Shown here: positions 1 to 64,000 of the stretch, piece by piece
How the letters are laid out: each line of letters starts with the position of its first letter
How positions within the stretch are numbered: position 1 is the stretch's first letter
Assembly: GCF_000227115.2 (NCBI RefSeq)
Contig: NC_016484.1
Location: forward strand, 930,001-994,000
Direction: 5' to 3'
DNA from: Naumovozyma dairenensis CBS 421
Lineage: Eukaryota; Ascomycota; Saccharomycetes; Saccharomycetales; Saccharomycetaceae
DNA: 64,000 bases
The notes under the pieces: model-generated
Told to the model about the DNA's origin: nothing
The model's database searches: none
What the model saw: the letters and a program-made list of their open reading frames with translations, nothing else
Translations under genes and position numbers: made by a program

Positions 1-86
1 AAAGCAATTAGTACACGACTGAATATTCTAGTAATTTTTCAAGATCTCCATCGCAACTTGTCTTATATTTATAATCACCAACAAAA

Positions 87-1604
87 ATGCCATCAGAACA
101 AGTCCCAACCCCAATTAAGTTCGAAAGAAATACGGTCATCGTAGTCTTCGGTGCTTCTGGTGATTTAGCCAAAAAGAAAACATTCCCAGCTTTATTCGGT
201 CTTTACAGGGAAGGTTATTTAGATCCATCTACCAAAATCATTGGTTATGCACGTTCCAAATTGACGATTGCAGAACTTACCGAACGTATTCAACCACATT
301 TAAAGAAAACTAATGAGCAATCAGATTTGAAGATTAAAGAATTCTTCAAAATGGTTACTTATGTTTCCGGTAATTATGACACTGATGACGGGTACATCAC
401 TTTAAGAGCTCATATTGAAGAACTAGAAGAAAAATGTAACGTGGAAATCCCACATCGTCTATTCTATTTCGCTTTACCTCCAAGTGTCTTCTTAAGCGTT
501 GCAAAACAAATTAAAAAATTAGTCTATGCTGAAAATGGTTTTACTAGAGTAATCGTGGAAAAACCATTCGGTCATGATTTAGAATCTGCAAGAGCATTAC
601 AAAACGATTTAGCTCCATTATTTAAAGAAAAGGAAATATTTAGAATTGATCATTATTTGGGTAAAGAATTAGTCAAGAATTTAACCGTCTTAAGATTCGG
701 TAATCAATTCTTAAATGCTTCTTGGAATAAGGAAAATTTACAAAGTGTTCAAATCTCATTTAAAGAACCATTCGGTACTGAAGGTCGTGGTGGGTATTTC
801 GATTCCATTGGGATCATTAGAGACGTCATGCAAAATCATTTATTACAAATATTGACTTTAGTCACTATGGAAAGACCACAATCTTTTAACCCGGAATCTA
901 TTCGTAATGAAAAAGTTAAAGTCCTACAAGCTATGAAACCTATTGATGTCAATGATATCTTGATTGGTCAATATGGTAAATCCATCGATGGTACTAAACC
1001 AGCATATTTGGATGATGAAACTGTGAAAAAGGGATCCAAATGTATCACTTTTGCAGCAATGACTTTCCATATCGATAATGAACGTTGGAGAGGTGTTCCA
1101 ATCATGATGAGAGCTGGGAAGGCCTTAAATGAAGGGAAGGTAGAAATTAGATTACAATATAAGAGTTCATATGGTGTCTTTAGTGATATTCCAAATAATG
1201 AATTGGTCATTAGAGTTCAACCCGATGCTGCCGTTTACATGAAATTTAATGCCAAGACACCAGGTTTATCAAATAAATCACAGGTCACCGATTTAGATCT
1301 AACTTATTCAAGTAGATATAAAGATTTCTGGATCCCAGAAGCTTATGAAGTTTTAATTAGAGACGCATTATTAGAAGACCATTCCAATTTTGTAAGAAAT
1401 GATGAATTGGACGTTAGTTGGGAATTGTTTACACCATTATTGAATTATTTGGAAGGTCCTGATGCTCCACAACCAGAAGTTTATCCCTATGGTACAAGAG
1501 GTCCAAAGGGTTTGAAAGAGTATATGAAAAATCACGGTTATGCCTTACATGAAAAAAATAATTGTTATACATGGCCTGTTACCACACCAAAAAATATTGA
1601 TTGA
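87..1604 (+). CDS. ZWF1: Glucose-6-phosphate 1-dehydrogenase
   Basis: Cytosolic enzyme that oxidises glucose-6-phosphate to 6-phosphogluconolactone and makes NADPH, the first step of the oxidative pentose phosphate pathway. The 505-residue product has the N-terminal dinucleotide-binding segment with GASGDLAKKK (about residues 22-31) and the catalytic signature RIDHYLGKE (about 186-194), where the histidine acts as general base in the family. Length equals the usual fungal size. The start is the first ATG in an AAAAATG context. It is convergent with ATG2, as its S. cerevisiae counterpart YNL241C is with YNL242W. Only 86 bases of upstream DNA are in the window, so the promoter is mostly not visible. 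Identification is by recognised family motifs and by synteny. Confidence 0.97.
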   Translation: MPSEQVPTPIKFERNTVIVVFGASGDLAKKKTFPALFGLYREGYLDPSTKIIGYARSKLTIAELTERIQPHLKKTNEQSDLKIKEFFKMVTYVSGNYDTDDGYITLRAHIEELEEKCNVEIPHRLFYFALPPSVFLSVAKQIKKLVYAENGFTRVIVEKPFGHDLESARALQNDLAPLFKEKEIFRIDHYLGKELVKNLTVLRFGNQFLNASWNKENLQSVQISFKEPFGTEGRGGYFDSIGIIRDVMQNHLLQILTLVTMERPQSFNPESIRNEKVKVLQAMKPIDVNDILIGQYGKSIDGTKPAYLDDETVKKGSKCITFAAMTFHIDNERWRGVPIMMRAGKALNEGKVEIRLQYKSSYGVFSDIPNNELVIRVQPDAAVYMKFNAKTPGLSNKSQVTDLDLTYSSRYKDFWIPEAYEVLIRDALLEDHSNFVRNDELDVSWELFTPLLNYLEGPDAPQPEVYPYGTRGPKGLKEYMKNHGYALHEKNNCYTWPVTTPKNID

Positions 1605-1923
1605 ATAAATTATGAATAGGTTTCCCATTCGTATACTAATGGACTAATAGCAATTTTCTGCGAAATATAGTATTGCTGTCTACATACCCACGATTATTTC
1701 TATAATTAAAACAGAACGTTGTTAGATTATATATATGTATATAGACGCATCCTATTTAATTAGATTCAATGAAATTTATGAATAATTTATTATTTAAAGG
1801 CTGATGATATTTCTTATCTGGCATGATTATTTATTTTTAGCTAATGTTACTATCGTAAACAGTTAATGTTATATGCTGTATGCCCTGTACTGATACCGTA
1901 TATAAATGAAAGCCTTTTCTCCA
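1605..1923. other. ZWF1-ATG2 convergent intergenic
   Basis: A 319-base spacer between two converging genes. It holds TATATATGTATATA (around 1730), typical of yeast 3'-end efficiency elements, and AT-rich DNA that should carry both polyadenylation regions. No ORF or RNA gene is seen. Confidence 0.5.
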
Positions 1924-4900
1924 TCACTTTTTCCTTGATTTGTATTTATCTTCTAAATCTTGTATTGTATCCTTATCTAATTGGTTAGCTATTCCCTGTA
2001 ACGTCTTTGAAATTGCTTCAGATAAACCAATCAATGGTCGAATAATGGCAACTGGAGCTGCTTTGGCAACATATACAGCAGCAGCTGTAGCTCCACTTTC
2101 ATTCTTTCTAAGTTCACCCTTGGCTTTCCAAACTGCATCGTAAGCTATATGCATATGTTTTTCCAAGGAATTGTATGCCTCTTCTAACCCTCTATGAATA
2201 TCTAGCGGTTGATCTGCATATAGACTAACAATTTTAGGTTCTCCTTCCTGAAGTGTAGATGCATCAATTACTACGGCTGATGGCCCATGCCCTCTAACTT
2301 TAGGGTTACTACCGCCAACTAGCTGATCTTCATCTAAGAATGTGTCAATATTAAATAGAGCTTCAGAATTTGATTCCTGGATTCTACCGCTTGTGCCCCT
2401 ACCACCAAATAATTCGTCGACATTTTCCAAAATGGATTGCGTACCTGATGCTAATTTAGCGCTTAATTTGATAAAATCACCTGATGTTGTCTTTAAAAAA
2501 ATTTCTCCACCTTTTTGTAAGGTTCTTCCGACATGTCCATCATTTCTATATTCAGATTTCAAAACTGTCACTAAAGTCTTCACTCCAGAGCCGAACCGTA
2601 TAAACGACTTGATCGGTGAAATACCTTCTAAGACACCACCGAGTTGTTTTGAAGTTATATCAAATGTCCAAACTTCCTTTATATGATCAGATATTTCATC
2701 AAATCCATTCAGACCGTATAAGATAAGACCCTTTAATACGATATTAGATCCATCTAATACAAAAAAATTCATTAATTCCGTGGTGTGGCCCGACCTCAAT
2801 CCTGAATAATCAATTTTTTTCGGTTTATAATCAACTCTAACCTTGATTGAATTGGTAGTCAATTTTTGTATAAACACTTCTGTAGGGTACTCATCAATTA
2901 ATTCGAACCTATTATCTTTAAACTCACCAAATCTTATTAGAAAATCCAACATGTCTTGATCTATGTGCAAACGTAATGGACAGACATTCATGTTGACGAT
3001 TAATTCTGTAGCTGCTAAATAATCAATAGGTCGAACCATTTGGATATCTAAAGAGATCATTGGTAACCCACTGGGCCAATGTTCATGACGAAGTTGGGTC
3101 ACAAACTTATTCCACGTTGAAGTTGGAACATTATCAATTATGTCAATAGTTCCGATGGAAAGTTCACATCTATTCAACAGATCAGCAGAATTATGTGATT
3201 CCATTTCGGTCGGCAGGTCAAACTTGAAGAGTGTGAAAATAACCTTTAAATCATGTATCTCAACTAACGCTTTATAATGTTTAGAGGGACGAAGATTGAC
3301 TTTACTGATGGTTTTGAAAGTATCATTTCCACCTTGTAAATCTTTGGTAACTTTATTTTTAAGGTTGTTCACAGTTGATGTATTATTTGATATATAAATT
3401 GAATCAAAAACAGTGGCATTCAAAATAGTACTGGAGTTGTCCTCTTCTTCTTTTGAAATGGACGCATCTTTGTCTAACCGGTCAATGGCTTCAGAAACAT
3501 TTTTACGTGTATACTTCCAGTCATAGCCGTCAAACAATTTTAGTATTATTTTGGAAAGCTCTAAATCTAGCTTCACATCAATATTTTCTTCCTCCCCATT
3601 AAGTATTGGATCCTCGTTTTCTATAGGACTTGTGTCAATATAGCGTTCTTTGAACTCGATCAAACTCGAATTTGATGGTGCGGAACTACTCACGTAGTGA
3701 TCCGAACTTTCTAATAAGGACAGTTCATCTGATCCAGTAGTGATTTCACTTTGAACTTGATCGATGAAACTTTCCATTATTTCCATATATTCAGCAGTTT
3801 CTTTATTAAAATTTGTACCTCTAAAATTTTTAACTGGTGACGTTTTCGGTTTATTATAGTGCGATTTGTCAAAGAAAGTACAATCTACATCATTGAAAGT
3901 GTTTATCTTTGACTGCAACTTCACTTTAAATTTCTGATCATCTGGGAATGTTTCTGGATATTTCAAATCAATACATGTTTGTACCAATGTATGAAATGAG
4001 TCAGCACACAAAGAAAGGTTAAGATGGTCTAGTTTAGCATCGATTGTAACTGAGTTTTTGACTCTCTGAGTAGTTAATAGTAATGAATCCAATCTTCCTA
4101 ACGTAACGAAGCCCTGTCGTGTATAAAAGTCGATTAAAGTAGAAGGAATCTGCTTGTCTAAAGTTTTGATGTTCGAAACGTCATCGATTAAGAGTAATGT
4201 TCCTCTTTTCAACATACTCCTGACATGTAATGTAGGTGACCTCCCATTATGAGTAAAACGATCTAAAACAATAATCAATGCTGAACTTAAACGGTAAGGG
4301 TGTAAATTTAAAGACGAATTCAGAAATTTTATTTCCCAAAAAATTCTGTTGGGAGCTTCATTGGTTTCAAATAGAGTGGATGCATTGATCAAATTTTCAA
4401 CCTCTATTACAGTAGATTTCAACGTTCTGAAGAGCCCAAGCCATTTCGCATAATAATGTATAGCAACATCTCTTAATGTTAATTTCAATTTTCCATCATG
4501 TTTCTTCTGTGCAAAAAGTGTTGGCTTTTGTTGGTTGCTCGGTATTATGACAGATAAGACTTTCTGTTTGGTATTGGAATCATCAAAGATTCTTCCTATA
4601 TTTATATGTTTAGTATAAAATAATAGTGTATTTGATTCAGTAAGTGCAAATAAACTGTCTTTCAAATTGACCTCTAAGGAACCAAATTTTTGATTATTAA
4701 GAAAATTGTTAATCACAAAATTCATGGTGTCCAGTTGTAGAATGAAAAGTACACATGAAGATTGTTGATGTGTTACAGCTGAAGCATTTGAAAATTTAAT
4801 ACTTCTCGTTAACAGCGCATTCGATTTTTCCCTCGTATCTGGCACTTGAAGATTATCGAACATAGGGAGAAGGTACAATTTTATAGAACTAACGATATCC

Positions 4901-6714
4901 TCTAGTGATTTGTAAGAGTGTTTAAGAGTTATGGATTGGATGTTTAAGAGGACATTAGTAAATAAAATTGATGAGTTAAAGTTTTCATCATATGAGGTAG
5001 CATGGATCTTCGTGTTTGATCGATGAAAGGATATTTTTGAAATGGTTAGGAGTTCGTGGCATTTCCCTTCGATTACATTTAGCAGTTCAATTTCTCCAGT
5101 TTGCAAAGAATTTTTGTCCGTATCGAACTCTGTGGAATATATAGTCATCTTTAAAGTCTGTTGTGGATTCTTTAAAAATATTACTAGTTTCTCTATATTA
5201 ATGTTTACTGCCGCAGTTGAATGCGTGTCAATTGGCTTCCGAATCCTTTCAGGATTTCTATTAATTAATTCCAAAAAGACATTAAATGCTTTATAGAATT
5301 CAACTAGTTGATTCAAGGAAGTATAATTGAGTGACACCTCTAGCGAATCATCCAGTGTGAATTTATTTCTCCCATTAACTAAAAGACCTTCCAGTGCCGG
5401 ATGATGTTGGTGAGAGATACCTATATCTTCGGCGTTACAACCAATGGAAAATATGGAAAGAGTATATTCTTCATTTTCTTGTTTATTGACGACTAGCTGT
5501 CTAAGATATAATTCGAAGCTATCGTTAATGCCAAGCAGTAATTCCTTCATACAAAAAAAGGAGAAGCTGGAATTTTCAGATAAATGCTGTTCTTTTTGAA
5601 ATCTTTTGTATGGTTCTGTGTTTGTTGTCTTTTCGCTACCAGTTTTTGGACAGTTAAGGAAGAACTTGAATATTTCGACTAAAACTGATTTCTTCAATTG
5701 GATGCATTTTTGGAGAGAAAGATATATTTTCTCAATATCAATTGATAAATCAGTTATAGTGATATCTTCCAGAGACGAGATACCCTCGAATTTAACCTCA
5801 CCTCTATCAAGGGAAAACAGTAAGTCCAGGTTTTCCTCCTGTCGTTCAATTGCTTCACCCCTTTCTTTGTTTTCTAATTGATTCTGTTCGATTTGCTTGG
5901 ATTCCATCAATGTATCCATGGCACTCATGTACATGGATGTGCCTTCCATTCGAGAATAATACATACTTTGCATCATTCGATCAGATCCAGATTCAGAAGA
6001 TGCCCCAGACGAGGAAACTTTTGCAGAGTCATCTGTCTTTTTCTTATGTAATATTTTGATATCCTTCATGGATATATGCCGTATATTTTTATCTCTTGTA
6101 GTTAGTGAGACTTCTTCCAATTTAATGACCAGGTCACTTTCTTCCCCAATTTCAGGTAAAACGTTTATTACTATTCTTCGTATAATGATCGATATTTTTG
6201 AGAGAACCATATTTACAGCTTTATTTCTCATATTTTTCATAGTCCCACCTTGTTTCTTCGTTTCTTCGTCGGTCTTATTTTTTGTTGATGGATCAGCTTC
6301 TTCATTATCGTAGTCGGGACCGTCTGATGATTCAGAACCAGCTGAATCAGTGAATTGTACTACAGATTTCGTCAAATCATGTATACTTTTCAATAAAGAG
6401 AAACCAAATTGATCGAAGTTATTTTGTTCAGGGAATCTAGGCCGTATAGTGAAAGTCAAGTCACTTCCTTCTATTGTAACTCCGCCGGATACATTTAGTT
6501 GTATATCTAAATTTTTGATGAACCCTCTATTGATTTCAACGTTCGGTATATCTATATCATTTAGATCTAATTCTAATTCATAAAAATTGAATTTTGATTT
6601 GGAACCAATGGAAACATCTATATTTGATGTATCGATGTTAGAAAAAAGGGAAATCTGTTGGAGAACATAAAGTAGGAGTCGTCTTTGAAGATTTTGTGGA
6701 AGCCAAAACCCCAT
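1924..6714 (-). CDS. ATG2: Autophagy lipid-transfer protein Atg2
   Basis: Atg2 is the rod-shaped bridge-like lipid transporter that, with Atg18 and Atg9, feeds phospholipid from the ER to the growing phagophore. The reading frame opens earlier with a TTG, but the first ATG (6714) gives MGFWLPQNLQRR, which matches the conserved start of Atg2, so 6714 is used (1596 residues). The N-terminal chorein-type segment (about 1-110) is well conserved, including NMRNKA-type and WKYTRK motifs further in. The C-terminal ATG_C region (last ~110 residues) contains SLEKHMHIAYDAVW and APVAIIRPLIG. Length is close to the roughly 1590 residues of the S. cerevisiae protein. It lies head-to-tail with SLA2 on the same strand, as in S. 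cerevisiae. Confidence 0.96.
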   Translation of the reverse strand: MGFWLPQNLQRRLLLYVLQQISLFSNIDTSNIDVSIGSKSKFNFYELELDLNDIDIPNVEINRGFIKNLDIQLNVSGGVTIEGSDLTFTIRPRFPEQNNFDQFGFSLLKSIHDLTKSVVQFTDSAGSESSDGPDYDNEEADPSTKNKTDEETKKQGGTMKNMRNKAVNMVLSKISIIIRRIVINVLPEIGEESDLVIKLEEVSLTTRDKNIRHISMKDIKILHKKKTDDSAKVSSSGASSESGSDRMMQSMYYSRMEGTSMYMSAMDTLMESKQIEQNQLENKERGEAIERQEENLDLLFSLDRGEVKFEGISSLEDITITDLSIDIEKIYLSLQKCIQLKKSVLVEIFKFFLNCPKTGSEKTTNTEPYKRFQKEQHLSENSSFSFFCMKELLLGINDSFELYLRQLVVNKQENEEYTLSIFSIGCNAEDIGISHQHHPALEGLLVNGRNKFTLDDSLEVSLNYTSLNQLVEFYKAFNVFLELINRNPERIRKPIDTHSTAAVNINIEKLVIFLKNPQQTLKMTIYSTEFDTDKNSLQTGEIELLNVIEGKCHELLTISKISFHRSNTKIHATSYDENFNSSILFTNVLLNIQSITLKHSYKSLEDIVSSIKLYLLPMFDNLQVPDTREKSNALLTRSIKFSNASAVTHQQSSCVLFILQLDTMNFVINNFLNNQKFGSLEVNLKDSLFALTESNTLLFYTKHINIGRIFDDSNTKQKVLSVIIPSNQQKPTLFAQKKHDGKLKLTLRDVAIHYYAKWLGLFRTLKSTVIEVENLINASTLFETNEAPNRIFWEIKFLNSSLNLHPYRLSSALIIVLDRFTHNGRSPTLHVRSMLKRGTLLLIDDVSNIKTLDKQIPSTLIDFYTRQGFVTLGRLDSLLLTTQRVKNSVTIDAKLDHLNLSLCADSFHTLVQTCIDLKYPETFPDDQKFKVKLQSKINTFNDVDCTFFDKSHYNKPKTSPVKNFRGTNFNKETAEYMEIMESFIDQVQSEITTGSDELSLLESSDHYVSSSAPSNSSLIEFKERYIDTSPIENEDPILNGEEENIDVKLDLELSKIILKLFDGYDWKYTRKNVSEAIDRLDKDASISKEEEDNSSTILNATVFDSIYISNNTSTVNNLKNKVTKDLQGGNDTFKTISKVNLRPSKHYKALVEIHDLKVIFTLFKFDLPTEMESHNSADLLNRCELSIGTIDIIDNVPTSTWNKFVTQLRHEHWPSGLPMISLDIQMVRPIDYLAATELIVNMNVCPLRLHIDQDMLDFLIRFGEFKDNRFELIDEYPTEVFIQKLTTNSIKVRVDYKPKKIDYSGLRSGHTTELMNFFVLDGSNIVLKGLILYGLNGFDEISDHIKEVWTFDITSKQLGGVLEGISPIKSFIRFGSGVKTLVTVLKSEYRNDGHVGRTLQKGGEIFLKTTSGDFIKLSAKLASGTQSILENVDELFGGRGTSGRIQESNSEALFNIDTFLDEDQLVGGSNPKVRGHGPSAVVIDASTLQEGEPKIVSLYADQPLDIHRGLEEAYNSLEKHMHIAYDAVWKAKGELRKNESGATAAAVYVAKAAPVAIIRPLIGLSEAISKTLQGIANQLDKDTIQDLEDKYKSRKK

Positions 6715-7146
6715 TAGCAACTTATTTGTTTTATTAAATGATATAGTATTGGGAACCTCCCTAGTATCTATACTTATTGAGTATTATAAATTTGGTTGAT
6801 TTTGTTTGACTTGTTCTCTCGTTTTCTGGTATCTTTTCTTGTAATTCTTATTCCTTTAATTTTTGATTTGATGTTAAGCTTTCAGCAAGATCGGGCCATT
6901 GGATTGAATTGCATAGATGGGTAAGTAACATAAGTAAGTAACATAACGATGGATAAAGCATAAATAACAAAAGGAGATTATAGAGGGCTCAGAAACGAAG
7001 AAAGGGGTTGACAGCTTGGCAAATTTGAATAATGTTAATTTTCTATAGACGTTTTATCCCTCCACAAAGAGATAGTATATATATATATATATATATTCAT
7101 TTCTTCTGTTTATAACGTTCCTATTATTATGTTACATAAAAATTGT
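6715..7146. other. ATG2 promoter / SLA2 3' region
   Basis: A 432-base spacer upstream of ATG2 and downstream of SLA2. It includes an uninterrupted TA dinucleotide run at about 7076-7097, close to the SLA2 stop, and a duplicated GTAAGTAACATAA-like segment near 6920-6945. No gene is seen. Confidence 0.45.
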
Positions 7147-10083
7147 TCATTGGAAATCGTCTGAATTATAATAGGCATGCTTTCTAATTTCACCCAACCT
7201 TTTCCTAGCAGCAGAAAGAGATTGCTCTAATCTCAATATGTCGACTTGTTGCTCCATTTCTGCTGTCTTCACCGTATGTTCAGATGTGAAATCGATTGGT
7301 TTCATTTCCTTACTAAAGGTATCATCTACTCCCTTCATAACGTGACTTACTAATGACTTACATGCATTACCGACGTCCTTCGAACAATCTTCTAATTTGA
7401 CTTGTGCCTTGGAATGAGCGTGTGTCTTAACCCTCGATGCAGCTACTAATTGTACTGTTGATGCAGCTACTTCTTTAGATGCGACTATAAATTCTTCAGG
7501 AGATGCTTCACCACCTTCACCGCTAGTGAGTTTCCCTGCTGTTGTAATCAGCATATTTGTAGTGGCTCCAACAGCCTTTGCTGCTGAGATTAAACCTTCT
7601 GTCCATCTACTATTCTTCTTATAAAATTGGTTTAATTGCGTGGTGGAATTAGAACCGATTTCATTTTGGCAAGCTATGGCAGCTTGAATTAATCCAAGGA
7701 CGGAATCAATGATGGCTAAAGCTAATGAAAGTAATGGTTTAGGAACATTGACGTCGATATCAGCACGTAATTGTTGCGATGATTTTGTGATTGTTTCAGC
7801 AGTGGAGATTAATTCATGATGTGCATTATTTGATGTATTCATCGATGGGGCGTTCAAATATGGTTCCATGATCACTGTTAATTCTTGTAATTTTTCCTGT
7901 ACATCCACGTTTGCATTGATTACCGTGTCAGTTTTCGTTTCGTCATCTTGTGGTCCTAAATTTTCTGAAGTTAAATCTTCAAAGAAATATTGAGCTTCAC
8001 GAGCGCATCTCTTGACTGCATTAATCATTTCTTCACTTTTCTCTAAAGTTAATGAATTTTCTGAGAATGCCTTACAATTTGTCACAAGATTTGCCATTGC
8101 CGTACTGAAATCATTTACACCAAGAATGACAGATATTTGATCACCTTCCACAACACCATCTACGATTAGATCATTAAAACTTGTTGCGAATGATGTAGCC
8201 TTTTCTGAAGTATCTTCAACATATGATAATAATATGTTTGGAGCAGTTAATGGACCTAACCAACTAACTTGTGAATCCAAACTATAAATTGCCTCTTGAA
8301 TTGTATTAATTCCAGTTTCCAATACCGCATCTAAGATTGGAATCAATCTATCTTCATTAACTTTATTAACGATAGATGGATCCATTGTTGATTTTTCATT
8401 TTTGGTTCTTTCAAGTTCTAATCTTGCTCTGTCACGTTCCTTTGTAAGATCTATCAGTTGTAAATCCTTTTTTTTCAATTTTTGTTCCAATTGTTCCTTT
8501 TGAGCAATAGATTCTTGAGCACTGTTTACTTTCACTTGTAATTTTTTAAATTTGGGTAATAATTGTAAATGTTCTTGACGTAATTGAGAATATAATTTTG
8601 CCAATGAATCATATTTTTTCTCCCAAACGGTCAATTGATCTTGCAATGATATTAATTGATCATCCTTGTTGGCAATTTGTTTGGAAACGTTTTGATCCAT
8701 TGTTCTAATTTCATTTTCTAATTGTTGAACTCTTTGATCATATTGTTCTAACAGTGTTTGATCCTTTTCATACTGGGTAGTCAATGCCATTAAATCATTT
8801 TGATGTTTAGATTCTTGTTGTAATTGTAATTGCATCATTTCATTTTGAGATTGTTGTAATTGTTGTTGAAATTGTTGTTGTTGAGCTTGTTGTTGTTGTA
8901 ATTGTAATTGACGTTCTTGTTCCAATCTAGCTTGTTCGTTAGCGTATTGAGCTTGTTGTGTAGCCCAAAAATCCGGTTGAATTTGAGCCCCCGTTGGTGT
9001 AGCGAACAGTGCTGCAGCAGTCGCTGTAGGGATCATTGCAGCTGCAGTGGTAGCAGTTGCCATAGGAGTCATGAATGCACTACTTGCATTTCTTGATAAC
9101 ATTGGATTTGTATTTGTATTTGTATTTGTAGTAGTTGATGATGATAATGGCGCCTGTGGGGCAAATGAACTACTACGTGATCTAGATGGTTCCATTGATG
9201 TTGTTTTCTTTACTGGAGATGGTGATTTTTGTATTCTTTGAAATTTGATTTCTTTCCCATTTCCATTTTCATCATCATTAGATGCAGCTAAATTTGGTGG
9301 ATTAGTTGGTAATTTAGGTATAGTGACAAGTGTAGTCAAATATTTGATAGATGAACAATCTGCATAAAACTCAAACATTCTTGCATGTTGCAATGCATAA
9401 CGTTCCTCCAGTGGTTTCAATGCTTCATCACCTTCTTGATCGTTTAATTGTCTATGCATGGCTCTCAACATGGAGGTAATAAATTTATAAATCCCATAAG
9501 ATTCCGCGATCAATGGTAACAAAGAGGAAATCTTACATTCTGCGTTTCTTCTATCAGATTGGATGGACGCGAACACAATCTGTGAGAAATCATCTAATGA
9601 ATCTTGTAAAGCCATTAAATCCAAGATAGTTTCATACCCTTCATCAGGATCAGCAACAGAGATTAAAGAGACATACTCTTCGTATTCGAATACCCCATTA
9701 TTGAAACCCTTATGATGAGCATGGAAATCCAATTTCAATACCAAATAATTGACGTATTCTCTAATCAATCTTCCATAAGAGGCACCTCCAGGGTGGACTC
9801 TTCCTAGGGATCTAATCCATTCCCTTTCTTTAATGGCTTGTTTCAAGGCGGATGGATGACCCTCTTGAATGATCTTATGTAGAACAATCAATGCTTTGAA
9901 TAATTGTACTTCATCATTCATGAAGGGCATATTTTTCAAGGTTTGAAACAAGGGGCCTGCCGTTTGGTTTTCCCAAGTGTATACGATACATGCTCTCACG
10001 TGCTTTCTCTTGGGTGCTGTTTCTTCAATGGAGCATGCTTTCTTCAAAGCTTTTTGTAAATCTGCATCTGCTCTTGGTGCCAT
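7147..10083 (-). CDS. SLA2: Endocytic adaptor Sla2 (HIP1R family)
   Basis: Sla2 links clathrin coats and PI(4,5)P2 membranes to cortical actin during endocytosis. The 978-residue protein starts with an ANTH domain (about 1-280), recognisable by the run of basic residues near the start and HKIIQEGHPS. A low-complexity Ser/Thr/Ala linker follows (about 290-370), with a glutamine-rich stretch (about 375-420). A long coiled coil runs from about 400 to 570, and the C-terminal talin-like I/LWEQ (THATCH) actin-binding module occupies about 725-970, with repeated AS-KEVAAST and VAASRVK helices. The first ATG fits the family start MAPRADADLQKALKKAC. Length is close to the ~968 residues of S. cerevisiae Sla2. 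It is divergent from SUI1. Confidence 0.97.
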   Translation of the reverse strand: MAPRADADLQKALKKACSIEETAPKRKHVRACIVYTWENQTAGPLFQTLKNMPFMNDEVQLFKALIVLHKIIQEGHPSALKQAIKEREWIRSLGRVHPGGASYGRLIREYVNYLVLKLDFHAHHKGFNNGVFEYEEYVSLISVADPDEGYETILDLMALQDSLDDFSQIVFASIQSDRRNAECKISSLLPLIAESYGIYKFITSMLRAMHRQLNDQEGDEALKPLEERYALQHARMFEFYADCSSIKYLTTLVTIPKLPTNPPNLAASNDDENGNGKEIKFQRIQKSPSPVKKTTSMEPSRSRSSSFAPQAPLSSSTTTNTNTNTNPMLSRNASSAFMTPMATATTAAAMIPTATAAALFATPTGAQIQPDFWATQQAQYANEQARLEQERQLQLQQQQAQQQQFQQQLQQSQNEMMQLQLQQESKHQNDLMALTTQYEKDQTLLEQYDQRVQQLENEIRTMDQNVSKQIANKDDQLISLQDQLTVWEKKYDSLAKLYSQLRQEHLQLLPKFKKLQVKVNSAQESIAQKEQLEQKLKKKDLQLIDLTKERDRARLELERTKNEKSTMDPSIVNKVNEDRLIPILDAVLETGINTIQEAIYSLDSQVSWLGPLTAPNILLSYVEDTSEKATSFATSFNDLIVDGVVEGDQISVILGVNDFSTAMANLVTNCKAFSENSLTLEKSEEMINAVKRCAREAQYFFEDLTSENLGPQDDETKTDTVINANVDVQEKLQELTVIMEPYLNAPSMNTSNNAHHELISTAETITKSSQQLRADIDVNVPKPLLSLALAIIDSVLGLIQAAIACQNEIGSNSTTQLNQFYKKNSRWTEGLISAAKAVGATTNMLITTAGKLTSGEGGEASPEEFIVASKEVAASTVQLVAASRVKTHAHSKAQVKLEDCSKDVGNACKSLVSHVMKGVDDTFSKEMKPIDFTSEHTVKTAEMEQQVDILRLEQSLSAARKRLGEIRKHAYYNSDDFQ

Positions 10084-10795
10084 GGTAATGTATGTGCGTG
10101 CAGTGCAGTACTAGAGTAGATGTTTGTGTTTTGAATGTACTATATTGTCCTCTTGTCTCCTTGCCTGTCTGTCTGTCTGTCTGCGTCCTTGCCTGTCTAC
10201 CTTATAGATCTCTCTCGTTGCAATATCCACCTGACAACTATACGCAAGCTGTATTTATTTATCTTAACCTCCTCCTATTATCTAAGTTACGTACAAACAT
10301 ACAATTGAAACCTTTATTTACGTAGAAATTTGTTTTTCCAATGATTTGGCGGCGAAGAAGTAGTGGGGCTGTTACCCGGCCACAGCAAGGGTTACCATAT
10401 TGGTTAGCTGAGGGCTGAGGTTTTAGGGCATACGGACGTCACGTTACCCTAGGTTTGACAATATGCACCCTTAGAGGGTTATTACGTAATACCCTAAGTC
10501 AACCATCCCCTCTAAGCCCCCGTCACTTCCCACGGAAAAAGAAAACTTTTTCCTCTTTCAAAATTTGACAATTCTCTTCCTCTGTGAAACTAACTAATTC
10601 TATTATTGTATTATTGTATTATTGTATGCATGAGTGTATGATTGTATGATTGTATCTATGTAACAGGTTCTATCTTTGAGGTATATCCTGATTTCTTGGT
10701 TGATTTAGTAGTTGTACAATACTATAGTATATTACACTTCCCTCCCTCCTCAGATCAACAAAGAAAAAGGATAAAGAACCCATCATCTTCTGTAT
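10084..10795. promoter_or_regulatory. SLA2/SUI1 divergent promoter region
   Basis: A 712-base divergent spacer. On the SLA2 side there is a CTGT tetranucleotide tract (about 10161-10200). In the middle is a perfect Reb1-type core TTACCCG (10372-10378). The bZIP-type palindrome TTACGTAA (10482-10489) sits inside a GC-richer stretch with repeated TTAGAGGG/CCCTAAG-like words. A TTATTG/GTATGATT short repeat precedes SUI1 (about 10600-10655). Factor assignments are inferred from consensus words known in S. cerevisiae. Confidence 0.5.
10372..10378 (+). promoter_or_regulatory. Reb1-type site TTACCCG
   Basis: Exact match to the general regulatory factor Reb1 core, placed centrally in a divergent promoter as is common for such nucleosome-excluding factors. 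The sequence match is seen; binding is inferred. Confidence 0.45.
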
Positions 10796-11122
10796 ATGTC
10801 TATCGAGAATTTAAAATCATTTGATCCATTTGCTGACACTGGTGACGACGAAACAGCTGCTTCTAACTATATCCATATTCGTATCCAACAAAGAAATGGT
10901 AGAAAGACTTTAACCACAGTCCAAGGGGTCCCAGCTGAATATGATTTGAAAAGAATCTTGAAAGTTTTAAAGAAGGATTTCGCTTGTAATGGGAATATTG
11001 TTAAAGACGCTGAAATGGGGGAGATTATTCAATTACAAGGAGATCAAAGAGCTAAAGTTTGTGAATTTATGATCTCACAATTAGGTATGCAAAAGAAAAA
11101 TATCAAGATTCATGGTTTCTGA
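10796..11122 (+). CDS. SUI1: Translation initiation factor eIF1
   Basis: eIF1 binds the 40S subunit near the P site and enforces accurate AUG selection during scanning. The product is 108 residues, exactly the yeast family length. It carries the SUI1 fold signatures IHIRIQQRNGRKTLTTVQG (about 27-45) and the C-terminal KKNIKIHGF. The start codon context is poor, with T at -3 (TGTAT before ATG). Suboptimal context at eIF1 genes is a known feature of autoregulation, since high eIF1 rejects its own start. It is divergent from SLA2 and followed on the same strand by CWC25, the same arrangement as YNL244C/YNL245C. Confidence 0.97.
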   Translation: MSIENLKSFDPFADTGDDETAASNYIHIRIQQRNGRKTLTTVQGVPAEYDLKRILKVLKKDFACNGNIVKDAEMGEIIQLQGDQRAKVCEFMISQLGMQKKNIKIHGF

Positions 11123-11329
11123 GAGTGTGTATCCTTTCACCATTTATACAATTTTTCTCTATGCGTTTTTGCTGAAGCTCAAGTCCTTCTTTTTTTTTTT
11201 AGCGTTGCTATCCACTTCGAATATCATTAAGGATATATGAACCATTTAGATAATGATTTCGCAAGAAGAAAAAAAAAAAGATAGATTTTTTCATATTGTT
11301 GACTTGCTTACCTAGGGAAAGTCAACTAT

Positions 11330-11365
<36 letters not shown>

Positions 11366-11690
11366 GTATAACAAATAAATTTCTTCTAAATAAGTTGCAA
11401 CCTTAAAAATAAAGAATAACAAAAACAATACAACTATTACCTTACCTAGTATGATTTTATTATCCCTTTTCTTCTCATGCTAACGACTATTAAATACTTT
11501 TTAACTTTACATAGATTACGTACTGTTATTATATTCTTCGCCGTGCTATTTTTTTCAATATCCATCGTAATCTGATCTATAAAGAAATAACATCTCACTA
11601 TAGAACAAGAAAGATACTAACTCATCGATAGCCTACTACAACTACCCACAACTGAATAGAAACTATACACAAAATTACTACACAAAAAAG
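11123..11690. other. SUI1-CWC25 spacer with TA repeat
   Basis: A 568-base spacer. It holds poly-T and poly-A tracts (about 11190 and 11268), a pure TA dinucleotide microsatellite at 11333-11360, and a run of AT-rich DNA before CWC25. A TACTAAC word at about 11615 was examined as a 5'UTR intron branch point, but no GTATGT donor was found upstream. No gene is seen. Confidence 0.45.
11333..11360. repeat. TA dinucleotide microsatellite
   Basis: Fourteen consecutive TA units downstream of SUI1, a likely length-variable locus. Confidence 0.85.
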
Positions 11691-12290
11691 ATGGGGTCTG
11701 GTGATTTAAATCTTTTAAAATCATGGAACCCAAAATTAATGAAAAATAGGAAAAAAGTATGGGAAACTGAACAAGAAATATTAAAAGAAGAACAAAAATT
11801 ATTAGAAAGGAAAAAGGAAATTGAAAAAGAACGTCAATTTAATGAATTACTAAATGCTGAAAGAGATATTGACGGAGTAGATTCTTCTTCTTCTTCCTCA
11901 ACGATAAAGAACAAGGCCTCCACTGGGTTGGAATGGATGTACGAGAATAATGTCCCTGATGAGAAGGAAGATTACCTTCTAGGTAAGAAGAAATTAGACA
12001 CCTCAGTTATCAAGAGACAAGAATCAAATACTGAAGAGAATAAAATGCTTAAAAAAACGGGAGAACGAACCTCAACAAAGAAAAAATTCGATCTCTCTAG
12101 TGAAGATCCTATGGCAAAAATGAAACAAGCATATTTACTCAAAAAGAAATCTACTCTCAAGAGGGGATCAACGACTACTAATACGAGACCAAGTGGTGGG
12201 ATTACCAAGCCTGGTCGTAATATGGTTCAATCTAGAAGCAAACCAAACGTAAATGCTTCAAAAAAAAAATTAATAAGGATGACGGTTTAG
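11691..12290 (+). CDS. CWC25: Pre-mRNA splicing factor Cwc25
   Basis: Cwc25 joins the spliceosome after Prp2 action and promotes the first catalytic step. The 199-residue protein opens with the family N-terminus, including [18 protein letters not shown] and VWETEQE. It continues as a charged Lys/Glu helix (about 20-55) and has the conserved GLEWMYENN element (about 82-90). The C-terminal half is lysine/serine-rich and low in complexity, as in other family members. It is slightly longer than the ~179-residue S. cerevisiae protein because of that tail. It is convergent with VPS75, as in YNL245C/YNL246W. Confidence 0.92.
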
Positions 12291-12364
12291 ATTATTGATC
12301 TAGTTGACATGAAGAAACAACCTATATATCTATGCAAAATGCATTACATTTTAGCTTCTAGCTT

Positions 12365-13379
12365 CTAAGCCCTACGCAGCTTCTTTCTGGCAGGATCGTT
12401 TTCTTCTTCCTCCACCTGCTCTGCGTCATCATCATCTTCTTCATTCCCAGGCAAATCTAATGGTTCTTCAGAACTATCTTCATCAGAATCATTATTCTCA
12501 TCTTCGAGGTCTCTTTGAGCTTCAGTATAATACTTGACACAATATGGATAAAGATCTTCACTTATTAACACAGCTAAATCATCACCATGTGGGAATTCTT
12601 TACCAGGTTTCTTACCTGTCCATTTGAACCAACCAAAGAAGGATTTCATTCCTTGACGATATTTCTTTTTTCCTTCAGGACTACGTTTATCTACAATCAC
12701 TGATGGATTTATAGAATCATAACTTGCGGGCCATTTGATATCTACTGGTTCACTTGTGAGTATATCTTCAATTTCTTCTTCATTTTCGTCTTCAGAAATG
12801 TCCTCATTTACATTCGATTTTTTTGTAGATTTATTATCGTTAATAGTGTCCGATTTCACAATTTTGAAAGTCTTGGTAACGATTTGCTCTTCAAAATCAT
12901 CTTCAATGCCATTAAAATAAAAAGTGACTGAAAAATCTCTCACATTACTCTCATTTTCATCTTTCAAAATCAACCATTCAAGTTGAATTTTTTCAATTTG
13001 ATCAATATATTTGAAATCTGAAGCCCTAATATAATTAGCAAAATCACTATGTTGTGATAGTACCACTCTCCAGAATCCAGGAATATCATTAATATATGAA
13101 TCACGTTGCTTATAAAATGGTACCATTTTCTTTAATCTATATAATTCAACGTCTTTTTCTAACTCTTCAATTTCAACTTCACATTCTGCTAATCCTAAAA
13201 ATGCATCTCTGTTTTCGTATTTAATGTTTAATACCATATAAAATAAAAAAAAATCTCACATGATATAGGTATTTAGGTATGTTAGTATATTTTAACTTCA
13301 TCTTTTTATATTTATATCCATCATAAAATGATTTGACATACCTTTTCTTGACATCTTCATTATTATTATCGCTGCTCAT
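12365..13379 (-). CDS. VPS75: NAP-family histone chaperone Vps75, spliced (join 12365..13208, 13342..13379)
   Basis: Vps75 is a nuclear NAP1-like H3-H4 chaperone that partners the acetyltransferase Rtt109. The unspliced frame would begin at an ATG at 13237 with nine residues unlike the family. A short first exon is present instead: 13379-13342 encodes MSSDNNNEDVKK plus two bases of an Arg codon. It is followed by a GTATGT donor (13341-13336), a TACTAAC branch point (about 13279-13285) and a CAG acceptor ending at 13209. Splicing joins KKR to DAFLGLAECE, matching the S. cerevisiae start, whose gene is also intron-bearing. The spliced product is 293 residues, with the NAP fold and ILTSEPVDIKWP and RSPEGKKKYRQGMKSFFGWF motifs. 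It ends in an acidic tail with a basic KKLRR end, a likely nuclear localisation signal. Confidence 0.93.
13209..13341 (-). other. VPS75 spliceosomal intron
   Basis: A 133-base intron read on the minus strand: donor GTATGT, branch TACTAAC, acceptor CAG. It interrupts an Arg codon in phase 2. It is the only intron in the window supported by all three signals. Confidence 0.92.
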
Positions 13380-13823
13380 ATCGTCGTTATCCTCTCTGTA
13401 ACCTTAAGCTGGTAAATCTGTTTGCAAAATTATAGTGAATTGAAGAAACAAAGACAATTCAATTCTTAGTAGATGTTTGAATGCACATCCATTGATCTGT
13501 TCTTGTTTTGTATTTCCATTTTAACTTGAAATTGTACATACGTAGTTCAAGTTTCTCTCTTTCTCGAACTTGGCAAAAAAAATTCCATCCGAAATATATT
13601 ATCATCGTAAGATAGAGAGAAATGACTAAAAAAAATTAGAACTATATAGAAAACTAACAAATGCAAGAAATGATTGAAGTCAGATTGACCCATGGTACAA
13701 TTGCATCGCTCTTAAGATTACATTTCTATTATTATTTTATTTTTCAATTCTATTTATACATCTAGATACACATATATTATATTAACGTGTTAATTAACAT
13801 CTTTGTTTTTTGCTGGCAAATGT
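13380..13823. other. VPS75 promoter / CRS1 3' region
   Basis: A 444-base spacer upstream of VPS75 and downstream of CRS1. It is AT-rich with poly-A/T tracts (for example around 13575 and 13628). No ORF, RNA gene or clear regulatory word is seen. Confidence 0.4.
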
Positions 13824-16199
13824 TTATCCAAAATATTCTTGATGCAATTTATTTTGTTGGTCCCATTGTTTCTTTAATTTCTTAGTCATACTCTTAGTCA
13901 CATCATTACCATCTTTATCCTTTGTTGGTAAACCTTGTTCATCCCAAGCAGAATAAGCATCAGTTTTAAACATTTCCAATGGAGAAACTCTAGCTTTTTC
14001 TCTTCTTTCCTCTTCCTTTTGTTTCTTTAATCTTTCTTGTTCTAATTTCCTTTGAGCCTTTGCTTGTTCTTTGACTAATTTCTCCTCGTTAAGTTTCAAC
14101 ATCTCATTCTTCTCATCAGTGGTTAGGAATTTAATTAATGCAGATTGACCATTTCTATCATCTAGTGCAACATTCAAATTTAGTAAATCTTGATCTCTAA
14201 CATTATCAGTCAATTTCAAAAATTCTTTAACATCCGCACCGGAAATGGCTAAGGAACGAATTTGGTCTCTAAATGTCGATAAGCATTTCACATATGGCAT
14301 GGCAACGTCTTCAATAGATCCACTTTCTTGTGTTTCAACAGATGAGACGTTAACCCAACCTAATTGATCAGAACGAGCTGGGAACCCAAGTATATCTAAA
14401 ATTTTGGTAACATATTTACAAATACCTAATAATGGTTCAATTTTCAAATTTGTCCCCACATTAGAAATGTATGTATTTGATAAAGTGATCAAATCACTCA
14501 AAGTCTTTAAAACTTGTGGAGTGGATAAATTATCACAAAATGAAACATGAACCTTATCTTGAGCTTCGTGGAAGTTCTTTAACAAATCTCTTTCCAAATT
14601 AGTCAATTTCTTAGAAATTGGAGCATTATTATCATGGCTTAATTGAGAAATATAATCATGATTTAAAGCTCTAATGTTCTTAAAAAAATTATTAAAAGTT
14701 GTCTCCAAAGATTTCACTTCATTAATCAAACTTTCTTTGAAATCCAATTGGTTATTCCATTGCACAGACGCGAAAGCCAATCTCAATTGACGAGTAGAAT
14801 ACTTCTGCAAAGCTTCCTCAATAGTAATAAAATTTTTCAAAGATTTGGACATTTTTTGTCCCTCGATATGTAAATGACCAGTATGCAAGAAATAATTGAC
14901 CCATTGACAATTATCAAACTTTGCTTCAGATTGAGCCAATTCATTATCATGATGAGGGAACGCTAAATCAATCCCACCAGAATGAATATCCATGGATTGG
15001 CCATGCACGTCACTTGCCATAACGGAACATTCAATATGCCAACCTGGTCTACCTGTCCCCCAGGGAGATTCCCACTGTGGTTCACCAGGTTTGGAAGCCT
15101 TCCATAGGGCAAAATCGTTTTTAGATTTCTTATTTGAGTTGGTAAAGTTACTTAAGGATCCTTCAGCGTCTTCAATTAGATCCAATTGTCCCTTGTTCCA
15201 TGGTTGACATTTGGCATAATCATGGTTTGATGCGGAGTCAAATTTTATAGTGTCGAAATATACTGAACCATCTGATGTAGCGTATGCATAACCGTTTGCG
15301 ATAATTTTTTCCACGAAAACGATGATTTCTGGGATATATTCACTGACTCTTGTGGTGATTGATGGGGGCATGACGTTCAACTTAGCCATGTCCTTGTCGT
15401 ATTGTCTCTCCCAAAAAGCAGGCAATTTACGGAAGAGCTCAGGATCGTTTAAAGTGCTGCCTAATTGTTCATCTAATAATGGGACCAAGACGTCTTTAAC
15501 GTTATTATAAAAATTGTTGATTTCCTCTGGGTTCTTTGGGATGGAGGTCAATGCGAGGAGAGCTGTCTCAATTGCCTTGATGTGCATTGGCAACTTCGGA
15601 TTCAATTCCTTTTCCTTTTCTAAGTCGATGGAAGATAACCATGATTGGAATTCATCTCCGCCTTCAAGTTTCAGATTCTTGGTGATATATTCAGACAATG
15701 CAGTCTTGATGTATGATATGTCGATAGCAGTAGAGTTTTCCTTCACGTATTGTTCGAATAGATAATTTTGTCTTGCTCTAATTATAATTTTGTCATCGAT
15801 ATCTGTGACATTTTGTACGAAATTAATATCATAACCAAAATAATTTTCCATTATTCTTCTGTTAATATCGATAGATACGTAATTTCTAGCATGTCCCATG
15901 TGAGACGCATCATATACGGTAGGACCACACGAATACCATGAGACTTGTTTAGTACCAGATTGTGGGATGAATGGTTCTTTAGTTCTTGTCAAAGTGTTGT
16001 ATAATTTCAAGACGTGACTATTTGTAGCAGCATCGTTTTTAGGAGATGGCTTGTACCATTTCGGCTGGGCCACTTTAGGTTGAGACGCTGTAGGAGTGGA
16101 CATCTTGGGGATTGGTATTATATTAGTAGTAGCGATAGTAGAAGTCGTTGGTTTCACAATAATTGTAGGCAGTCTTCGTAGAAGTTTCCAAAGGTGCAT
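13824..16199 (-). CDS. CRS1: Cysteinyl-tRNA synthetase, possible dual-start (internal start at 16103)
   Basis: Class I synthetase that charges tRNA-Cys. It shows the nucleotide-binding CGPTVYDASHMGHAR segment (the HIGH-type motif is HMGH), the zinc-site region with WHIECSVMA and GGIDLAFPHHDNE, and the KMSKS loop GQKMSKSLKNF. The basic C-terminal extension (KEEERREKARVSP) is typical of eukaryotic CysRS. Two ATGs are plausible. 16103 gives MSTPTASQPK (759 residues, like the S. cerevisiae cytosolic form). The upstream in-frame ATG at 16199 adds 32 residues, MHLWKLLRRLPTIIVKP and on, rich in Lys/Arg with no acidic residue, like a mitochondrial presequence. No second CysRS is in the window, and in yeast one gene is thought to serve both compartments. 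The longer form is given here, and an even earlier TTG opening was rejected. Confidence 0.93.
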   Translation of the reverse strand: MHLWKLLRRLPTIIVKPTTSTIATTNIIPIPKMSTPTASQPKVAQPKWYKPSPKNDAATNSHVLKLYNTLTRTKEPFIPQSGTKQVSWYSCGPTVYDASHMGHARNYVSIDINRRIMENYFGYDINFVQNVTDIDDKIIIRARQNYLFEQYVKENSTAIDISYIKTALSEYITKNLKLEGGDEFQSWLSSIDLEKEKELNPKLPMHIKAIETALLALTSIPKNPEEINNFYNNVKDVLVPLLDEQLGSTLNDPELFRKLPAFWERQYDKDMAKLNVMPPSITTRVSEYIPEIIVFVEKIIANGYAYATSDGSVYFDTIKFDSASNHDYAKCQPWNKGQLDLIEDAEGSLSNFTNSNKKSKNDFALWKASKPGEPQWESPWGTGRPGWHIECSVMASDVHGQSMDIHSGGIDLAFPHHDNELAQSEAKFDNCQWVNYFLHTGHLHIEGQKMSKSLKNFITIEEALQKYSTRQLRLAFASVQWNNQLDFKESLINEVKSLETTFNNFFKNIRALNHDYISQLSHDNNAPISKKLTNLERDLLKNFHEAQDKVHVSFCDNLSTPQVLKTLSDLITLSNTYISNVGTNLKIEPLLGICKYVTKILDILGFPARSDQLGWVNVSSVETQESGSIEDVAMPYVKCLSTFRDQIRSLAISGADVKEFLKLTDNVRDQDLLNLNVALDDRNGQSALIKFLTTDEKNEMLKLNEEKLVKEQAKAQRKLEQERLKKQKEEERREKARVSPLEMFKTDAYSAWDEQGLPTKDKDGNDVTKSMTKKLKKQWDQQNKLHQEYFG

Positions 16200-16601
16200 A
16201 CAAAACAGGAAATGCAAATGCAAATGCAAAATGCGAAGAGAACTGGAAAAATGCGGATAGGGATGCTTGAAGAATCAAGTGTTCTACGTCTGAAGTAAGT
16301 GGTACGTACACAGAGAGCTCAAGTATCTAAGGTATCCATAATATATCATACATTTCATACCATACTATAGTATATATGATTCATAGATTTCACTTATATA
16401 ATGATAAAATTGAGATTCTTCGATGCTATAAGAAGAAATTGTACAGCGACGGGGTTACCCTCATCGGTCCATGGAGAATTTTCATCCTCAGGGTAACAGC
16501 AAACGGGTTGGTACCCGTGACTACTTTTCCGGATAGATGTCACAAATATAAATGTTTTTTATTTTTTCAACCCTTTTGTGACACCTGAATCTGGCGTTGT
16601 T

Positions 16602-16613
16602 TGAAAAATTTTC
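16602..16613 (+). promoter_or_regulatory. RRPE element TGAAAAATTTTC
   Basis: Exact match to the ribosomal RNA processing element bound by Stb3 in S. cerevisiae, about 190 bases before the RPA49 ATG. It marks ribosome-biogenesis and Pol I genes, which fits the downstream gene. Confidence 0.75.
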
Positions 16614-16632
16614 GTTATATTCTTTTTTTCCT

Positions 16633-16641
16633 CGATGAGCT
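16633..16641 (+). promoter_or_regulatory. PAC element core CGATGAGCT
   Basis: Match to the polymerase A and C (PAC) box, bound by Dot6/Tod6 in S. cerevisiae. It lies 19 bases after the RRPE. This RRPE-then-PAC arrangement is the classic signature of ribosome-biogenesis promoters and supports RPA49 as the target. Confidence 0.75.
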
Positions 16642-16799
16642 GCTCAATGAAACTTTTCAATTGTAAGTAAAAGTAAGCAATATTATCAAAAATATACCTG
16701 AAGCAACTCATTCAATAAATCATCGAATTGCACTTATTGTTGTCTCCTCGAATCAAAATATATAAGAAGTAAAAAGAAGAATCTTCTGCACATAAAGAA

Positions 16800-18053
16800 A
16801 TGTCTTCTTCAAATAAAAGAACCATCTCAGAAGTAGAAGTGGAGAGTGTCCAAGAGAGCCCATCCTTAGCCATCGGTAGTTTCTTCAAAGGTGTCAACGT
16901 CCCAGAAGATACAACATTCGAGCTGTATCGTAAACACGTCAAATCCAGCAACGCTAAGGACTCCTTCATCCTTCATGGTGAAAACGAAAGATTAGAATAC
17001 GAAGGTATGACTGATGACATTGTCTCAAATTCCACTCAATCAGTCATCGGTATTTTCAACAAATCCAAAAACACAATTCAATTGTACAAAGCACCTATCA
17101 TATCTTCCAAAGTGATTGCTAAATCTTCAAAAAACCTAAGAGGCCCCGTCATTAAACATTCCGATTCTCGTGGTCTAAGAAACGCCCTAGGTGAAGCATT
17201 CGGTACCAAGAAGGCTAAAAAGGCCATTGCTGATATGGAAAGAAATCGTATCGATTCTGATAAATTAACTGAATCTGCTATCGATATCGTGGACTCTGTG
17301 AGAACGGCAGCTAAAGATTTGCCAACGAGAGAGCAATTACAAAGTACAGTCTCCAATGATAGACCAACGCCCATGGCTAATTTGGATGCTACTGATGTGG
17401 AACAAATTTATCCTGTAGAAAACATAATACCCACAAAGGAATTACAATTCATTAGGGTTGGAAATATCTTTAAAGCAGAGGATTTGGATACCAAGTTGGA
17501 ATTGTTGCCATATGAAACTAAGTCGAAATACGTAGCAAAGAAATTGGGCGTGTTTACACAACCCAATCAATTGGTTAAGTTACAATTATTGTACTATTTG
17601 AATTTATTGATGGGAGTTTATGAAAATAGAAGAGTTAATAGTAAAGTGAAATTGATGGAAAGATTGAATTCTCCCCCGGAAATATTGATCGATGGGATCT
17701 TGAATAGATTTACGGTGGCTAGACCGGGCCAAATGGGGAAATCTAAGGAACGTTCATTTTTCATTGATCCACAACACGAAGATAAATTGGTTTGTTATAT
17801 CTTGACTCTAGTTTTCCATTTGGATAACTTCATTGTTGAGATTTCTCCATTAGCTCAAGAATTGAGTATTAAGCCTTCCAAAATCGTAAGTCTGTTTAGA
17901 ACTCTTGGAGCTATTGTGAAAGGTGCTACTGTCGCACAAGCTGAGGCATTTGGCGTTCCAAAGAGCGCTGCTAATACTTACAAGATAGCAACTTTGAAAG
18001 TTCCATTCAAATTACCAGAAATGACAAGAAGAGGTAGGGCTCAAAGACGTTAA
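16800..18053 (+). CDS. RPA49: RNA polymerase I subunit A49
   Basis: A49 forms with A34.5 a TFIIF-like dimer on Pol I and its C-terminal tandem winged helix acts in initiation and elongation on rDNA. The 417-residue product is near the usual ~415. It has the N-terminal dimerisation region with LAIGSFFKGVNVP (about 21-33) and a linker with RGLRNALGEAFGTKKAKKAI. The C-terminal tWH region (about 185-400) includes YVAKKLGVFTQPNQLVKLQLLYYLN. The tail TRRGRAQRR is basic. Upstream RRPE and PAC sites fit co-regulation with ribosome biogenesis. It converges with RAD50; the gene that separates them in S. cerevisiae is not present. Confidence 0.95.
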   Translation: MSSSNKRTISEVEVESVQESPSLAIGSFFKGVNVPEDTTFELYRKHVKSSNAKDSFILHGENERLEYEGMTDDIVSNSTQSVIGIFNKSKNTIQLYKAPIISSKVIAKSSKNLRGPVIKHSDSRGLRNALGEAFGTKKAKKAIADMERNRIDSDKLTESAIDIVDSVRTAAKDLPTREQLQSTVSNDRPTPMANLDATDVEQIYPVENIIPTKELQFIRVGNIFKAEDLDTKLELLPYETKSKYVAKKLGVFTQPNQLVKLQLLYYLNLLMGVYENRRVNSKVKLMERLNSPPEILIDGILNRFTVARPGQMGKSKERSFFIDPQHEDKLVCYILTLVFHLDNFIVEISPLAQELSIKPSKIVSLFRTLGAIVKGATVAQAEAFGVPKSAANTYKIATLKVPFKLPEMTRRGRAQRR

Positions 18054-18218
18054 TTTTAGAATCAGGAGAAGAAGAAAAAAATGCATTTCAAAATAGATAT
18101 AAAAACAACTTGCATATAAAGTTACGATGTATGTATTTTTTACGTTTAATTTTTGTAAATTAAAAAATATACAGTATTTTCTACAGTTATTCATTACGAA
18201 ACTGCTTTATAAATATAC

Positions 18219-21200
18219 TTACTCGGAAACTTTACTTATATCAACCCATTCAATTTGTGATTTTTGTCTATCGTCACGTTTTATTCTAAAGAAATGATCT
18301 GTAAATTGAGACGCGTTCATATGATTCAAAAACTTCTCATCATGCGTAATAACAATTAACTGGAAATTCTTTTGATGTCTTCTTAGCCCAATTATATTGT
18401 TTAGTGCCTTAGCTAAACTTTCAATATTCTCTTCATCCAAATTAGTTGTTGGTTCATCTAACGCAATAACACCACAGTTCGTACCAAATGTTTCAGATAA
18501 CGCTAATCTAATAATTATTGATGCTAAAACCTTTTGACCTGCTGAACATCTACCCCTCATATCTAATTCTGCATCCTGCTTATACATAACAACACGATAA
18601 TTATATGATTTACCTCTAACGCCACTCGTGACCTCATCAGATCGTATCTTAATAGTATCAATATCTGTACCTGTATATGTTCTCTTCCATAGCTCATCAA
18701 TGATTCTATTGATATCTTGCATCTTCAAACCATGGTATCTCATAATAGCACTATCAAGAGCTTTAGAATATGTTTCTATATCATCAGTTACAAACGTCCT
18801 TGTTTGTAATTCAACCCAATTCTTATGATATTTATCATCAATATCTTTATAATCAGAACGTAGTTGGTGTTTTAATCCTTCAATTTGGCTTTGTAATTGT
18901 TTAACTTCACCCATCTTACCGGCATTCTCTGCACTTAATCTTTCAAACAGATTTCTTAAGCGTGATGATTCTTGTTGATATTTATCTCTTTCAGCTTCAG
19001 CATTTTGAATATTTAACCCTGAAACTTCAACCTCTGTTTCCTTTAAACGTTCTTGTAATTCAATCAGCCTTAAATTTTGCTCAAGATTTTTCTTCTCATT
19101 ATTAGAATCTTTCAATTTTTCTCTATGTAAGTTCAACTCATCCTGTGTCTCTTCGATATTTTTGCCGGCAACTTCTAAATCCTCTTGAACTTTTGCAAGT
19201 TTAACAGTACAGTCTTCCAATTCAGCAAAACCTTGTGTAGAGAATGTATCCACATCAGATTTTAGGTCATTGAAACGATCCAAATATCTCTTGATATTAT
19301 CAATATTACCCCTTTGGGATTCAATTTCCTCATTATATTCTAGCCTTGTTTCATTCAATAATTTTGCAGCTATTTCTTTTTCACCTAATAGTACATTGAT
19401 TTCTTCTTCCAGATTTTGGATTCTAACACCAAGTGTATCAACTTCATGTTCTTTCGCAATAATATCCTTTTTAATATTTTCACTTCTTTGCAATCCCCTC
19501 TCAATTTCATTTACTTTCAAGTTTCTTTCTTTAATCACTGTAAGCAATGCAGAATGTTCCCTTGTTTTTGACTCTCTCTCATTTTGTAAATCTTGAACAT
19601 CTTTTCTTAGTTGACGTAACAATGCATTCTTCTCTTGTTGTTGATGGCTTAATTCTTCCACTGTTTGTACCCCACCATCTGAGTCCCCATATATCCTTAA
19701 TTCTTCTGCAACATCTTGAACATTCTTTTCCAAAGATTTCACTTCTTTCCTTAAATAAACGATTTCTTCACAAATTGCACGTAAAATCCTTTCAGCATAA
19801 TCCCTATCGCTTTTTAAATTCTCACCTTTCAATTCAAATTCATCAAATTTATTTTTCAATCGCGAGACATCTTTTTCATATTCATCAACACGCGATGTTA
19901 AACTCTTATAATCATCTTTACAAGTCGTCAATGACAAGAAATCTCGTTCCAATGCTCTTAAACCATCTAAATATTCTTTCTCTTCCTTTACTGTTTCTTT
20001 CAAAGTGTTTTCAAAATTAGCATCCGTCTTAGCCCTTAATTGTTGTAATATTTTACCCCTGAAATCATCTGTTTCGAATTTTCTAGCACATAAATAACAA
20101 CAATTATCTCTGTCGGCAATCTCTAATGCTTTTCTGTTGAAATCTAACGTGGTTTGATGCATCTTCAAATTCTCTAAAGCGGTCTTATAGGACAACTCTG
20201 CTTCGACAACGACATCATTATATTCATCGATGGGACAGTCCTCCGGTAGGGATTCTTCGAGTCTCTTGGTGATTTCTTCCTCTGTACTCTTAAGTTTCTT
20301 CAATTCTCTCTGCGTATTGGATAACCGAATACTAGATTCCGTATATTCCTTATTACTACTATGAATATCTTTATTATTCAGTGCGATTTGTTTCTGCATG
20401 TTAATAAAATATTTCTTAAAATCAATATCAATATCGGAATTAGCCGATAGTCCCCATTCTTTACTCTTAGGGTCATCATTAAATTTCTCAATCAATTCAT
20501 TTAAGGCTTCAGTTTTCTCATACAAAGATTTCTTCATGATTCCTAATTTGGCAAACAAATCAGCTTGTTGATTAGTCTTCATGATCTTTTCTTGAATTTG
20601 TTCAAGTTCATTTTCAGAGATGATCATTTGGTCATTTTTCTGTTTGAGTTTAGAATTAAGTTCGGTTATTACATCAGTCTTTTCCCAATCTCTAACCTTT
20701 TCATGATAGTCTTCTAATTTCTTCCTCTCCATTTCAAGATCTTCCTTAGTATATTCATTATTTTTAAATTCACTGGTTAACTTTTCAATCTCAGTATTTA
20801 ATTTTTCCAGATCCTTTCTACTATATTCTAGTCTTTGTCTTTGAATCGTTTCTGATTTCGTTGCTTCATTGGACCTAGTCTCAGCTTTTCTGATTGCTTT
20901 CGTTGCTTCACTTTCATATGAAAGTAAACTTACTGATAAACTGCTAACGAAATCTGAAGAGAGTTTGATAAAACTATCCATCGAGTCAGTATCAGAGAAG
21001 TTTATTTTATAGCGACTAGAAAATTCCTTTGCCATTGTTTGTAATGTGTTAGTATTCTTTTCATATGATTCTTTACCCGCTTGTAATTCACCTTGTCTCC
21101 TTATTAACTTCGTTAATTCAGATTGCTGAACGTTTGCTTTATTTTTCAATGTAGTAATCTTATTTTCTGTCTGTAGCACTTCGTTTTCCTTTTCTTGTAA

Positions 21201-22136
21201 TGATGTGGAAAAGTTCGATAACAATTCTTGTAAGGATTGTTTTGATGATGATAGTAATTCTATTGAGGTTGATAGATTGTCAATTTCTTCTCTATAGTGC
21301 GTTTCTAGTAGCTTCAAGTTTTGGACTTTCGACAAAACCTTTTGAAACTCTTGATTAGATTTAAATAATTTATCAGATTGTTCAGTAATTTTCTTCAATT
21401 CTTTTTCAATATCGGTTACTTTTCCTTGATATTCATCAACTTGACCTTGTAATTGGACGATGGTCATCTTTGTGCTTTTAGATCTATCTCTATCAACTTT
21501 TAAGTGCTCTACAGATTGCTTCAGTAATTTAATATCAATAGCCATTTCTTTCTTGATATTTTTCAAGTTATCAATTGCTTTAGTGAACTTCATTGCTTGA
21601 AAGATTTCATTCAAATTTTTTTTCAAATTGGAAGGTTCACTTAACGGCCATAAACTATCTTCCTGATGGCAAAAAATAACATATTCAAGAATTGCCTTAG
21701 GAACACCTAAATATAATGGGACTTGGGTGTCTAATTCCACTGATCTTGTGCTCAAAGTAGATCTATCCCCATTCTGGTTGATTGCAGCTAATTGACCCTC
21801 TAAAGTCTTAAAAGTGTTGGTGGTTTTCTTGGCTAAAAGTTGAATATTTCTGGTAACGATCATTGTAATACCATTGGCGCTTGTAAACGCCAGTTTCACT
21901 TGAGCTCTGACATCTCTTTCACCTGTAATCTTGGGATCGTGAACAAAGACACCGCCCTTGCTATTGGGAGGCAAATCCCCTGTAGTAGCATATTTAAGAC
22001 ATTCAATAATTGTGGTCTTACCAGAACCATTCATACCTACGATCAACGTCAGTGGCTTCCCGAACTCGATGGTTTCCCTGTCATTGGAATCGAAGGATCT
22101 AATACCTTGAATAGATAGCTTATAAATAGCACTCAT
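18219..22136 (-). CDS. RAD50: DNA repair ATPase Rad50
   Basis: SMC-like ATPase of the Mre11-Rad50-Xrs2 complex, acting in double-strand break ends, telomere maintenance and checkpoint signalling. The 1305-residue protein has Walker A GMNGSGKT (residues 34-41) and then a very long coiled coil. The coil is interrupted by the zinc hook Cys-x-x-Cys (CYLC, about residues 680-683), and it ends with the ABC signature CSAGQKVLASI and Walker B/D-loop VIALDEPTTNLDEEN near the C-terminus. Length and motif spacing equal the family. The start is the only sensible ATG. It is divergent from NRD1. Confidence 0.98.
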   Translation of the reverse strand: MSAIYKLSIQGIRSFDSNDRETIEFGKPLTLIVGMNGSGKTTIIECLKYATTGDLPPNSKGGVFVHDPKITGERDVRAQVKLAFTSANGITMIVTRNIQLLAKKTTNTFKTLEGQLAAINQNGDRSTLSTRSVELDTQVPLYLGVPKAILEYVIFCHQEDSLWPLSEPSNLKKNLNEIFQAMKFTKAIDNLKNIKKEMAIDIKLLKQSVEHLKVDRDRSKSTKMTIVQLQGQVDEYQGKVTDIEKELKKITEQSDKLFKSNQEFQKVLSKVQNLKLLETHYREEIDNLSTSIELLSSSKQSLQELLSNFSTSLQEKENEVLQTENKITTLKNKANVQQSELTKLIRRQGELQAGKESYEKNTNTLQTMAKEFSSRYKINFSDTDSMDSFIKLSSDFVSSLSVSLLSYESEATKAIRKAETRSNEATKSETIQRQRLEYSRKDLEKLNTEIEKLTSEFKNNEYTKEDLEMERKKLEDYHEKVRDWEKTDVITELNSKLKQKNDQMIISENELEQIQEKIMKTNQQADLFAKLGIMKKSLYEKTEALNELIEKFNDDPKSKEWGLSANSDIDIDFKKYFINMQKQIALNNKDIHSSNKEYTESSIRLSNTQRELKKLKSTEEEITKRLEESLPEDCPIDEYNDVVVEAELSYKTALENLKMHQTTLDFNRKALEIADRDNCCYLCARKFETDDFRGKILQQLRAKTDANFENTLKETVKEEKEYLDGLRALERDFLSLTTCKDDYKSLTSRVDEYEKDVSRLKNKFDEFELKGENLKSDRDYAERILRAICEEIVYLRKEVKSLEKNVQDVAEELRIYGDSDGGVQTVEELSHQQQEKNALLRQLRKDVQDLQNERESKTREHSALLTVIKERNLKVNEIERGLQRSENIKKDIIAKEHEVDTLGVRIQNLEEEINVLLGEKEIAAKLLNETRLEYNEEIESQRGNIDNIKRYLDRFNDLKSDVDTFSTQGFAELEDCTVKLAKVQEDLEVAGKNIEETQDELNLHREKLKDSNNEKKNLEQNLRLIELQERLKETEVEVSGLNIQNAEAERDKYQQESSRLRNLFERLSAENAGKMGEVKQLQSQIEGLKHQLRSDYKDIDDKYHKNWVELQTRTFVTDDIETYSKALDSAIMRYHGLKMQDINRIIDELWKRTYTGTDIDTIKIRSDEVTSGVRGKSYNYRVVMYKQDAELDMRGRCSAGQKVLASIIIRLALSETFGTNCGVIALDEPTTNLDEENIESLAKALNNIIGLRRHQKNFQLIVITHDEKFLNHMNASQFTDHFFRIKRDDRQKSQIEWVDISKVSE

Positions 22137-22953
22137 GAGACCAATACTTCACGATAGATATCTTTTGAATTAGACAAAAATTATAAATATACGCCAGCAA
22201 TATCGATACTTTCCTAAGTTTTTTAATATGAATGCTCTCACACAGTTGTTACCGTTTATAATGAATAATTGCAGATTCTTTACAAATAATTTAATGTCCT
22301 CTATGCCTCCGGAAACACTTCCAGTCATGTGTAGGGTTACCCGTATTATCATATCAAATTTCCCCAAAGAGGAAACCCCCAATAATCAAAAAAACTAAAT
22401 GGAGGGAAAAGTATAAAAGGAGCAACGGATTTTCACAATTCTCGCTTCCCGACTTCTTTTTTTTCCTGTTTGTTTTGCCCCCTCTTAGCTTTCCTCCTAT
22501 AAGACAACACATAACTCCTAATTGTTTGAGTAAACCATAGAATATAGATTATAGAATCAATAGACAAAACATAGATTATTCCTGTTTTGTTGAATAATTG
22601 TTCCTATTATAAAGCGCATAACTACACCGTATTAATTTGGGTTCTTCTCTGGTAAATTATTTATTTTATCATAAGAGAAAATTTTACCGTATCCTCATTC
22701 TCTAAAAATTCTTCTTTTGTGATAAAAACACTGTATTTTTGATTGTAAAAATCGAGAAGAGCAATATATCGATCGATTAAAGAAAACAAAAGCGAAGAAA
22801 ACTACAAAAAAAGCTGTATCCAATCTATATTCTCTATATATATTTGTCGATCCAGTTGCTGTAGAAAACCCTTATTCCTTTAAAGTATATTCGATACAAA
22901 AAGGACAGTACTAGAGAGTACCACTGAACTAAATTCAACTTAATTAGGCAATA
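22137..22953. promoter_or_regulatory. RAD50/NRD1 divergent promoter region
   Basis: An 817-base divergent spacer. It has a Reb1-type TTACCCG at 22337-22343, poly-T tracts (about 22457), a TATATATATT stretch about 115 bases before NRD1, and a long A-rich leader. The long NRD1-proximal leader could host the autoregulatory early-termination region known for S. cerevisiae NRD1, but specific Nrd1/Nab3 sites were not scored. Confidence 0.45.
22337..22343 (+). promoter_or_regulatory. Reb1-type site TTACCCG
   Basis: Exact core match in the RAD50/NRD1 divergent promoter, about 200 bases upstream of RAD50. Confidence 0.45.
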
Positions 22954-24828
22954 ATGAGCGAAAATAATTCCGGATTTGAAAATTTCGTAACTACCTTGGA
23001 ATCCTTTAAAAGCTTACAATCTGGTATTTCTGGATCACGTATAAAGAAATTAACCAATTTTGCACTTGAGAATGTCGAACTAGAAGAAAAAATGGTTTCT
23101 TCAATAATAAATTATTCAAAAACTTGTCAAGATAGTCATAAATTAGGTGCTTTATATATTATTGATTCCATAGCAAAGGTATATCTAGAGCAAGCAAGAG
23201 CCCACAAACAATATATTAAATCAACCGCTAAGCCAGGTACTTATGCTCACGCTGTTTATGTACTTGGTGAAGCAATCCAAGATTTATTATATGATTCCAT
23301 ATCTAAGAGTAATGCAGAAAATACTGAGAAGGTTCGTATGCTTATCGATATTTGGGATAGAGTGGGACTTTTCCCAAAAGGTCACTTGAACGCAATTAGA
23401 GCCAAATGTTTTGCCATGGGCGATTATAATTCAACTTCAGCTTCGCTCTCCAATGCTTTTAACAAGCATAAATCAGACGATGCTAAAATTACCTATGCTC
23501 AAGATCCACAAGAAAGATGTACCCAAATATTGAATAACTTGAACGATAGTAGCAATCTTTCCTCTAAGAACCATACTCACTTAAATGTTTCTATACCTGC
23601 TGAATTAACTAATTCGTCCGTTCCATCTAAACAACAAGATGCATTAGTACAACTTTTAATTACCATTCAACAACAGTTAAAATCTGCTTCGTCTACTTCA
23701 TCAAGAAGATCTTCTGTAATTGCTCCTCCTCCACCATCTCAAGTTGCTCATGTTACTACAGAATATGGTAGTAGACGTCTACGAGAACGTAATGAAGAAG
23801 ATAGACATGTCAGTAAAAGATCATACCGCTCGAGGTCTCCACCATCGGGAAGACGTAATTCATTGAATAATCGTAATCAAAATGTCGGTCACATGAACAA
23901 TAATAATAATAACAATAATTATAACATCAATAGCGATAATTTCTCAACTGTCATTGGTATGAATAATCATCATTTATACCCAAATGAAATGAATATTCCA
24001 TCAAATTCTCATTACAGAGTTAAAAATGTTGGATTTGATCCAAGTTTACCACCTGATCATGTCAAAGTCTTCAGTAGAACTTTATTTATTGGAGGTGTTC
24101 CAATGCATATGAAAGAATGGGAACTTTCAAACATTTTAAAACCATTTGCTGAAGTTCAATCTGTTATTTTAAATAATCAAAGAAAACATGCCTTTGTCAA
24201 AGTTTATTCAAGACAAGAAGCTGAGAATGTTTTAATGAATTTTAATAGAGATGGTTCTTATAATCTGAGAACTCGTTGGGGGGTTGGGTTCGGTCCAAGA
24301 GATTGTTGTGATTATCAAAACGGTATAAGTATAATTCCTTTGAAAAGGCTAACAGAAGCAGATCAAAAATGGGCTGTAAGTGCACAATGGGGTGGTACTG
24401 GTGGTCAAGAATTAACAACTGGTTTAGTCTTTGATGAACCTGATATCATTATCGGTGATGGTGTTTCTTCAAAAGTTATCTCACAAAGGATGCCAACAGA
24501 TGGTACAAGGAATGGACCAAGATCACTTAAACGTAATCCAATGCCTCTTCAATCTGGTTCTTATGCCACCCCGCCCCAGCAACAGCAGCCTCCACAAATG
24601 GTTCAACCACAACCATATGGATCACCAAACCAACTGTATGGCCAATTACAACCAAATATGCTTCCGCCACAACAGCAACAACAACAATCTTATTATGCAA
24701 TGAATGGACAACAACAAGTACCACCTCCCCCACCACCACAACAACAAGTACAACAAAATGTAGCAGATCCAACAGCTCAACTAAATTCATTAATGAATAT
24801 GTTAAACCAACAACAGCAACGTAGCTAG
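22954..24828 (+). CDS. NRD1: Transcription termination factor Nrd1
   Basis: RNA-binding subunit of the Nrd1-Nab3-Sen1 complex that terminates snRNA, snoRNA and cryptic transcripts and couples them to the exosome. The 624-residue protein has an N-terminal CTD-interacting domain (about 1-150, with LGALYIIDSIAKVY). An Arg/Ser and Asn-rich region follows (about 250-340). A single RRM sits at about 372-440 (RTLFIGGVP as RNP2 and KHAFVKVYS as RNP1), and the C-terminus is Pro/Gln-rich (about 530-624). Length is a little above the ~575 of S. cerevisiae because of the Asn and Gln runs. It is head-to-tail with MRPL17, but the spacer is much enlarged (2.4 kb). Confidence 0.95.
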   Translation: MSENNSGFENFVTTLESFKSLQSGISGSRIKKLTNFALENVELEEKMVSSIINYSKTCQDSHKLGALYIIDSIAKVYLEQARAHKQYIKSTAKPGTYAHAVYVLGEAIQDLLYDSISKSNAENTEKVRMLIDIWDRVGLFPKGHLNAIRAKCFAMGDYNSTSASLSNAFNKHKSDDAKITYAQDPQERCTQILNNLNDSSNLSSKNHTHLNVSIPAELTNSSVPSKQQDALVQLLITIQQQLKSASSTSSRRSSVIAPPPPSQVAHVTTEYGSRRLRERNEEDRHVSKRSYRSRSPPSGRRNSLNNRNQNVGHMNNNNNNNNYNINSDNFSTVIGMNNHHLYPNEMNIPSNSHYRVKNVGFDPSLPPDHVKVFSRTLFIGGVPMHMKEWELSNILKPFAEVQSVILNNQRKHAFVKVYSRQEAENVLMNFNRDGSYNLRTRWGVGFGPRDCCDYQNGISIIPLKRLTEADQKWAVSAQWGGTGGQELTTGLVFDEPDIIIGDGVSSKVISQRMPTDGTRNGPRSLKRNPMPLQSGSYATPPQQQQPPQMVQPQPYGSPNQLYGQLQPNMLPPQQQQQQSYYAMNGQQQVPPPPPPQQQVQQNVADPTAQLNSLMNMLNQQQQRS

Positions 24829-26355
24829 TTTTATACCTACCTTAATGGAAGCATAAACTATATATGTATATAATATTAAAGATATAAACTATCAATTATG
24901 TTTTAAATTAAAAAAAAAATTTGCCCAGTAGTGACCCCATTCGGTTGTTTTCTCCATGACTTCTAAACTTATAACCGAAGTATATTATTTTTCCTGACAA
25001 GGTAAAATACAAATACGATATTCTAACAATTATTGTTATAATCAGACATAAAGAACAACTACAATAAATACTCAGTACTTATATATATCCTATTGTATGG
25101 AATATGTTTAATCTCCTTGTGGCCTTGTTTCTTTTCATCGAGCCTTGTTGTTTATGCTCGGCGGCTAATAAACCATCTTTGAGAAAAACATAGCTTGCCC
25201 TTTTTCTCCGCAAACTTGCTGTGTGAAAATTCGAGTGTGTCATTTGGTTTTATGTGTCCGGTGAGAGAGGTGTAGTGTTACACTCAAACTATCTTACATT
25301 CACGTATAATTCGAGGTAAGAAGATACCTTATCTTCTTCTGTTCTTTATCCTGCCAGATTGTCTTCTTAAAAAAGTGTGGCTAATAGAAAGAAGCAAAGA
25401 ATGGCTTCTGAGGTGACAGTCACCCTGATGGTATATCATAATAATACAAGTATGGTCTTCTTCAATATTCTTCATTTTGTCTTTGGTATTTTCCTGCGTT
25501 ATATAGAGTTTATGTATGAATTCCTATTTTGGAAGTCTTTAGCGACGGAGCTGTTCAACACTAGCTATTTAAGCTTATTTAAATGACGCAATTTTCAAAT
25601 AAAAAAGAAACACTCATAAATGCCATAGCCTATGTTAAATTCACATAGCTAATGCTTTCTTTTGTGGGAATAGTTCCAAATTAATGGTCCCCTCGTTGAG
25701 ATACATAGATACATAGTCTGCGTTAAGTAAGAAGTTTGTGCTGTAGAAGGCCCTCTCAGCGCAAAGAGGTCAAGTTTACCACACTGTTTGAATGTGAAAA
25801 TAAAGAAACAACTCAATAGGGTATACTAAACTCTTTGAAACTTAATGTGGGCGAAGACTATATATAGGGAGAAGAAATGTATATTAGATCACTCCTAAGT
25901 AGAAAGAAAGATAGAGAACAGAAATCATAATAAAAGAATCAATTGATATGTTCTAAAGTATATGTAAATATTAAGTATTAAACTACATAGTCACTACAAT
26001 TACATCAACATCATGGACGCTAACAACGAAAACATCAATATTAGTTACAAAAACAAACGGATACCGTGAGTTCAGAGTTTCATCAACACAATTTTCTTGA
26101 TTGGAATAGTGTTGATGATTTTTAGTAACAGGTTTACCTTGTCCAATCTTCTTGATAGTACCCTCAAAAATGAGAAATATGTTGTCTAGATAGGTTTTCT
26201 ATCACTCAAGCTTTTGTCAGAATTTTGTTTATTTTTGAATTCTTAAATTAAGTTTCTTGAAAATTTCCCAAATTAAAAAAATAAGGAAATTTAAGTATGA
26301 AAAATAAACAAATTTACAAAAATTATTACATAAAAAATCAAAAAATCACCACAAC
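24829..26355. other. Gene-poor spacer after NRD1
   Basis: About 1.5 kb with no credible ORF. A short open frame starting ATGGACGC at 26013 soon stops. It is preceded by ACAATTACATCAACATC, reminiscent of the LTR-gag junction of Ty elements, so some of this may be retrotransposon debris. A GTGTTGATGA word occurs near a complementary TCATCAACAC (about 26085-26115). No tRNA was recognised here. Confidence 0.35.
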
Positions 26356-26705
26356 TGTGCTGATTTAGCACTAGAGCCACGGGAGTCTATTTGTTCATTT
26401 ACCTGAGAGTTATCAGGGCCGTCTTGAGTATTGTTGTTGTTGTTCATAATGCAGTTGTTGATGATGTTGTGTATTAATTATGTAATAGTTATTTACTAGT
26501 GTATGTGGCTAATTCATTATGTCTATTATATGGTAGTTCTTCTATTCTTCAGTTTTAGTACATATTCAAGGAGGGTCTCTCTATCTTCTATCTTATTACA
26601 ATATCCACGTATATATTCCACACCGCAGTCCAAGGGGTTGATCCGGGCTACATATATTCACTCACACAACAACCTTAAACTATATTTCCTCACTTTTTCT
26701 AGATT
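26356..26705 (+). mobile_element. Decayed solo-LTR-like sequence, copy A
   Basis: It begins TGTGCTGATTTAGCACTAGAG and shares an ordered series of words with two other places in the window (26747 and 43891): CACTAGAGCC, then (G/A)AGTTATCAG, then TCTTGA, and later TATATTCA-CTCACACAA. TG at the left edge and interspersed, diverged copies point to a solo LTR of a Ty-like element. The right edge is uncertain by about 50 bases. No internal gag/pol region accompanies it. Confidence 0.55.
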
Positions 26706-26746
26706 AAGGTTGTTCTCCACACCCTCTCAAAAAGAGCCATCAGAAG

Positions 26747-26940
26747 TGTTCTCACTTAACACTAGAGCCAAGGAAGGGTTCTGTGTCTGAGAGTTATCAG
26801 TGTAATCTTGAGCGTCAGTATTACTCTGTCCATTTATTTACTCCACATTATAGTTCAATTGAGGATAAAATGAATACGCTTATATTCATTCAATTGTCAT
26901 TCACTCACACAAAGAAGTTTGCTGGCATTTCACTGTTTGG
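26747..26940 (+). mobile_element. Internally deleted LTR-like sequence, copy B
   Basis: It begins TGTTCTCACTTAACACTAGAG, directly after copy A. It keeps the left block (CACTAGAGCC, GAGAGTTATCAGTGTAATCTTGA) and the right block (CCATTTATTTACT, ATATTCATT, CTCACACAA) found in copy C, but lacks roughly 100 bases between them. The right edge is approximate. Confidence 0.5.
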
Positions 26941-27228
26941 CGTCTGTCACTTTTAACTAGAAGTTGTTACCAACTACTACAATCCGCGAAGCTACCCTTG
27001 AAGTACAAAACGGATACTTTTCAAACCATTCTTTAAATTAATGAACTATAACATACAACATGAAATTCTCGAATATAAATCTGCTTCAAAGAAATTGACC
27101 TTTAGGTTCTCATAATTAGGAAGAAACCACATGGGAGAATAATAGAGACGTCATAGCAACAAGGGAGGCAATTTTTTTGCAGGTAAAAACTACAATATTG
27201 AAAGAGATCCAGAAGTGCCATATTCGTG

Positions 27229-28056
27229 ATGAAAAGAACACTTTCCAAAACGACGGCGACGCCCATAATAAGATCAGCAATGATTCTATCACGAATCCCT
27301 ATAGTAGTCCGTGAATTGACCAAATTGGAATCAAACTATTACAAATATCAATCAGAATTAGAGAAAAGATTAATGTGGACGTTTCCTGACTATTATTATT
27401 TCAAGAAAGGTTCCCTTTCGGAACATAAATTTATTAAGGCTCAAAATTACCCCGTAAGTAAAATCCCTGGAGTTTGGTACCCTCATGGTATACCTGATAT
27501 TAAACGTAGAAGAGAAAGAAGATCGAAACAAGAAATCGTCTTACCTAGAGATAAGATCGAGGATGATGTTTCATTAGTCGGTTCCTCTGGATCAACTAAG
27601 GGAAGTACTGATGGTGCGAAGGGTAGTATTTCCAGACCAATTGTGCCAAATGATTTGAAGACTGAAGCTGATAAGAAGGGGAATCTGCAGACTGTGGAAA
27701 GAGAGTTATCAAGGACATTATACCTTCTTGTTCAAGATGAGAACCTTGGTTGGAAGTTCCCATCATTTGTTGTGGAGGGCAATGATAAGGGACTGCATGA
27801 TATTGCTGAGCAAGCGATCAAATCATTAAGTCAAAATGAAATTAATACATGGCTTGTTTCAAAGACTCCTGTGGCAGTCTTTGAAGATAGTGATGATGGA
27901 TCGTATGAATTTTTTCTAAAATCACATATTTTGGCTGGAACATTTGCAATGAAGGATAACACATTTAAACAATTTGCATGGTTAACAAAAGATGAAATAA
28001 AAAATCATGTCACGGAGCAGTATTTTAGAAATGTGGAATTTTTATTAGCAAATTAA
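27229..28056 (+). CDS. MRPL17: Mitochondrial large ribosomal subunit protein Mrpl17 (mL46)
   Basis: Structural protein of the mitochondrial large ribosomal subunit with a Nudix-like fold. The ORF opens with GTG, so the first ATG (27229) is used, giving 275 residues, close to the yeast size. The N-terminus (MKRTLSKTTATPIIRSAMIL) is rich in Arg/Lys/Ser/Thr without acidic residues, as expected for a mitochondrial presequence. Conserved elements include the ELEKRLMWTFPDYYYFKKG segment (about 44-62), PGVWYPHGIPDIKRRRER, and LSRTLYLLVQDENLGWKFPSF. It is convergent with TEX1 as in YNL252C/YNL253W. Confidence 0.92.
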   Translation: MKRTLSKTTATPIIRSAMILSRIPIVVRELTKLESNYYKYQSELEKRLMWTFPDYYYFKKGSLSEHKFIKAQNYPVSKIPGVWYPHGIPDIKRRRERRSKQEIVLPRDKIEDDVSLVGSSGSTKGSTDGAKGSISRPIVPNDLKTEADKKGNLQTVERELSRTLYLLVQDENLGWKFPSFVVEGNDKGLHDIAEQAIKSLSQNEINTWLVSKTPVAVFEDSDDGSYEFFLKSHILAGTFAMKDNTFKQFAWLTKDEIKNHVTEQYFRNVEFLLAN

Positions 28057-28363
28057 AATGAAGAGAGAAAGGATAAATAATGAATTTCAAAACAGATAAC
28101 CTACAGCATCGATATTCAGGACACCCCAAAAGTATATGTATTTTATAAAAGCATGTACACAAATTTAAAACATGTAAATAATACAAAATTATCATTCGTT
28201 TATATCTTACGAGGTTGTACAAATACGTATATATTCTATTTCGGAAAAGATAGGATATAAGGACAAGTAATCTAGTCTACGACCCCGTCTATACCATTAG
28301 TGCCTGTTCCTTATATAGACATATATAGCATGGTAGCCATGTATGTAAACTACTTCAAGACGA
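28057..28363. other. MRPL17-TEX1 convergent intergenic
   Basis: A 307-base AT-rich spacer that should carry both 3' ends; TATATA-type words occur around 28200 and 28312. No gene is seen. Confidence 0.4.
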
Positions 28364-29839
28364 CTATTGATTGAACCTACTTGGACGATCTCTTGGAATA
28401 CCTTGCCTTTTTGATCCATCTCTATCTGTTCTCTCTCTGTCCATTTTCTGTACGCCTTTAGAGACTCTACTTATATTGCCTTGACGAGAACGACGAATGG
28501 AATCTGAATTCTCCCTTCTGCTACTACTCATACTCGAGTTGTTATTTTTAACATTAGCAGCATTACGAGGATCATTAGAAGAATGATTATAGTCTCCCGA
28601 CAGTTTGTTATTTTTTAGCAGTTGCAAAGCCCTTTCATACTCTACCCCCCACACTTTAACTGGATCAGAGACGCCTACAAGAGTTGAAAATACCTTTATC
28701 GTATCATTCTTATCAGATAAAACAAACCAAAAATTATTGGGGAAAAATTTAACTATTAATTGGGAATTATAATCTTCAAAATCCATGCTATTTATCAATT
28801 CACCTGTATTAATATTGAAAACTCTGAACTTATTATCTCCAGAACATACAACAAGTGTCTTCCCTATATAATCGATATCCATGGACAATACGGCACCATT
28901 GATCCCATTAAATATCATAGAACAACACATGGTTTTAATGTCCCAAATGGCACAAGTTCCATCTGAGCTTCCGGTTGCTACAAACCGGCCCCATGGATCC
29001 ATCTTAATTGCCGATACGGATGACCTATGGGCACATAACGAAAACCTCAAGCTAAATCTTGTACATACATTATCAGTATTACTACCAGGACTATTATCAT
29101 TAATTTTTTCTTCATTGTCTAATGTTAAGACAGCAAGGTAACCGCTTTTGAATCCAATGAACAAATTCCTCCCTGAATTATCCCAAGAAATAAAATAAAC
29201 AATATCATTTTTTCTTATATCTGAAACATTCAAAGTTGACACCAGCGAATAATCTTCTTTAACATTGAACAAATAAATACATTCACTCTTGGTAGTGGCA
29301 ACAAGCCAGTCACCCTTGGGATCAAATGAACATTTATTAATCTTACTCTTATTCCCCAATGAATTAATAGTTTTCAATTTATTTATACTGGGTGATTGAT
29401 CAGGTTTCCAAATTAAAATTTCGTTAGAATTAGAAACAGTAGCAAATTCATTCAAATCAGATGGATTAAATGATAAATCAGTAATGACACGATCATTCCC
29501 TGTAGCATCCTTCAAATAATGTTTCTTCGCCTTGATGAATGAAGGTAATTGAATATTACTCCAAACTGTAAGTGAACCATCTACTCTACTATAGGCTAAA
29601 TATTTACCAGTCGGATGAAATTCTAATGCTAAGATTTCATTTGGCGTCATTTGCGATGAGGAAAACCGAGATTTGGATTTAGTGATAACATGAGTATATC
29701 TGTCGTCTTCAATGAATGAAGAATGGTTGGAATGAAGAGCAGTAGTAAAGAATTGGGAGGTCATATCATTAGCAACTTGTGTATTCATTGTTGTTTGATT
29801 TACAAATGATTGTAATTTTTTAGCACTAAGTTCTGTCAT
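28364..29839 (-). CDS. TEX1: TREX/THO-associated WD40 protein Tex1
   Basis: Tex1 (THOC3 in animals) is a WD40 subunit of the THO/TREX complex that couples transcription to mRNA export. The 491-residue protein has a WD40 propeller at about 50-400, with repeats such as EFHPTGKYLAYSRVDGSLTVW and SCDGTCAIWDIKT-like blades (MDPWGRFVATGSSDGTCAIWD). A basic, Arg/Ser/Asp-rich tail (about 440-491) makes it longer than the ~420-residue S. cerevisiae protein. In S. cerevisiae the next gene is RTC4, whereas here about 19.7 kb of adhesin DNA intervenes. Confidence 0.9.
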   Translation of the reverse strand: MTELSAKKLQSFVNQTTMNTQVANDMTSQFFTTALHSNHSSFIEDDRYTHVITKSKSRFSSSQMTPNEILALEFHPTGKYLAYSRVDGSLTVWSNIQLPSFIKAKKHYLKDATGNDRVITDLSFNPSDLNEFATVSNSNEILIWKPDQSPSINKLKTINSLGNKSKINKCSFDPKGDWLVATTKSECIYLFNVKEDYSLVSTLNVSDIRKNDIVYFISWDNSGRNLFIGFKSGYLAVLTLDNEEKINDNSPGSNTDNVCTRFSLRFSLCAHRSSVSAIKMDPWGRFVATGSSDGTCAIWDIKTMCCSMIFNGINGAVLSMDIDYIGKTLVVCSGDNKFRVFNINTGELINSMDFEDYNSQLIVKFFPNNFWFVLSDKNDTIKVFSTLVGVSDPVKVWGVEYERALQLLKNNKLSGDYNHSSNDPRNAANVKNNNSSMSSSRRENSDSIRRSRQGNISRVSKGVQKMDRERTDRDGSKRQGIPRDRPSRFNQ

Positions 29840-30436
29840 GATGCTAATTTTTGATAGTTTTTTTTAGGAGTTTCTTCTCAATGAGTCAGTAAGTTACTTT
29901 GATGCAATTGGGTAACTATAAGCTTAACCTGGAAGAAAGTTCTGGTGTATCCTGTTCTTCGAGCCAACACAGCTTTAATGCCATGTCAAACTTAGACGTT
30001 ACAGTTGAAACTTTTCCATAAAGGTTATTTCGCGGCAACTTTGAAAAATTCCCAACGGTAGTTGAATCGATCTTATTTAATAACAAGTGACTGACTATTT
30101 TTTTTGAAGTTGAATATTTTTAGACCATCATTGTACTGAATGATATAAACCATAACTAACTGCCGAGAGAAATAGCTCACCTTACCAGTATGTATTGATT
30201 GTATATCTAACAACGAAGAACATTATAACTTGAGTGTCAGATCACTCATAAGATCAAGATGCAAACCGATTGAATGGTGAACTTACAAGGATAGTTGTAT
30301 AAGTTTATTCTTCTGAATGACACTCTTTATTTTTTTCTAATGATATCAGCGTACGTATTGACGGAGCAAATCTCTTTATGATGAGAATTTCAAGGTAGAA
30401 AAGTGAAAATTTATTAGGTACCTGTGATGATGATAT

Positions 30437-30712
30437 ATGGGTATGATGCTGCATAGAGTCCAGCTCATCTACACACAAATTTCATATACATATATTATAT
30501 ATGGTGACTATAACTCATTCCTTTTCCCAGATGGTGAGAAGACAATACGCTCTTATTTTTACTCGATGAACAGTACAGCTAAAACTAGCAAATTCTTTGA
30601 ACCATCTTTGCAAGGTTTAACCTTGAAGGATATCTTTTCTGATGAACATAAACACGGGGAGAAAAGGTATCATGGTTATGGTTTCTCACAAAACGAGCAA
30701 GATACCTATTGA
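30437..30712 (+). CDS. Doubtful small ORF, 91 residues
   Basis: ATG-initiated frame in the spacer upstream of the adhesins. The N-terminal part looks like random AT-rich translation. From an internal Met at residue 44 the sequence is hydrophilic and more protein-like (FFEPSLQGLTLKDIFSDEH). I do not recognise it. It could be a short genuine gene starting near residue 44, a relic, or chance. Confidence 0.2.
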   Translation: MGMMLHRVQLIYTQISYTYIIYGDYNSFLFPDGEKTIRSYFYSMNSTAKTSKFFEPSLQGLTLKDIFSDEHKHGEKRYHGYGFSQNEQDTY

Positions 30713-31874
30713 AAGACATTGACATCTTCAGTAAATGCAAAATTATTTTCAAATACTAGGTTTTACATAGTCTGTGGATTCTATACGTACATATGTACCC
30801 CAATTGAGGTCTTTCCATTGTAATTAGGAAGAGGGGAAAACGTCTCGTAACGTAAATATACGTAGTTATCGGTGTCAACTTTTTTAGACTAAGGCTAGCT
30901 TTTCTTAGCTGTACTTAGCGGTTGCCATTCAGTTACATAACCCCACTAAACTATTTTCTTGAGGGAACCTTTGAAAATAAAGTACCGTACTTAACGTTCG
31001 TGTTGAAGTCCTCGGCAAGTTATGTACCTACGTAAAAAAACCTTTGATGCTCTCTCTTGAATGAATAAAGACCATACGTAACTTTCGAATATTGACTTTC
31101 AGTACCCTACCAATGGGTGCAAGACTTCTTTAAAGCTTTTTAAATATCTATTAATAACTCTTCTGCCGTACTGAGATCTCATCCATATTTGTCAGCAATG
31201 AGCAACAGATATCTCGATTTTTATATCGGATTAACAAGGATGAGTAATTGCCACAAAACATAGGTGGGACGTACACTCAGCAATATGTACCGAAGTTGTA
31301 GATCCTTTACATTACGTCAAGTATGCTAACGTAATCTTGCTCATATAATCCACTAAAGTTGCGTGGTAATTTTGCATCCACAACCTAACTGAGCTATGTT
31401 CTAAGAAAAGTGAAAAATATCGGCTTTACTTACTACACATTGTCTTTTTAGTACTTAATGCCTTCAAGGAAAAAAAGAAGAGTATAACTCTATTCTATGA
31501 CTTCCTCCTATCAGAATTACAATGCTTCTCGTAGTAGAAAGAAATTAGATAATATACTGATGAACGCCACCGCTCCAAATTCATAGCAGTGGGTCAATTA
31601 GGATTCACACTAAACTCATGAGAGGGCTACTGGACGGCCCTTGCTTTTCCTTTCGACGATTATTCCTAGTCCATTCGAAGAAAAATATGCATAACGTACG
31701 TAACGTAGGAGATCCTCAAAAGGAAAGTCCGAGCTAAAGACGGACTCTTACGCCGGTAGTTTCCATGGAGCCGTATTTAAACCCGTAGTGCACGACCGAA
31801 AAATGCGGGAAACTTGTAGACAAGGGCTATGAAAACCGGAAGCCAAATCTTGAGAACATCCCGTAGGCCGCTTA

Positions 31875-31882
31875 TTACGTAA
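31875..31882. promoter_or_regulatory. bZIP-type palindrome TTACGTAA
   Basis: Perfect 8-base palindrome of the kind bound by CREB/Yap-like bZIP factors in yeasts, about 830 bases upstream of adhesin gene 1. It lies within a cluster of related TACGTA words. Another perfect copy (35354-35361) lies upstream of adhesin gene 2. Confidence 0.35.
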
Positions 31883-32005
31883 CTTTCGCGAAGATCTTTT
31901 GATTTACGTACGTACGTTCTTCAGATCGATTAGTAATTTTTCCGAAAAACGATACAGAAACACGGGACCCTATTCTAGAAGGATTATTCCATGGCAAAAT
32001 ATCGT

Positions 32006-32052
32006 CATCTCATCTCGTCTTATCTCATCTCATCTCATCTCCTCTCATCTCA
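32006..32052. repeat. TCTCA pentanucleotide tract
   Basis: Imperfect array of CATCT/TCTCA units, about nine copies with two interruptions, in the upstream region of adhesin gene 1. It is a likely length-variable promoter microsatellite. Confidence 0.8.
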
Positions 32053-32560
32053 AGTCCTCTGCTCGTGTCTCATCCCATCCCGGGCTCCCAGTTTCCTTCC
32101 AAATCAAAAATTCAAAAACATGTTTTCAATAGTACTTTGAAATAATGTTCTCCGGTCTTACTTTTTAGATTTACCGGCCCTCTTCCATTGAATAACAGTC
32201 TAACACATCTATAGAGACATAGACTACAGTGAGGAACGAACCGTGGTATCCACGGTAAATTCACAGTGTTACTATGTATCTAACTGAAAAACCCTTTCTC
32301 TGAGATTTACGGAATCTTTCCTTTAACATTAAACTTTTGGCAAAAGGTTATGTTTAATAAGCTTTAAACCATAACTACATACTCCCTATGCCTTTATTTT
32401 AATAAAATACATCAATAGATTTTATGGCATCTCAAAGGACTCACAACTGTATGTGGATGGGGTTTTCCAACAAAAAGACGAGGATCGTAAATTATACTTC
32501 AACATGACCATGATGGGGAAGTTTGGCAAGTAAAATTGAGGTTTAAAGAAAAATCTTTCA

Positions 32561-32570
32561 TATATAAAAG
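32561..32570 (+). promoter_or_regulatory. TATA box of adhesin gene 1
   Basis: TATATAAAAG, 150 bases before the ATG at 32711. Strong consensus TATA boxes are typical of regulated, stress-responsive yeast genes. Confidence 0.55.
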
Positions 32571-32710
32571 ACAAACGTTTTCAAAGTTTATAAGAGTATA
32601 GTTGTTGATTCAATTTACTTCCTTTGCCTTTTATTTTATTTTATTTATTATGCAACTACATCAACAACAAAAACATAAACTCCAAACAAATCATTAATAA
32701 TTCAATCAAA

Positions 32711-34126
32711 ATGATGTCTAAATATTACATACTGGTAATTCTAACCAGTTTACTGTTGAATGTTGCTTCAGCATTTGATCTTTTCGGAAGACTACATTAT
32801 CTAGGGCCTGTTCAGTACTATTTCCCATTCTCTATTAAAAAAGGTAGTGTGTTTGCAATTACTCGCTGTAAACATGCTTGGTTTCACGACAATTTAAATA
32901 ATCAAGGTGATATCTGTGTTAGTTCCGCAAACGTGACTGGTAACTCCTTTCAAAACGACGGTAATTTTCTTTTAAGTGACGCCACCGATTTAAGTTTAAC
33001 AGACTTTTCTAATAATGGTTTCTTTGCTATGCGCGACACTGTTAGACCTATTGGTACTACTAAGCTATTCGCCAAAAATAGTTTTATTAACCTCGGTATT
33101 ATCCACATTGAAACTATTTTGCAACACACTCTAGGTACAGGTGGTGCTAACATGCTAAACAGGGGCACTATTGTCCTTAATGGTGGTAACCATACGTTAA
33201 GGTCTTCTTTGGTCGGCGGAGGCTGTCTTGCTTTGTTGAAGCAAGAGGAACTTCATATTGACATAAGTACAACAGTTGATAATCTAATTTACCTGGACAG
33301 TGCTAACAAAGAAATTCATTTCTCTGGTATGCCAAACCTTATCGGATTACCTATGACTTTCAGTGGCTTCACAAAGAATCATGATTTATATTTCCACGGT
33401 TCTCAAACCTCTCGTACACATTTATTAGTTGGATCATATTCTCCTTTAACCGGTACATTAGTGATTATAACCACTCCAAAACCATTCAGTGGTGCATATG
33501 ATATACTAACCAGATCAATCTACATAGGCTTCGGCTACGATATGTTCCGCTTCAACTTCGAGTTTATGACCTACAGAGGCCTCCCAGTTGTTCATATCAC
33601 TTACAATAAGCAAGGGCCAAACCAGGGTGTTCCCCACAGATGTAGAATCGATGCTACTGTCCCAAACTTTGAGCAATGTGTCTCAAGTGCAGGACCAGGT
33701 ACAACTTATGTATCAGGAACAACTCCAACTCCAATATCTACCATATCCAACTCTGCTAATACAAGAAGTACTAGTACCGTTTCAAAATCAACTGCTACTG
33801 GCTTGGTTAGTTCTGCTGACTTGATAAGTTCTGTAGTAACGTCTTCTGCCGATGTGGCACAAACAACTACCCCAGTCACCACAACTGCTGACTTGATAAG
33901 TTCTGTAGTAACATCTTCTGCCGATGTGGCACAAACCACTACCCCAGTCACAACAACTACTGACTTTATAAGCCCTGTAGTTACATCTTCAGTTGTTGTA
34001 GCACCAAGTACTACCTCCACTACCGAGCTTACCTCCTTCAAACCATCCATAATTTCCACTACAGAACGTACATCCACTACCACATCAAGAAAACCTGACG
34101 CTACTATTACTGAAAGAAAGCGTTAA
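32711..34126 (+). CDS. HYR/IFF-like cell-wall adhesin, short form (adhesin 1)
   Basis: Secreted adhesin-like protein of about 471 residues. The frame opens at a TTG at 32624, but the Met pair at 32711/32714 begins a clean signal peptide (MMSKYYILVILTSLLLN) matching the two paralogs downstream, so 32711 is used. Residues about 25-320 form the hyphally-regulated cell wall protein type N-terminal domain. Motifs shared with the paralogs include GGNHTLRSSLVGGGCLAL, HGSQTSRTHLLVGSYSPLTG and GFGYDMFRFNFEF. A short Thr/Ser/Val stalk follows with three 24-residue repeats (ADLISSVVTSSADVAQTTTP). It ends abruptly with a charged ERKR and has neither the Cys-containing tail of the paralogs nor a GPI signal. 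It also lacks the Cys found after QTFY in the others. It may be a truncated or soluble form. Confidence 0.8.
   Translation: MMSKYYILVILTSLLLNVASAFDLFGRLHYLGPVQYYFPFSIKKGSVFAITRCKHAWFHDNLNNQGDICVSSANVTGNSFQNDGNFLLSDATDLSLTDFSNNGFFAMRDTVRPIGTTKLFAKNSFINLGIIHIETILQHTLGTGGANMLNRGTIVLNGGNHTLRSSLVGGGCLALLKQEELHIDISTTVDNLIYLDSANKEIHFSGMPNLIGLPMTFSGFTKNHDLYFHGSQTSRTHLLVGSYSPLTGTLVIITTPKPFSGAYDILTRSIYIGFGYDMFRFNFEFMTYRGLPVVHITYNKQGPNQGVPHRCRIDATVPNFEQCVSSAGPGTTYVSGTTPTPISTISNSANTRSTSTVSKSTATGLVSSADLISSVVTSSADVAQTTTPVTTTADLISSVVTSSADVAQTTTPVTTTTDFISPVVTSSVVVAPSTTSTTELTSFKPSIISTTERTSTTTSRKPDATITERKR
33815..34020 (+). repeat. 72-bp minisatellite in adhesin 1
   Basis: Three in-frame units of 72 bases (24 residues). 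The first two are nearly identical (starts at 33815 and 33887) and the third is diverged. It encodes the Ser/Thr/Val stalk. Confidence 0.85.
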
Positions 34127-36505
34127 GCATATATCACGAGATAAATATTTTGCACATCCATATTGGAGGCTCTCGGTACCGTTATCGATATGGTTTTTCT
34201 ACTTACGTTATCGAGGAACTTTAACTTTTTTACTTAGAACGGTTACCTTTATATTTTTCGTTCTTATATTTTATTTTCTTTTCCTGGTGTGATTTTATAA
34301 CTTTATAATGTACTAAATAATCTAAAAACAGTCTTCGTTTTAGTTCAATATTGAGTTTTTAAACCTATCTGTTGTAAAACAACATCTTGGTTTTTTATTA
34401 AGTAGGAAACGGTGTTTGTTTTGAAAATTAAAAAAGAACATTGGGGAGTGCAAAGCCTCAAAATTCTTTGGAAATATAGGCTACTTATAACTTTAAAATA
34501 TACAGAAATTTATTGTAACTGATAAATAGATTCAAGAATATAGGAATATATTGTACAGAATAATAATTAAAAGCTACAATTCAAATTTATATTTTAATTA
34601 AGAGAAATAGTCTTTTATTTTCTTCAAAGCGAACTTCTTTTATAAGCCAAAATAACATATTAATAACTTTAATGACTAAATCTAACGAAGATGTGCCCTC
34701 CAATCTGGCAATTAAGTTGCGATATTTCTATAAGACTTCAAAGGGCAGACTTTTTGTATATTCAAAAACGTACCTATAAAAAGACGGCCGCAAATAAAAA
34801 ACATATGTAAGGTTCAGATATATAAAACGGAACTCATGGACGATGTATTTACAGGTCCGAAAATATAATATTATTTAACCTACAGTTGTATCTAACTTCA
34901 ATGCACTCAAAAGCTCCTCCAAAATTTTAGAATAGCTTGTCATAAGAATAATACTTCAAATGATTGCCTATCCAGTGCGTCAATACCTAAAGAATCATTG
35001 TAACAATCTTAGAATATTAAACTTATCACCGAATAATAAATCCCTGTAATTACTTTTGTATCTTACGTTAGAAAAGCAGTTTGAGGAGACTATCCTTAAA
35101 TACATCTCAAAACAACAACTGTCCGCCATGGGATCCGATAAGCCCTGAATCTTCATAATTTACCTACTAACTCGGTAAATAATCGATCGCAGTTGGGAGT
35201 CCAGCTTATAATACTCTAATAATAATGCGTATAAATAAATATATAGATAGATCTACGTACATAATCAGGGCACAAGTAAGATGCTGCATCATCCCATTGA
35301 TCGAAAACGTTTCAAAAAATGATTTACATTTCCTCCATGCATGTTAACGTTTATTACGTAAGGGGGCATGGGGGAAGTTAGGGTAAAAGGTAAAGGAAAA
35401 GAAGGTTTGATTGAATTTGTTTTGGCAGACAGGATAGGGTTGAGGAAAAATTGATGGTTAAATAAAAGCTAAAAAATTGGAACATATTTCTTTCTACAAA
35501 AATGAAGTGCAGGGCCTGGTAAAAGGGTTATAAAATAAGTTAAACTAATGGAGCATAGGCCTTAAGATAGGGCGCGATAGAAAAGGTTTTCTATTCCTTC
35601 CAGCTATACGTAACCTAACATTAGATGCCCCCTCCCCCCCGAAGACTAAGGAGTTGCGTGGAAATACGGGTTCCTCGGGGTTTCCTCGAAAAAAGACGCA
35701 GCGCAAATTTCCACGTCAGATTTATTTCCTCCGGTGAGATTTCCATTTTTATTCTTTCTTTGTTTGGAGTTCGGCTCACCACCTGGTTGGGAGAAGAGCT
35801 TTGAGAACGACATATCAAATTTTTGAACACAATGCAAGTTATGTACGTGAAAAGACAGTATCGACTGTACATCACAATTGAGCTACCTACACACAAATGT
35901 TCACATTTATGCTGAATATACCGGTATCATTCTTCTAGAAACAAGCAAATGATATTCGTACTTGTATAAGCTCTGAAGATCAAAATTCTGCATCTGATTT
36001 TGTTAATTACTTGGCAAAATCGTCTTCTACTAATAAGCGTTATAGTTAGTTGATTCATGCTGCTGAACTAAGAAACAAGACACATCTTTATGATCGACAA
36101 CTAGAAAGAAATAGATGCCATATATCATTTATGCAGAATTTACTTAGTGACAAAGTTTGTCATAGTTGTCGCTTCTACGAGCATTACATTTGTGCTTTTG
36201 AGAGCAATCTTCTTTATACCCCAACTAGCTTTTCATTTTTAATAGCAAATTATAGTTGAAGATTGATTTACACCTTGGATAACCATATTCTACTTTTTCA
36301 GTTTACCTGTGGTAGCGTAGAGGGAGATTTTCAAGGATACTTCACTCTCCCAAATAGTATGATGAACTTCTGTTGCTTGTAATCTTGATATTTAAAGCAA
36401 TAACCTTTATCTTCATCGAGTTTAAGATTTTTAGTTCCTTTTAAATCGTTTTCCAATTTTTTTTGGCTACAAAAAACCAAAGGAAAAATTCCCAAATTGA
36501 ATATA
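34127..36505. other. Spacer between adhesin genes 1 and 2
   Basis: A 2.4-kb AT-rich spacer serving as 3' region of adhesin 1 and upstream region of adhesin 2. It contains TTACGTAA (35354-35361), a G/C-run region (about 35355-35720, with CCCCCTCCCCCCC at about 35627), and AT-rich DNA before adhesin 2. The ORFs here are short, or begin at non-ATG codons, and resemble no family. Nothing else is recognised. Confidence 0.4.
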
Positions 36506-39500
36506 ATGTTTCCCAAATATTATATTCTGTTTACTTTAACAACTCTCATATATCAACTGGCTGCGGCCCTTGATATTACGAAAGATTTGAACCTATACGG
36601 TTCAGCCGAATATACTGACTCCATATCTATCGGCAAAGGTTTGATTTTCGCCATTAGCGGTGGTGAAAAAGTTGAATTCCAAAATAATTTACATAATAAT
36701 GGGGATTTATGTGTTGGATCCCATCATGTCCATTTTGGTTGTCCTTCTTTGAAGAATGACGGTAATTTAGTTGTCCATAACCCCCAAAAATATACTGTTA
36801 GTGGGAGTATGGATTTCCTATTAACTGACTTTTTGAATAATGGGTTCCTTGCTATTCACAATAGTTTTGCATCGTCTATGTTTGGTTCGATATTAACATC
36901 AAAGACATTCATTAACATTGGTGTCATCCACATTGAAACTTCCATGAGACTTACTTTAGGCGCATCCTCCACCTCTATCCAAAATAAAGGTACCATGATT
37001 TTCAACGGTGGTAATTATACTTTAGATTCTTCCATTATTGGTGGAGGTTGTATTGCTATGCAAAACAAACATGAAATACATATTGATATAAGTAAAACAT
37101 TTGACCAAACTTTCTACTGTGATAGTTACGAAAAAGAAATTCATTTCACTGGTTTACCAAATCTTATTGGCCTTCCAATAGTTTTTAACGGGTTCTCCAA
37201 TACCCATGAACTATATTTTCACGGTTCTCAAACCGCACGTACCCATTTCTTGGTTGGTAAGTATTCCCCTTTAACTGGTCTTATTGTTATCGTGACTACC
37301 CCAATTCCATTTAGAGGAGCTTGGGATGTTATGACAAGATCCATTTTCGTCGGTTACGGCTATGATATGTTCCAATTTAAATTTGAATTTATCTCCCATA
37401 GAGGACTACCATGTGTACACGTTCATTATAACAAACCTTGTCCACATCCTTCTATCCCTCCACATTGTAACATTACTACCGGCCTACCTTGGGATAAATG
37501 TACAGAGTCTGCTTCGAGTTCCGCTGCTTTATCAACGATTCACTACATATCCTCATCTGCTAGCATGAGCTCAACGACTCCAACGTCATCCAGTTCTGCT
37601 GTCGTTACTTCGTCCATTCAAACCGATGAATATTCTTCCTATCCTTCTACTGGTTTAGGAACACCTTCCCAACCAGCTAACACTGCTTCTGTTAGCTCAA
37701 CCGGTCTACCACCTCCATACACCACTACTGTTGTGTCTGGATCCTCCACTGAAACCGACATTGTTTCTTACTACTCCACCACCGATTCCGAAGGCAAGCC
37801 ATCCACTGGTGTCACTACCATCCCAATCCCAGGCTCTTCCCTTCCTACTGTTACTGGTGCTTCTAGTGTAACATCAAACAGAATTACTTCTGGAACCTTA
37901 ACTGAAAGCTGTTCAACATCATTAGTTATCACAACAAACACTGATTCCTACGAGATCATCAGCACCTCTTTTGAAGTGGACCTCCCAGTTTCCACATCAC
38001 TTTCATCTGTTGCTGCCTCTTCTGGTGCTTCTGGTGTACCTCCTCCATACACCACTACTGTTGTGTCTGGATCTTCCACTGAAACCGACATTGTTTCTTA
38101 CTACTCCACCACCGATTCCGAAGGCAAGCCATCTACTGGTATCACTACCATCCCAATCCTAGGTTCCTCCGCTGCTGCCTCTTCTGGTGCTTCTGGTGTA
38201 CCTCCTCCATACACCACTACTGTTGTGTCTGGATCCTCCACTGAAACCGACATTGTTTCTTACTACTCCACCACCGATTCCGAAGGTAAGCCATCCACTG
38301 GTGTCACTACCATCCCAATCCCAGGTTCTTCCGCTGCTGCCTCTTCTGGTGCTTCTGGTGTACCTCCTCCATACACCACTACTGTTGTGTCTGGATCCTC
38401 CACTGAAACCGACATTGTTTCTTACTACTCCACCACCGATTCCGAAGGTAAGCCATCCACTGGTGTCACTACCATCCCAATCCTAGGTTCCTCCGCTGCT
38501 GCCTCTTCTGGTGCTTCTGGTGTACCTCCTCCATACACCACTACTGTTGTGTCTGGATCCTCCACTGAAACCGACATTGTTTCTTACTACTCCACCACCG
38601 ATTCCGAAGGCAAGCCATCTACTGGTGTCACTACCATCCCAATCCTAGGTTCCTCCGCTGCTGCCTCTTCTGGTGCTTCTGGTGTACCTCCTCCATACAC
38701 CACTACTGTTGTGTCTGGATCCTCCACTGAAACCGACATTGTTCTTACTACTCCACCACGATTCCGAAGGTAAGCATCCANNNNNNNNNNNNNNNNNNNN
38801 NNNNNNNNNNNNNNNNNNNNNNNNNNNNNNNNNNNNNNNNNNNNNNNNNNNNNNNNNNNNNNNNNNNNNNNNNNNNNNNNNNNNNNNNNNNNNNNNNNNN
38901 NNNNNNNNNNNNNNNNNNNNNNNNNNNNNNNNNNNNNNNNNNNNNNNNNNNNNNNNNNNNNNNNNNNNNNNNNNNNNNNNNNNNNNNNNNNNNNNNNNNN
39001 NNNNNNNNNNNNNNNNNNNNNNNNNNNNNNNNNNNNNNNNNNNNNNNNNNNNNNNNNNNNNNNNNNNNNNNNNNNNNNNNNNNNNNNNNNNNNNNNNNNN
39101 NNNNNNNNNNNNNNNNNNNNNNNNNNNNNNNNNNNNNNNNNNNNNNNNNNNNNNNNNNNNNNNNNNNNNNNNNNNNNNNNNNNNNNNNNNNNNNNNNNNN
39201 NNNNNNNNNNNNNNNNNNNNNNNNNNNNNNNNNNNNNNNNNNNNNNNNNNNNNNNNNNNNNNNNNNNNNNNNNNNNNNNNNNNNNNNNNNNNNNNNNNNN
39301 NNNNNNNNNNNNNNNNNNNNNNNNNNNNNNNNNNNNNNNNNNNNNNNNNNNNNNNNNNNNNNNNNNNNNNNNNTGGTGTACCTCCTCCATACACCACTAC
39401 TGTTGTGTCTGGATCCTCCACTGAAACCGACATTGTTTCTTACTACTCCACCACCGATTCCGAAGGCAAGCCATCTACTGGTGTCACTACCATCCCAATC

Positions 39501-40988
39501 CCAGGTTCCTCCGCTGCTGCCTCTTCTGGTGCTTCTGGTGTACCTCCTCCATACACCACTACTGTTGTGTCTGGATCTTCCACTGAAACCGACATTGTTT
39601 CTTACTACTCCACCACTGATTCCGAAGGCAAGCCATCCACTGGTGTCACTACCATCCCAATCCCAGGTTCCTCCGCTGCTGCCTCTTCTGGTGCTTCTGG
39701 TGTACCTCCTCCATACACCACTACTGTTGTGTCTGGATCCTCCACTGAAACCGACATTGTTTCTTACTACTCCACCACTGATTCCGAAGGCAAGCCATCC
39801 ACTGGTGTCACTACCATCCCAATCCCAGGCTCTTCCGTTGCTGTCTCTTCTGGTTCTGCTTATCCATCATCTGGTGGAAAGAGTNNNNNNNNNNNNNNNN
39901 NNNNNNNNNNNNNNNNNNNNNNNNNNNNNNNNNNNNNNNNNNNNNNNNNNNNNNNNNNNNNNNNNNNNNNNNNNNNNNNNNNNNNNNNNNNNNNNNNNNN
40001 NNNNNNNNNNNNNNNNNNNNNNNNNNNNNNNNNNNNNNNNNNNNNNNNNNNNNNNNNNNNNNNNNNNNNNNNNNNNNNNNNNNNNNNNNNNNNNNNNNNN
40101 NNNNNNNNNNNNNNNNNNNNNNNNNNNNNNNNNNNNNNNNNNNNNNNNNNNNNNNNNNNNNNNNNNNNNNNNNNNNNNNNNNNNNNNNNNNNNNNNNNNN
40201 NNNNNNNNNNNNNNNNNNNNNNNNNNNNNNNNNNNNNNNNNNNNNNNNNNNNNNNNNNNNNNNNNNNNNNNNNNNNNNNNNNNNNNNNNNNNNNNNNNNN
40301 NNNNNNNNNNNNNNNNNNNNNNNNNNNNNNNNNNNNNNNNNNNACCATCCCAATCCCAGGTTCTTCCGCTGCTGCCTCTTCTGGTGCTTCTGGTGTACCT
40401 CCTCCATACACCACTACTGTTGTGTCTGGATCCTCCACTGAAACCGACATTGTTTCTTACTACTCCACCACCGATTCGGAGGGTAAGCCATCTACTGGTG
40501 TCACTACCATCCCAATTTCCCGTACTTCATCCTTAACGAGTGCAGTTGTTTCTTCCACTAGTACGATAGGTAGTTCCAGGAGTTCATATTCAAGTTATGT
40601 CGCACGTTCTTCGCTGTTATTTAATTCAACACAATCCTCGAAATCTGTTCCCGCTTCTACCTCGTATGTAGGTTCTAAGTCAAAACCTTCTACTGCTGGG
40701 GTTGGTATATCGTCTTCTCGTTCCACAGCAACTCTTTCGAGATCATCTAGGCCGTCAAGTGTTGTAAGTTCAGCTAGAAGTTCCTTGGTATCCTCAAACA
40801 TTGAACAATCCAAACCTTCCAGTACGACCTTCCCATCACCAACTAGTTCTTTGAATACCAGTTCGAGCACTTCCAAGAATACTATATGTTCGGCTTCCAT
40901 TCTAATCGATTGTGGGGGGGTTACATTTACAACGTTTTTCCAATATACAACAGTCACTGTAACACAGACAGAATATAAGACTAAATGA
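36506..40988 (+). CDS. HYR/IFF-like adhesin with 54-residue repeats, interrupted by two assembly gaps (adhesin 2)
   Basis: Large cell-wall adhesin. An ORF caller would start at TTG 36497; the ATG at 36506 gives MFPKYYILFTLTTLIYQLAAA, a signal peptide like those of the paralogs. The N-terminal HYR/IFF-type domain spans about 20-330, with CVGSHHVHFG, GGNYTLDSSIIGGGCIAM, HGSQTARTHFLVGKYSPLTG and GYGYDMFQFKFEF. Next come a Ser/Thr linker and a flocculin-like repeat of 54 residues (PPPYTTTVVSGSSTETDIVS start). The last ~35 residues carry the tail CSASILIDCGGVTFTTFFQY, shared with adhesin 3, with no GPI hydrophobic end. The frame appears broken at 38773, but that is three single-base deletions within 38740-38780 at a gap edge. 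I treat 36506-40988 as one gene. Confidence 0.82.
38781..39373. other. Assembly gap 1 (593 N)
   Basis: Run of N inside the adhesin 2 repeats. By unit phase the true length should be 58 + 162n bases; 544 (n=3) is nearest to the recorded 593. Confidence 0.95.
39885..40343. other. Assembly gap 2 (459 N)
   Basis: Second run of N inside adhesin 2. It is preceded by a change of sequence (SSGSAYPSSGGKS) that is not part of the 54-residue unit, so the gap may hide a different segment. Recorded length keeps the reading frame. Confidence 0.95.
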
Positions 40989-43890
40989 TTTCCTCAGGGA
41001 GAATCTAATGGACGTGTATACCTTAAAAGATAGGCTTATTTAGACATAAGCATGAGTTCGTCAATGAGATTTTATTTATATCTCTTTCAGCATTTCCATG
41101 ACTGTATTGCCCCTAAAATAATACGGTGTTTCGTTCGTTGTAAACAATTTTGACTACCATTTGTTGTATTATATATATTTAGTTATGTAGTCTAACTAAT
41201 CAAAGTAACTATCAAATTCTACTATTAAAAAAAAGCATGCATCTAGGTATTATTTATTATTATTTTTGTTATGTAGGTGTTAGATTTCTTATCGATAAAA
41301 ATTTATCTCGAATATTATTTGGAGGTTGTAATAGAGAAGAATACTTAAGATTGAGCTTACAAGAACCTTGAGTGGTGTTAAAGCCATATAACTTCGGCTT
41401 TGTAACTAGAAGAGATGATTGAAATGGTAAAACATTCATGCCTTCCGGGCATTTTGAAGACACAAAGAACGCTAAATTATTTGAATTTTGTTGCACGTTA
41501 TCCAAATACTATATGAACTCTATATTAATGAAGGGTTTACTAAGTGCCCTTATAAATTTAAAAAGAGGAGTTAACTATAATCTCAAGTTTGTGAACACCA
41601 ATTGGTGACTATTATTATGGTATTTAGTTACTCTATCCCATCCTTAAGTTTCTCCAACTTAGGCATTGTTTAAAGCAACTGTGAAAGGTTTAACGTTTAT
41701 CAGTCAAATCGGAAAAATAACTACGGTCCTCTGTGAGGTGAGTCTACCTCGTAACAACGCTACAATCGACCGAAAAAATGCGTCGCACATTTATTCCACA
41801 AGTTTTATATGGTGTAATAGCCCAATGTTACATTGCTTTGACTAATTACATAACATAGTACCGAGCAGGCGAAGGATGGGTAATGGAGAAGCTTTAAATA
41901 AAACACCCTAAGGCGTTACAGTCTGGACTATTTATCGAAAATCTATATATCAAATAAGAGTACGAAATGCATGACCTAGAGATGTTTTTATTTCAGAGGG
42001 CCGAGCAAAGGTAACTCACTTTCATCAAAATACGTCCCCCGTAGCACAAAAGTCACTGATGCATCTTAAGCAATATATCATCTTAAAAATCATGTTTTTA
42101 GTATCACGGGGTTTTCTTTTTATCTTGAAGAAAATCTCATTTCTACAAACTTTTGTTTATTGTTTGTAATCTGTTTTTTTATGTTTTTTCCATTTTAACT
42201 TCAGTAGTCTACTTTTCCTTGCATATTTATATATATACATATATATTAATGGGCAGTGCCGGTGTCATGAAAAGAACCTGTTCAATTAAGAGACTATTTA
42301 TCACAGTTTTGCTTCTCAATTCTTTACAGTTTACAGAACATGAAATCAAGGCAGTAGACCCAATTTAGACTAAACCGGGGTCGACGAAGATTAAAACTAA
42401 TTATTTTTATAATAGTGATTCAAAGTCATAGATATATGATATCGATAAAATAAATTGAATCAAGGTGATTCAAAATCTAGAGACAACAACTCTATTGAGT
42501 TGAACCAAATGTTGACAGTAGGAAATATTGCTTCTAATCCCTTTACCCCAACAACTTTAACTGCCACAATCTAGTTGAAGTAAAGGACTTCAAGTGTTAG
42601 TTCCGATAATCCAAGTCAATCAATCCCACCCTCAACAACAAATAAAAAAAAGTCTCCTAAAAATGATCCTAATTACGCTACTGGTAGAGGGAACAGTTCA
42701 CATCACATACACCATCATGGTGTTTGTCAAAATCCCAAAACGAAGACCTTTCTGTGAGGATCACTCTGCCTTGGACAACCTGTCATAATTCATGTTACCA
42801 GTGGTTATCGTTGTTATAATTAGAGAGCGAGTAAAATAATGCTAACAGATTAATTTTAAAGATTTTGTTAGGTTTTTTTATTTCTATATTAACGCAATTT
42901 AATACTAAATTCAATAAATATATCTTAGTGGTGACTATTCCATAAATGTATAACAAAAAATGGGAATTAGTCTATTGGATTCAAGTCTTTAATTTTTGGA
43001 ATTTTTTCCTCACAAAAAGTAAGATAAAACACATCTTGAGATATGTAAGTGCATGGAAACAGGTACGGGAATAGCCTATATCATTTTTCCGGGTACACTC
43101 CAATTCTAAATTAGAAATTTCTCTTTCTTTGGCATATTTTATTGATGAAACATATTAGAGAAAACATATAACCAAAGGGAAATATACCTTTCTCGGAAGA
43201 GCACGCAACCTAGGGAGAAATAAAATATAAGAGTCACCCACATCGAACGTAAGAAAATATACAATAAGTACCTCAACCTAATTTGATTACTGGAAAGAAT
43301 TTTCAATGTCGATACCATCATGAAAATATTACTAGGCTCTTTTTGAGTATCGATATGAAAATGTTCCATGTTTTTTGCCTGTAATGTTAGTGTATTTTAA
43401 AATATAATTAGGGGAGGCAGCAGAGCTTTTCTCTGTGACATTTCTTTTAACTGCTCTAGGAGATTTACGTACAAAGGTTGGGCCCGTCACAAAAAAGTTT
43501 TGCAAAATTACAAAATGTCGTGGAATTGAATTTTGAGACTTATCTTAGAAGATAGTATATATTGTCTTACGGTCGCCATTATACTTGATCAAAGAATAAA
43601 GTACTAGTATTCAACTTTTACTCTCACATCCAGGAGTCGATAAACGTAAGTATATTTTAGAGCAAACTACATCAACCTTGCAAAATTTCAACTCTTTAAA
43701 GAAAAGAGAAATACATGGATATGAAAAATAACAATGATAAAAAAAATCTCCCAGTTTAATTAAACAAAATTCAGCAAAAGTGAACAACAAAAACTAGCTT
43801 GATGTATGGCGTTAAGAACTCTTTCATTTCTTCCATCCATACAGTCTTAAATATAGAATAATGTTACGCAGTATGTATATATAAACTGTA
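40989..43890. other. Spacer after adhesin 2
   Basis: About 2.9 kb without an intact gene. It includes GAGGT-GAGTCT-ACCTC (41737-41752), a CGACCGAAAAAATGCG word (41767-41782) nearly repeated upstream of adhesin 1, poly-T/A tracts, and a decayed reading frame (42449-42757). Short ORFs at 42153 and 43139 were not judged real. Confidence 0.4.
42449..42757 (+). pseudogene. Decayed reading frame of unknown origin
   Basis: In one frame the stretch reads as hydrophilic protein-like sequence, QMLTVGNIASNPFTPTTL, then two stops within four codons, then SVSSDNPSQSIPPSTTNKKK and a His-rich segment GNSSHHIHHHG before a final TGA at 42755. Composition (Asn, Ser, Pro, Thr, Lys, His) resembles retrotransposon gag or other low-complexity yeast proteins, but I do not recognise a family. 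It lies about 1.1 kb upstream of the LTR-like copy C, so a Ty remnant is possible. Confidence 0.25.
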
Positions 43891-44225
43891 TGTTGATGTG
43901 ACACTAGAGCCCCGGAAGTGTCTCTTTTCACTCTACAGGTGAACTATCAGTGTGATCTTGAATGTCAGTGTTGTTGTTTATCTTGTTGATGTTTATTGAC
44001 CAATTAACGATTATATAAAACTGTTTACGTTGGTCAACTATATATATCTATCATTGTGTATTTACGTATTAGAGGAGAGTCTTTTTAATCTTCTCTCTTA
44101 TTACCTTGTCCATTTATTTATTGTACGGTGCAAGTCAATTGAAGGGGCTGGATCCAAGTTCCTATATATTCATTGAGTCACACAATAGTGTTTGCACATT
44201 TTCCCATCATTTCAATACCTTAGTC
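43891..44225 (+). mobile_element. Decayed solo-LTR-like sequence, copy C
   Basis: It begins TGTTGATGTGACACTAGAGCC and shares the ordered words of copies A and B: CACTAGAGCC, AACTATCAGTGTGATCTTGA, CCATTTATTTATT, TATATTCATTGAGTCACACAA. It has no accompanying gag/pol. The right end is approximate. It lies inside the adhesin insertion. Confidence 0.55.
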
Positions 44226-44263
44226 AAAAATTTTCTGATATTCTGGAATTGACCAGTTGGGCT

Positions 44264-44881
44264 CTAATAAAATATTAAAGTTCTGCTTTTCCCTTTATAG
44301 TTGGAAAGGCTGATGAGGCAAAGGGGTAGGAGCACTAGTATATACAGCATTCCTGCTAATATTAATACAGGTATTAACTTTGATATTTTACGTACACTCA
44401 ATATGGCTAAATAAGGTGAGTTCATGTGACCAAATAGGTAAATAGCTAGTATTGATGGATAGAAGTCGGACGATTCTTTTTTTGTTAGTTTATCTATTTT
44501 TAGGTGGTGATGGCCTACTGGGTCCATATGCAGCCTTACGAAGGGTAAGTTACAACTCCATGAGTACGAAAGATACGGGGTGTTTTTATGTAAAATATAT
44601 AGGGTAGTGGACGCACCAAGGGCAACCTGGAATCTTATGACATTCAAGGTATTCGATCTGCTGCATATTTCATGTAGTATGTATGCTCTGTCTGTATAAC
44701 TACAGAAATGATCTACATCCAGATGTGCAGTTGATTGACATTTTGACAAGCGACGGAGAATGCCCTGCCACAGGAGTCGCGCACTACATCGGTCGCTCAC
44801 CTTTGTTTCGAAACAGCTTTTTTTAGGAAACAATCCAAAAGAGACATTTCTGCAGTAACTATCGAGAACTTGTACGTTCAT
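44264..44881 (-). CDS. Orphan ORF, 205 residues, possible membrane protein
   Basis: An intact ATG-started frame of 205 codons, long for noncoding DNA of this composition. The N-terminal two thirds are Cys/His/Ser-rich with many aromatic residues (for example HLDVDHFCSYTDRAY). The C-terminal ~60 residues contain one or two hydrophobic segments (LIPVLILAGMLYILVLLPLC), suggesting membrane insertion. I do not recognise a family. It starts about 740 bases upstream of adhesin 3 on the other strand, next to LTR-like copy C. It could be a lineage-specific gene, a relic, or a chance frame. Confidence 0.35.
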   Translation of the reverse strand: MNVQVLDSYCRNVSFGLFPKKSCFETKVSDRCSARLLWQGILRRLSKCQSTAHLDVDHFCSYTDRAYILHEICSRSNTLNVIRFQVALGASTTLYILHKNTPYLSYSWSCNLPFVRLHMDPVGHHHLKIDKLTKKESSDFYPSILAIYLFGHMNSPYLAILSVRKISKLIPVLILAGMLYILVLLPLCLISLSNYKGKSRTLIFY

Positions 44882-45086
44882 TACATCAATTGACTTTGGT
44901 CTAGGTACAGAGTATGCACTTCATACCAAACTGCAATACATTTGCCTACAAACAGCTTATTGTTCATGTCTTTCTCTAGACTTTCAGGGTCCTTGTCCAC
45001 TTAAAGTACGTGCGTACGTGTGTAGACTAAAAGAAACAAGGAAACCAAAAGAATGGAAACTTTGCCGATATAAATTTTAATTCAAC

Positions 45087-45344
45087 ATGGAACGTTTTAG
45101 AGCTATTTGTGTACTATTATGCAATCGAACTTTGCATCAGAACAGCAAGTCAGGTGGAGTATATGCAAATATTACCAACAGCACGAGGGTAAGTTTGCCA
45201 TTCCACATAGGCGCCCCACTCATCTCCAAGACTTCTACGAATTTATTTAGCCAGGTCCCGGTAGCATACGTATCGTGTGGTCTTGCTACTGGCTATATCT
45301 TTGAAAGAAGTGTCAATTACAATTTGAACTTTACAATATTATAA
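45087..45344 (+). CDS. Doubtful small ORF, 85 residues
   Basis: ATG-started frame between the orphan ORF and adhesin 3. It contains VPVAYVSCGLATGYIFERS but no recognised domain or signal peptide. Low confidence; it may lie in the adhesin 3 leader or promoter. Confidence 0.18.
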   Translation: MERFRAICVLLCNRTLHQNSKSGGVYANITNSTRVSLPFHIGAPLISKTSTNLFSQVPVAYVSCGLATGYIFERSVNYNLNFTIL

Positions 45345-45624
45345 ACGTAAACTTTCCCTATTTTTAGTGGTATACATTGTCTACCATACATATTTAGATT
45401 TACTCCAACCAACTCACTTGGAAAAAGATTTTCAAAGGCATTTTTGATTAAGATTATTACATGGAAAATAAAAAGTCTCGACCTGGAACAAAAATACCGT
45501 CAATATGGAAGGTTTTCTATTTAAGTGAGAACGAAGAGAATCAATTATCCTTTTTGATCTGCCTTTTTCTTTTCCCCTTTACATTACCAAGAAATAGTAC
45601 ACCAACAGACGCGGAGCAAATATA

Positions 45625-48345
45625 ATGTTTTCTAAATATTATATTCTGGTAGCTTTAACAGGTTTATTATGTCAATTGGCGACAGCAGTTGATATTAGGT
45701 TTAATGAGTTCCACGAAGGTTCCAAAGAATATAATGATCCCTACGATATAGAAAAAGATGTAACTTTTGCAATTAGCAAAGGTAATAAAGTCGGTTTCCA
45801 TAAAAATATGCATAATAAAGGTCGCTTCTGTTGTGGTTCCCATCATGTTCATTTCGGCAGTGGTGAATTACACAACGATGGGGATATGATTATACACAAT
45901 CCTGGACCAGCTTCAGATGCTAATGTCAATTTCACTTTGAACAGTTTGTCCAATTCAGGTCTATTGTCTATCCAAAATACTTATGAATCTAATTCAATCG
46001 GTCAATTATTTGCTAAGGATTCTTTTATTAATAGCGGTATCATATATATGGAAACTGTTAAGCAACATGTCAAAGTTCACACTTCTTCCTCTTATATTAA
46101 TAATAAAGGGACGATGATTTTCAATGGAGGTAATTATTCTCTCCAATCATCCATTAAAGGTCATGGTTGTATTGCGTTGCAAGGACACCATCACATATAT
46201 ATCGACATGAAATATAATTACGAACAAACATTTTACTGTGATGATAATGAGAAGGAATTGCATTTTCTTGGCTCACCATCCTCAAGTTCATCCCCTCTGA
46301 TATTGCATGGGTTTTCAAACCAACATTCAATGTATTTCCACGGTTCTGAAACAGCTAAAACACATAGATTAGTTACTAGTTATAACTCCCTAACTGGTTA
46401 TATGTCTGTTATAACAAAACCCATAAAAGGTAAATCTTCGCCGGTTGAAAGAAGAATATTCATCGGGCTTGGTTACGAACATAAATACTTTAGTTTCGAA
46501 TTCACAAAATACAATGGTCATAACTGTATTCATGGTAATTACCATAAACCTTGCCCACATCCAACAAGGCCACCTGTTTGTCACTTCCCACCACCAAACC
46601 ATGGACATCATTGTCCAGGTCACCACCCGAACCCTCCTTGTACATCCAGGAAACCATCATCATCATCATCAACAATCTCGTCTACACTAATTTTCTCATC
46701 CTCCGTGTCATCCGAAATGTCTAGTTCTGTTGAAATTAGTAGCACGTTTGCTAGCCATTCCTCTGGTTCCCATATACAACCATCGAGTAGTGGATCGGTT
46801 AGCATTCATTCTAGCTCCTTCCCGGCTTCCAGCAGTGAATCCATGATTTCCAGTTCATTTGTTTCCTCTGTCTCGCACTCCAGCTCTGTTACTGTTCCAT
46901 CTTCTGCTTCTCACAGTGAATCGATGGTTTCCATGCCACCTGCATCTTCTGTGTCACACTTCAACTCTGTTACTGTTCCATCTTCTGTTTGCCACAGTGA
47001 ATCGATGATTTCCAGTTCAGTTGTTTCCTCTGAATCTCAATCCAGCTCTGTTACTGTTCCATCTTCTGTTTCTCACAGCGAATCGATGGTTTCCAGTTCA
47101 TTTGTTTCCTCTGTCTCGCACTCCAGCTCTGTTACTGTTCCATCTTCTGCTTCTCACAGTGAATCGATGGTTTCCATGCCACCTGCATCTTCTGCGTCAC
47201 ACTCCAGCTCTGTTACTGTTCCATCTTCTGCTTCTCACAGTGAATCGATGGTTTCCATGCCACCTGCATCTTCTGTGTCACACTCCAGCTCTGTTACTGT
47301 TCCATCTTCTGCTTCTCACAGCGAATCGATGGTTTCCATGCCACCTGCATCTTCTGTGTCACACTCCAGCTCTGTTACTGTTCCATCTTCTGTTTCTCAC
47401 AGCGAATCGATGGTTTCCAGTTCATTTGTTTCCTCTGTCTCGCACTCCAGCTCTGTTACTGTTCCACCTTCTGTTTGCCACAGTGAATCGATTATTTCCA
47501 GTTCAGTTGTTTCCTCTGAATCTCAATCCAGCTCTGTTACTGTTCCATCTTCTGTTTCTCACAGCGAATCGATGATTTCCAGTTCAGTTGTTTCCTCTGA
47601 ATCTCAATCCAGCTCTGTTACTGTTCCATCTTCTGCTTCTCACAGTGAATCGATGGTTTCCATGCCACCTGCATCTTCTGTGTCACACTCCAGCTCTGTT
47701 ACTGTTCCATCTTCTGCTTCTCACAGCGAATCGATTATTTCCAGTTCAGTTGTTTCGTCTGTCTCGCACTTCAATTCTGTTACTGTTCCATCTTCTGTTT
47801 CTCACAGCGAATCGATGGTTTCCAGTTCAGCTGCTTCCTCTGAATCTCAATTCAGCTCCAGCTCCATACCATATGCATCTTCTGTGTCACACTCCAGCGC
47901 TGCTACAGTGCCATCTTCTGTTTCTCACAGTGAATTGATGATTTCAAGCTCAGCTACTTCTTCTGAAACTCAATCCAGATCTAGCTTTACCTCAATGGCA
48001 AGGCCAAGTACTGTTCCATCCAATACTGGGTCCAGTCAATCGTCTAGTGTGGAGTCAATAAGTCCCTCATCTCGTTCCACCATTATTATTTCAAGGTCGT
48101 CGAGAAGTAGGTCAGTAGTTAGTTCGACAGTATCATCAGCATCTACTTCATCAACATCAACATTTGAACACTCAAAACCATCGTCCATTGGATTTGTACC
48201 TGGCACAAGCTCTTTGGAGCCTTCTAGTAGTCATACAAAGAATACTATTTGTTCTGCATCTATTTTCATTGATTGTGGTGGTACAACATTTACTACTTTC
48301 TTCCAATATGCGACGGTTACTGTCACGGAGACAATGTATAAATGA
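45625..48345 (+). CDS. HYR/IFF-like adhesin with 27-residue Ser-rich repeats (adhesin 3)
   Basis: Predicted cell-wall adhesin of 906 residues. The first ATG gives signal peptide MFSKYYILVALTGLLCQLA. The N-terminal HYR/IFF-type domain (about 22-305) carries CCGSHHVHFG, GGNYSLQSSIKGHGCIAL and HGSETAKTHRLV. It is followed by an unusual His/Pro/Cys-rich linker (about 307-341, with PNHGHHCPGHHPNPPC). A Ser-rich stalk follows (about 342-860) built from 81-base repeats in several subtypes. The last ~35 residues have the tail CSASIFIDCGGTTFTTFFQY, shared with adhesin 2, and stop at MYK with no GPI hydrophobic segment. It is on the same strand as adhesins 1 and 2, forming a tandem array. The Ser/Thr stalk is expected to be heavily O-mannosylated. 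Confidence 0.85.
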   Translation: MFSKYYILVALTGLLCQLATAVDIRFNEFHEGSKEYNDPYDIEKDVTFAISKGNKVGFHKNMHNKGRFCCGSHHVHFGSGELHNDGDMIIHNPGPASDANVNFTLNSLSNSGLLSIQNTYESNSIGQLFAKDSFINSGIIYMETVKQHVKVHTSSSYINNKGTMIFNGGNYSLQSSIKGHGCIALQGHHHIYIDMKYNYEQTFYCDDNEKELHFLGSPSSSSSPLILHGFSNQHSMYFHGSETAKTHRLVTSYNSLTGYMSVITKPIKGKSSPVERRIFIGLGYEHKYFSFEFTKYNGHNCIHGNYHKPCPHPTRPPVCHFPPPNHGHHCPGHHPNPPCTSRKPSSSSSTISSTLIFSSSVSSEMSSSVEISSTFASHSSGSHIQPSSSGSVSIHSSSFPASSSESMISSSFVSSVSHSSSVTVPSSASHSESMVSMPPASSVSHFNSVTVPSSVCHSESMISSSVVSSESQSSSVTVPSSVSHSESMVSSSFVSSVSHSSSVTVPSSASHSESMVSMPPASSASHSSSVTVPSSASHSESMVSMPPASSVSHSSSVTVPSSASHSESMVSMPPASSVSHSSSVTVPSSVSHSESMVSSSFVSSVSHSSSVTVPPSVCHSESIISSSVVSSESQSSSVTVPSSVSHSESMISSSVVSSESQSSSVTVPSSASHSESMVSMPPASSVSHSSSVTVPSSASHSESIISSSVVSSVSHFNSVTVPSSVSHSESMVSSSAASSESQFSSSSIPYASSVSHSSAATVPSSVSHSELMISSSATSSETQSRSSFTSMARPSTVPSNTGSSQSSSVESISPSSRSTIIISRSSRSRSVVSSTVSSASTSSTSTFEHSKPSSIGFVPGTSSLEPSSSHTKNTICSASIFIDCGGTTFTTFFQYATVTVTETMYK
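46804..47950 (+). repeat. 81-bp tandem repeats of adhesin 3
   Basis: About twelve 27-residue units beginning SVTVPSS, first at about 46885 and spaced 81 bases (46888 to 46969 checked), plus degenerate units at both ends. At least three subtypes alternate: MPPASSVSHSS, SSVVSSESQSS and SSFVSSVSHSS. Because the unit length is a multiple of three, long artefact ORFs appear in other frames. Confidence 0.93.
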
Positions 48346-49574
48346 AAATGATGATACCTATTGAAGCAAAATTTTCTTGCTCTAAAGTTTCCTTATCATA
48401 ATGAACAAAATTCTGTAAATTATAATGTTTTTCTTTTGCTGCCATATCTAAAGCCAATGTTCATATGATCGAGTGATTCTTTCGTTCGTTATTGGGATAT
48501 GTCTGTTCTTTTTCTTAAAGATCCCATTTTTTTATAAACTTTCGATACCCATAGCATATCTGTATACTGAATATGTGTTATATATAATTTTAAAATGAAT
48601 ACGATGATTTTAACTTCTTTACAGATTGGTAAAACCAAAATATTCTTTATCGTATTAGTTTATTTACTTGCATGGTTAACTAATAAGGCCCAGTGTGACA
48701 TGGTTTTGCTAAATGGAAAGGATAATACTCTATGTTATAGAAATGTTTATTCCAATTCTTTGCCAAACTTCTACGGGGGTGGCACCAATTTTGAGTGACG
48801 AAAAAAATGCCTATAAGAGAGGGGGGAATCAACGGTTAGTTTACCTATTGTATACTGTACACTATGGTATCAAGCATATATAATGACTATAAAAGAAATA
48901 AGACTGGCAGAAAGACATCATCCAGCGGTATGAATGCTGGGCATGAAAAAAATATATAGTAAGAAAAATTCTTCCTCCAGCAGGAATTGTGGTTCATCAT
49001 CAATACCATTAGGAAACCACTAAGACCAAACAAGCTCATGACAGAACTTGCCATGCTAACAGTTACAGTTTCTTCGAAGAGTCATAGATACCAGGGGGGC
49101 TATGGACTAATAGGGACTAATAATTATTAAATATGAGAAACAAAGTGAGACAGTAAGAATTTATCCTTTAGTTTGTTGCCAATCCTATTCTGGAATATAT
49201 GTAAACAAGAGGACATTAGTCTATATTATAGGGTCATCGTCCTTTTTATGTCCTTCTGTTTAACGTTTAGTTGTGCCAGACAATTGTTTGAACAGGCGAT
49301 TTTTCTTCTGGACGCCGCTGCCGTCTATATGGAAAACCCTGGTTAATTTTCCTTCTGAAAAGACACTTTCTACTATTACACGAGCATGAAATTTCATGGT
49401 TTTGTTCAAGTGATGAGCAAGATGAATTAAAAACCAATATGAATTTGTATTAAGATGGATTTTCAAGACCTTTCACTATTCATAATTGCTTCAGATTGAC
49501 AGCATGGGCTTTAATTTTGATCATATTTTTCAATTACTATTAGTAGAACATCTACGATATAATCTAGAATAAAT
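48346..49574. other. Spacer between adhesin 3 and RTC4
   Basis: A 1.2-kb AT-rich spacer at the right edge of the insertion. It holds one doubtful small ORF (48595) and an AT-rich RTC4 promoter. No LTR or tRNA was recognised at this edge. Confidence 0.4.
48595..48798 (+). CDS. Doubtful small ORF with hydrophobic N-terminus, 67 residues
   Basis: ATG-started frame 250 bases after adhesin 3. Residues about 14-30 are hydrophobic (KIFFIVLVYLLAWLTNKAQC) and could be a signal peptide or membrane anchor, followed by ~35 polar residues. The position just downstream of an adhesin suggests a possible relic of another family member, but similarity to the adhesin N-termini is weak. Unrecognised. Confidence 0.25.
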   Translation: MNTMILTSLQIGKTKIFFIVLVYLLAWLTNKAQCDMVLLNGKDNTLCYRNVYSNSLPNFYGGGTNFE

Positions 49575-50912
49575 ATGGTGAAAGAAAATGCTCGAAAGTC
49601 GAAGATTTACACGACTAACATAGATGATATTTACAAGACACGGAGAAAGAACGATGGTAAACTAAATACCGGTGGTGATAAGCCGAATGATAAGAAGGTT
49701 CATCATGTTCCTATTTTTGATCGTCGCTCCGGAGGCTATAAGACAGAACGTTTGAAAGATCTCAATTCGAAAGAATCAATTCAAAAAGGCCATAATAAGA
49801 AAAGGAGGAAACTCACTAAGATACCCGACGATTTCGGATGCGATACTGCATTTTCTAGTCAAGAGGTCAATGACGATGATGAAGCTAATGATTGTTCTAA
49901 TGTCGATAATGAACGAGGGAAAGATTCTCAGAAAATGAATGACTTGCAGTTGAGTGATATATCAAGTGTAGAAAGTAGCGACGACGATGACGACAATGAC
50001 GATGCTGGCAAGGAAAAGAGAGAAATGAAGGGCAAAGACACAAGCCATAGTGGCTCAGAGACAGGCTCCAATTCGGATGATGACCCGACTGATGCAGAAT
50101 TAAGCTCAATTAAGAGATCACCGATTAAAACAAGTATCGGGAATCAGGAAAGAGAGGACACCATTAAGCAATTAGAAATAAATCAAACAACGGGAACGTT
50201 ATTAGAAGAAGCGGATGAATTAGATACCATAATGTCCAAAGTTATAGAAAATAGAAAAACGAATAAAGAAGATAGAAGATCGATTTTAGCCATGACCTCC
50301 AAAGAAGAACAATTAGAGAAATATAATCTAAGAAAAAGATACGTCGATAAGTATGATATACCGCCAATATTATACTGCGAAGAACTTATAGAAGGGATAC
50401 AACCTTATTTATCCGTTGTAGACGAAGTACTGAAAGGAAAATTGGCATCAATATATTATTTTGAGGCAAGGGAAGCATTTGAACATTCAAGTAAGCCGTA
50501 CCTTTCAATTGAAGAATTCAGAAGATTGGACCTGAATAAATTTTTAGCCGGATTCTATGGATTTAAGAGACAATTTAAAGTTGGTGAAGAGATCTTAAAT
50601 GTATATAAAAAATCACTGGAAAGGAACAAATCTGCTACCTTACGATGGTGGGGAATTGAAGATTTCTCCAAGTATGTTTTAGCACCGGAAGTACTTGCAT
50701 CTTTCCAAATGAGTCGAATGCAAGCTATCAAGAAGAACGACAGCGTAGAACGACAAGAAGTATATGATCTGTTCGATGACACCGTTGAATATGGTATCTC
50801 AGTATCCGATACTGACCCATTGGAGAAATGGGAAGTCTCTGTAGAAGAATCTCGTTTGATAGAACTCGGTCTAGACCCTAAAATATATGGTTCTGATTAC
50901 TGGCATGCTTGA
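49575..50912 (+). CDS. RTC4: Rtc4-like nuclear protein
   Basis: The identification with S. cerevisiae Rtc4 (YNL254C), a poorly characterised nuclear protein named from a telomere-capping suppressor screen, rests mainly on position between TEX1 and GIS2. The 445-residue product has a basic start (VKENARKSKIYTTN). An acidic Ser/Asp-rich middle follows (about 95-170), and the C-terminal half is folded (about 240-445), with KYNLRKRYVDKYDIPPILYCEE and the ending LGLDPKIYGSDYWHA, consistent with the RTC4 domain. It is somewhat longer than the ~400 residues I recall for S. cerevisiae, mainly because of the acidic linker. Confidence 0.82.
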   Translation: MVKENARKSKIYTTNIDDIYKTRRKNDGKLNTGGDKPNDKKVHHVPIFDRRSGGYKTERLKDLNSKESIQKGHNKKRRKLTKIPDDFGCDTAFSSQEVNDDDEANDCSNVDNERGKDSQKMNDLQLSDISSVESSDDDDDNDDAGKEKREMKGKDTSHSGSETGSNSDDDPTDAELSSIKRSPIKTSIGNQEREDTIKQLEINQTTGTLLEEADELDTIMSKVIENRKTNKEDRRSILAMTSKEEQLEKYNLRKRYVDKYDIPPILYCEELIEGIQPYLSVVDEVLKGKLASIYYFEAREAFEHSSKPYLSIEEFRRLDLNKFLAGFYGFKRQFKVGEEILNVYKKSLERNKSATLRWWGIEDFSKYVLAPEVLASFQMSRMQAIKKNDSVERQEVYDLFDDTVEYGISVSDTDPLEKWEVSVEESRLIELGLDPKIYGSDYWHA

Positions 50913-51364
50913 ATTAACAAACCCTAATATCTTCCTGATAGAAGAGATTACAGACAGACTATTTTTATAAAACTGCATTTATTAGGTTGGCTAGAGATAG
51001 CGTCAGATGTGTCAGGACATACTTAACTGTTCAATATCATCTAAAATATATGGAAATTGACGCCCAGCTGTCACTTTTTACTTTTGTGTCTCAAATTTGG
51101 AAAATAAACAAAAAAGTTTAACAATGAGGATCGTGAAATACGGTAATGAAAATTTTTTCAAAGTGAAAAATAAAGCAGACCAAGAAGAGAGCTTGACACC
51201 TCTTCCCACGATTAAGGCTATCTCCATGTACTGAGGAGTCTTGGATATATATTTCTTGTCAATTGCTTTTAGTTGTTATGTATTCTTGGTAGCTTGCGTT
51301 TATTTGAAGATTTTTGGTACGATAATATATCTGTCTAATATATAAAGAAAGAAACGAAGAAGAA
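50913..51364. other. RTC4-GIS2 spacer
   Basis: A 452-base spacer containing the RTC4 3' region and GIS2 promoter. Poly-A/T tracts near 51150 and a TATATATTT at about 51246 could serve GIS2. No gene is seen. Confidence 0.4.
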
Positions 51365-51841
51365 ATGTCCCAAAGAGCTTGTTACGTCTGTGGTAAAATC
51401 GGCCATTTAGCTGAAGATTGTGATTCTGAAAAATTATGTTACAACTGTAACCAACCAGGTCACGTCCAATCTGAATGTCCTCAACCAAGAACTGTTGAAC
51501 ACAAACAATGTTACAACTGTGGTGAAACCGGTCACGTCAGAAGTGAATGTACCGTCCAACGTTGTTACAATTGTAACCAAACTGGTCACATTTCTAAGGA
51601 TTGTCCTGAACCAAAGAAACCTTACAACAGCAACAACAGACGTGGTGGTAACTCCAGAGTCTCTTGTTACAAGTGTGGTGGTCCAAATCACATGGCTAAG
51701 GACTGTACTGAATCTGATCCTAAGTGTTACAACTGTGGTAACACCGGTCATTTATCAAGAGATTGTCCAGAAGGTCCAAGGGAAAAGACTTGTTACAAAT
51801 GTAACGAAACAGGTCACATCTCAAGAGATTGTCCAAACTAA
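51365..51841 (+). CDS. GIS2: CCHC zinc-knuckle RNA-binding protein Gis2
   Basis: Yeast homologue of human CNBP, a translational regulator that binds G-rich mRNA and associates with polysomes and stress granules. The 158-residue protein consists of seven CCHC zinc knuckles of the C-x2-C-x4-H-x4-C type (CYVCGKIGHLAEDC, CYNCNQPGHVQSEC and so on). A basic Asn/Arg-Gly linker (about 83-98) sits between the fourth and fifth. Seven knuckles is the number in S. cerevisiae Gis2. Codon use is strongly biased (TGT, AAC, GGT), as in highly expressed yeast genes. It is convergent with FOL1. Confidence 0.97.
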   Translation: MSQRACYVCGKIGHLAEDCDSEKLCYNCNQPGHVQSECPQPRTVEHKQCYNCGETGHVRSECTVQRCYNCNQTGHISKDCPEPKKPYNSNNRRGGNSRVSCYKCGGPNHMAKDCTESDPKCYNCGNTGHLSRDCPEGPREKTCYKCNETGHISRDCPN

Positions 51842-52072
51842 ATTGTCCTAAATTCTTAATTCTAGATTTTTGACATATTATCAACTTTGTCTACCCTTTA
51901 TTCCAATTCATAATAACCCAAAATAAAATAAAATAAAAATAAAATTCACCTATTGTTCTATACTTAGCTTTATTATCTTCTTTAATGATGTATCTATATG
52001 TAATGTGGTTTATGTAGTTTTCAAAAAAAAATTACAAATTTTTTAAAAAGATATGATATTTGATTTTTAAAA

Positions 52073-54523
52073 TTATATTTTTCTATAAAGAGTATCCGCT
52101 AATTTAATTGTCTTGGAACAATCTTTAATATCATGCACTCTAACGATATTTGTACCAAATCCAACACATGAAGCTACAATTGATCCAGTGGCGAAATCTC
52201 TGGCTACTGGGTCTTCATCTTTTGTAATTTTGCCTATAAATTTCTTCCTTGATGGACCCAATAATATTGGGATATTTTTAAAATTGGCAAAAACTGTTTC
52301 TTTATCACCGTCTTCTGAACATGAATAATTCTTCAATATTGGTATATCTCTTATGATTTGTAAATTTTGATTTGAATCCTTGGCAAACCCGATACCTGGA
52401 TCCAGAATAATTTGCCAACGACGGATTCCATTTGCAATAGCAAGTTTATAGCGTTGACTTAATTCTCTACCAATAACCTTCATGAATTGAGCTTCTGGAA
52501 TATCACATTCTTTACCATTGATATATTCAATTAAATTCATGCCACCTTCATTATCGGTGGTTGTATTTGTATATTTATTCATCTTATTCATGTTTGAGAT
52601 ATCACCCCTTATATGTGATAATACATATGATACTCTTGGATTTGCTGCTATAACTTTAAACATTCCATCATCAAACAATCCACCAGATATATCATTGACT
52701 ATATCAACGCCAGCTTCAATAGATTGTCTAGCAACTTCTGCTCTATATGTATCTATTGATAAGATAATTTTCTCTTGAGGTAATTCATTGCATGATCTAA
52801 TTGCCTTGATGACTGGGATTGTTCTCTTCAATTCTTCCTCTAATGTAGCCTGAATAGATCCAGGACGAGTGGAACATCCACCAATATCGATAATTATAGA
52901 TTCATGTAATTGAAAGACTTGAACACACATCTCCTTAACAAAATTTATTTCTTTGATAGTTGTTGTAGAGAAATGTTCACCACCATCAGAAAATGAATCT
53001 GGCGTTACATTTAAGATACCCATTAAATAAGTTGGTGATACAGTTTCACGATATGGTTGATTCGTCATCTTGTTTATCTTATTAATTGATTTGAATTTTA
53101 AAAATCTAGGTTGTGAGTTCATGTTGGGTAATGGAATGACCTTCCACAATGAATCTTCATCATTTTCATTTGCGTAAAGTTGATCCAAATGGTTCCAAAT
53201 TGGTTCTGCTGTAATTGGATGAATGTGGTCTGGTGAAATTAATTCACATAATGGTTCCAAAACAAAAGATCTTTCTAACATCCGTGGATGAGGGATAACT
53301 AGGTTAGGTTCATTGATTGTAATATGTTCATTGGATGAATTCAAATATAATATTATATCTAAATCAATGCACCTTGGTCCATTATCAAAATGTTTCACTC
53401 TTTTCAACTCATCATATTCAATCTCTTTGCAAATTGATAATAATTCCTGAGGTAGATATTTTGTTTTGATTTGAATACAACCATTCATGAAGGGATCTTG
53501 ATCTTTAAAGTACATTGGCTCACTTTCAAATAATGATGACGTTTGAGTAATTTTTATCTTAGGATCATTAGATAATATAGTTATAGCAGATTCAATATAT
53601 TGTAATTTATCACCAATATTTGATCCAAATGCTAAATATGCTGTGTTCCACGTATTAGGGATCAATGTTTTCATTGAATCATTTTCTACAGGTAAATCAA
53701 AAGAAGAATCGGTACTTTTAATTTGATCAATTGCATTAAGTGTAATATATTGCTTGGCATTCAATTCCTTTAAAGTTCTCGTGCAACTGACTCCAACGCC
53801 GTCAGTATCCATGATTGCACTATGTTTGATTACTTCCACAAGAATTGGTAAATTCAAGTCTAAAATATTTTGATAGTATTGTTCTTGAGAAATCAATTTA
53901 CTTACTGATTCCACTAAGGCTTCCACAGTTTTAAAGTTTGAATTTTCCACATATTTCACTACATTGTTAATTATTGAAGCATATGGAACATCCTCTCTAT
54001 TAGTAGTTAACCAGGGCAATATAATATTTAGTGAAATTTTTTGCTTTTGTAATCTTTCGAAGGTGAAAACGCCAATCAATGTAAATAATTCCAAATTTCG
54101 GATATGTAATAGATCATATTGTTTTGGAATCATATCCTTTGGGGAACTAATTTTAATATCCTTTTCATAAGAAATATCGTTTGTTCGTAAATGTGTATTT
54201 AATGCTTGCACAGTGATTTTCAAATCCTTGATACCTGGATAAGTATTACATAAAGTGGAAGTAATTGAATTAGTTAGAGTACAAAGATTAACCCAATCAA
54301 GTTTCTTTTTAATCAAATTCCGAACGTCACGACATATCGTTGCATAATTTAATGAATAATTTAGATCATCAGTTGTTGAACTTTTTTGGAAGTCTGTCCC
54401 CAGTTTCAAAGAAATGAGACATGTTTGAGGTTGGTGTCTACCCCAAGCATCTGAACCGATGGTGGTTGATATATTAAGATTCTTTATATTTATGAGATCT
54501 GCCATTGTAGAGAACTTCCTCAT
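52073..54523 (-). CDS. FOL1: Trifunctional folate synthesis enzyme (DHNA, HPPK, DHPS)
   Basis: Multifunctional enzyme that makes dihydropteroate. Two dihydroneopterin aldolase-like domains occupy about 1-270 (GVFTFERLQKQKISLNIILP and TVEALVESVSK). HPPK follows at about 292-470 (AYLAFGSNIGDKLQYIE, EPMYFKDQDPFMNG, RCIDLDIILY). Dihydropteroate synthase spans about 495-816 (MGILNVTPDSFSDGGEHF, DIGGCSTRPGS, DPGIGFAKD, GPSRKKFIGKI). The 816-residue length matches the ~824 of S. cerevisiae. The first ATG gives a short basic leader, MRKFSTMADL; an internal ATG at residue 7 is also possible. DHPS is the sulfonamide target in fungi. Confidence 0.97.
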   Translation of the reverse strand: MRKFSTMADLINIKNLNISTTIGSDAWGRHQPQTCLISLKLGTDFQKSSTTDDLNYSLNYATICRDVRNLIKKKLDWVNLCTLTNSITSTLCNTYPGIKDLKITVQALNTHLRTNDISYEKDIKISSPKDMIPKQYDLLHIRNLELFTLIGVFTFERLQKQKISLNIILPWLTTNREDVPYASIINNVVKYVENSNFKTVEALVESVSKLISQEQYYQNILDLNLPILVEVIKHSAIMDTDGVGVSCTRTLKELNAKQYITLNAIDQIKSTDSSFDLPVENDSMKTLIPNTWNTAYLAFGSNIGDKLQYIESAITILSNDPKIKITQTSSLFESEPMYFKDQDPFMNGCIQIKTKYLPQELLSICKEIEYDELKRVKHFDNGPRCIDLDIILYLNSSNEHITINEPNLVIPHPRMLERSFVLEPLCELISPDHIHPITAEPIWNHLDQLYANENDEDSLWKVIPLPNMNSQPRFLKFKSINKINKMTNQPYRETVSPTYLMGILNVTPDSFSDGGEHFSTTTIKEINFVKEMCVQVFQLHESIIIDIGGCSTRPGSIQATLEEELKRTIPVIKAIRSCNELPQEKIILSIDTYRAEVARQSIEAGVDIVNDISGGLFDDGMFKVIAANPRVSYVLSHIRGDISNMNKMNKYTNTTTDNEGGMNLIEYINGKECDIPEAQFMKVIGRELSQRYKLAIANGIRRWQIILDPGIGFAKDSNQNLQIIRDIPILKNYSCSEDGDKETVFANFKNIPILLGPSRKKFIGKITKDEDPVARDFATGSIVASCVGFGTNIVRVHDIKDCSKTIKLADTLYRKI

Positions 54524-55292
54524 GCCTTTTATTAATCTTTTTTTTGTTTGTCCTTAGGTTGTTGGGAAATCTTTGTCAGAGCTCGATATCCAGGTATACG
54601 CTTTGATGGTTTTAAATAAGAAAACCGTATCCTTATCCTACTTCCTTGTTAGCTTGAAGAATTGTGGATTGCAAAGAAATGTGTCACTGAGTCTACTCTA
54701 CGTTTATACGTCTGTATTACACAGTTTGTACTTTTCTTTTGAAGTCATCGAATTTTTTGGGGAACTTTTTTTTTCTTCAAAAGTTTTTCAAAACTTTGCC
54801 CTAAGGGCTTATACACTTATTTTCTCTAATAACCCTATGTTTGAATAATTGAGCCCTGCAAAAGTCCGTGGAAGCATGTAAGCACAAAAGTTCCGCGGGA
54901 AAGTAAAAATTTCCGAAACCAAACAAAAACAAAGAATTGAAATACGAATAGGAATAGGTTTACTATCGATAAAGATATATGCAAGGTAAATCATTTATTA
55001 ATATAGTAAAACTACAAGAACATAATGTCCAAAAACTTATGATATAGACAAAGCATACATACATAGAGTATAACAAAATATTTTAGGACTGGTTTTTTAA
55101 TATAGAACTATAGTAGTTTTCTAAATTTTCAGTCAGAACTATAATTCTTCGCCTCGATACGAACTTCTTAATATTGGACATTGTATTTGCTAGTCATTTA
55201 ATTATCATTCTCAGGCCTCTCACTATTCTTTTATCCAACTCAATTAACAGTTTTTCTAAATATTACACCCCGAACCATACGAATATATACAA
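54524..55292. promoter_or_regulatory. FOL1/SIP3 divergent promoter region
   Basis: A 769-base divergent spacer, AT-rich, with poly-T tracts near 54538 and 54767. No well-known regulatory word stands out and no credible gene is seen; the 91-residue frame at 54573 looks like a chance ORF. Confidence 0.4.
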
Positions 55293-58200
55293 ATGAATAG
55301 CAGAGACGATATTCCGAGCGGTGAAACTACTACCAAGAAACAACTACGAATGATTTCAGTAGCGTTTAAGGATGCCTCTTTAGACTCTCCATCATTCAGA
55401 GCATCTGTCAATTTCTTTCAAACAAGAGTGGAATTATTTGAAGATTGGTTACAGAAGACTACAGATTTCTATGACCATAAATATAAAGCATCTTTTGAAG
55501 ATTTCCAAAGAGCCAAAGAAACTGTATTATCACAATTATTACCGTCCCCTACCATGCTAAGTAACGGTTCCGTAAGTAACCAAACATTTACTCCTACAAT
55601 AATAGATGGATTTATCAAAGATTATACAGAAGTTTCCAACAGATTATTACGATTCATACTAAATGAAGATATAGGGCATTCTACATACCTTACTGAATTA
55701 CTTTCCAATGCCATTGAACCATATAGAAACACAAGAACAAACTTTGAATATTATCAAACAAAATATGATACATTACTAGCAGCATATCAATCAATTAAAG
55801 TTTCCAATGCAAACGTGGATCCAAATTCAATTAAAAATGACGTCATGCAATTGTTTGAATTACACAAGAGTTACCTTGCTGCATCATTAGACTTAATCAG
55901 TGCCATTTCAGTATTACAGTTAAGTTTCGATAAGTTTCTATTAGATGCTACCACCAGTTTGAAAGAAAACACCATGTTCTCATTCAAAGAATCAGGTCAA
56001 AGTCTTGATTTGGCACCTTCTATGAATGAATATTTAAATGATTATTCCATATGGGTTAGTAATTCCATTGAAGGCGCTAAAGCTTTAGAATTTGATATTC
56101 AAAACGCAAGGAAACAAATATTCAACTATACTATTAAGAGAATTACTCCATCTGATAATATTGACGATTATAATATTAGAAGTATTAGATCTTCAGATTT
56201 GATTAATATACGAACGTTAAAATTGCCTCAAACATCACCTGAAAAATCTGGTTGGTTGTTCATGAAAACAATGGTGGGGAAACCAAGTAGAACAGTATGG
56301 GTTAGACGATGGTGTTTCTTAACTAATTCCATATTTGGATTATTTTTATTATCTCCATCGAAAACTTACGTGGAGGAAACTGATAAATTCGGTGTCTTAT
56401 TGACTAATGTAAGATATGATCCTGATGAAGATAGGAAGTTTTGTTTTGAAGTTAGGATCTTGGGGAATAAAGCTACTGAGGGACCCAATATTCCTAAGGA
56501 TATATCTTTAGTCTTCCAAGCGGAAAGTTTAATCGAATTAAAATCTTGGTTAGTTGCATTTGAATCTTCGAAAAAATACGCATTCTCATTGAATCCAAAT
56601 TATTTTCAACATGAAATTGCATTTAAAAGATTTTCACCAAAATATTTTGAATTCGCATCAAGTACAACAACAACTATTGATCAATTAATTACCACATTTG
56701 ATCATGATACTAAATCATTAACTGAATATTTAGATTATTCATTTTCAGAATATGAAGTCCTATCGTTAACAAATATGAAATTATTTCAATTTCAAATGGT
56801 GATGACGCCAATTTGTACTAAGATGACACAATTAGCAATTCTTTCCAATTTCTTCACAAAGGGTAGTTGGTTCCCCACAGCAATTCTTGCCAATATTTGG
56901 GGGACCACCAATTGGAGCGATTATTCATTATTAACAGGGTTGCTTTCTCCTAATTTGACAAATCATGTTGATAAATCATCGAAAACGAAACCATTGATCT
57001 TAACTAAATCACATAAATTATTATCTACAATGAATTCACTTACTTATCCCTCTTATTATCCAAATGATTTGAAAATAACAGATCTTCAATTTAAAAATTT
57101 ATTTTACTTAATTGATCAAAGATTAATTAATCATGAAAATGAATTTGTACTTTACAAGTTTGATACATTTTGGTGCCCAAATAAGAAACAAAAATTTTCA
57201 TCGACATGTTTCGTCACCATTGATAACTTGTATTATTATATGAATTCAATGGGATTTATTTGTTTAAATAGGTTAAGTATTGATGATATTGTTTCCGTCG
57301 AAGTTGATAAATCTACTAAAGATAATTTGAAAATGTATGATGTTAATGGATTAGAACTAAAATCAAGAATATTATTCACCGATCGTAGAATCATTGTAAC
57401 TAAATTCCAATATCTTTTAGAAAATAGAGTATCCAAGACTAAACAAAGTTTGGAAACTATTTTGAAGAAGTTTGCCTCTATTGATAAAGAATTTCAAGAA
57501 AAGAAACAAATGGAGAAAATTGCGTTAGAAAGAGGTAAATTCAGCGTTAAATCTTCAATCACTGGAGCTATCGCTGATACTACTACTACTAATACTACTA
57601 CTACAAATAATAATAATGGCGTTGCTGTGCTTGAGCCATTCAATAAAAACAAACTTGAATTACAAACTAGTTTTTGGAATATTGATACATCTACCTCAGA
57701 CTTAATCAAAAGAATTAAGCAAATAGAAACAGAATATTCTATTACTTATAAACATGAATATGCAATCCCATCCAAAGGTTTATTACATATTTTATTTGGT
57801 GATAGATCTGAAGCATTTCCTCGTTGTTTATTTTTAGCACATAAGACGAGTAATAAAAATGTTAATTGGAATTGGAAAGAGGAAAAAGTTACTGAAGATA
57901 CTACACAACTGGTTCGTTCCATTCAATTTGAAGTTAACAAAACAAGCAGTTTCATAAGGAACAGGACTCATACACGTCGTCCAGAAATAGAATTATTAAC
58001 TTTGAAGCAAAGAGTTATTAAGATGATTGATAATAAATATTATGAAATTGATAATGATCCATTATATGTTAAAGTACCATTTTGTCATGTTTTAAAGATT
58101 AGTGCCAAATATATTATTACGAACAATGCTGATGCTGATGAAAAATCTAAAGGGATGGAATTCACTAAGGGGTCATTATTACATTTATTTTATAAGATTG

Positions 58201-59117
58201 AATTTATTAATTCTACTACAGGTGAACCAATTGTTAAAGTCAATCCGTTTGAAAAATTACAAATTAGTTTCGCTTTAAGATTCCTTAATAGTGAGTATCT
58301 TTCAATTAGGAAAGTGATTAGGTATTACTTAGAAAGAATTGGGAGACATGGTAAAGTTCTTAAATCCATTAGAATTTGTGGGTTAATTGGTGTTTCCAAA
58401 GGAAATGAAGAAGATTCGAAAGCTAACAATGACCCTTCTACCACTATCGCTTCAACAAGGAAAACGAAAGGTTATGATGTTATATATCCATTCTCGACAA
58501 TATTAAACATTTTTATAATGTTTTCTATTTATCGTATTACCAATGTTGTATTTGTATTTGGAAGATTAGCCATTACCATAGTACTCAATATTGGTAATAC
58601 GATCAAAAATTTGAATAGAACCTTAGTGTTTGGATTACTAGTATCAGTATTGTATAATATGTTCCTTTCTGGTAAGACAGTGAAGACATATTGGTCAGTG
58701 AAGAGGGTTGAAGATTCATTTGAGAAATTTATGGAAGGTGCACAAAAGGGTACGATGCAAAGGGCGATCTCAATAAAGGATCTCGATCTATTAACGAATA
58801 ATTTAGTATCAGAAAATGATAATTATGCATTTCAAAAATACAATGAAAGAAGTCTAGAGAAGGATTCACAATATAGACAAACTAGACAAGAAATTGCCAT
58901 TAGAAGGAATGAATTGTTAGTTGAGTTAAGGATTTTGCAAAATATGGAAAGGGAAGTTGTACAAGGAGATTACAGAAAGTTTTTAATACAAGAGATTGAT
59001 AATTGTCGTGTTGTTAAGAGTGAAATGGAGGATGTTTGGAGTAAGGACACTAAATTACAAGGATATTGCAAAAGTTGCAGCAACGAACTGGAAAGACTAA
59101 GTACTTTATTATTATAA
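55293..59117 (+). CDS. SIP3: Sterol-transfer family protein Sip3/Lam3
   Basis: Member of the yeast Lam (LTC/Ysp) family of ER-anchored proteins at membrane contact sites. The 1274-residue protein has an N-terminal BAR-like helical region (about 20-275) and a PH domain starting at about 319 (GWLFMKTMVGK, VRRWCFLTN, KFCFEVRI). A central region with GRAM-like features follows, then a poly-Thr/Asn linker (about 758-775) and a StART-like/VASt region (about 820-1010). Hydrophobic membrane segments lie at about 1067-1130 (LNIFIMFSIYRITNVVFVFG; FGLLVSVLYNMFLSG), then a cytosolic coiled tail. The domain order matches Sip3 (about 1229 residues). Synteny with YNL257C supports the name over its duplicate YSP1. 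Confidence 0.92.
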   Translation: MNSRDDIPSGETTTKKQLRMISVAFKDASLDSPSFRASVNFFQTRVELFEDWLQKTTDFYDHKYKASFEDFQRAKETVLSQLLPSPTMLSNGSVSNQTFTPTIIDGFIKDYTEVSNRLLRFILNEDIGHSTYLTELLSNAIEPYRNTRTNFEYYQTKYDTLLAAYQSIKVSNANVDPNSIKNDVMQLFELHKSYLAASLDLISAISVLQLSFDKFLLDATTSLKENTMFSFKESGQSLDLAPSMNEYLNDYSIWVSNSIEGAKALEFDIQNARKQIFNYTIKRITPSDNIDDYNIRSIRSSDLINIRTLKLPQTSPEKSGWLFMKTMVGKPSRTVWVRRWCFLTNSIFGLFLLSPSKTYVEETDKFGVLLTNVRYDPDEDRKFCFEVRILGNKATEGPNIPKDISLVFQAESLIELKSWLVAFESSKKYAFSLNPNYFQHEIAFKRFSPKYFEFASSTTTTIDQLITTFDHDTKSLTEYLDYSFSEYEVLSLTNMKLFQFQMVMTPICTKMTQLAILSNFFTKGSWFPTAILANIWGTTNWSDYSLLTGLLSPNLTNHVDKSSKTKPLILTKSHKLLSTMNSLTYPSYYPNDLKITDLQFKNLFYLIDQRLINHENEFVLYKFDTFWCPNKKQKFSSTCFVTIDNLYYYMNSMGFICLNRLSIDDIVSVEVDKSTKDNLKMYDVNGLELKSRILFTDRRIIVTKFQYLLENRVSKTKQSLETILKKFASIDKEFQEKKQMEKIALERGKFSVKSSITGAIADTTTTNTTTTNNNNGVAVLEPFNKNKLELQTSFWNIDTSTSDLIKRIKQIETEYSITYKHEYAIPSKGLLHILFGDRSEAFPRCLFLAHKTSNKNVNWNWKEEKVTEDTTQLVRSIQFEVNKTSSFIRNRTHTRRPEIELLTLKQRVIKMIDNKYYEIDNDPLYVKVPFCHVLKISAKYIITNNADADEKSKGMEFTKGSLLHLFYKIEFINSTTGEPIVKVNPFEKLQISFALRFLNSEYLSIRKVIRYYLERIGRHGKVLKSIRICGLIGVSKGNEEDSKANNDPSTTIASTRKTKGYDVIYPFSTILNIFIMFSIYRITNVVFVFGRLAITIVLNIGNTIKNLNRTLVFGLLVSVLYNMFLSGKTVKTYWSVKRVEDSFEKFMEGAQKGTMQRAISIKDLDLLTNNLVSENDNYAFQKYNERSLEKDSQYRQTRQEIAIRRNELLVELRILQNMEREVVQGDYRKFLIQEIDNCRVVKSEMEDVWSKDTKLQGYCKSCSNELERLSTLLL

Positions 59118-59403
59118 TTTCATAGCATAGAGCAAAGAAAAAACAACAACGTTGTATTCTATGTAAATATATTTTTGCGTGAGACATCATGGAACTCTAA
59201 TATTTTGGGTATTTTCGGTATTGAACTGTCGTGAAGCATCCTTCTTCTTTCGATTATCTGCGTAACCCTAACTAATATTTTCTTGTAAGAAAAGTTTTTT
59301 CACTTTTTCACTGTATTTATGTTTCCGGCGCGCAGTGGCAAAAAAAAGATTCCTCCACTTTTCTTTGTGTATAAAAGGGCCAGATGTTTTACTGAACTGA
59401 TTT

Positions 59404-59428
59404 GATTAATTGATTGATTGATTGATTA
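59404..59428. repeat. GATT tetranucleotide tract
   Basis: Five consecutive TTGA/GATT units with one imperfect, upstream of the inverted repeat. Confidence 0.8.
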
Positions 59429-59502
59429 AAAGTTCTATTTGACGTCTATTAAGTTATATATTTCGAAGAAAGAATCAGCAAATAACCAGCTAACTACAAC
59501 AA

Positions 59503-59621
59503 CCAGTTGAATGCCGCTTATGTTCTATGCAAGAAGGATGAAAGTGTTTTAATGACATTCATTAATATTAGAGTAAGCTTACTCTAAGCACGTTTACTTT
59601 TCTTGCATAGCATTCAACTGG
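59503..59621. repeat. Nested inverted repeat with a 20-bp central palindrome
   Basis: Outer arms: CCAGTTGAATG (59503-59513) plus CTATGCAAGAA (59525-59535) on the left. Both pair perfectly with the continuous right arm TTCTTGCATAG CATTCAACTGG (59600-59621). The left arm carries an extra 11 bases (59514-59524), which would bulge. Near the centre, TTAGAGTAAG/CTTACTCTAA is a perfect 20-bp palindrome (59568-59587). Weaker complementarity (TACAACA / TGTTGTA) extends outside the arms. If transcribed it would form a long hairpin with an inner stem. No ORF or known RNA family was recognised. Confidence 0.85.
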
Positions 59622-60295
59622 CATTGTGTGTTGTATATATAAATCAATCTCACAATACATTTTGTTATATGATGACAACCTTCTCAGCTCACTCAGATTT
59701 TAAATGATCGATAACTTATCCTATCCAACATTCATCAAATAGCCTGACTAAACAAAAAAATGTGGAATTGATTGTCTTAGTACGTAGTGTAGTGTGTATT
59801 TCTATCGTTATGATCCAAAATTTTCTTTTCATTCTTGACTTGTTTATCAATGATACATTCTAACTTTAGGTGACAATTGTATAATAATCATTATTCCCGG
59901 ATCAACTTGAATAATACATAGGGAATACGCCCTCTATCCAGGAAAACAAACTGATGTAATCAAAGATCAGAGATACGTCGTGAAAGGTACTAATCCATCA
60001 CGAATAGAAGCACATAATATGTTACCATAATTCAAATATTAAGTAAGACTGTCCATCCGTCTTGTTTCGATATAGAAGTGTAATTTGTATTCTATTCCTC
60101 CATGCAATCTCGAGTCACGTGTAGCATAAAATAGATATAAAATCGATATAATGGTATTTCAATATGTCAAAAAGGTAGTTGAAGATGACAACTAAGTAAC
60201 AAATGATAGCTGTCACCGCTCTTGGAAATAAATCCACAATAATCAGGCTTTGCCATATACCGTGTTAAATATACTATATTCTCACTTATTTACAC

Positions 60296-62716
60296 ATGTC
60301 CATTCCCTCTTTGGAAGCTCTTTTGTCTAATAAAGACGAACTGATAAGCTCAATTAAAGATGACTTATTACTTTTACAAAATAAGAACAATATAACCACC
60401 ACCGGCAATGATGCTGAAGACGATCTAAACGTCTCTAAGATGGACAAAACCCCAGATGTCAACACAATTTTAACCAAAGAAACTCAACTAGCCACAGAGT
60501 TACATGATTTACAACAATTGAAAACCATATCTTCATTAATTATGGAATTTAAAACAAATTTTGAACTCTTTGAATTGGAAAATTGCTTTTATTCTTTACA
60601 ATCATTAAGGAAACAAATTGGTACCATTACCATTAATAATAATAATCCATCATTTGCAAGACAGAATTATCATTTCCAACGTTCTGTTATCGTTTACATT
60701 GATTCATTACATCTCGATTTAATATCTAGAATCTTTGAAATCATCACTTTAAAATTTTGGAATATTACCTCTGAATCTATATCATTCAATCCAAAGCTTA
60801 ATGTTCAAACAACAGATGGATTAGATGTGGAAATTGCATACGATTCCTTCATAAGTTCTATAAAAAATTTATACTTCCCAAACGATATCATAGATTCTGA
60901 ATTTTGGATTATTTCAAATGTAGAATTGAATGATTTACATGAATCTATAAGAAATAAATTACAAACCATATTCAAAGATTATATTAACTTGGATGGGGTA
61001 TCTGCTATGATAAAGAATGCAATATTCACTAATAACAAACAATTTAAATATGCAAATAATAAATTATCCATTATATCGTCATTAACTTCAATGAATCAAA
61101 CAGATTTTTTGACAACAACAATAGAAAGTTTTCAAAACATAATTACGTTCTTAAATGAAACTCTCCCTTTACAAGATCGTAACATTTTACTATCAAAATT
61201 AGGGAATACTATAACCACTGAACTATTAAAATTCGTCAAAGTTAACATTTCAAAAATCTTAAATAATGAAAACAGTAATCTTATGAAAGATCAAACATTG
61301 AAAATAAATACTGAATTGATCACATTTGCAAAACACTTTACCTTGTCATCATCATCTCATTCAGGTTTGAACAATTTCAAAAATTATGATGGACAACAAA
61401 TAATTGAATTATTGAATAATAATAGGATTTATTATAATTTACTATTAGATAATTCGTTATATGATCAAATTAAACAAATGAGAATTAAACTCGCTAATGA
61501 TACTGATCCTATATGGGATATAATCCAACTTCATCATAATGCTCAAGATAAGACTTCTCTCTCCGAAGATAAAACTAACACCGTTAAGAATAACATTGAT
61601 AATGATAATAATGATGACGACTGGAATTGGAATGAGGAAGAAGAGGAGACTACTCATAATGTTGACGGAGACGAAGGAGATGAGGATGTTGATGCCTGGG
61701 GTGATGAGATTGATCTAGAATTGGATGCTGAGAACGAATCCTTAAATAAAAAACCATTAAATCATGGTGAAAATGATGCCGCTAGCTGGAATGAAGCATG
61801 GGATATTGGGGAAGATGACATAAATATAAATAATGAAACAAATACTCGTCGTCGGAGTAGTACACAACCGAAAGTGGTCTCTAATATTGCTATTACCAAT
61901 CTACCTGAACTCTTTTCAGGAACTTTAAAAAACTTCAATACCTCTTACAAAGAAATTGGAGAAAATAATATCGATAAGGAATCTTATAATCATAAATTGA
62001 ATGTATTACAAACAGCATTTATTAGTATGACTATGCCACATTTTCAAAATGCAAATAATTGGTGGGTCTTCTACAATGATATGAAAATAATAATAAAAGA
62101 TAATGAAGAAATACCACTAACAAGGATACAAGAGTTATCATACTCTTATTTAGAAACTGAATTAAATTTGAAGAAGAAACATGTTTCTAAATTAGTTGAG
62201 AGACAATTACAATCTTTAAAAAGGAATGAAAATAACCCTAATTGGTATATTACAGAAGATGAATTATTACCATATATTAAAAGTGAAATAATTGGTCCAT
62301 TACAAAATATTAATGGAATTGATTCACAAGAGAGATCATTACTTTTTTTGAATTTCCTTTATAATCATTGTATCATCAATTCTATTTTGAAATGGGAAAT
62401 GATTTCAGATAAAAATTCAGAACATTTAAGTCATTTTTTCCAAATAATTCTGAATGAAACACATGTTGATTCTTTGGAACATTTACATTCTACTTCTAAG
62501 AATTATAAAGAGTTAAGAGAAAAGTTTAAAATAATTGGGAATTTCTTACCATTACATATGAAGGAAATCATGGAAATGTTTTACGATGGTGATTTCTATT
62601 TATTCTCAACAGAGGAAATTATCGAATGGTTAAAGTTATTGTTTGCTGATACTCCAGTAAGGAAAAATGCAATCGATGACATTAACGAAATTAGGGGAGC
62701 GGCCCTAGAAAATTGA
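60296..62716 (+). CDS. DSL1: Dsl1, ER tethering complex subunit
   Basis: Dsl1 with Tip20 and Sec39 tethers Golgi-derived COPI vesicles at the ER. The 806-residue protein has an N-terminal helical region (about 1-400). An acidic, tryptophan-containing flexible lasso lies at about 440-530 (DDDWNWNEEEE, DVDAWGDEIDLELD, ASWNEAWDIGEDDI); such Trp motifs bind COPI subunits in S. cerevisiae. A C-terminal helical domain (about 540-806) follows, ending with IIEWLKLLFADTPVRK. It is a little longer than the ~754-residue S. cerevisiae protein. The start ATG follows ACAC. Position next to SIP3 and ATX1 equals YNL258C. Confidence 0.93.
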   Translation: MSIPSLEALLSNKDELISSIKDDLLLLQNKNNITTTGNDAEDDLNVSKMDKTPDVNTILTKETQLATELHDLQQLKTISSLIMEFKTNFELFELENCFYSLQSLRKQIGTITINNNNPSFARQNYHFQRSVIVYIDSLHLDLISRIFEIITLKFWNITSESISFNPKLNVQTTDGLDVEIAYDSFISSIKNLYFPNDIIDSEFWIISNVELNDLHESIRNKLQTIFKDYINLDGVSAMIKNAIFTNNKQFKYANNKLSIISSLTSMNQTDFLTTTIESFQNIITFLNETLPLQDRNILLSKLGNTITTELLKFVKVNISKILNNENSNLMKDQTLKINTELITFAKHFTLSSSSHSGLNNFKNYDGQQIIELLNNNRIYYNLLLDNSLYDQIKQMRIKLANDTDPIWDIIQLHHNAQDKTSLSEDKTNTVKNNIDNDNNDDDWNWNEEEEETTHNVDGDEGDEDVDAWGDEIDLELDAENESLNKKPLNHGENDAASWNEAWDIGEDDININNETNTRRRSSTQPKVVSNIAITNLPELFSGTLKNFNTSYKEIGENNIDKESYNHKLNVLQTAFISMTMPHFQNANNWWVFYNDMKIIIKDNEEIPLTRIQELSYSYLETELNLKKKHVSKLVERQLQSLKRNENNPNWYITEDELLPYIKSEIIGPLQNINGIDSQERSLLFLNFLYNHCIINSILKWEMISDKNSEHLSHFFQIILNETHVDSLEHLHSTSKNYKELREKFKIIGNFLPLHMKEIMEMFYDGDFYLFSTEEIIEWLKLLFADTPVRKNAIDDINEIRGAALEN

Positions 62717-63189
62717 TATTTATTCAATTAGACGATATGTGTGTACCGAAGTCTATAGCATTTCATAACATTGCTGACTATATGTAAAGTTTAGTGAACA
62801 ATATATCATTACCTTATTTGAAATAGAATAGGTAACAAAAGTATGTAGTCTGGCTAACCAAAAAGCAGGGTGCACTTACCTACGTACTCAGATAGGGTGC
62901 ATTTTAAAATTATCGTCTATTTCTTATTTTCCTTCAGAAGGTGCCGAAACGGCTTATCTTTGTTGTTGAATGGCCGGAAATCGTTGGATATATTAGGGGA
63001 CCGAAGAAGCCGATGGAGAAGCACAAAGAGAACTCGCTTGAAGGGCTAAAAATGGTTTGACTATAAAATAGCAAGATATTGTTCTGTCTCTGTTAATTAA
63101 CGTTCCATTTATATCGGTATTTTTTAACATAAACAACAGAGATTAGTTCGGGAAAAAGAATAAAAAAATCAATTATATAACATAAGAAA
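62717..63189. promoter_or_regulatory. DSL1-ATX1 spacer with two iron-responsive cores
   Basis: A 473-base spacer with GGGTGCA (reverse of the Aft1/Aft2 core TGCACCC) at 62868-62874 and again at 62895-62901, 27 bases apart and about 290-320 bases before ATX1. Known biology: S. cerevisiae ATX1 is iron-regulated through Aft1. The base following CACCC is T rather than the preferred purine, so affinity is uncertain. Confidence 0.55.
62868..62901 (-). promoter_or_regulatory. Paired Aft1-type TGCACCC cores
   Basis: Two identical cores (TGCACCCT on the minus strand) within 34 bases upstream of ATX1. Paired sites are typical of Aft targets. The sequence is seen; function is inferred. Confidence 0.55.
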
Positions 63190-63408
63190 ATGGCAGAAAA
63201 TCATTACCAATTCAACGTTGTTATGACTTGCTCTGGTTGCTCCAATGCAATAAATAGAGTGTTGACTAAGTTGGAACCAGAAGTATCCAAGATAGACATA
63301 TCTTTAGAAGATCAAACAGTAGATGTTACGACAAGTTTGCCCTATGAAACTATATTAGAAAAGATTTCCAAGACTGGGAAAGAAGTTAAATCTTGGAAGG
63401 TACTATAG
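63190..63408 (+). CDS. ATX1: Cytosolic copper chaperone Atx1
   Basis: Small cytosolic metallochaperone that delivers Cu(I) to the Golgi P-type ATPase Ccc2 for loading of Fet3, linking copper to iron uptake. The 72-residue protein is one HMA domain with the metal site MTCSGC (MxCxxC, residues 12-17). It includes the conserved ETILEKISKTGKEV helix and ends near KSWKVL. Length equals the ~73 of S. cerevisiae. The ATG has a strong AAAATGG context. Upstream Aft-type cores fit iron regulation. Confidence 0.97.
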   Translation: MAENHYQFNVVMTCSGCSNAINRVLTKLEPEVSKIDISLEDQTVDVTTSLPYETILEKISKTGKEVKSWKVL

Positions 63409-64000
63409 AGCAGAAATAGAAGGAGGATATAAATGATTGCTTACTACATGGCATGTTTTATTATTATTATATATTCGAAATACGTACCCTTTTTCCAAAG
63501 GGGTAATTATATTTACATATTGGATTTTAACTTTAACTTAAATTAATTTCAAAACTTTTTGAAACTCAATCCTTTTAAATATGAAAATTATATAAAATAA
63601 CATGTCAGGTTGACATTGGATTGAGCTCCGTTTGTTCTTTATATCATAGTTCTGGAATGAAGAAAGGTACACAAGGCCCGTTAAAATATTTACTTAACAA
63701 ATTTTGAATCAATATGTTCTTTGACTAGTTACGAAAAGATCTGAAGGCCACAAAGCAAACACTAGAAGAAAACAATTTTACATGATAATCTAGTTTAACT
63801 TTAAATATTAACATTAATATTAATATACGCATCTAATGATACTATCATTATTGTTATTATGATTTTTTCTTATTCCATCCGGGTAACAGTAACTTACTTA
63901 ATAAAACTTAATTTCCAGCTTACATAATGAATGGAATGGAATGAAGAGATGCGACATCAATAATTAATTCAAAGGTGGGTAGCAAAAGTGATACTATAAT
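63409..64000. other. Region after ATX1 to window end
   Basis: 592 bases of AT-rich DNA with an ATTAATATTAATATA stretch (about 63811) and a Reb1-type CGGGTAA (63880-63886). The next ancestral gene, LTO1 (YNL260C), does not begin inside the window. Nothing else is seen. Confidence 0.4.
63880..63886 (-). promoter_or_regulatory. Reb1-type site (CGGGTAA)
   Basis: Reverse match to TTACCCG near the window end; a possible promoter site for the next gene to the right. Confidence 0.35.

Follow-up and report, generated by a model that had tools for sequence, protein, structure and literature searches.

Three tandem genes for proteins of the Hyr/Iff-Hpf1-Awp1 family lie between the TEX1 and RTC4 homologues of Naumovozyma dairenensis; the family has at least 18 sites in this genome, this island among them, and is dispersed mostly chromosome-internally. 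The explanation that in our judgment probably accounts best for the observations combines duplications between TEX1 and RTC4, export of gene 1 to chromosome 10, surface proteins that do without a GPI anchor, and a family scattered through the genome.

An island in a conserved gene block

The window, which is the whole 64,000-nucleotide stretch analyzed here, corresponds to C6:930001-994000 (contig C6 is 1,138,463 bp; the genome is 13,527,580 bp in 11 contigs). Pfam matches along the window are consistent with the gene order ZWF1, ATG2, SLA2, CWC25, VPS75, cysteinyl-tRNA synthetase, RPA49, RAD50, NRD1, MRPL17, TEX1, island, RTC4, GIS2, FOL1, SIP3, DSL1, and ATX1, and a 108-aa ORF between SLA2 and CWC25 was identified, by eye only, as SUI1. 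We take this to be the S. cerevisiae YNL241-YNL259 order, in which TEX1 and RTC4 are presumably neighbors; the name TEX1 for the WD40/THOC3-like gene on the left flank is likewise our assumption. The sequence-only reading had called the block perfectly conserved, which is slightly too strong: although the order fits, MPA43 (which we take to be YNL249C and would expect between RPA49 and RAD50) is missing, the 165-bp gap there (18054-18218) leaving no room for it. TEX1 and RTC4 are divergent, and the last base of the one (29839) and the first base of the other (49575) delimit an interval of exactly 29840-49574. The features are as follows.

28364-29839, minus strand: TEX1 homologue (THO complex WD40 protein), from the ORF and the THOC3/WD40 families; left flank
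29840-32710: TEX1-gene 1 spacer, 2.87 kb, promoter side of gene 1
32711-34126, plus strand: gene 1; PF11765 after a hydrophobic start, then a short S/T stalk carrying 72-bp repeats; 471 aa
34127-36505: gene 1-gene 2 spacer, 2.38 kb
36506-40988, plus strand: gene 2; PF11765 after a hydrophobic start, then nine or more 162-bp repeats of Hpf1_C (PF20646) and a C-terminal Cys module
38781-39373: assembly gap, 593 N, within the gene 2 repeats
39885-40343: assembly gap, 459 N, within the gene 2 repeats
40989-45624: gene 2-gene 3 spacer, 4.64 kb, with dispersed repeats and a degenerate stretch
43579-43699: short dispersed repeat, found at 9 other places in the genome (71-77%)
43881-44198, plus strand: solo-LTR-like dispersed repeat, found at 14 other places in the genome (66-78%)
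45625-48345, plus strand: gene 3; hydrophobic start, PF11765, S/T stalk with 81/243-bp Ser-rich repeats, C-terminal Cys module
48346-49574: gene 3-RTC4 spacer, 1.23 kb, upstream of RTC4
49575-50912, plus strand: RTC4 homologue (PF14474, E 4.8e-27); right flank

All three island genes scored above the curated cut-off of 28 bits for PF11765 (Hyphal_reg_CWP) and covered profile positions 2/3 to 319/326 of 328, with values of 75.9 bits (E 3.4e-21) for gene 1, 114.1 bits (E 8.2e-33) for the part of gene 2 left of the first gap, and 110.3 bits (E 1.2e-31) for gene 3. The earlier claims of three tandem HYR/IFF-like genes on the plus strand, of their place between TEX1 and RTC4, and of a chromosome-internal position (158.9 kb from the nearer contig end) thus all stand. 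The spacers around the three genes measure 2871, 2379, 4636, and 1229 bp, and the 14 other gaps between listed genes measure 74-2400 bp.

The frame of gene 3 is uninterrupted over 906 aa. Gene 2 in the assembly is not one open frame: the frame shifts at the edge of the first gap, which is most simply a gap-edge error, and because of the N runs and this frame change both its intactness and its repeat number are unproven. When one 162-bp repeat was compared with the genome, 11 of the 15 matches fell within gene 2 (96-100%), to the left of, between, and to the right of the gaps, and the other four within a single gene at C6:590k (74-84%). A 1002-aa frame at C6:590k and a 953-aa frame at C7:243k carry Hpf1_C repeats without a listed PF11765 match; we read them as putative other repeat mannoproteins.

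Relationship of the island genes and their copies on chromosome 10

As the sequence-only reading had suggested, the three N-terminal domains were set against the other adhesins of the same genome, in a tree of this genome's sequences only that holds 18 of the 21 PF11765 N-domains. One clade (support 100/100) united the three island genes with two copies on chromosome 10; within it, the chromosome-10 copies joined gene 1 (100/99) and gene 2 stood next to these (94/94), giving a branching order of gene 3, then gene 2, then gene 1. Removal of the longest branch and a fragment left the order unchanged (100/100, 100/100, and 90/93). The placement of gene 2 with gene 1 should be read with reserve, its support being only 94/94 and 90/93, and gene 3 has a deviating amino-acid composition.

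The three N-domains share 40-51% identity, and dS for the island pairs is 1.6-1.7, near saturation. N-domain dN/dS was 0.23 for genes 1 and 2, 0.28 for genes 2 and 3, 0.36 for genes 1 and 3, and 0.26 for gene 1 against the copy at C10:476k. Together, the dS and dN/dS values indicate an old array whose genes seem to be evolving under purifying selection. A protein database search with gene 1 returned only gene 1 itself among 1836 candidates.

The likeness to chromosome 10 extends over window positions 31792-34328 and is continuous from 32090, taking in the promoter, gene 1, and 0.2 kb downstream; 32090-32710 is ~70% identical to the copies. Since promoter, gene, and downstream sequence are all similar, whole-gene DNA was copied, not a processed transcript. 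The two copies are 98% identical to each other over 3.19 kb and lie 39 kb apart, the one at 437 kb being broken (169-aa frame) and the other lying at C10:476k. Just past the shared segment, both have a 67% similar stretch, in opposite orientations, which the repeat profile did not match.

Several small features were seen in the promoter region of gene 1. Two stretches ~0.8-0.9 kb upstream of the gene (31792-31822 and 31859-31908) are 90% identical to the chromosome-10 copies and are candidate regulatory elements. The spacer at 29840-32710 holds nine TACGTA palindromes against 2.4 expected at the rate of the window's other intergenic stretches (Poisson P 0.0008, for a motif picked after looking), and the cluster is a possible sign of bZIP regulation, presumably of a Yap/Cst6-like kind. 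A 92-aa frame at 30434-30709 and a 155-aa frame on chromosome 10 (L045:4983-5447) that adjoins the C10:476k adhesin have no Pfam match and share a weak FPDGE-containing stretch (E 0.02).

The remaining spacer sequence was searched for traces of how the array grew. Both 34100-36500 and 48300-49574 matched only themselves in the genome. Once the three genes were masked, the window held no match to adhesin N-domains below E 0.3, and none at all in the island. C-terminal modules, searched with the low-complexity filter off, gave weak island matches (best E 0.008, at 42515-42625); because unrelated genes gave stronger ones (best E 0.0006, near 9 kb), we took those in the island as composition. There is thus no clear adhesin pseudogene in the island spacers by N-domain and C-terminal-module searches, and no intermediate of the expansion is preserved. 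A degenerate stretch at 42299-42530 shares short blocks (74-87%) with C2:810.2-810.7 kb and may be a dispersed relic whose source sequence has no name. The 2.4-kb NRD1-MRPL17 gap holds LTR-like repeats at 26347-26681 and 26738-26911 of the family of 43881-44198; both copies helped build the repeat profile, and blastn alone links only the first.

Two other routes to chromosome 10 were considered and rejected. Spread mediated by LTRs does not fit: LTR-like repeats occur in the NRD1-MRPL17 gap and in the spacer before gene 3, and the segment common to chromosome 10 excludes them. Nor do the copies seem to lie in a whole-genome-duplication sister (ohnologue) block: a SIP3 protein search matched only the window's own gene, and the neighbors there, by the names we take them to have, come from other blocks.

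We propose that an ancestral PF11765 cell-surface gene arrived in the divergent TEX1/RTC4 promoter region and would have been duplicated there twice, the tree placing gene 3 as the outermost of the three. Gene 1 and its promoter would then have been transferred to chromosome 10 and duplicated again 39 kb away; the copying as DNA is shown by the sequence identity. We infer the direction, from the island to chromosome 10, because the copies nest within the island clade.

A dispersed family

A PF11765 search of the genome gave 22 matches, which merged to at least 21 genes or relics at at least 18 sites on 8 of the 11 contigs. All distances are to contig ends, which are not established as telomeres: of the 18 sites, 1 lies within 50 kb (1.5 expected), 4 within 100 kb (2.9 expected), and 11 within 200 kb (5.9 expected, P 0.013), and the median distance is 175 kb against 310 kb expected (P 0.02). 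The slight surplus within 200 kb argues against a wholly random distribution. A subtelomeric origin was considered and rejected, since sites are not enriched within 100 kb of contig ends. Contigs C1, C3, and C4, which make up 4.8 of 13.5 Mb, hold no PF11765 match (P 0.0004, noticed post hoc).

Both flanks were read at 11 of the 18 sites, from frames of ~80-110 aa or more, so that small intervening genes may escape. Eight of these lie between genes that we take to be immediate neighbors in S. cerevisiae (Pfam gives the family; order and exact names are our assumption).

TEX1/RTC4: the island, from Pfam and names that we assume
eIF2A/MUP1-like permease: with a 155-aa frame without known identity between
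EFB1/VPS8
MRH4-like DEAD protein/PUS1-PUS2-like
SLS1/NHA1
YTM1-like/FSF1
GYP1-like/VPS5
MAM3-like/GPD1-GPD2-like

At the other three, the flanks are not S. cerevisiae neighbors or one flank has no name.

GRX7-like/CSG2: C7:398k (CSG2 at C7:402k by Pfam)
Unnamed protein/RAD54: C11:558k
HLH protein/MTW1: C8:272k

As there is no genome background rate of adjacency with which to compare it, the count of 8 of 11 is evidence that sites of this kind are frequent and not that the family favors them. The description of the island as an internal expansion site therefore holds for local duplication, given the single clade at 100/100, and not for the place, which is not special among 18 sites, 7 of the 10 others with both flanks read being alike. 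The accompanying statement that yeast adhesins are usually subtelomeric describes a tendency only: 44 of 67 adhesin-like genes of C. glabrata are near telomeres according to a review (PMC6023314), and the 17 Hyr/Iff members of C. parapsilosis are distributed over six loci, in tandem arrays that each hold two to five genes (PMC3338533).

The proteins, their likely role, and what the island implies

A structural model of gene 2, the member modeled, predicts an A-domain fold of a beta-helix plus an alpha-crystallin domain and comes closest to Awp1/Awp3b, at 18-19% identity (PDB 7o9o, 7o9p, and 7o9q); its confidence is moderate, with five models scored from 70.5 to 32.6 and residues 269-292 below pLDDT 50. 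Searched against PDB sequences, gene 2 had a single match, to an antibody chain (E 0.28). All three proteins have a hydrophobic start, a putative secretion signal, which forms a helix at 3-24 in the gene 2 model. Gene 1 ends in SRKPDATITERKR and has no C-terminal Cys module; genes 2 and 3 have one, and the C-terminal module is conserved and mostly Cys-containing. In none of 16 C termini did a 12-residue window in the last 30 residues exceed a mean hydropathy of 1.56, a simple reading that used neither a positive control nor a trained predictor and covered 16 of the 21 genes or relics; it points against a GPI attachment signal.

Most likely these are surface proteins that are secreted and heavily O-mannosylated. 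Their probable role is in adhesion, between cells or to a substrate, or in determining the surface properties of the wall. An A-domain that is ligand-binding or surface-active would sit on an S/T-rich stalk, the length of which could shift by repeat recombination. As no GPI-like tail was seen, the proteins probably either leave the cell or stay in the wall by way of the C-terminal module, without GPI attachment. A known system to set beside them is C. albicans Iff11, a Hyr/Iff protein that has no GPI anchor and is O-glycosylated and secreted (Bates 2007, as cited in PMC3338533), a comparison by description only. In contrast, Awp1 and Awp3b (clusters V/VI) of C. glabrata are described as GPI-modified wall proteins (PMC8746771). 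The C. parapsilosis Hyr/Iff arrays are alike in N-terminal family and tandem layout; they belong to a different clade, and 11 short members have a secretion sequence and lack intragenic repeats, 1 of the 11 with a predicted GPI anchor (PMC3338533), whereas genes 2 and 3 have repeat stalks and a C-terminal module; this comparison, too, is by description only. Among the literature searched, no title reported on this locus or family in Naumovozyma.

Could repeat-rich adhesin contigs simply have been misplaced between TEX1 and RTC4? In favor of this, the near-identical repeats of gene 2 are interrupted by two gaps, its frame changes at the edge of one of them, and repeats that are 84% similar occur in a gene elsewhere on the contig, at C6:590k. 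Against such a misjoin, the TEX1-gene 1 and gene 3-RTC4 stretches are free of gaps, both sides join ancestral neighbors in what is presumably the right order and strand, every returned copy of the 162-bp repeat at 96% or more lies in gene 2 around the gaps (the next best being 84%), and the three genes form one clade; we regard a misjoin as very improbable. A greater, though still rather low, probability attaches to the adhesins having been present between TEX1 and RTC4 before the Naumovozyma lineage and then lost in S. cerevisiae. The divergence of the N-domains speaks for an old array, and no insertion footprint is left; however, the absence from S. cerevisiae, which we assume, needs one gain only on this lineage.

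A different question is whether the proteins adhere at all. They might instead be haze-factor-like (Hpf1-like) mannoproteins that adjust buoyancy and the hydrophilicity of the surface, a possibility that we take seriously while thinking it doubtful. The gene 2 repeats belong to Hpf1_C (PF20646), the apparently GPI-less ends suggest release, and in S. cerevisiae expansion of the HPF1 repeats makes sedentary cells buoyant (PMC7263189); the comparison with Hpf1 is by family membership, and the same source places Hpf1 on chromosome XV, so not at TEX1-RTC4. Against this role, the gene 2 fold is closest to Awp1/Awp3b, and the related Awp2 is reported, in the paper that solved their structures, to affect adhesion to polystyrene; the same source puts the Hpf1 N-domain and Hyr1 in one InterPro family, so that the fold does not decide between the two roles (PMC8746771).

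The island is a further case of a kind already known, C. parapsilosis having a similar arrangement, and so a variation on a known theme. A broader reading, which we offer tentatively and think rather unlikely as a whole, is of a post-WGD yeast with a dispersed, not subtelomeric, repertoire: GPI-less Awp1-fold proteins with their own, mostly Cys-containing C-terminal module, encoded by single genes that were placed with their promoters in ancestral intergenic regions on eight chromosomes, beyond subtelomeric silencing. This genome is a natural contrast to C. glabrata, with the same fold, no subtelomeric excess, and no GPI-like tails seen, and it raises the question of how a GPI-less Awp1-type protein stays in the wall. 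If adhesin families can grow at ordinary sites inside chromosomes, their spread would not require recombination and silencing linked to telomeres.
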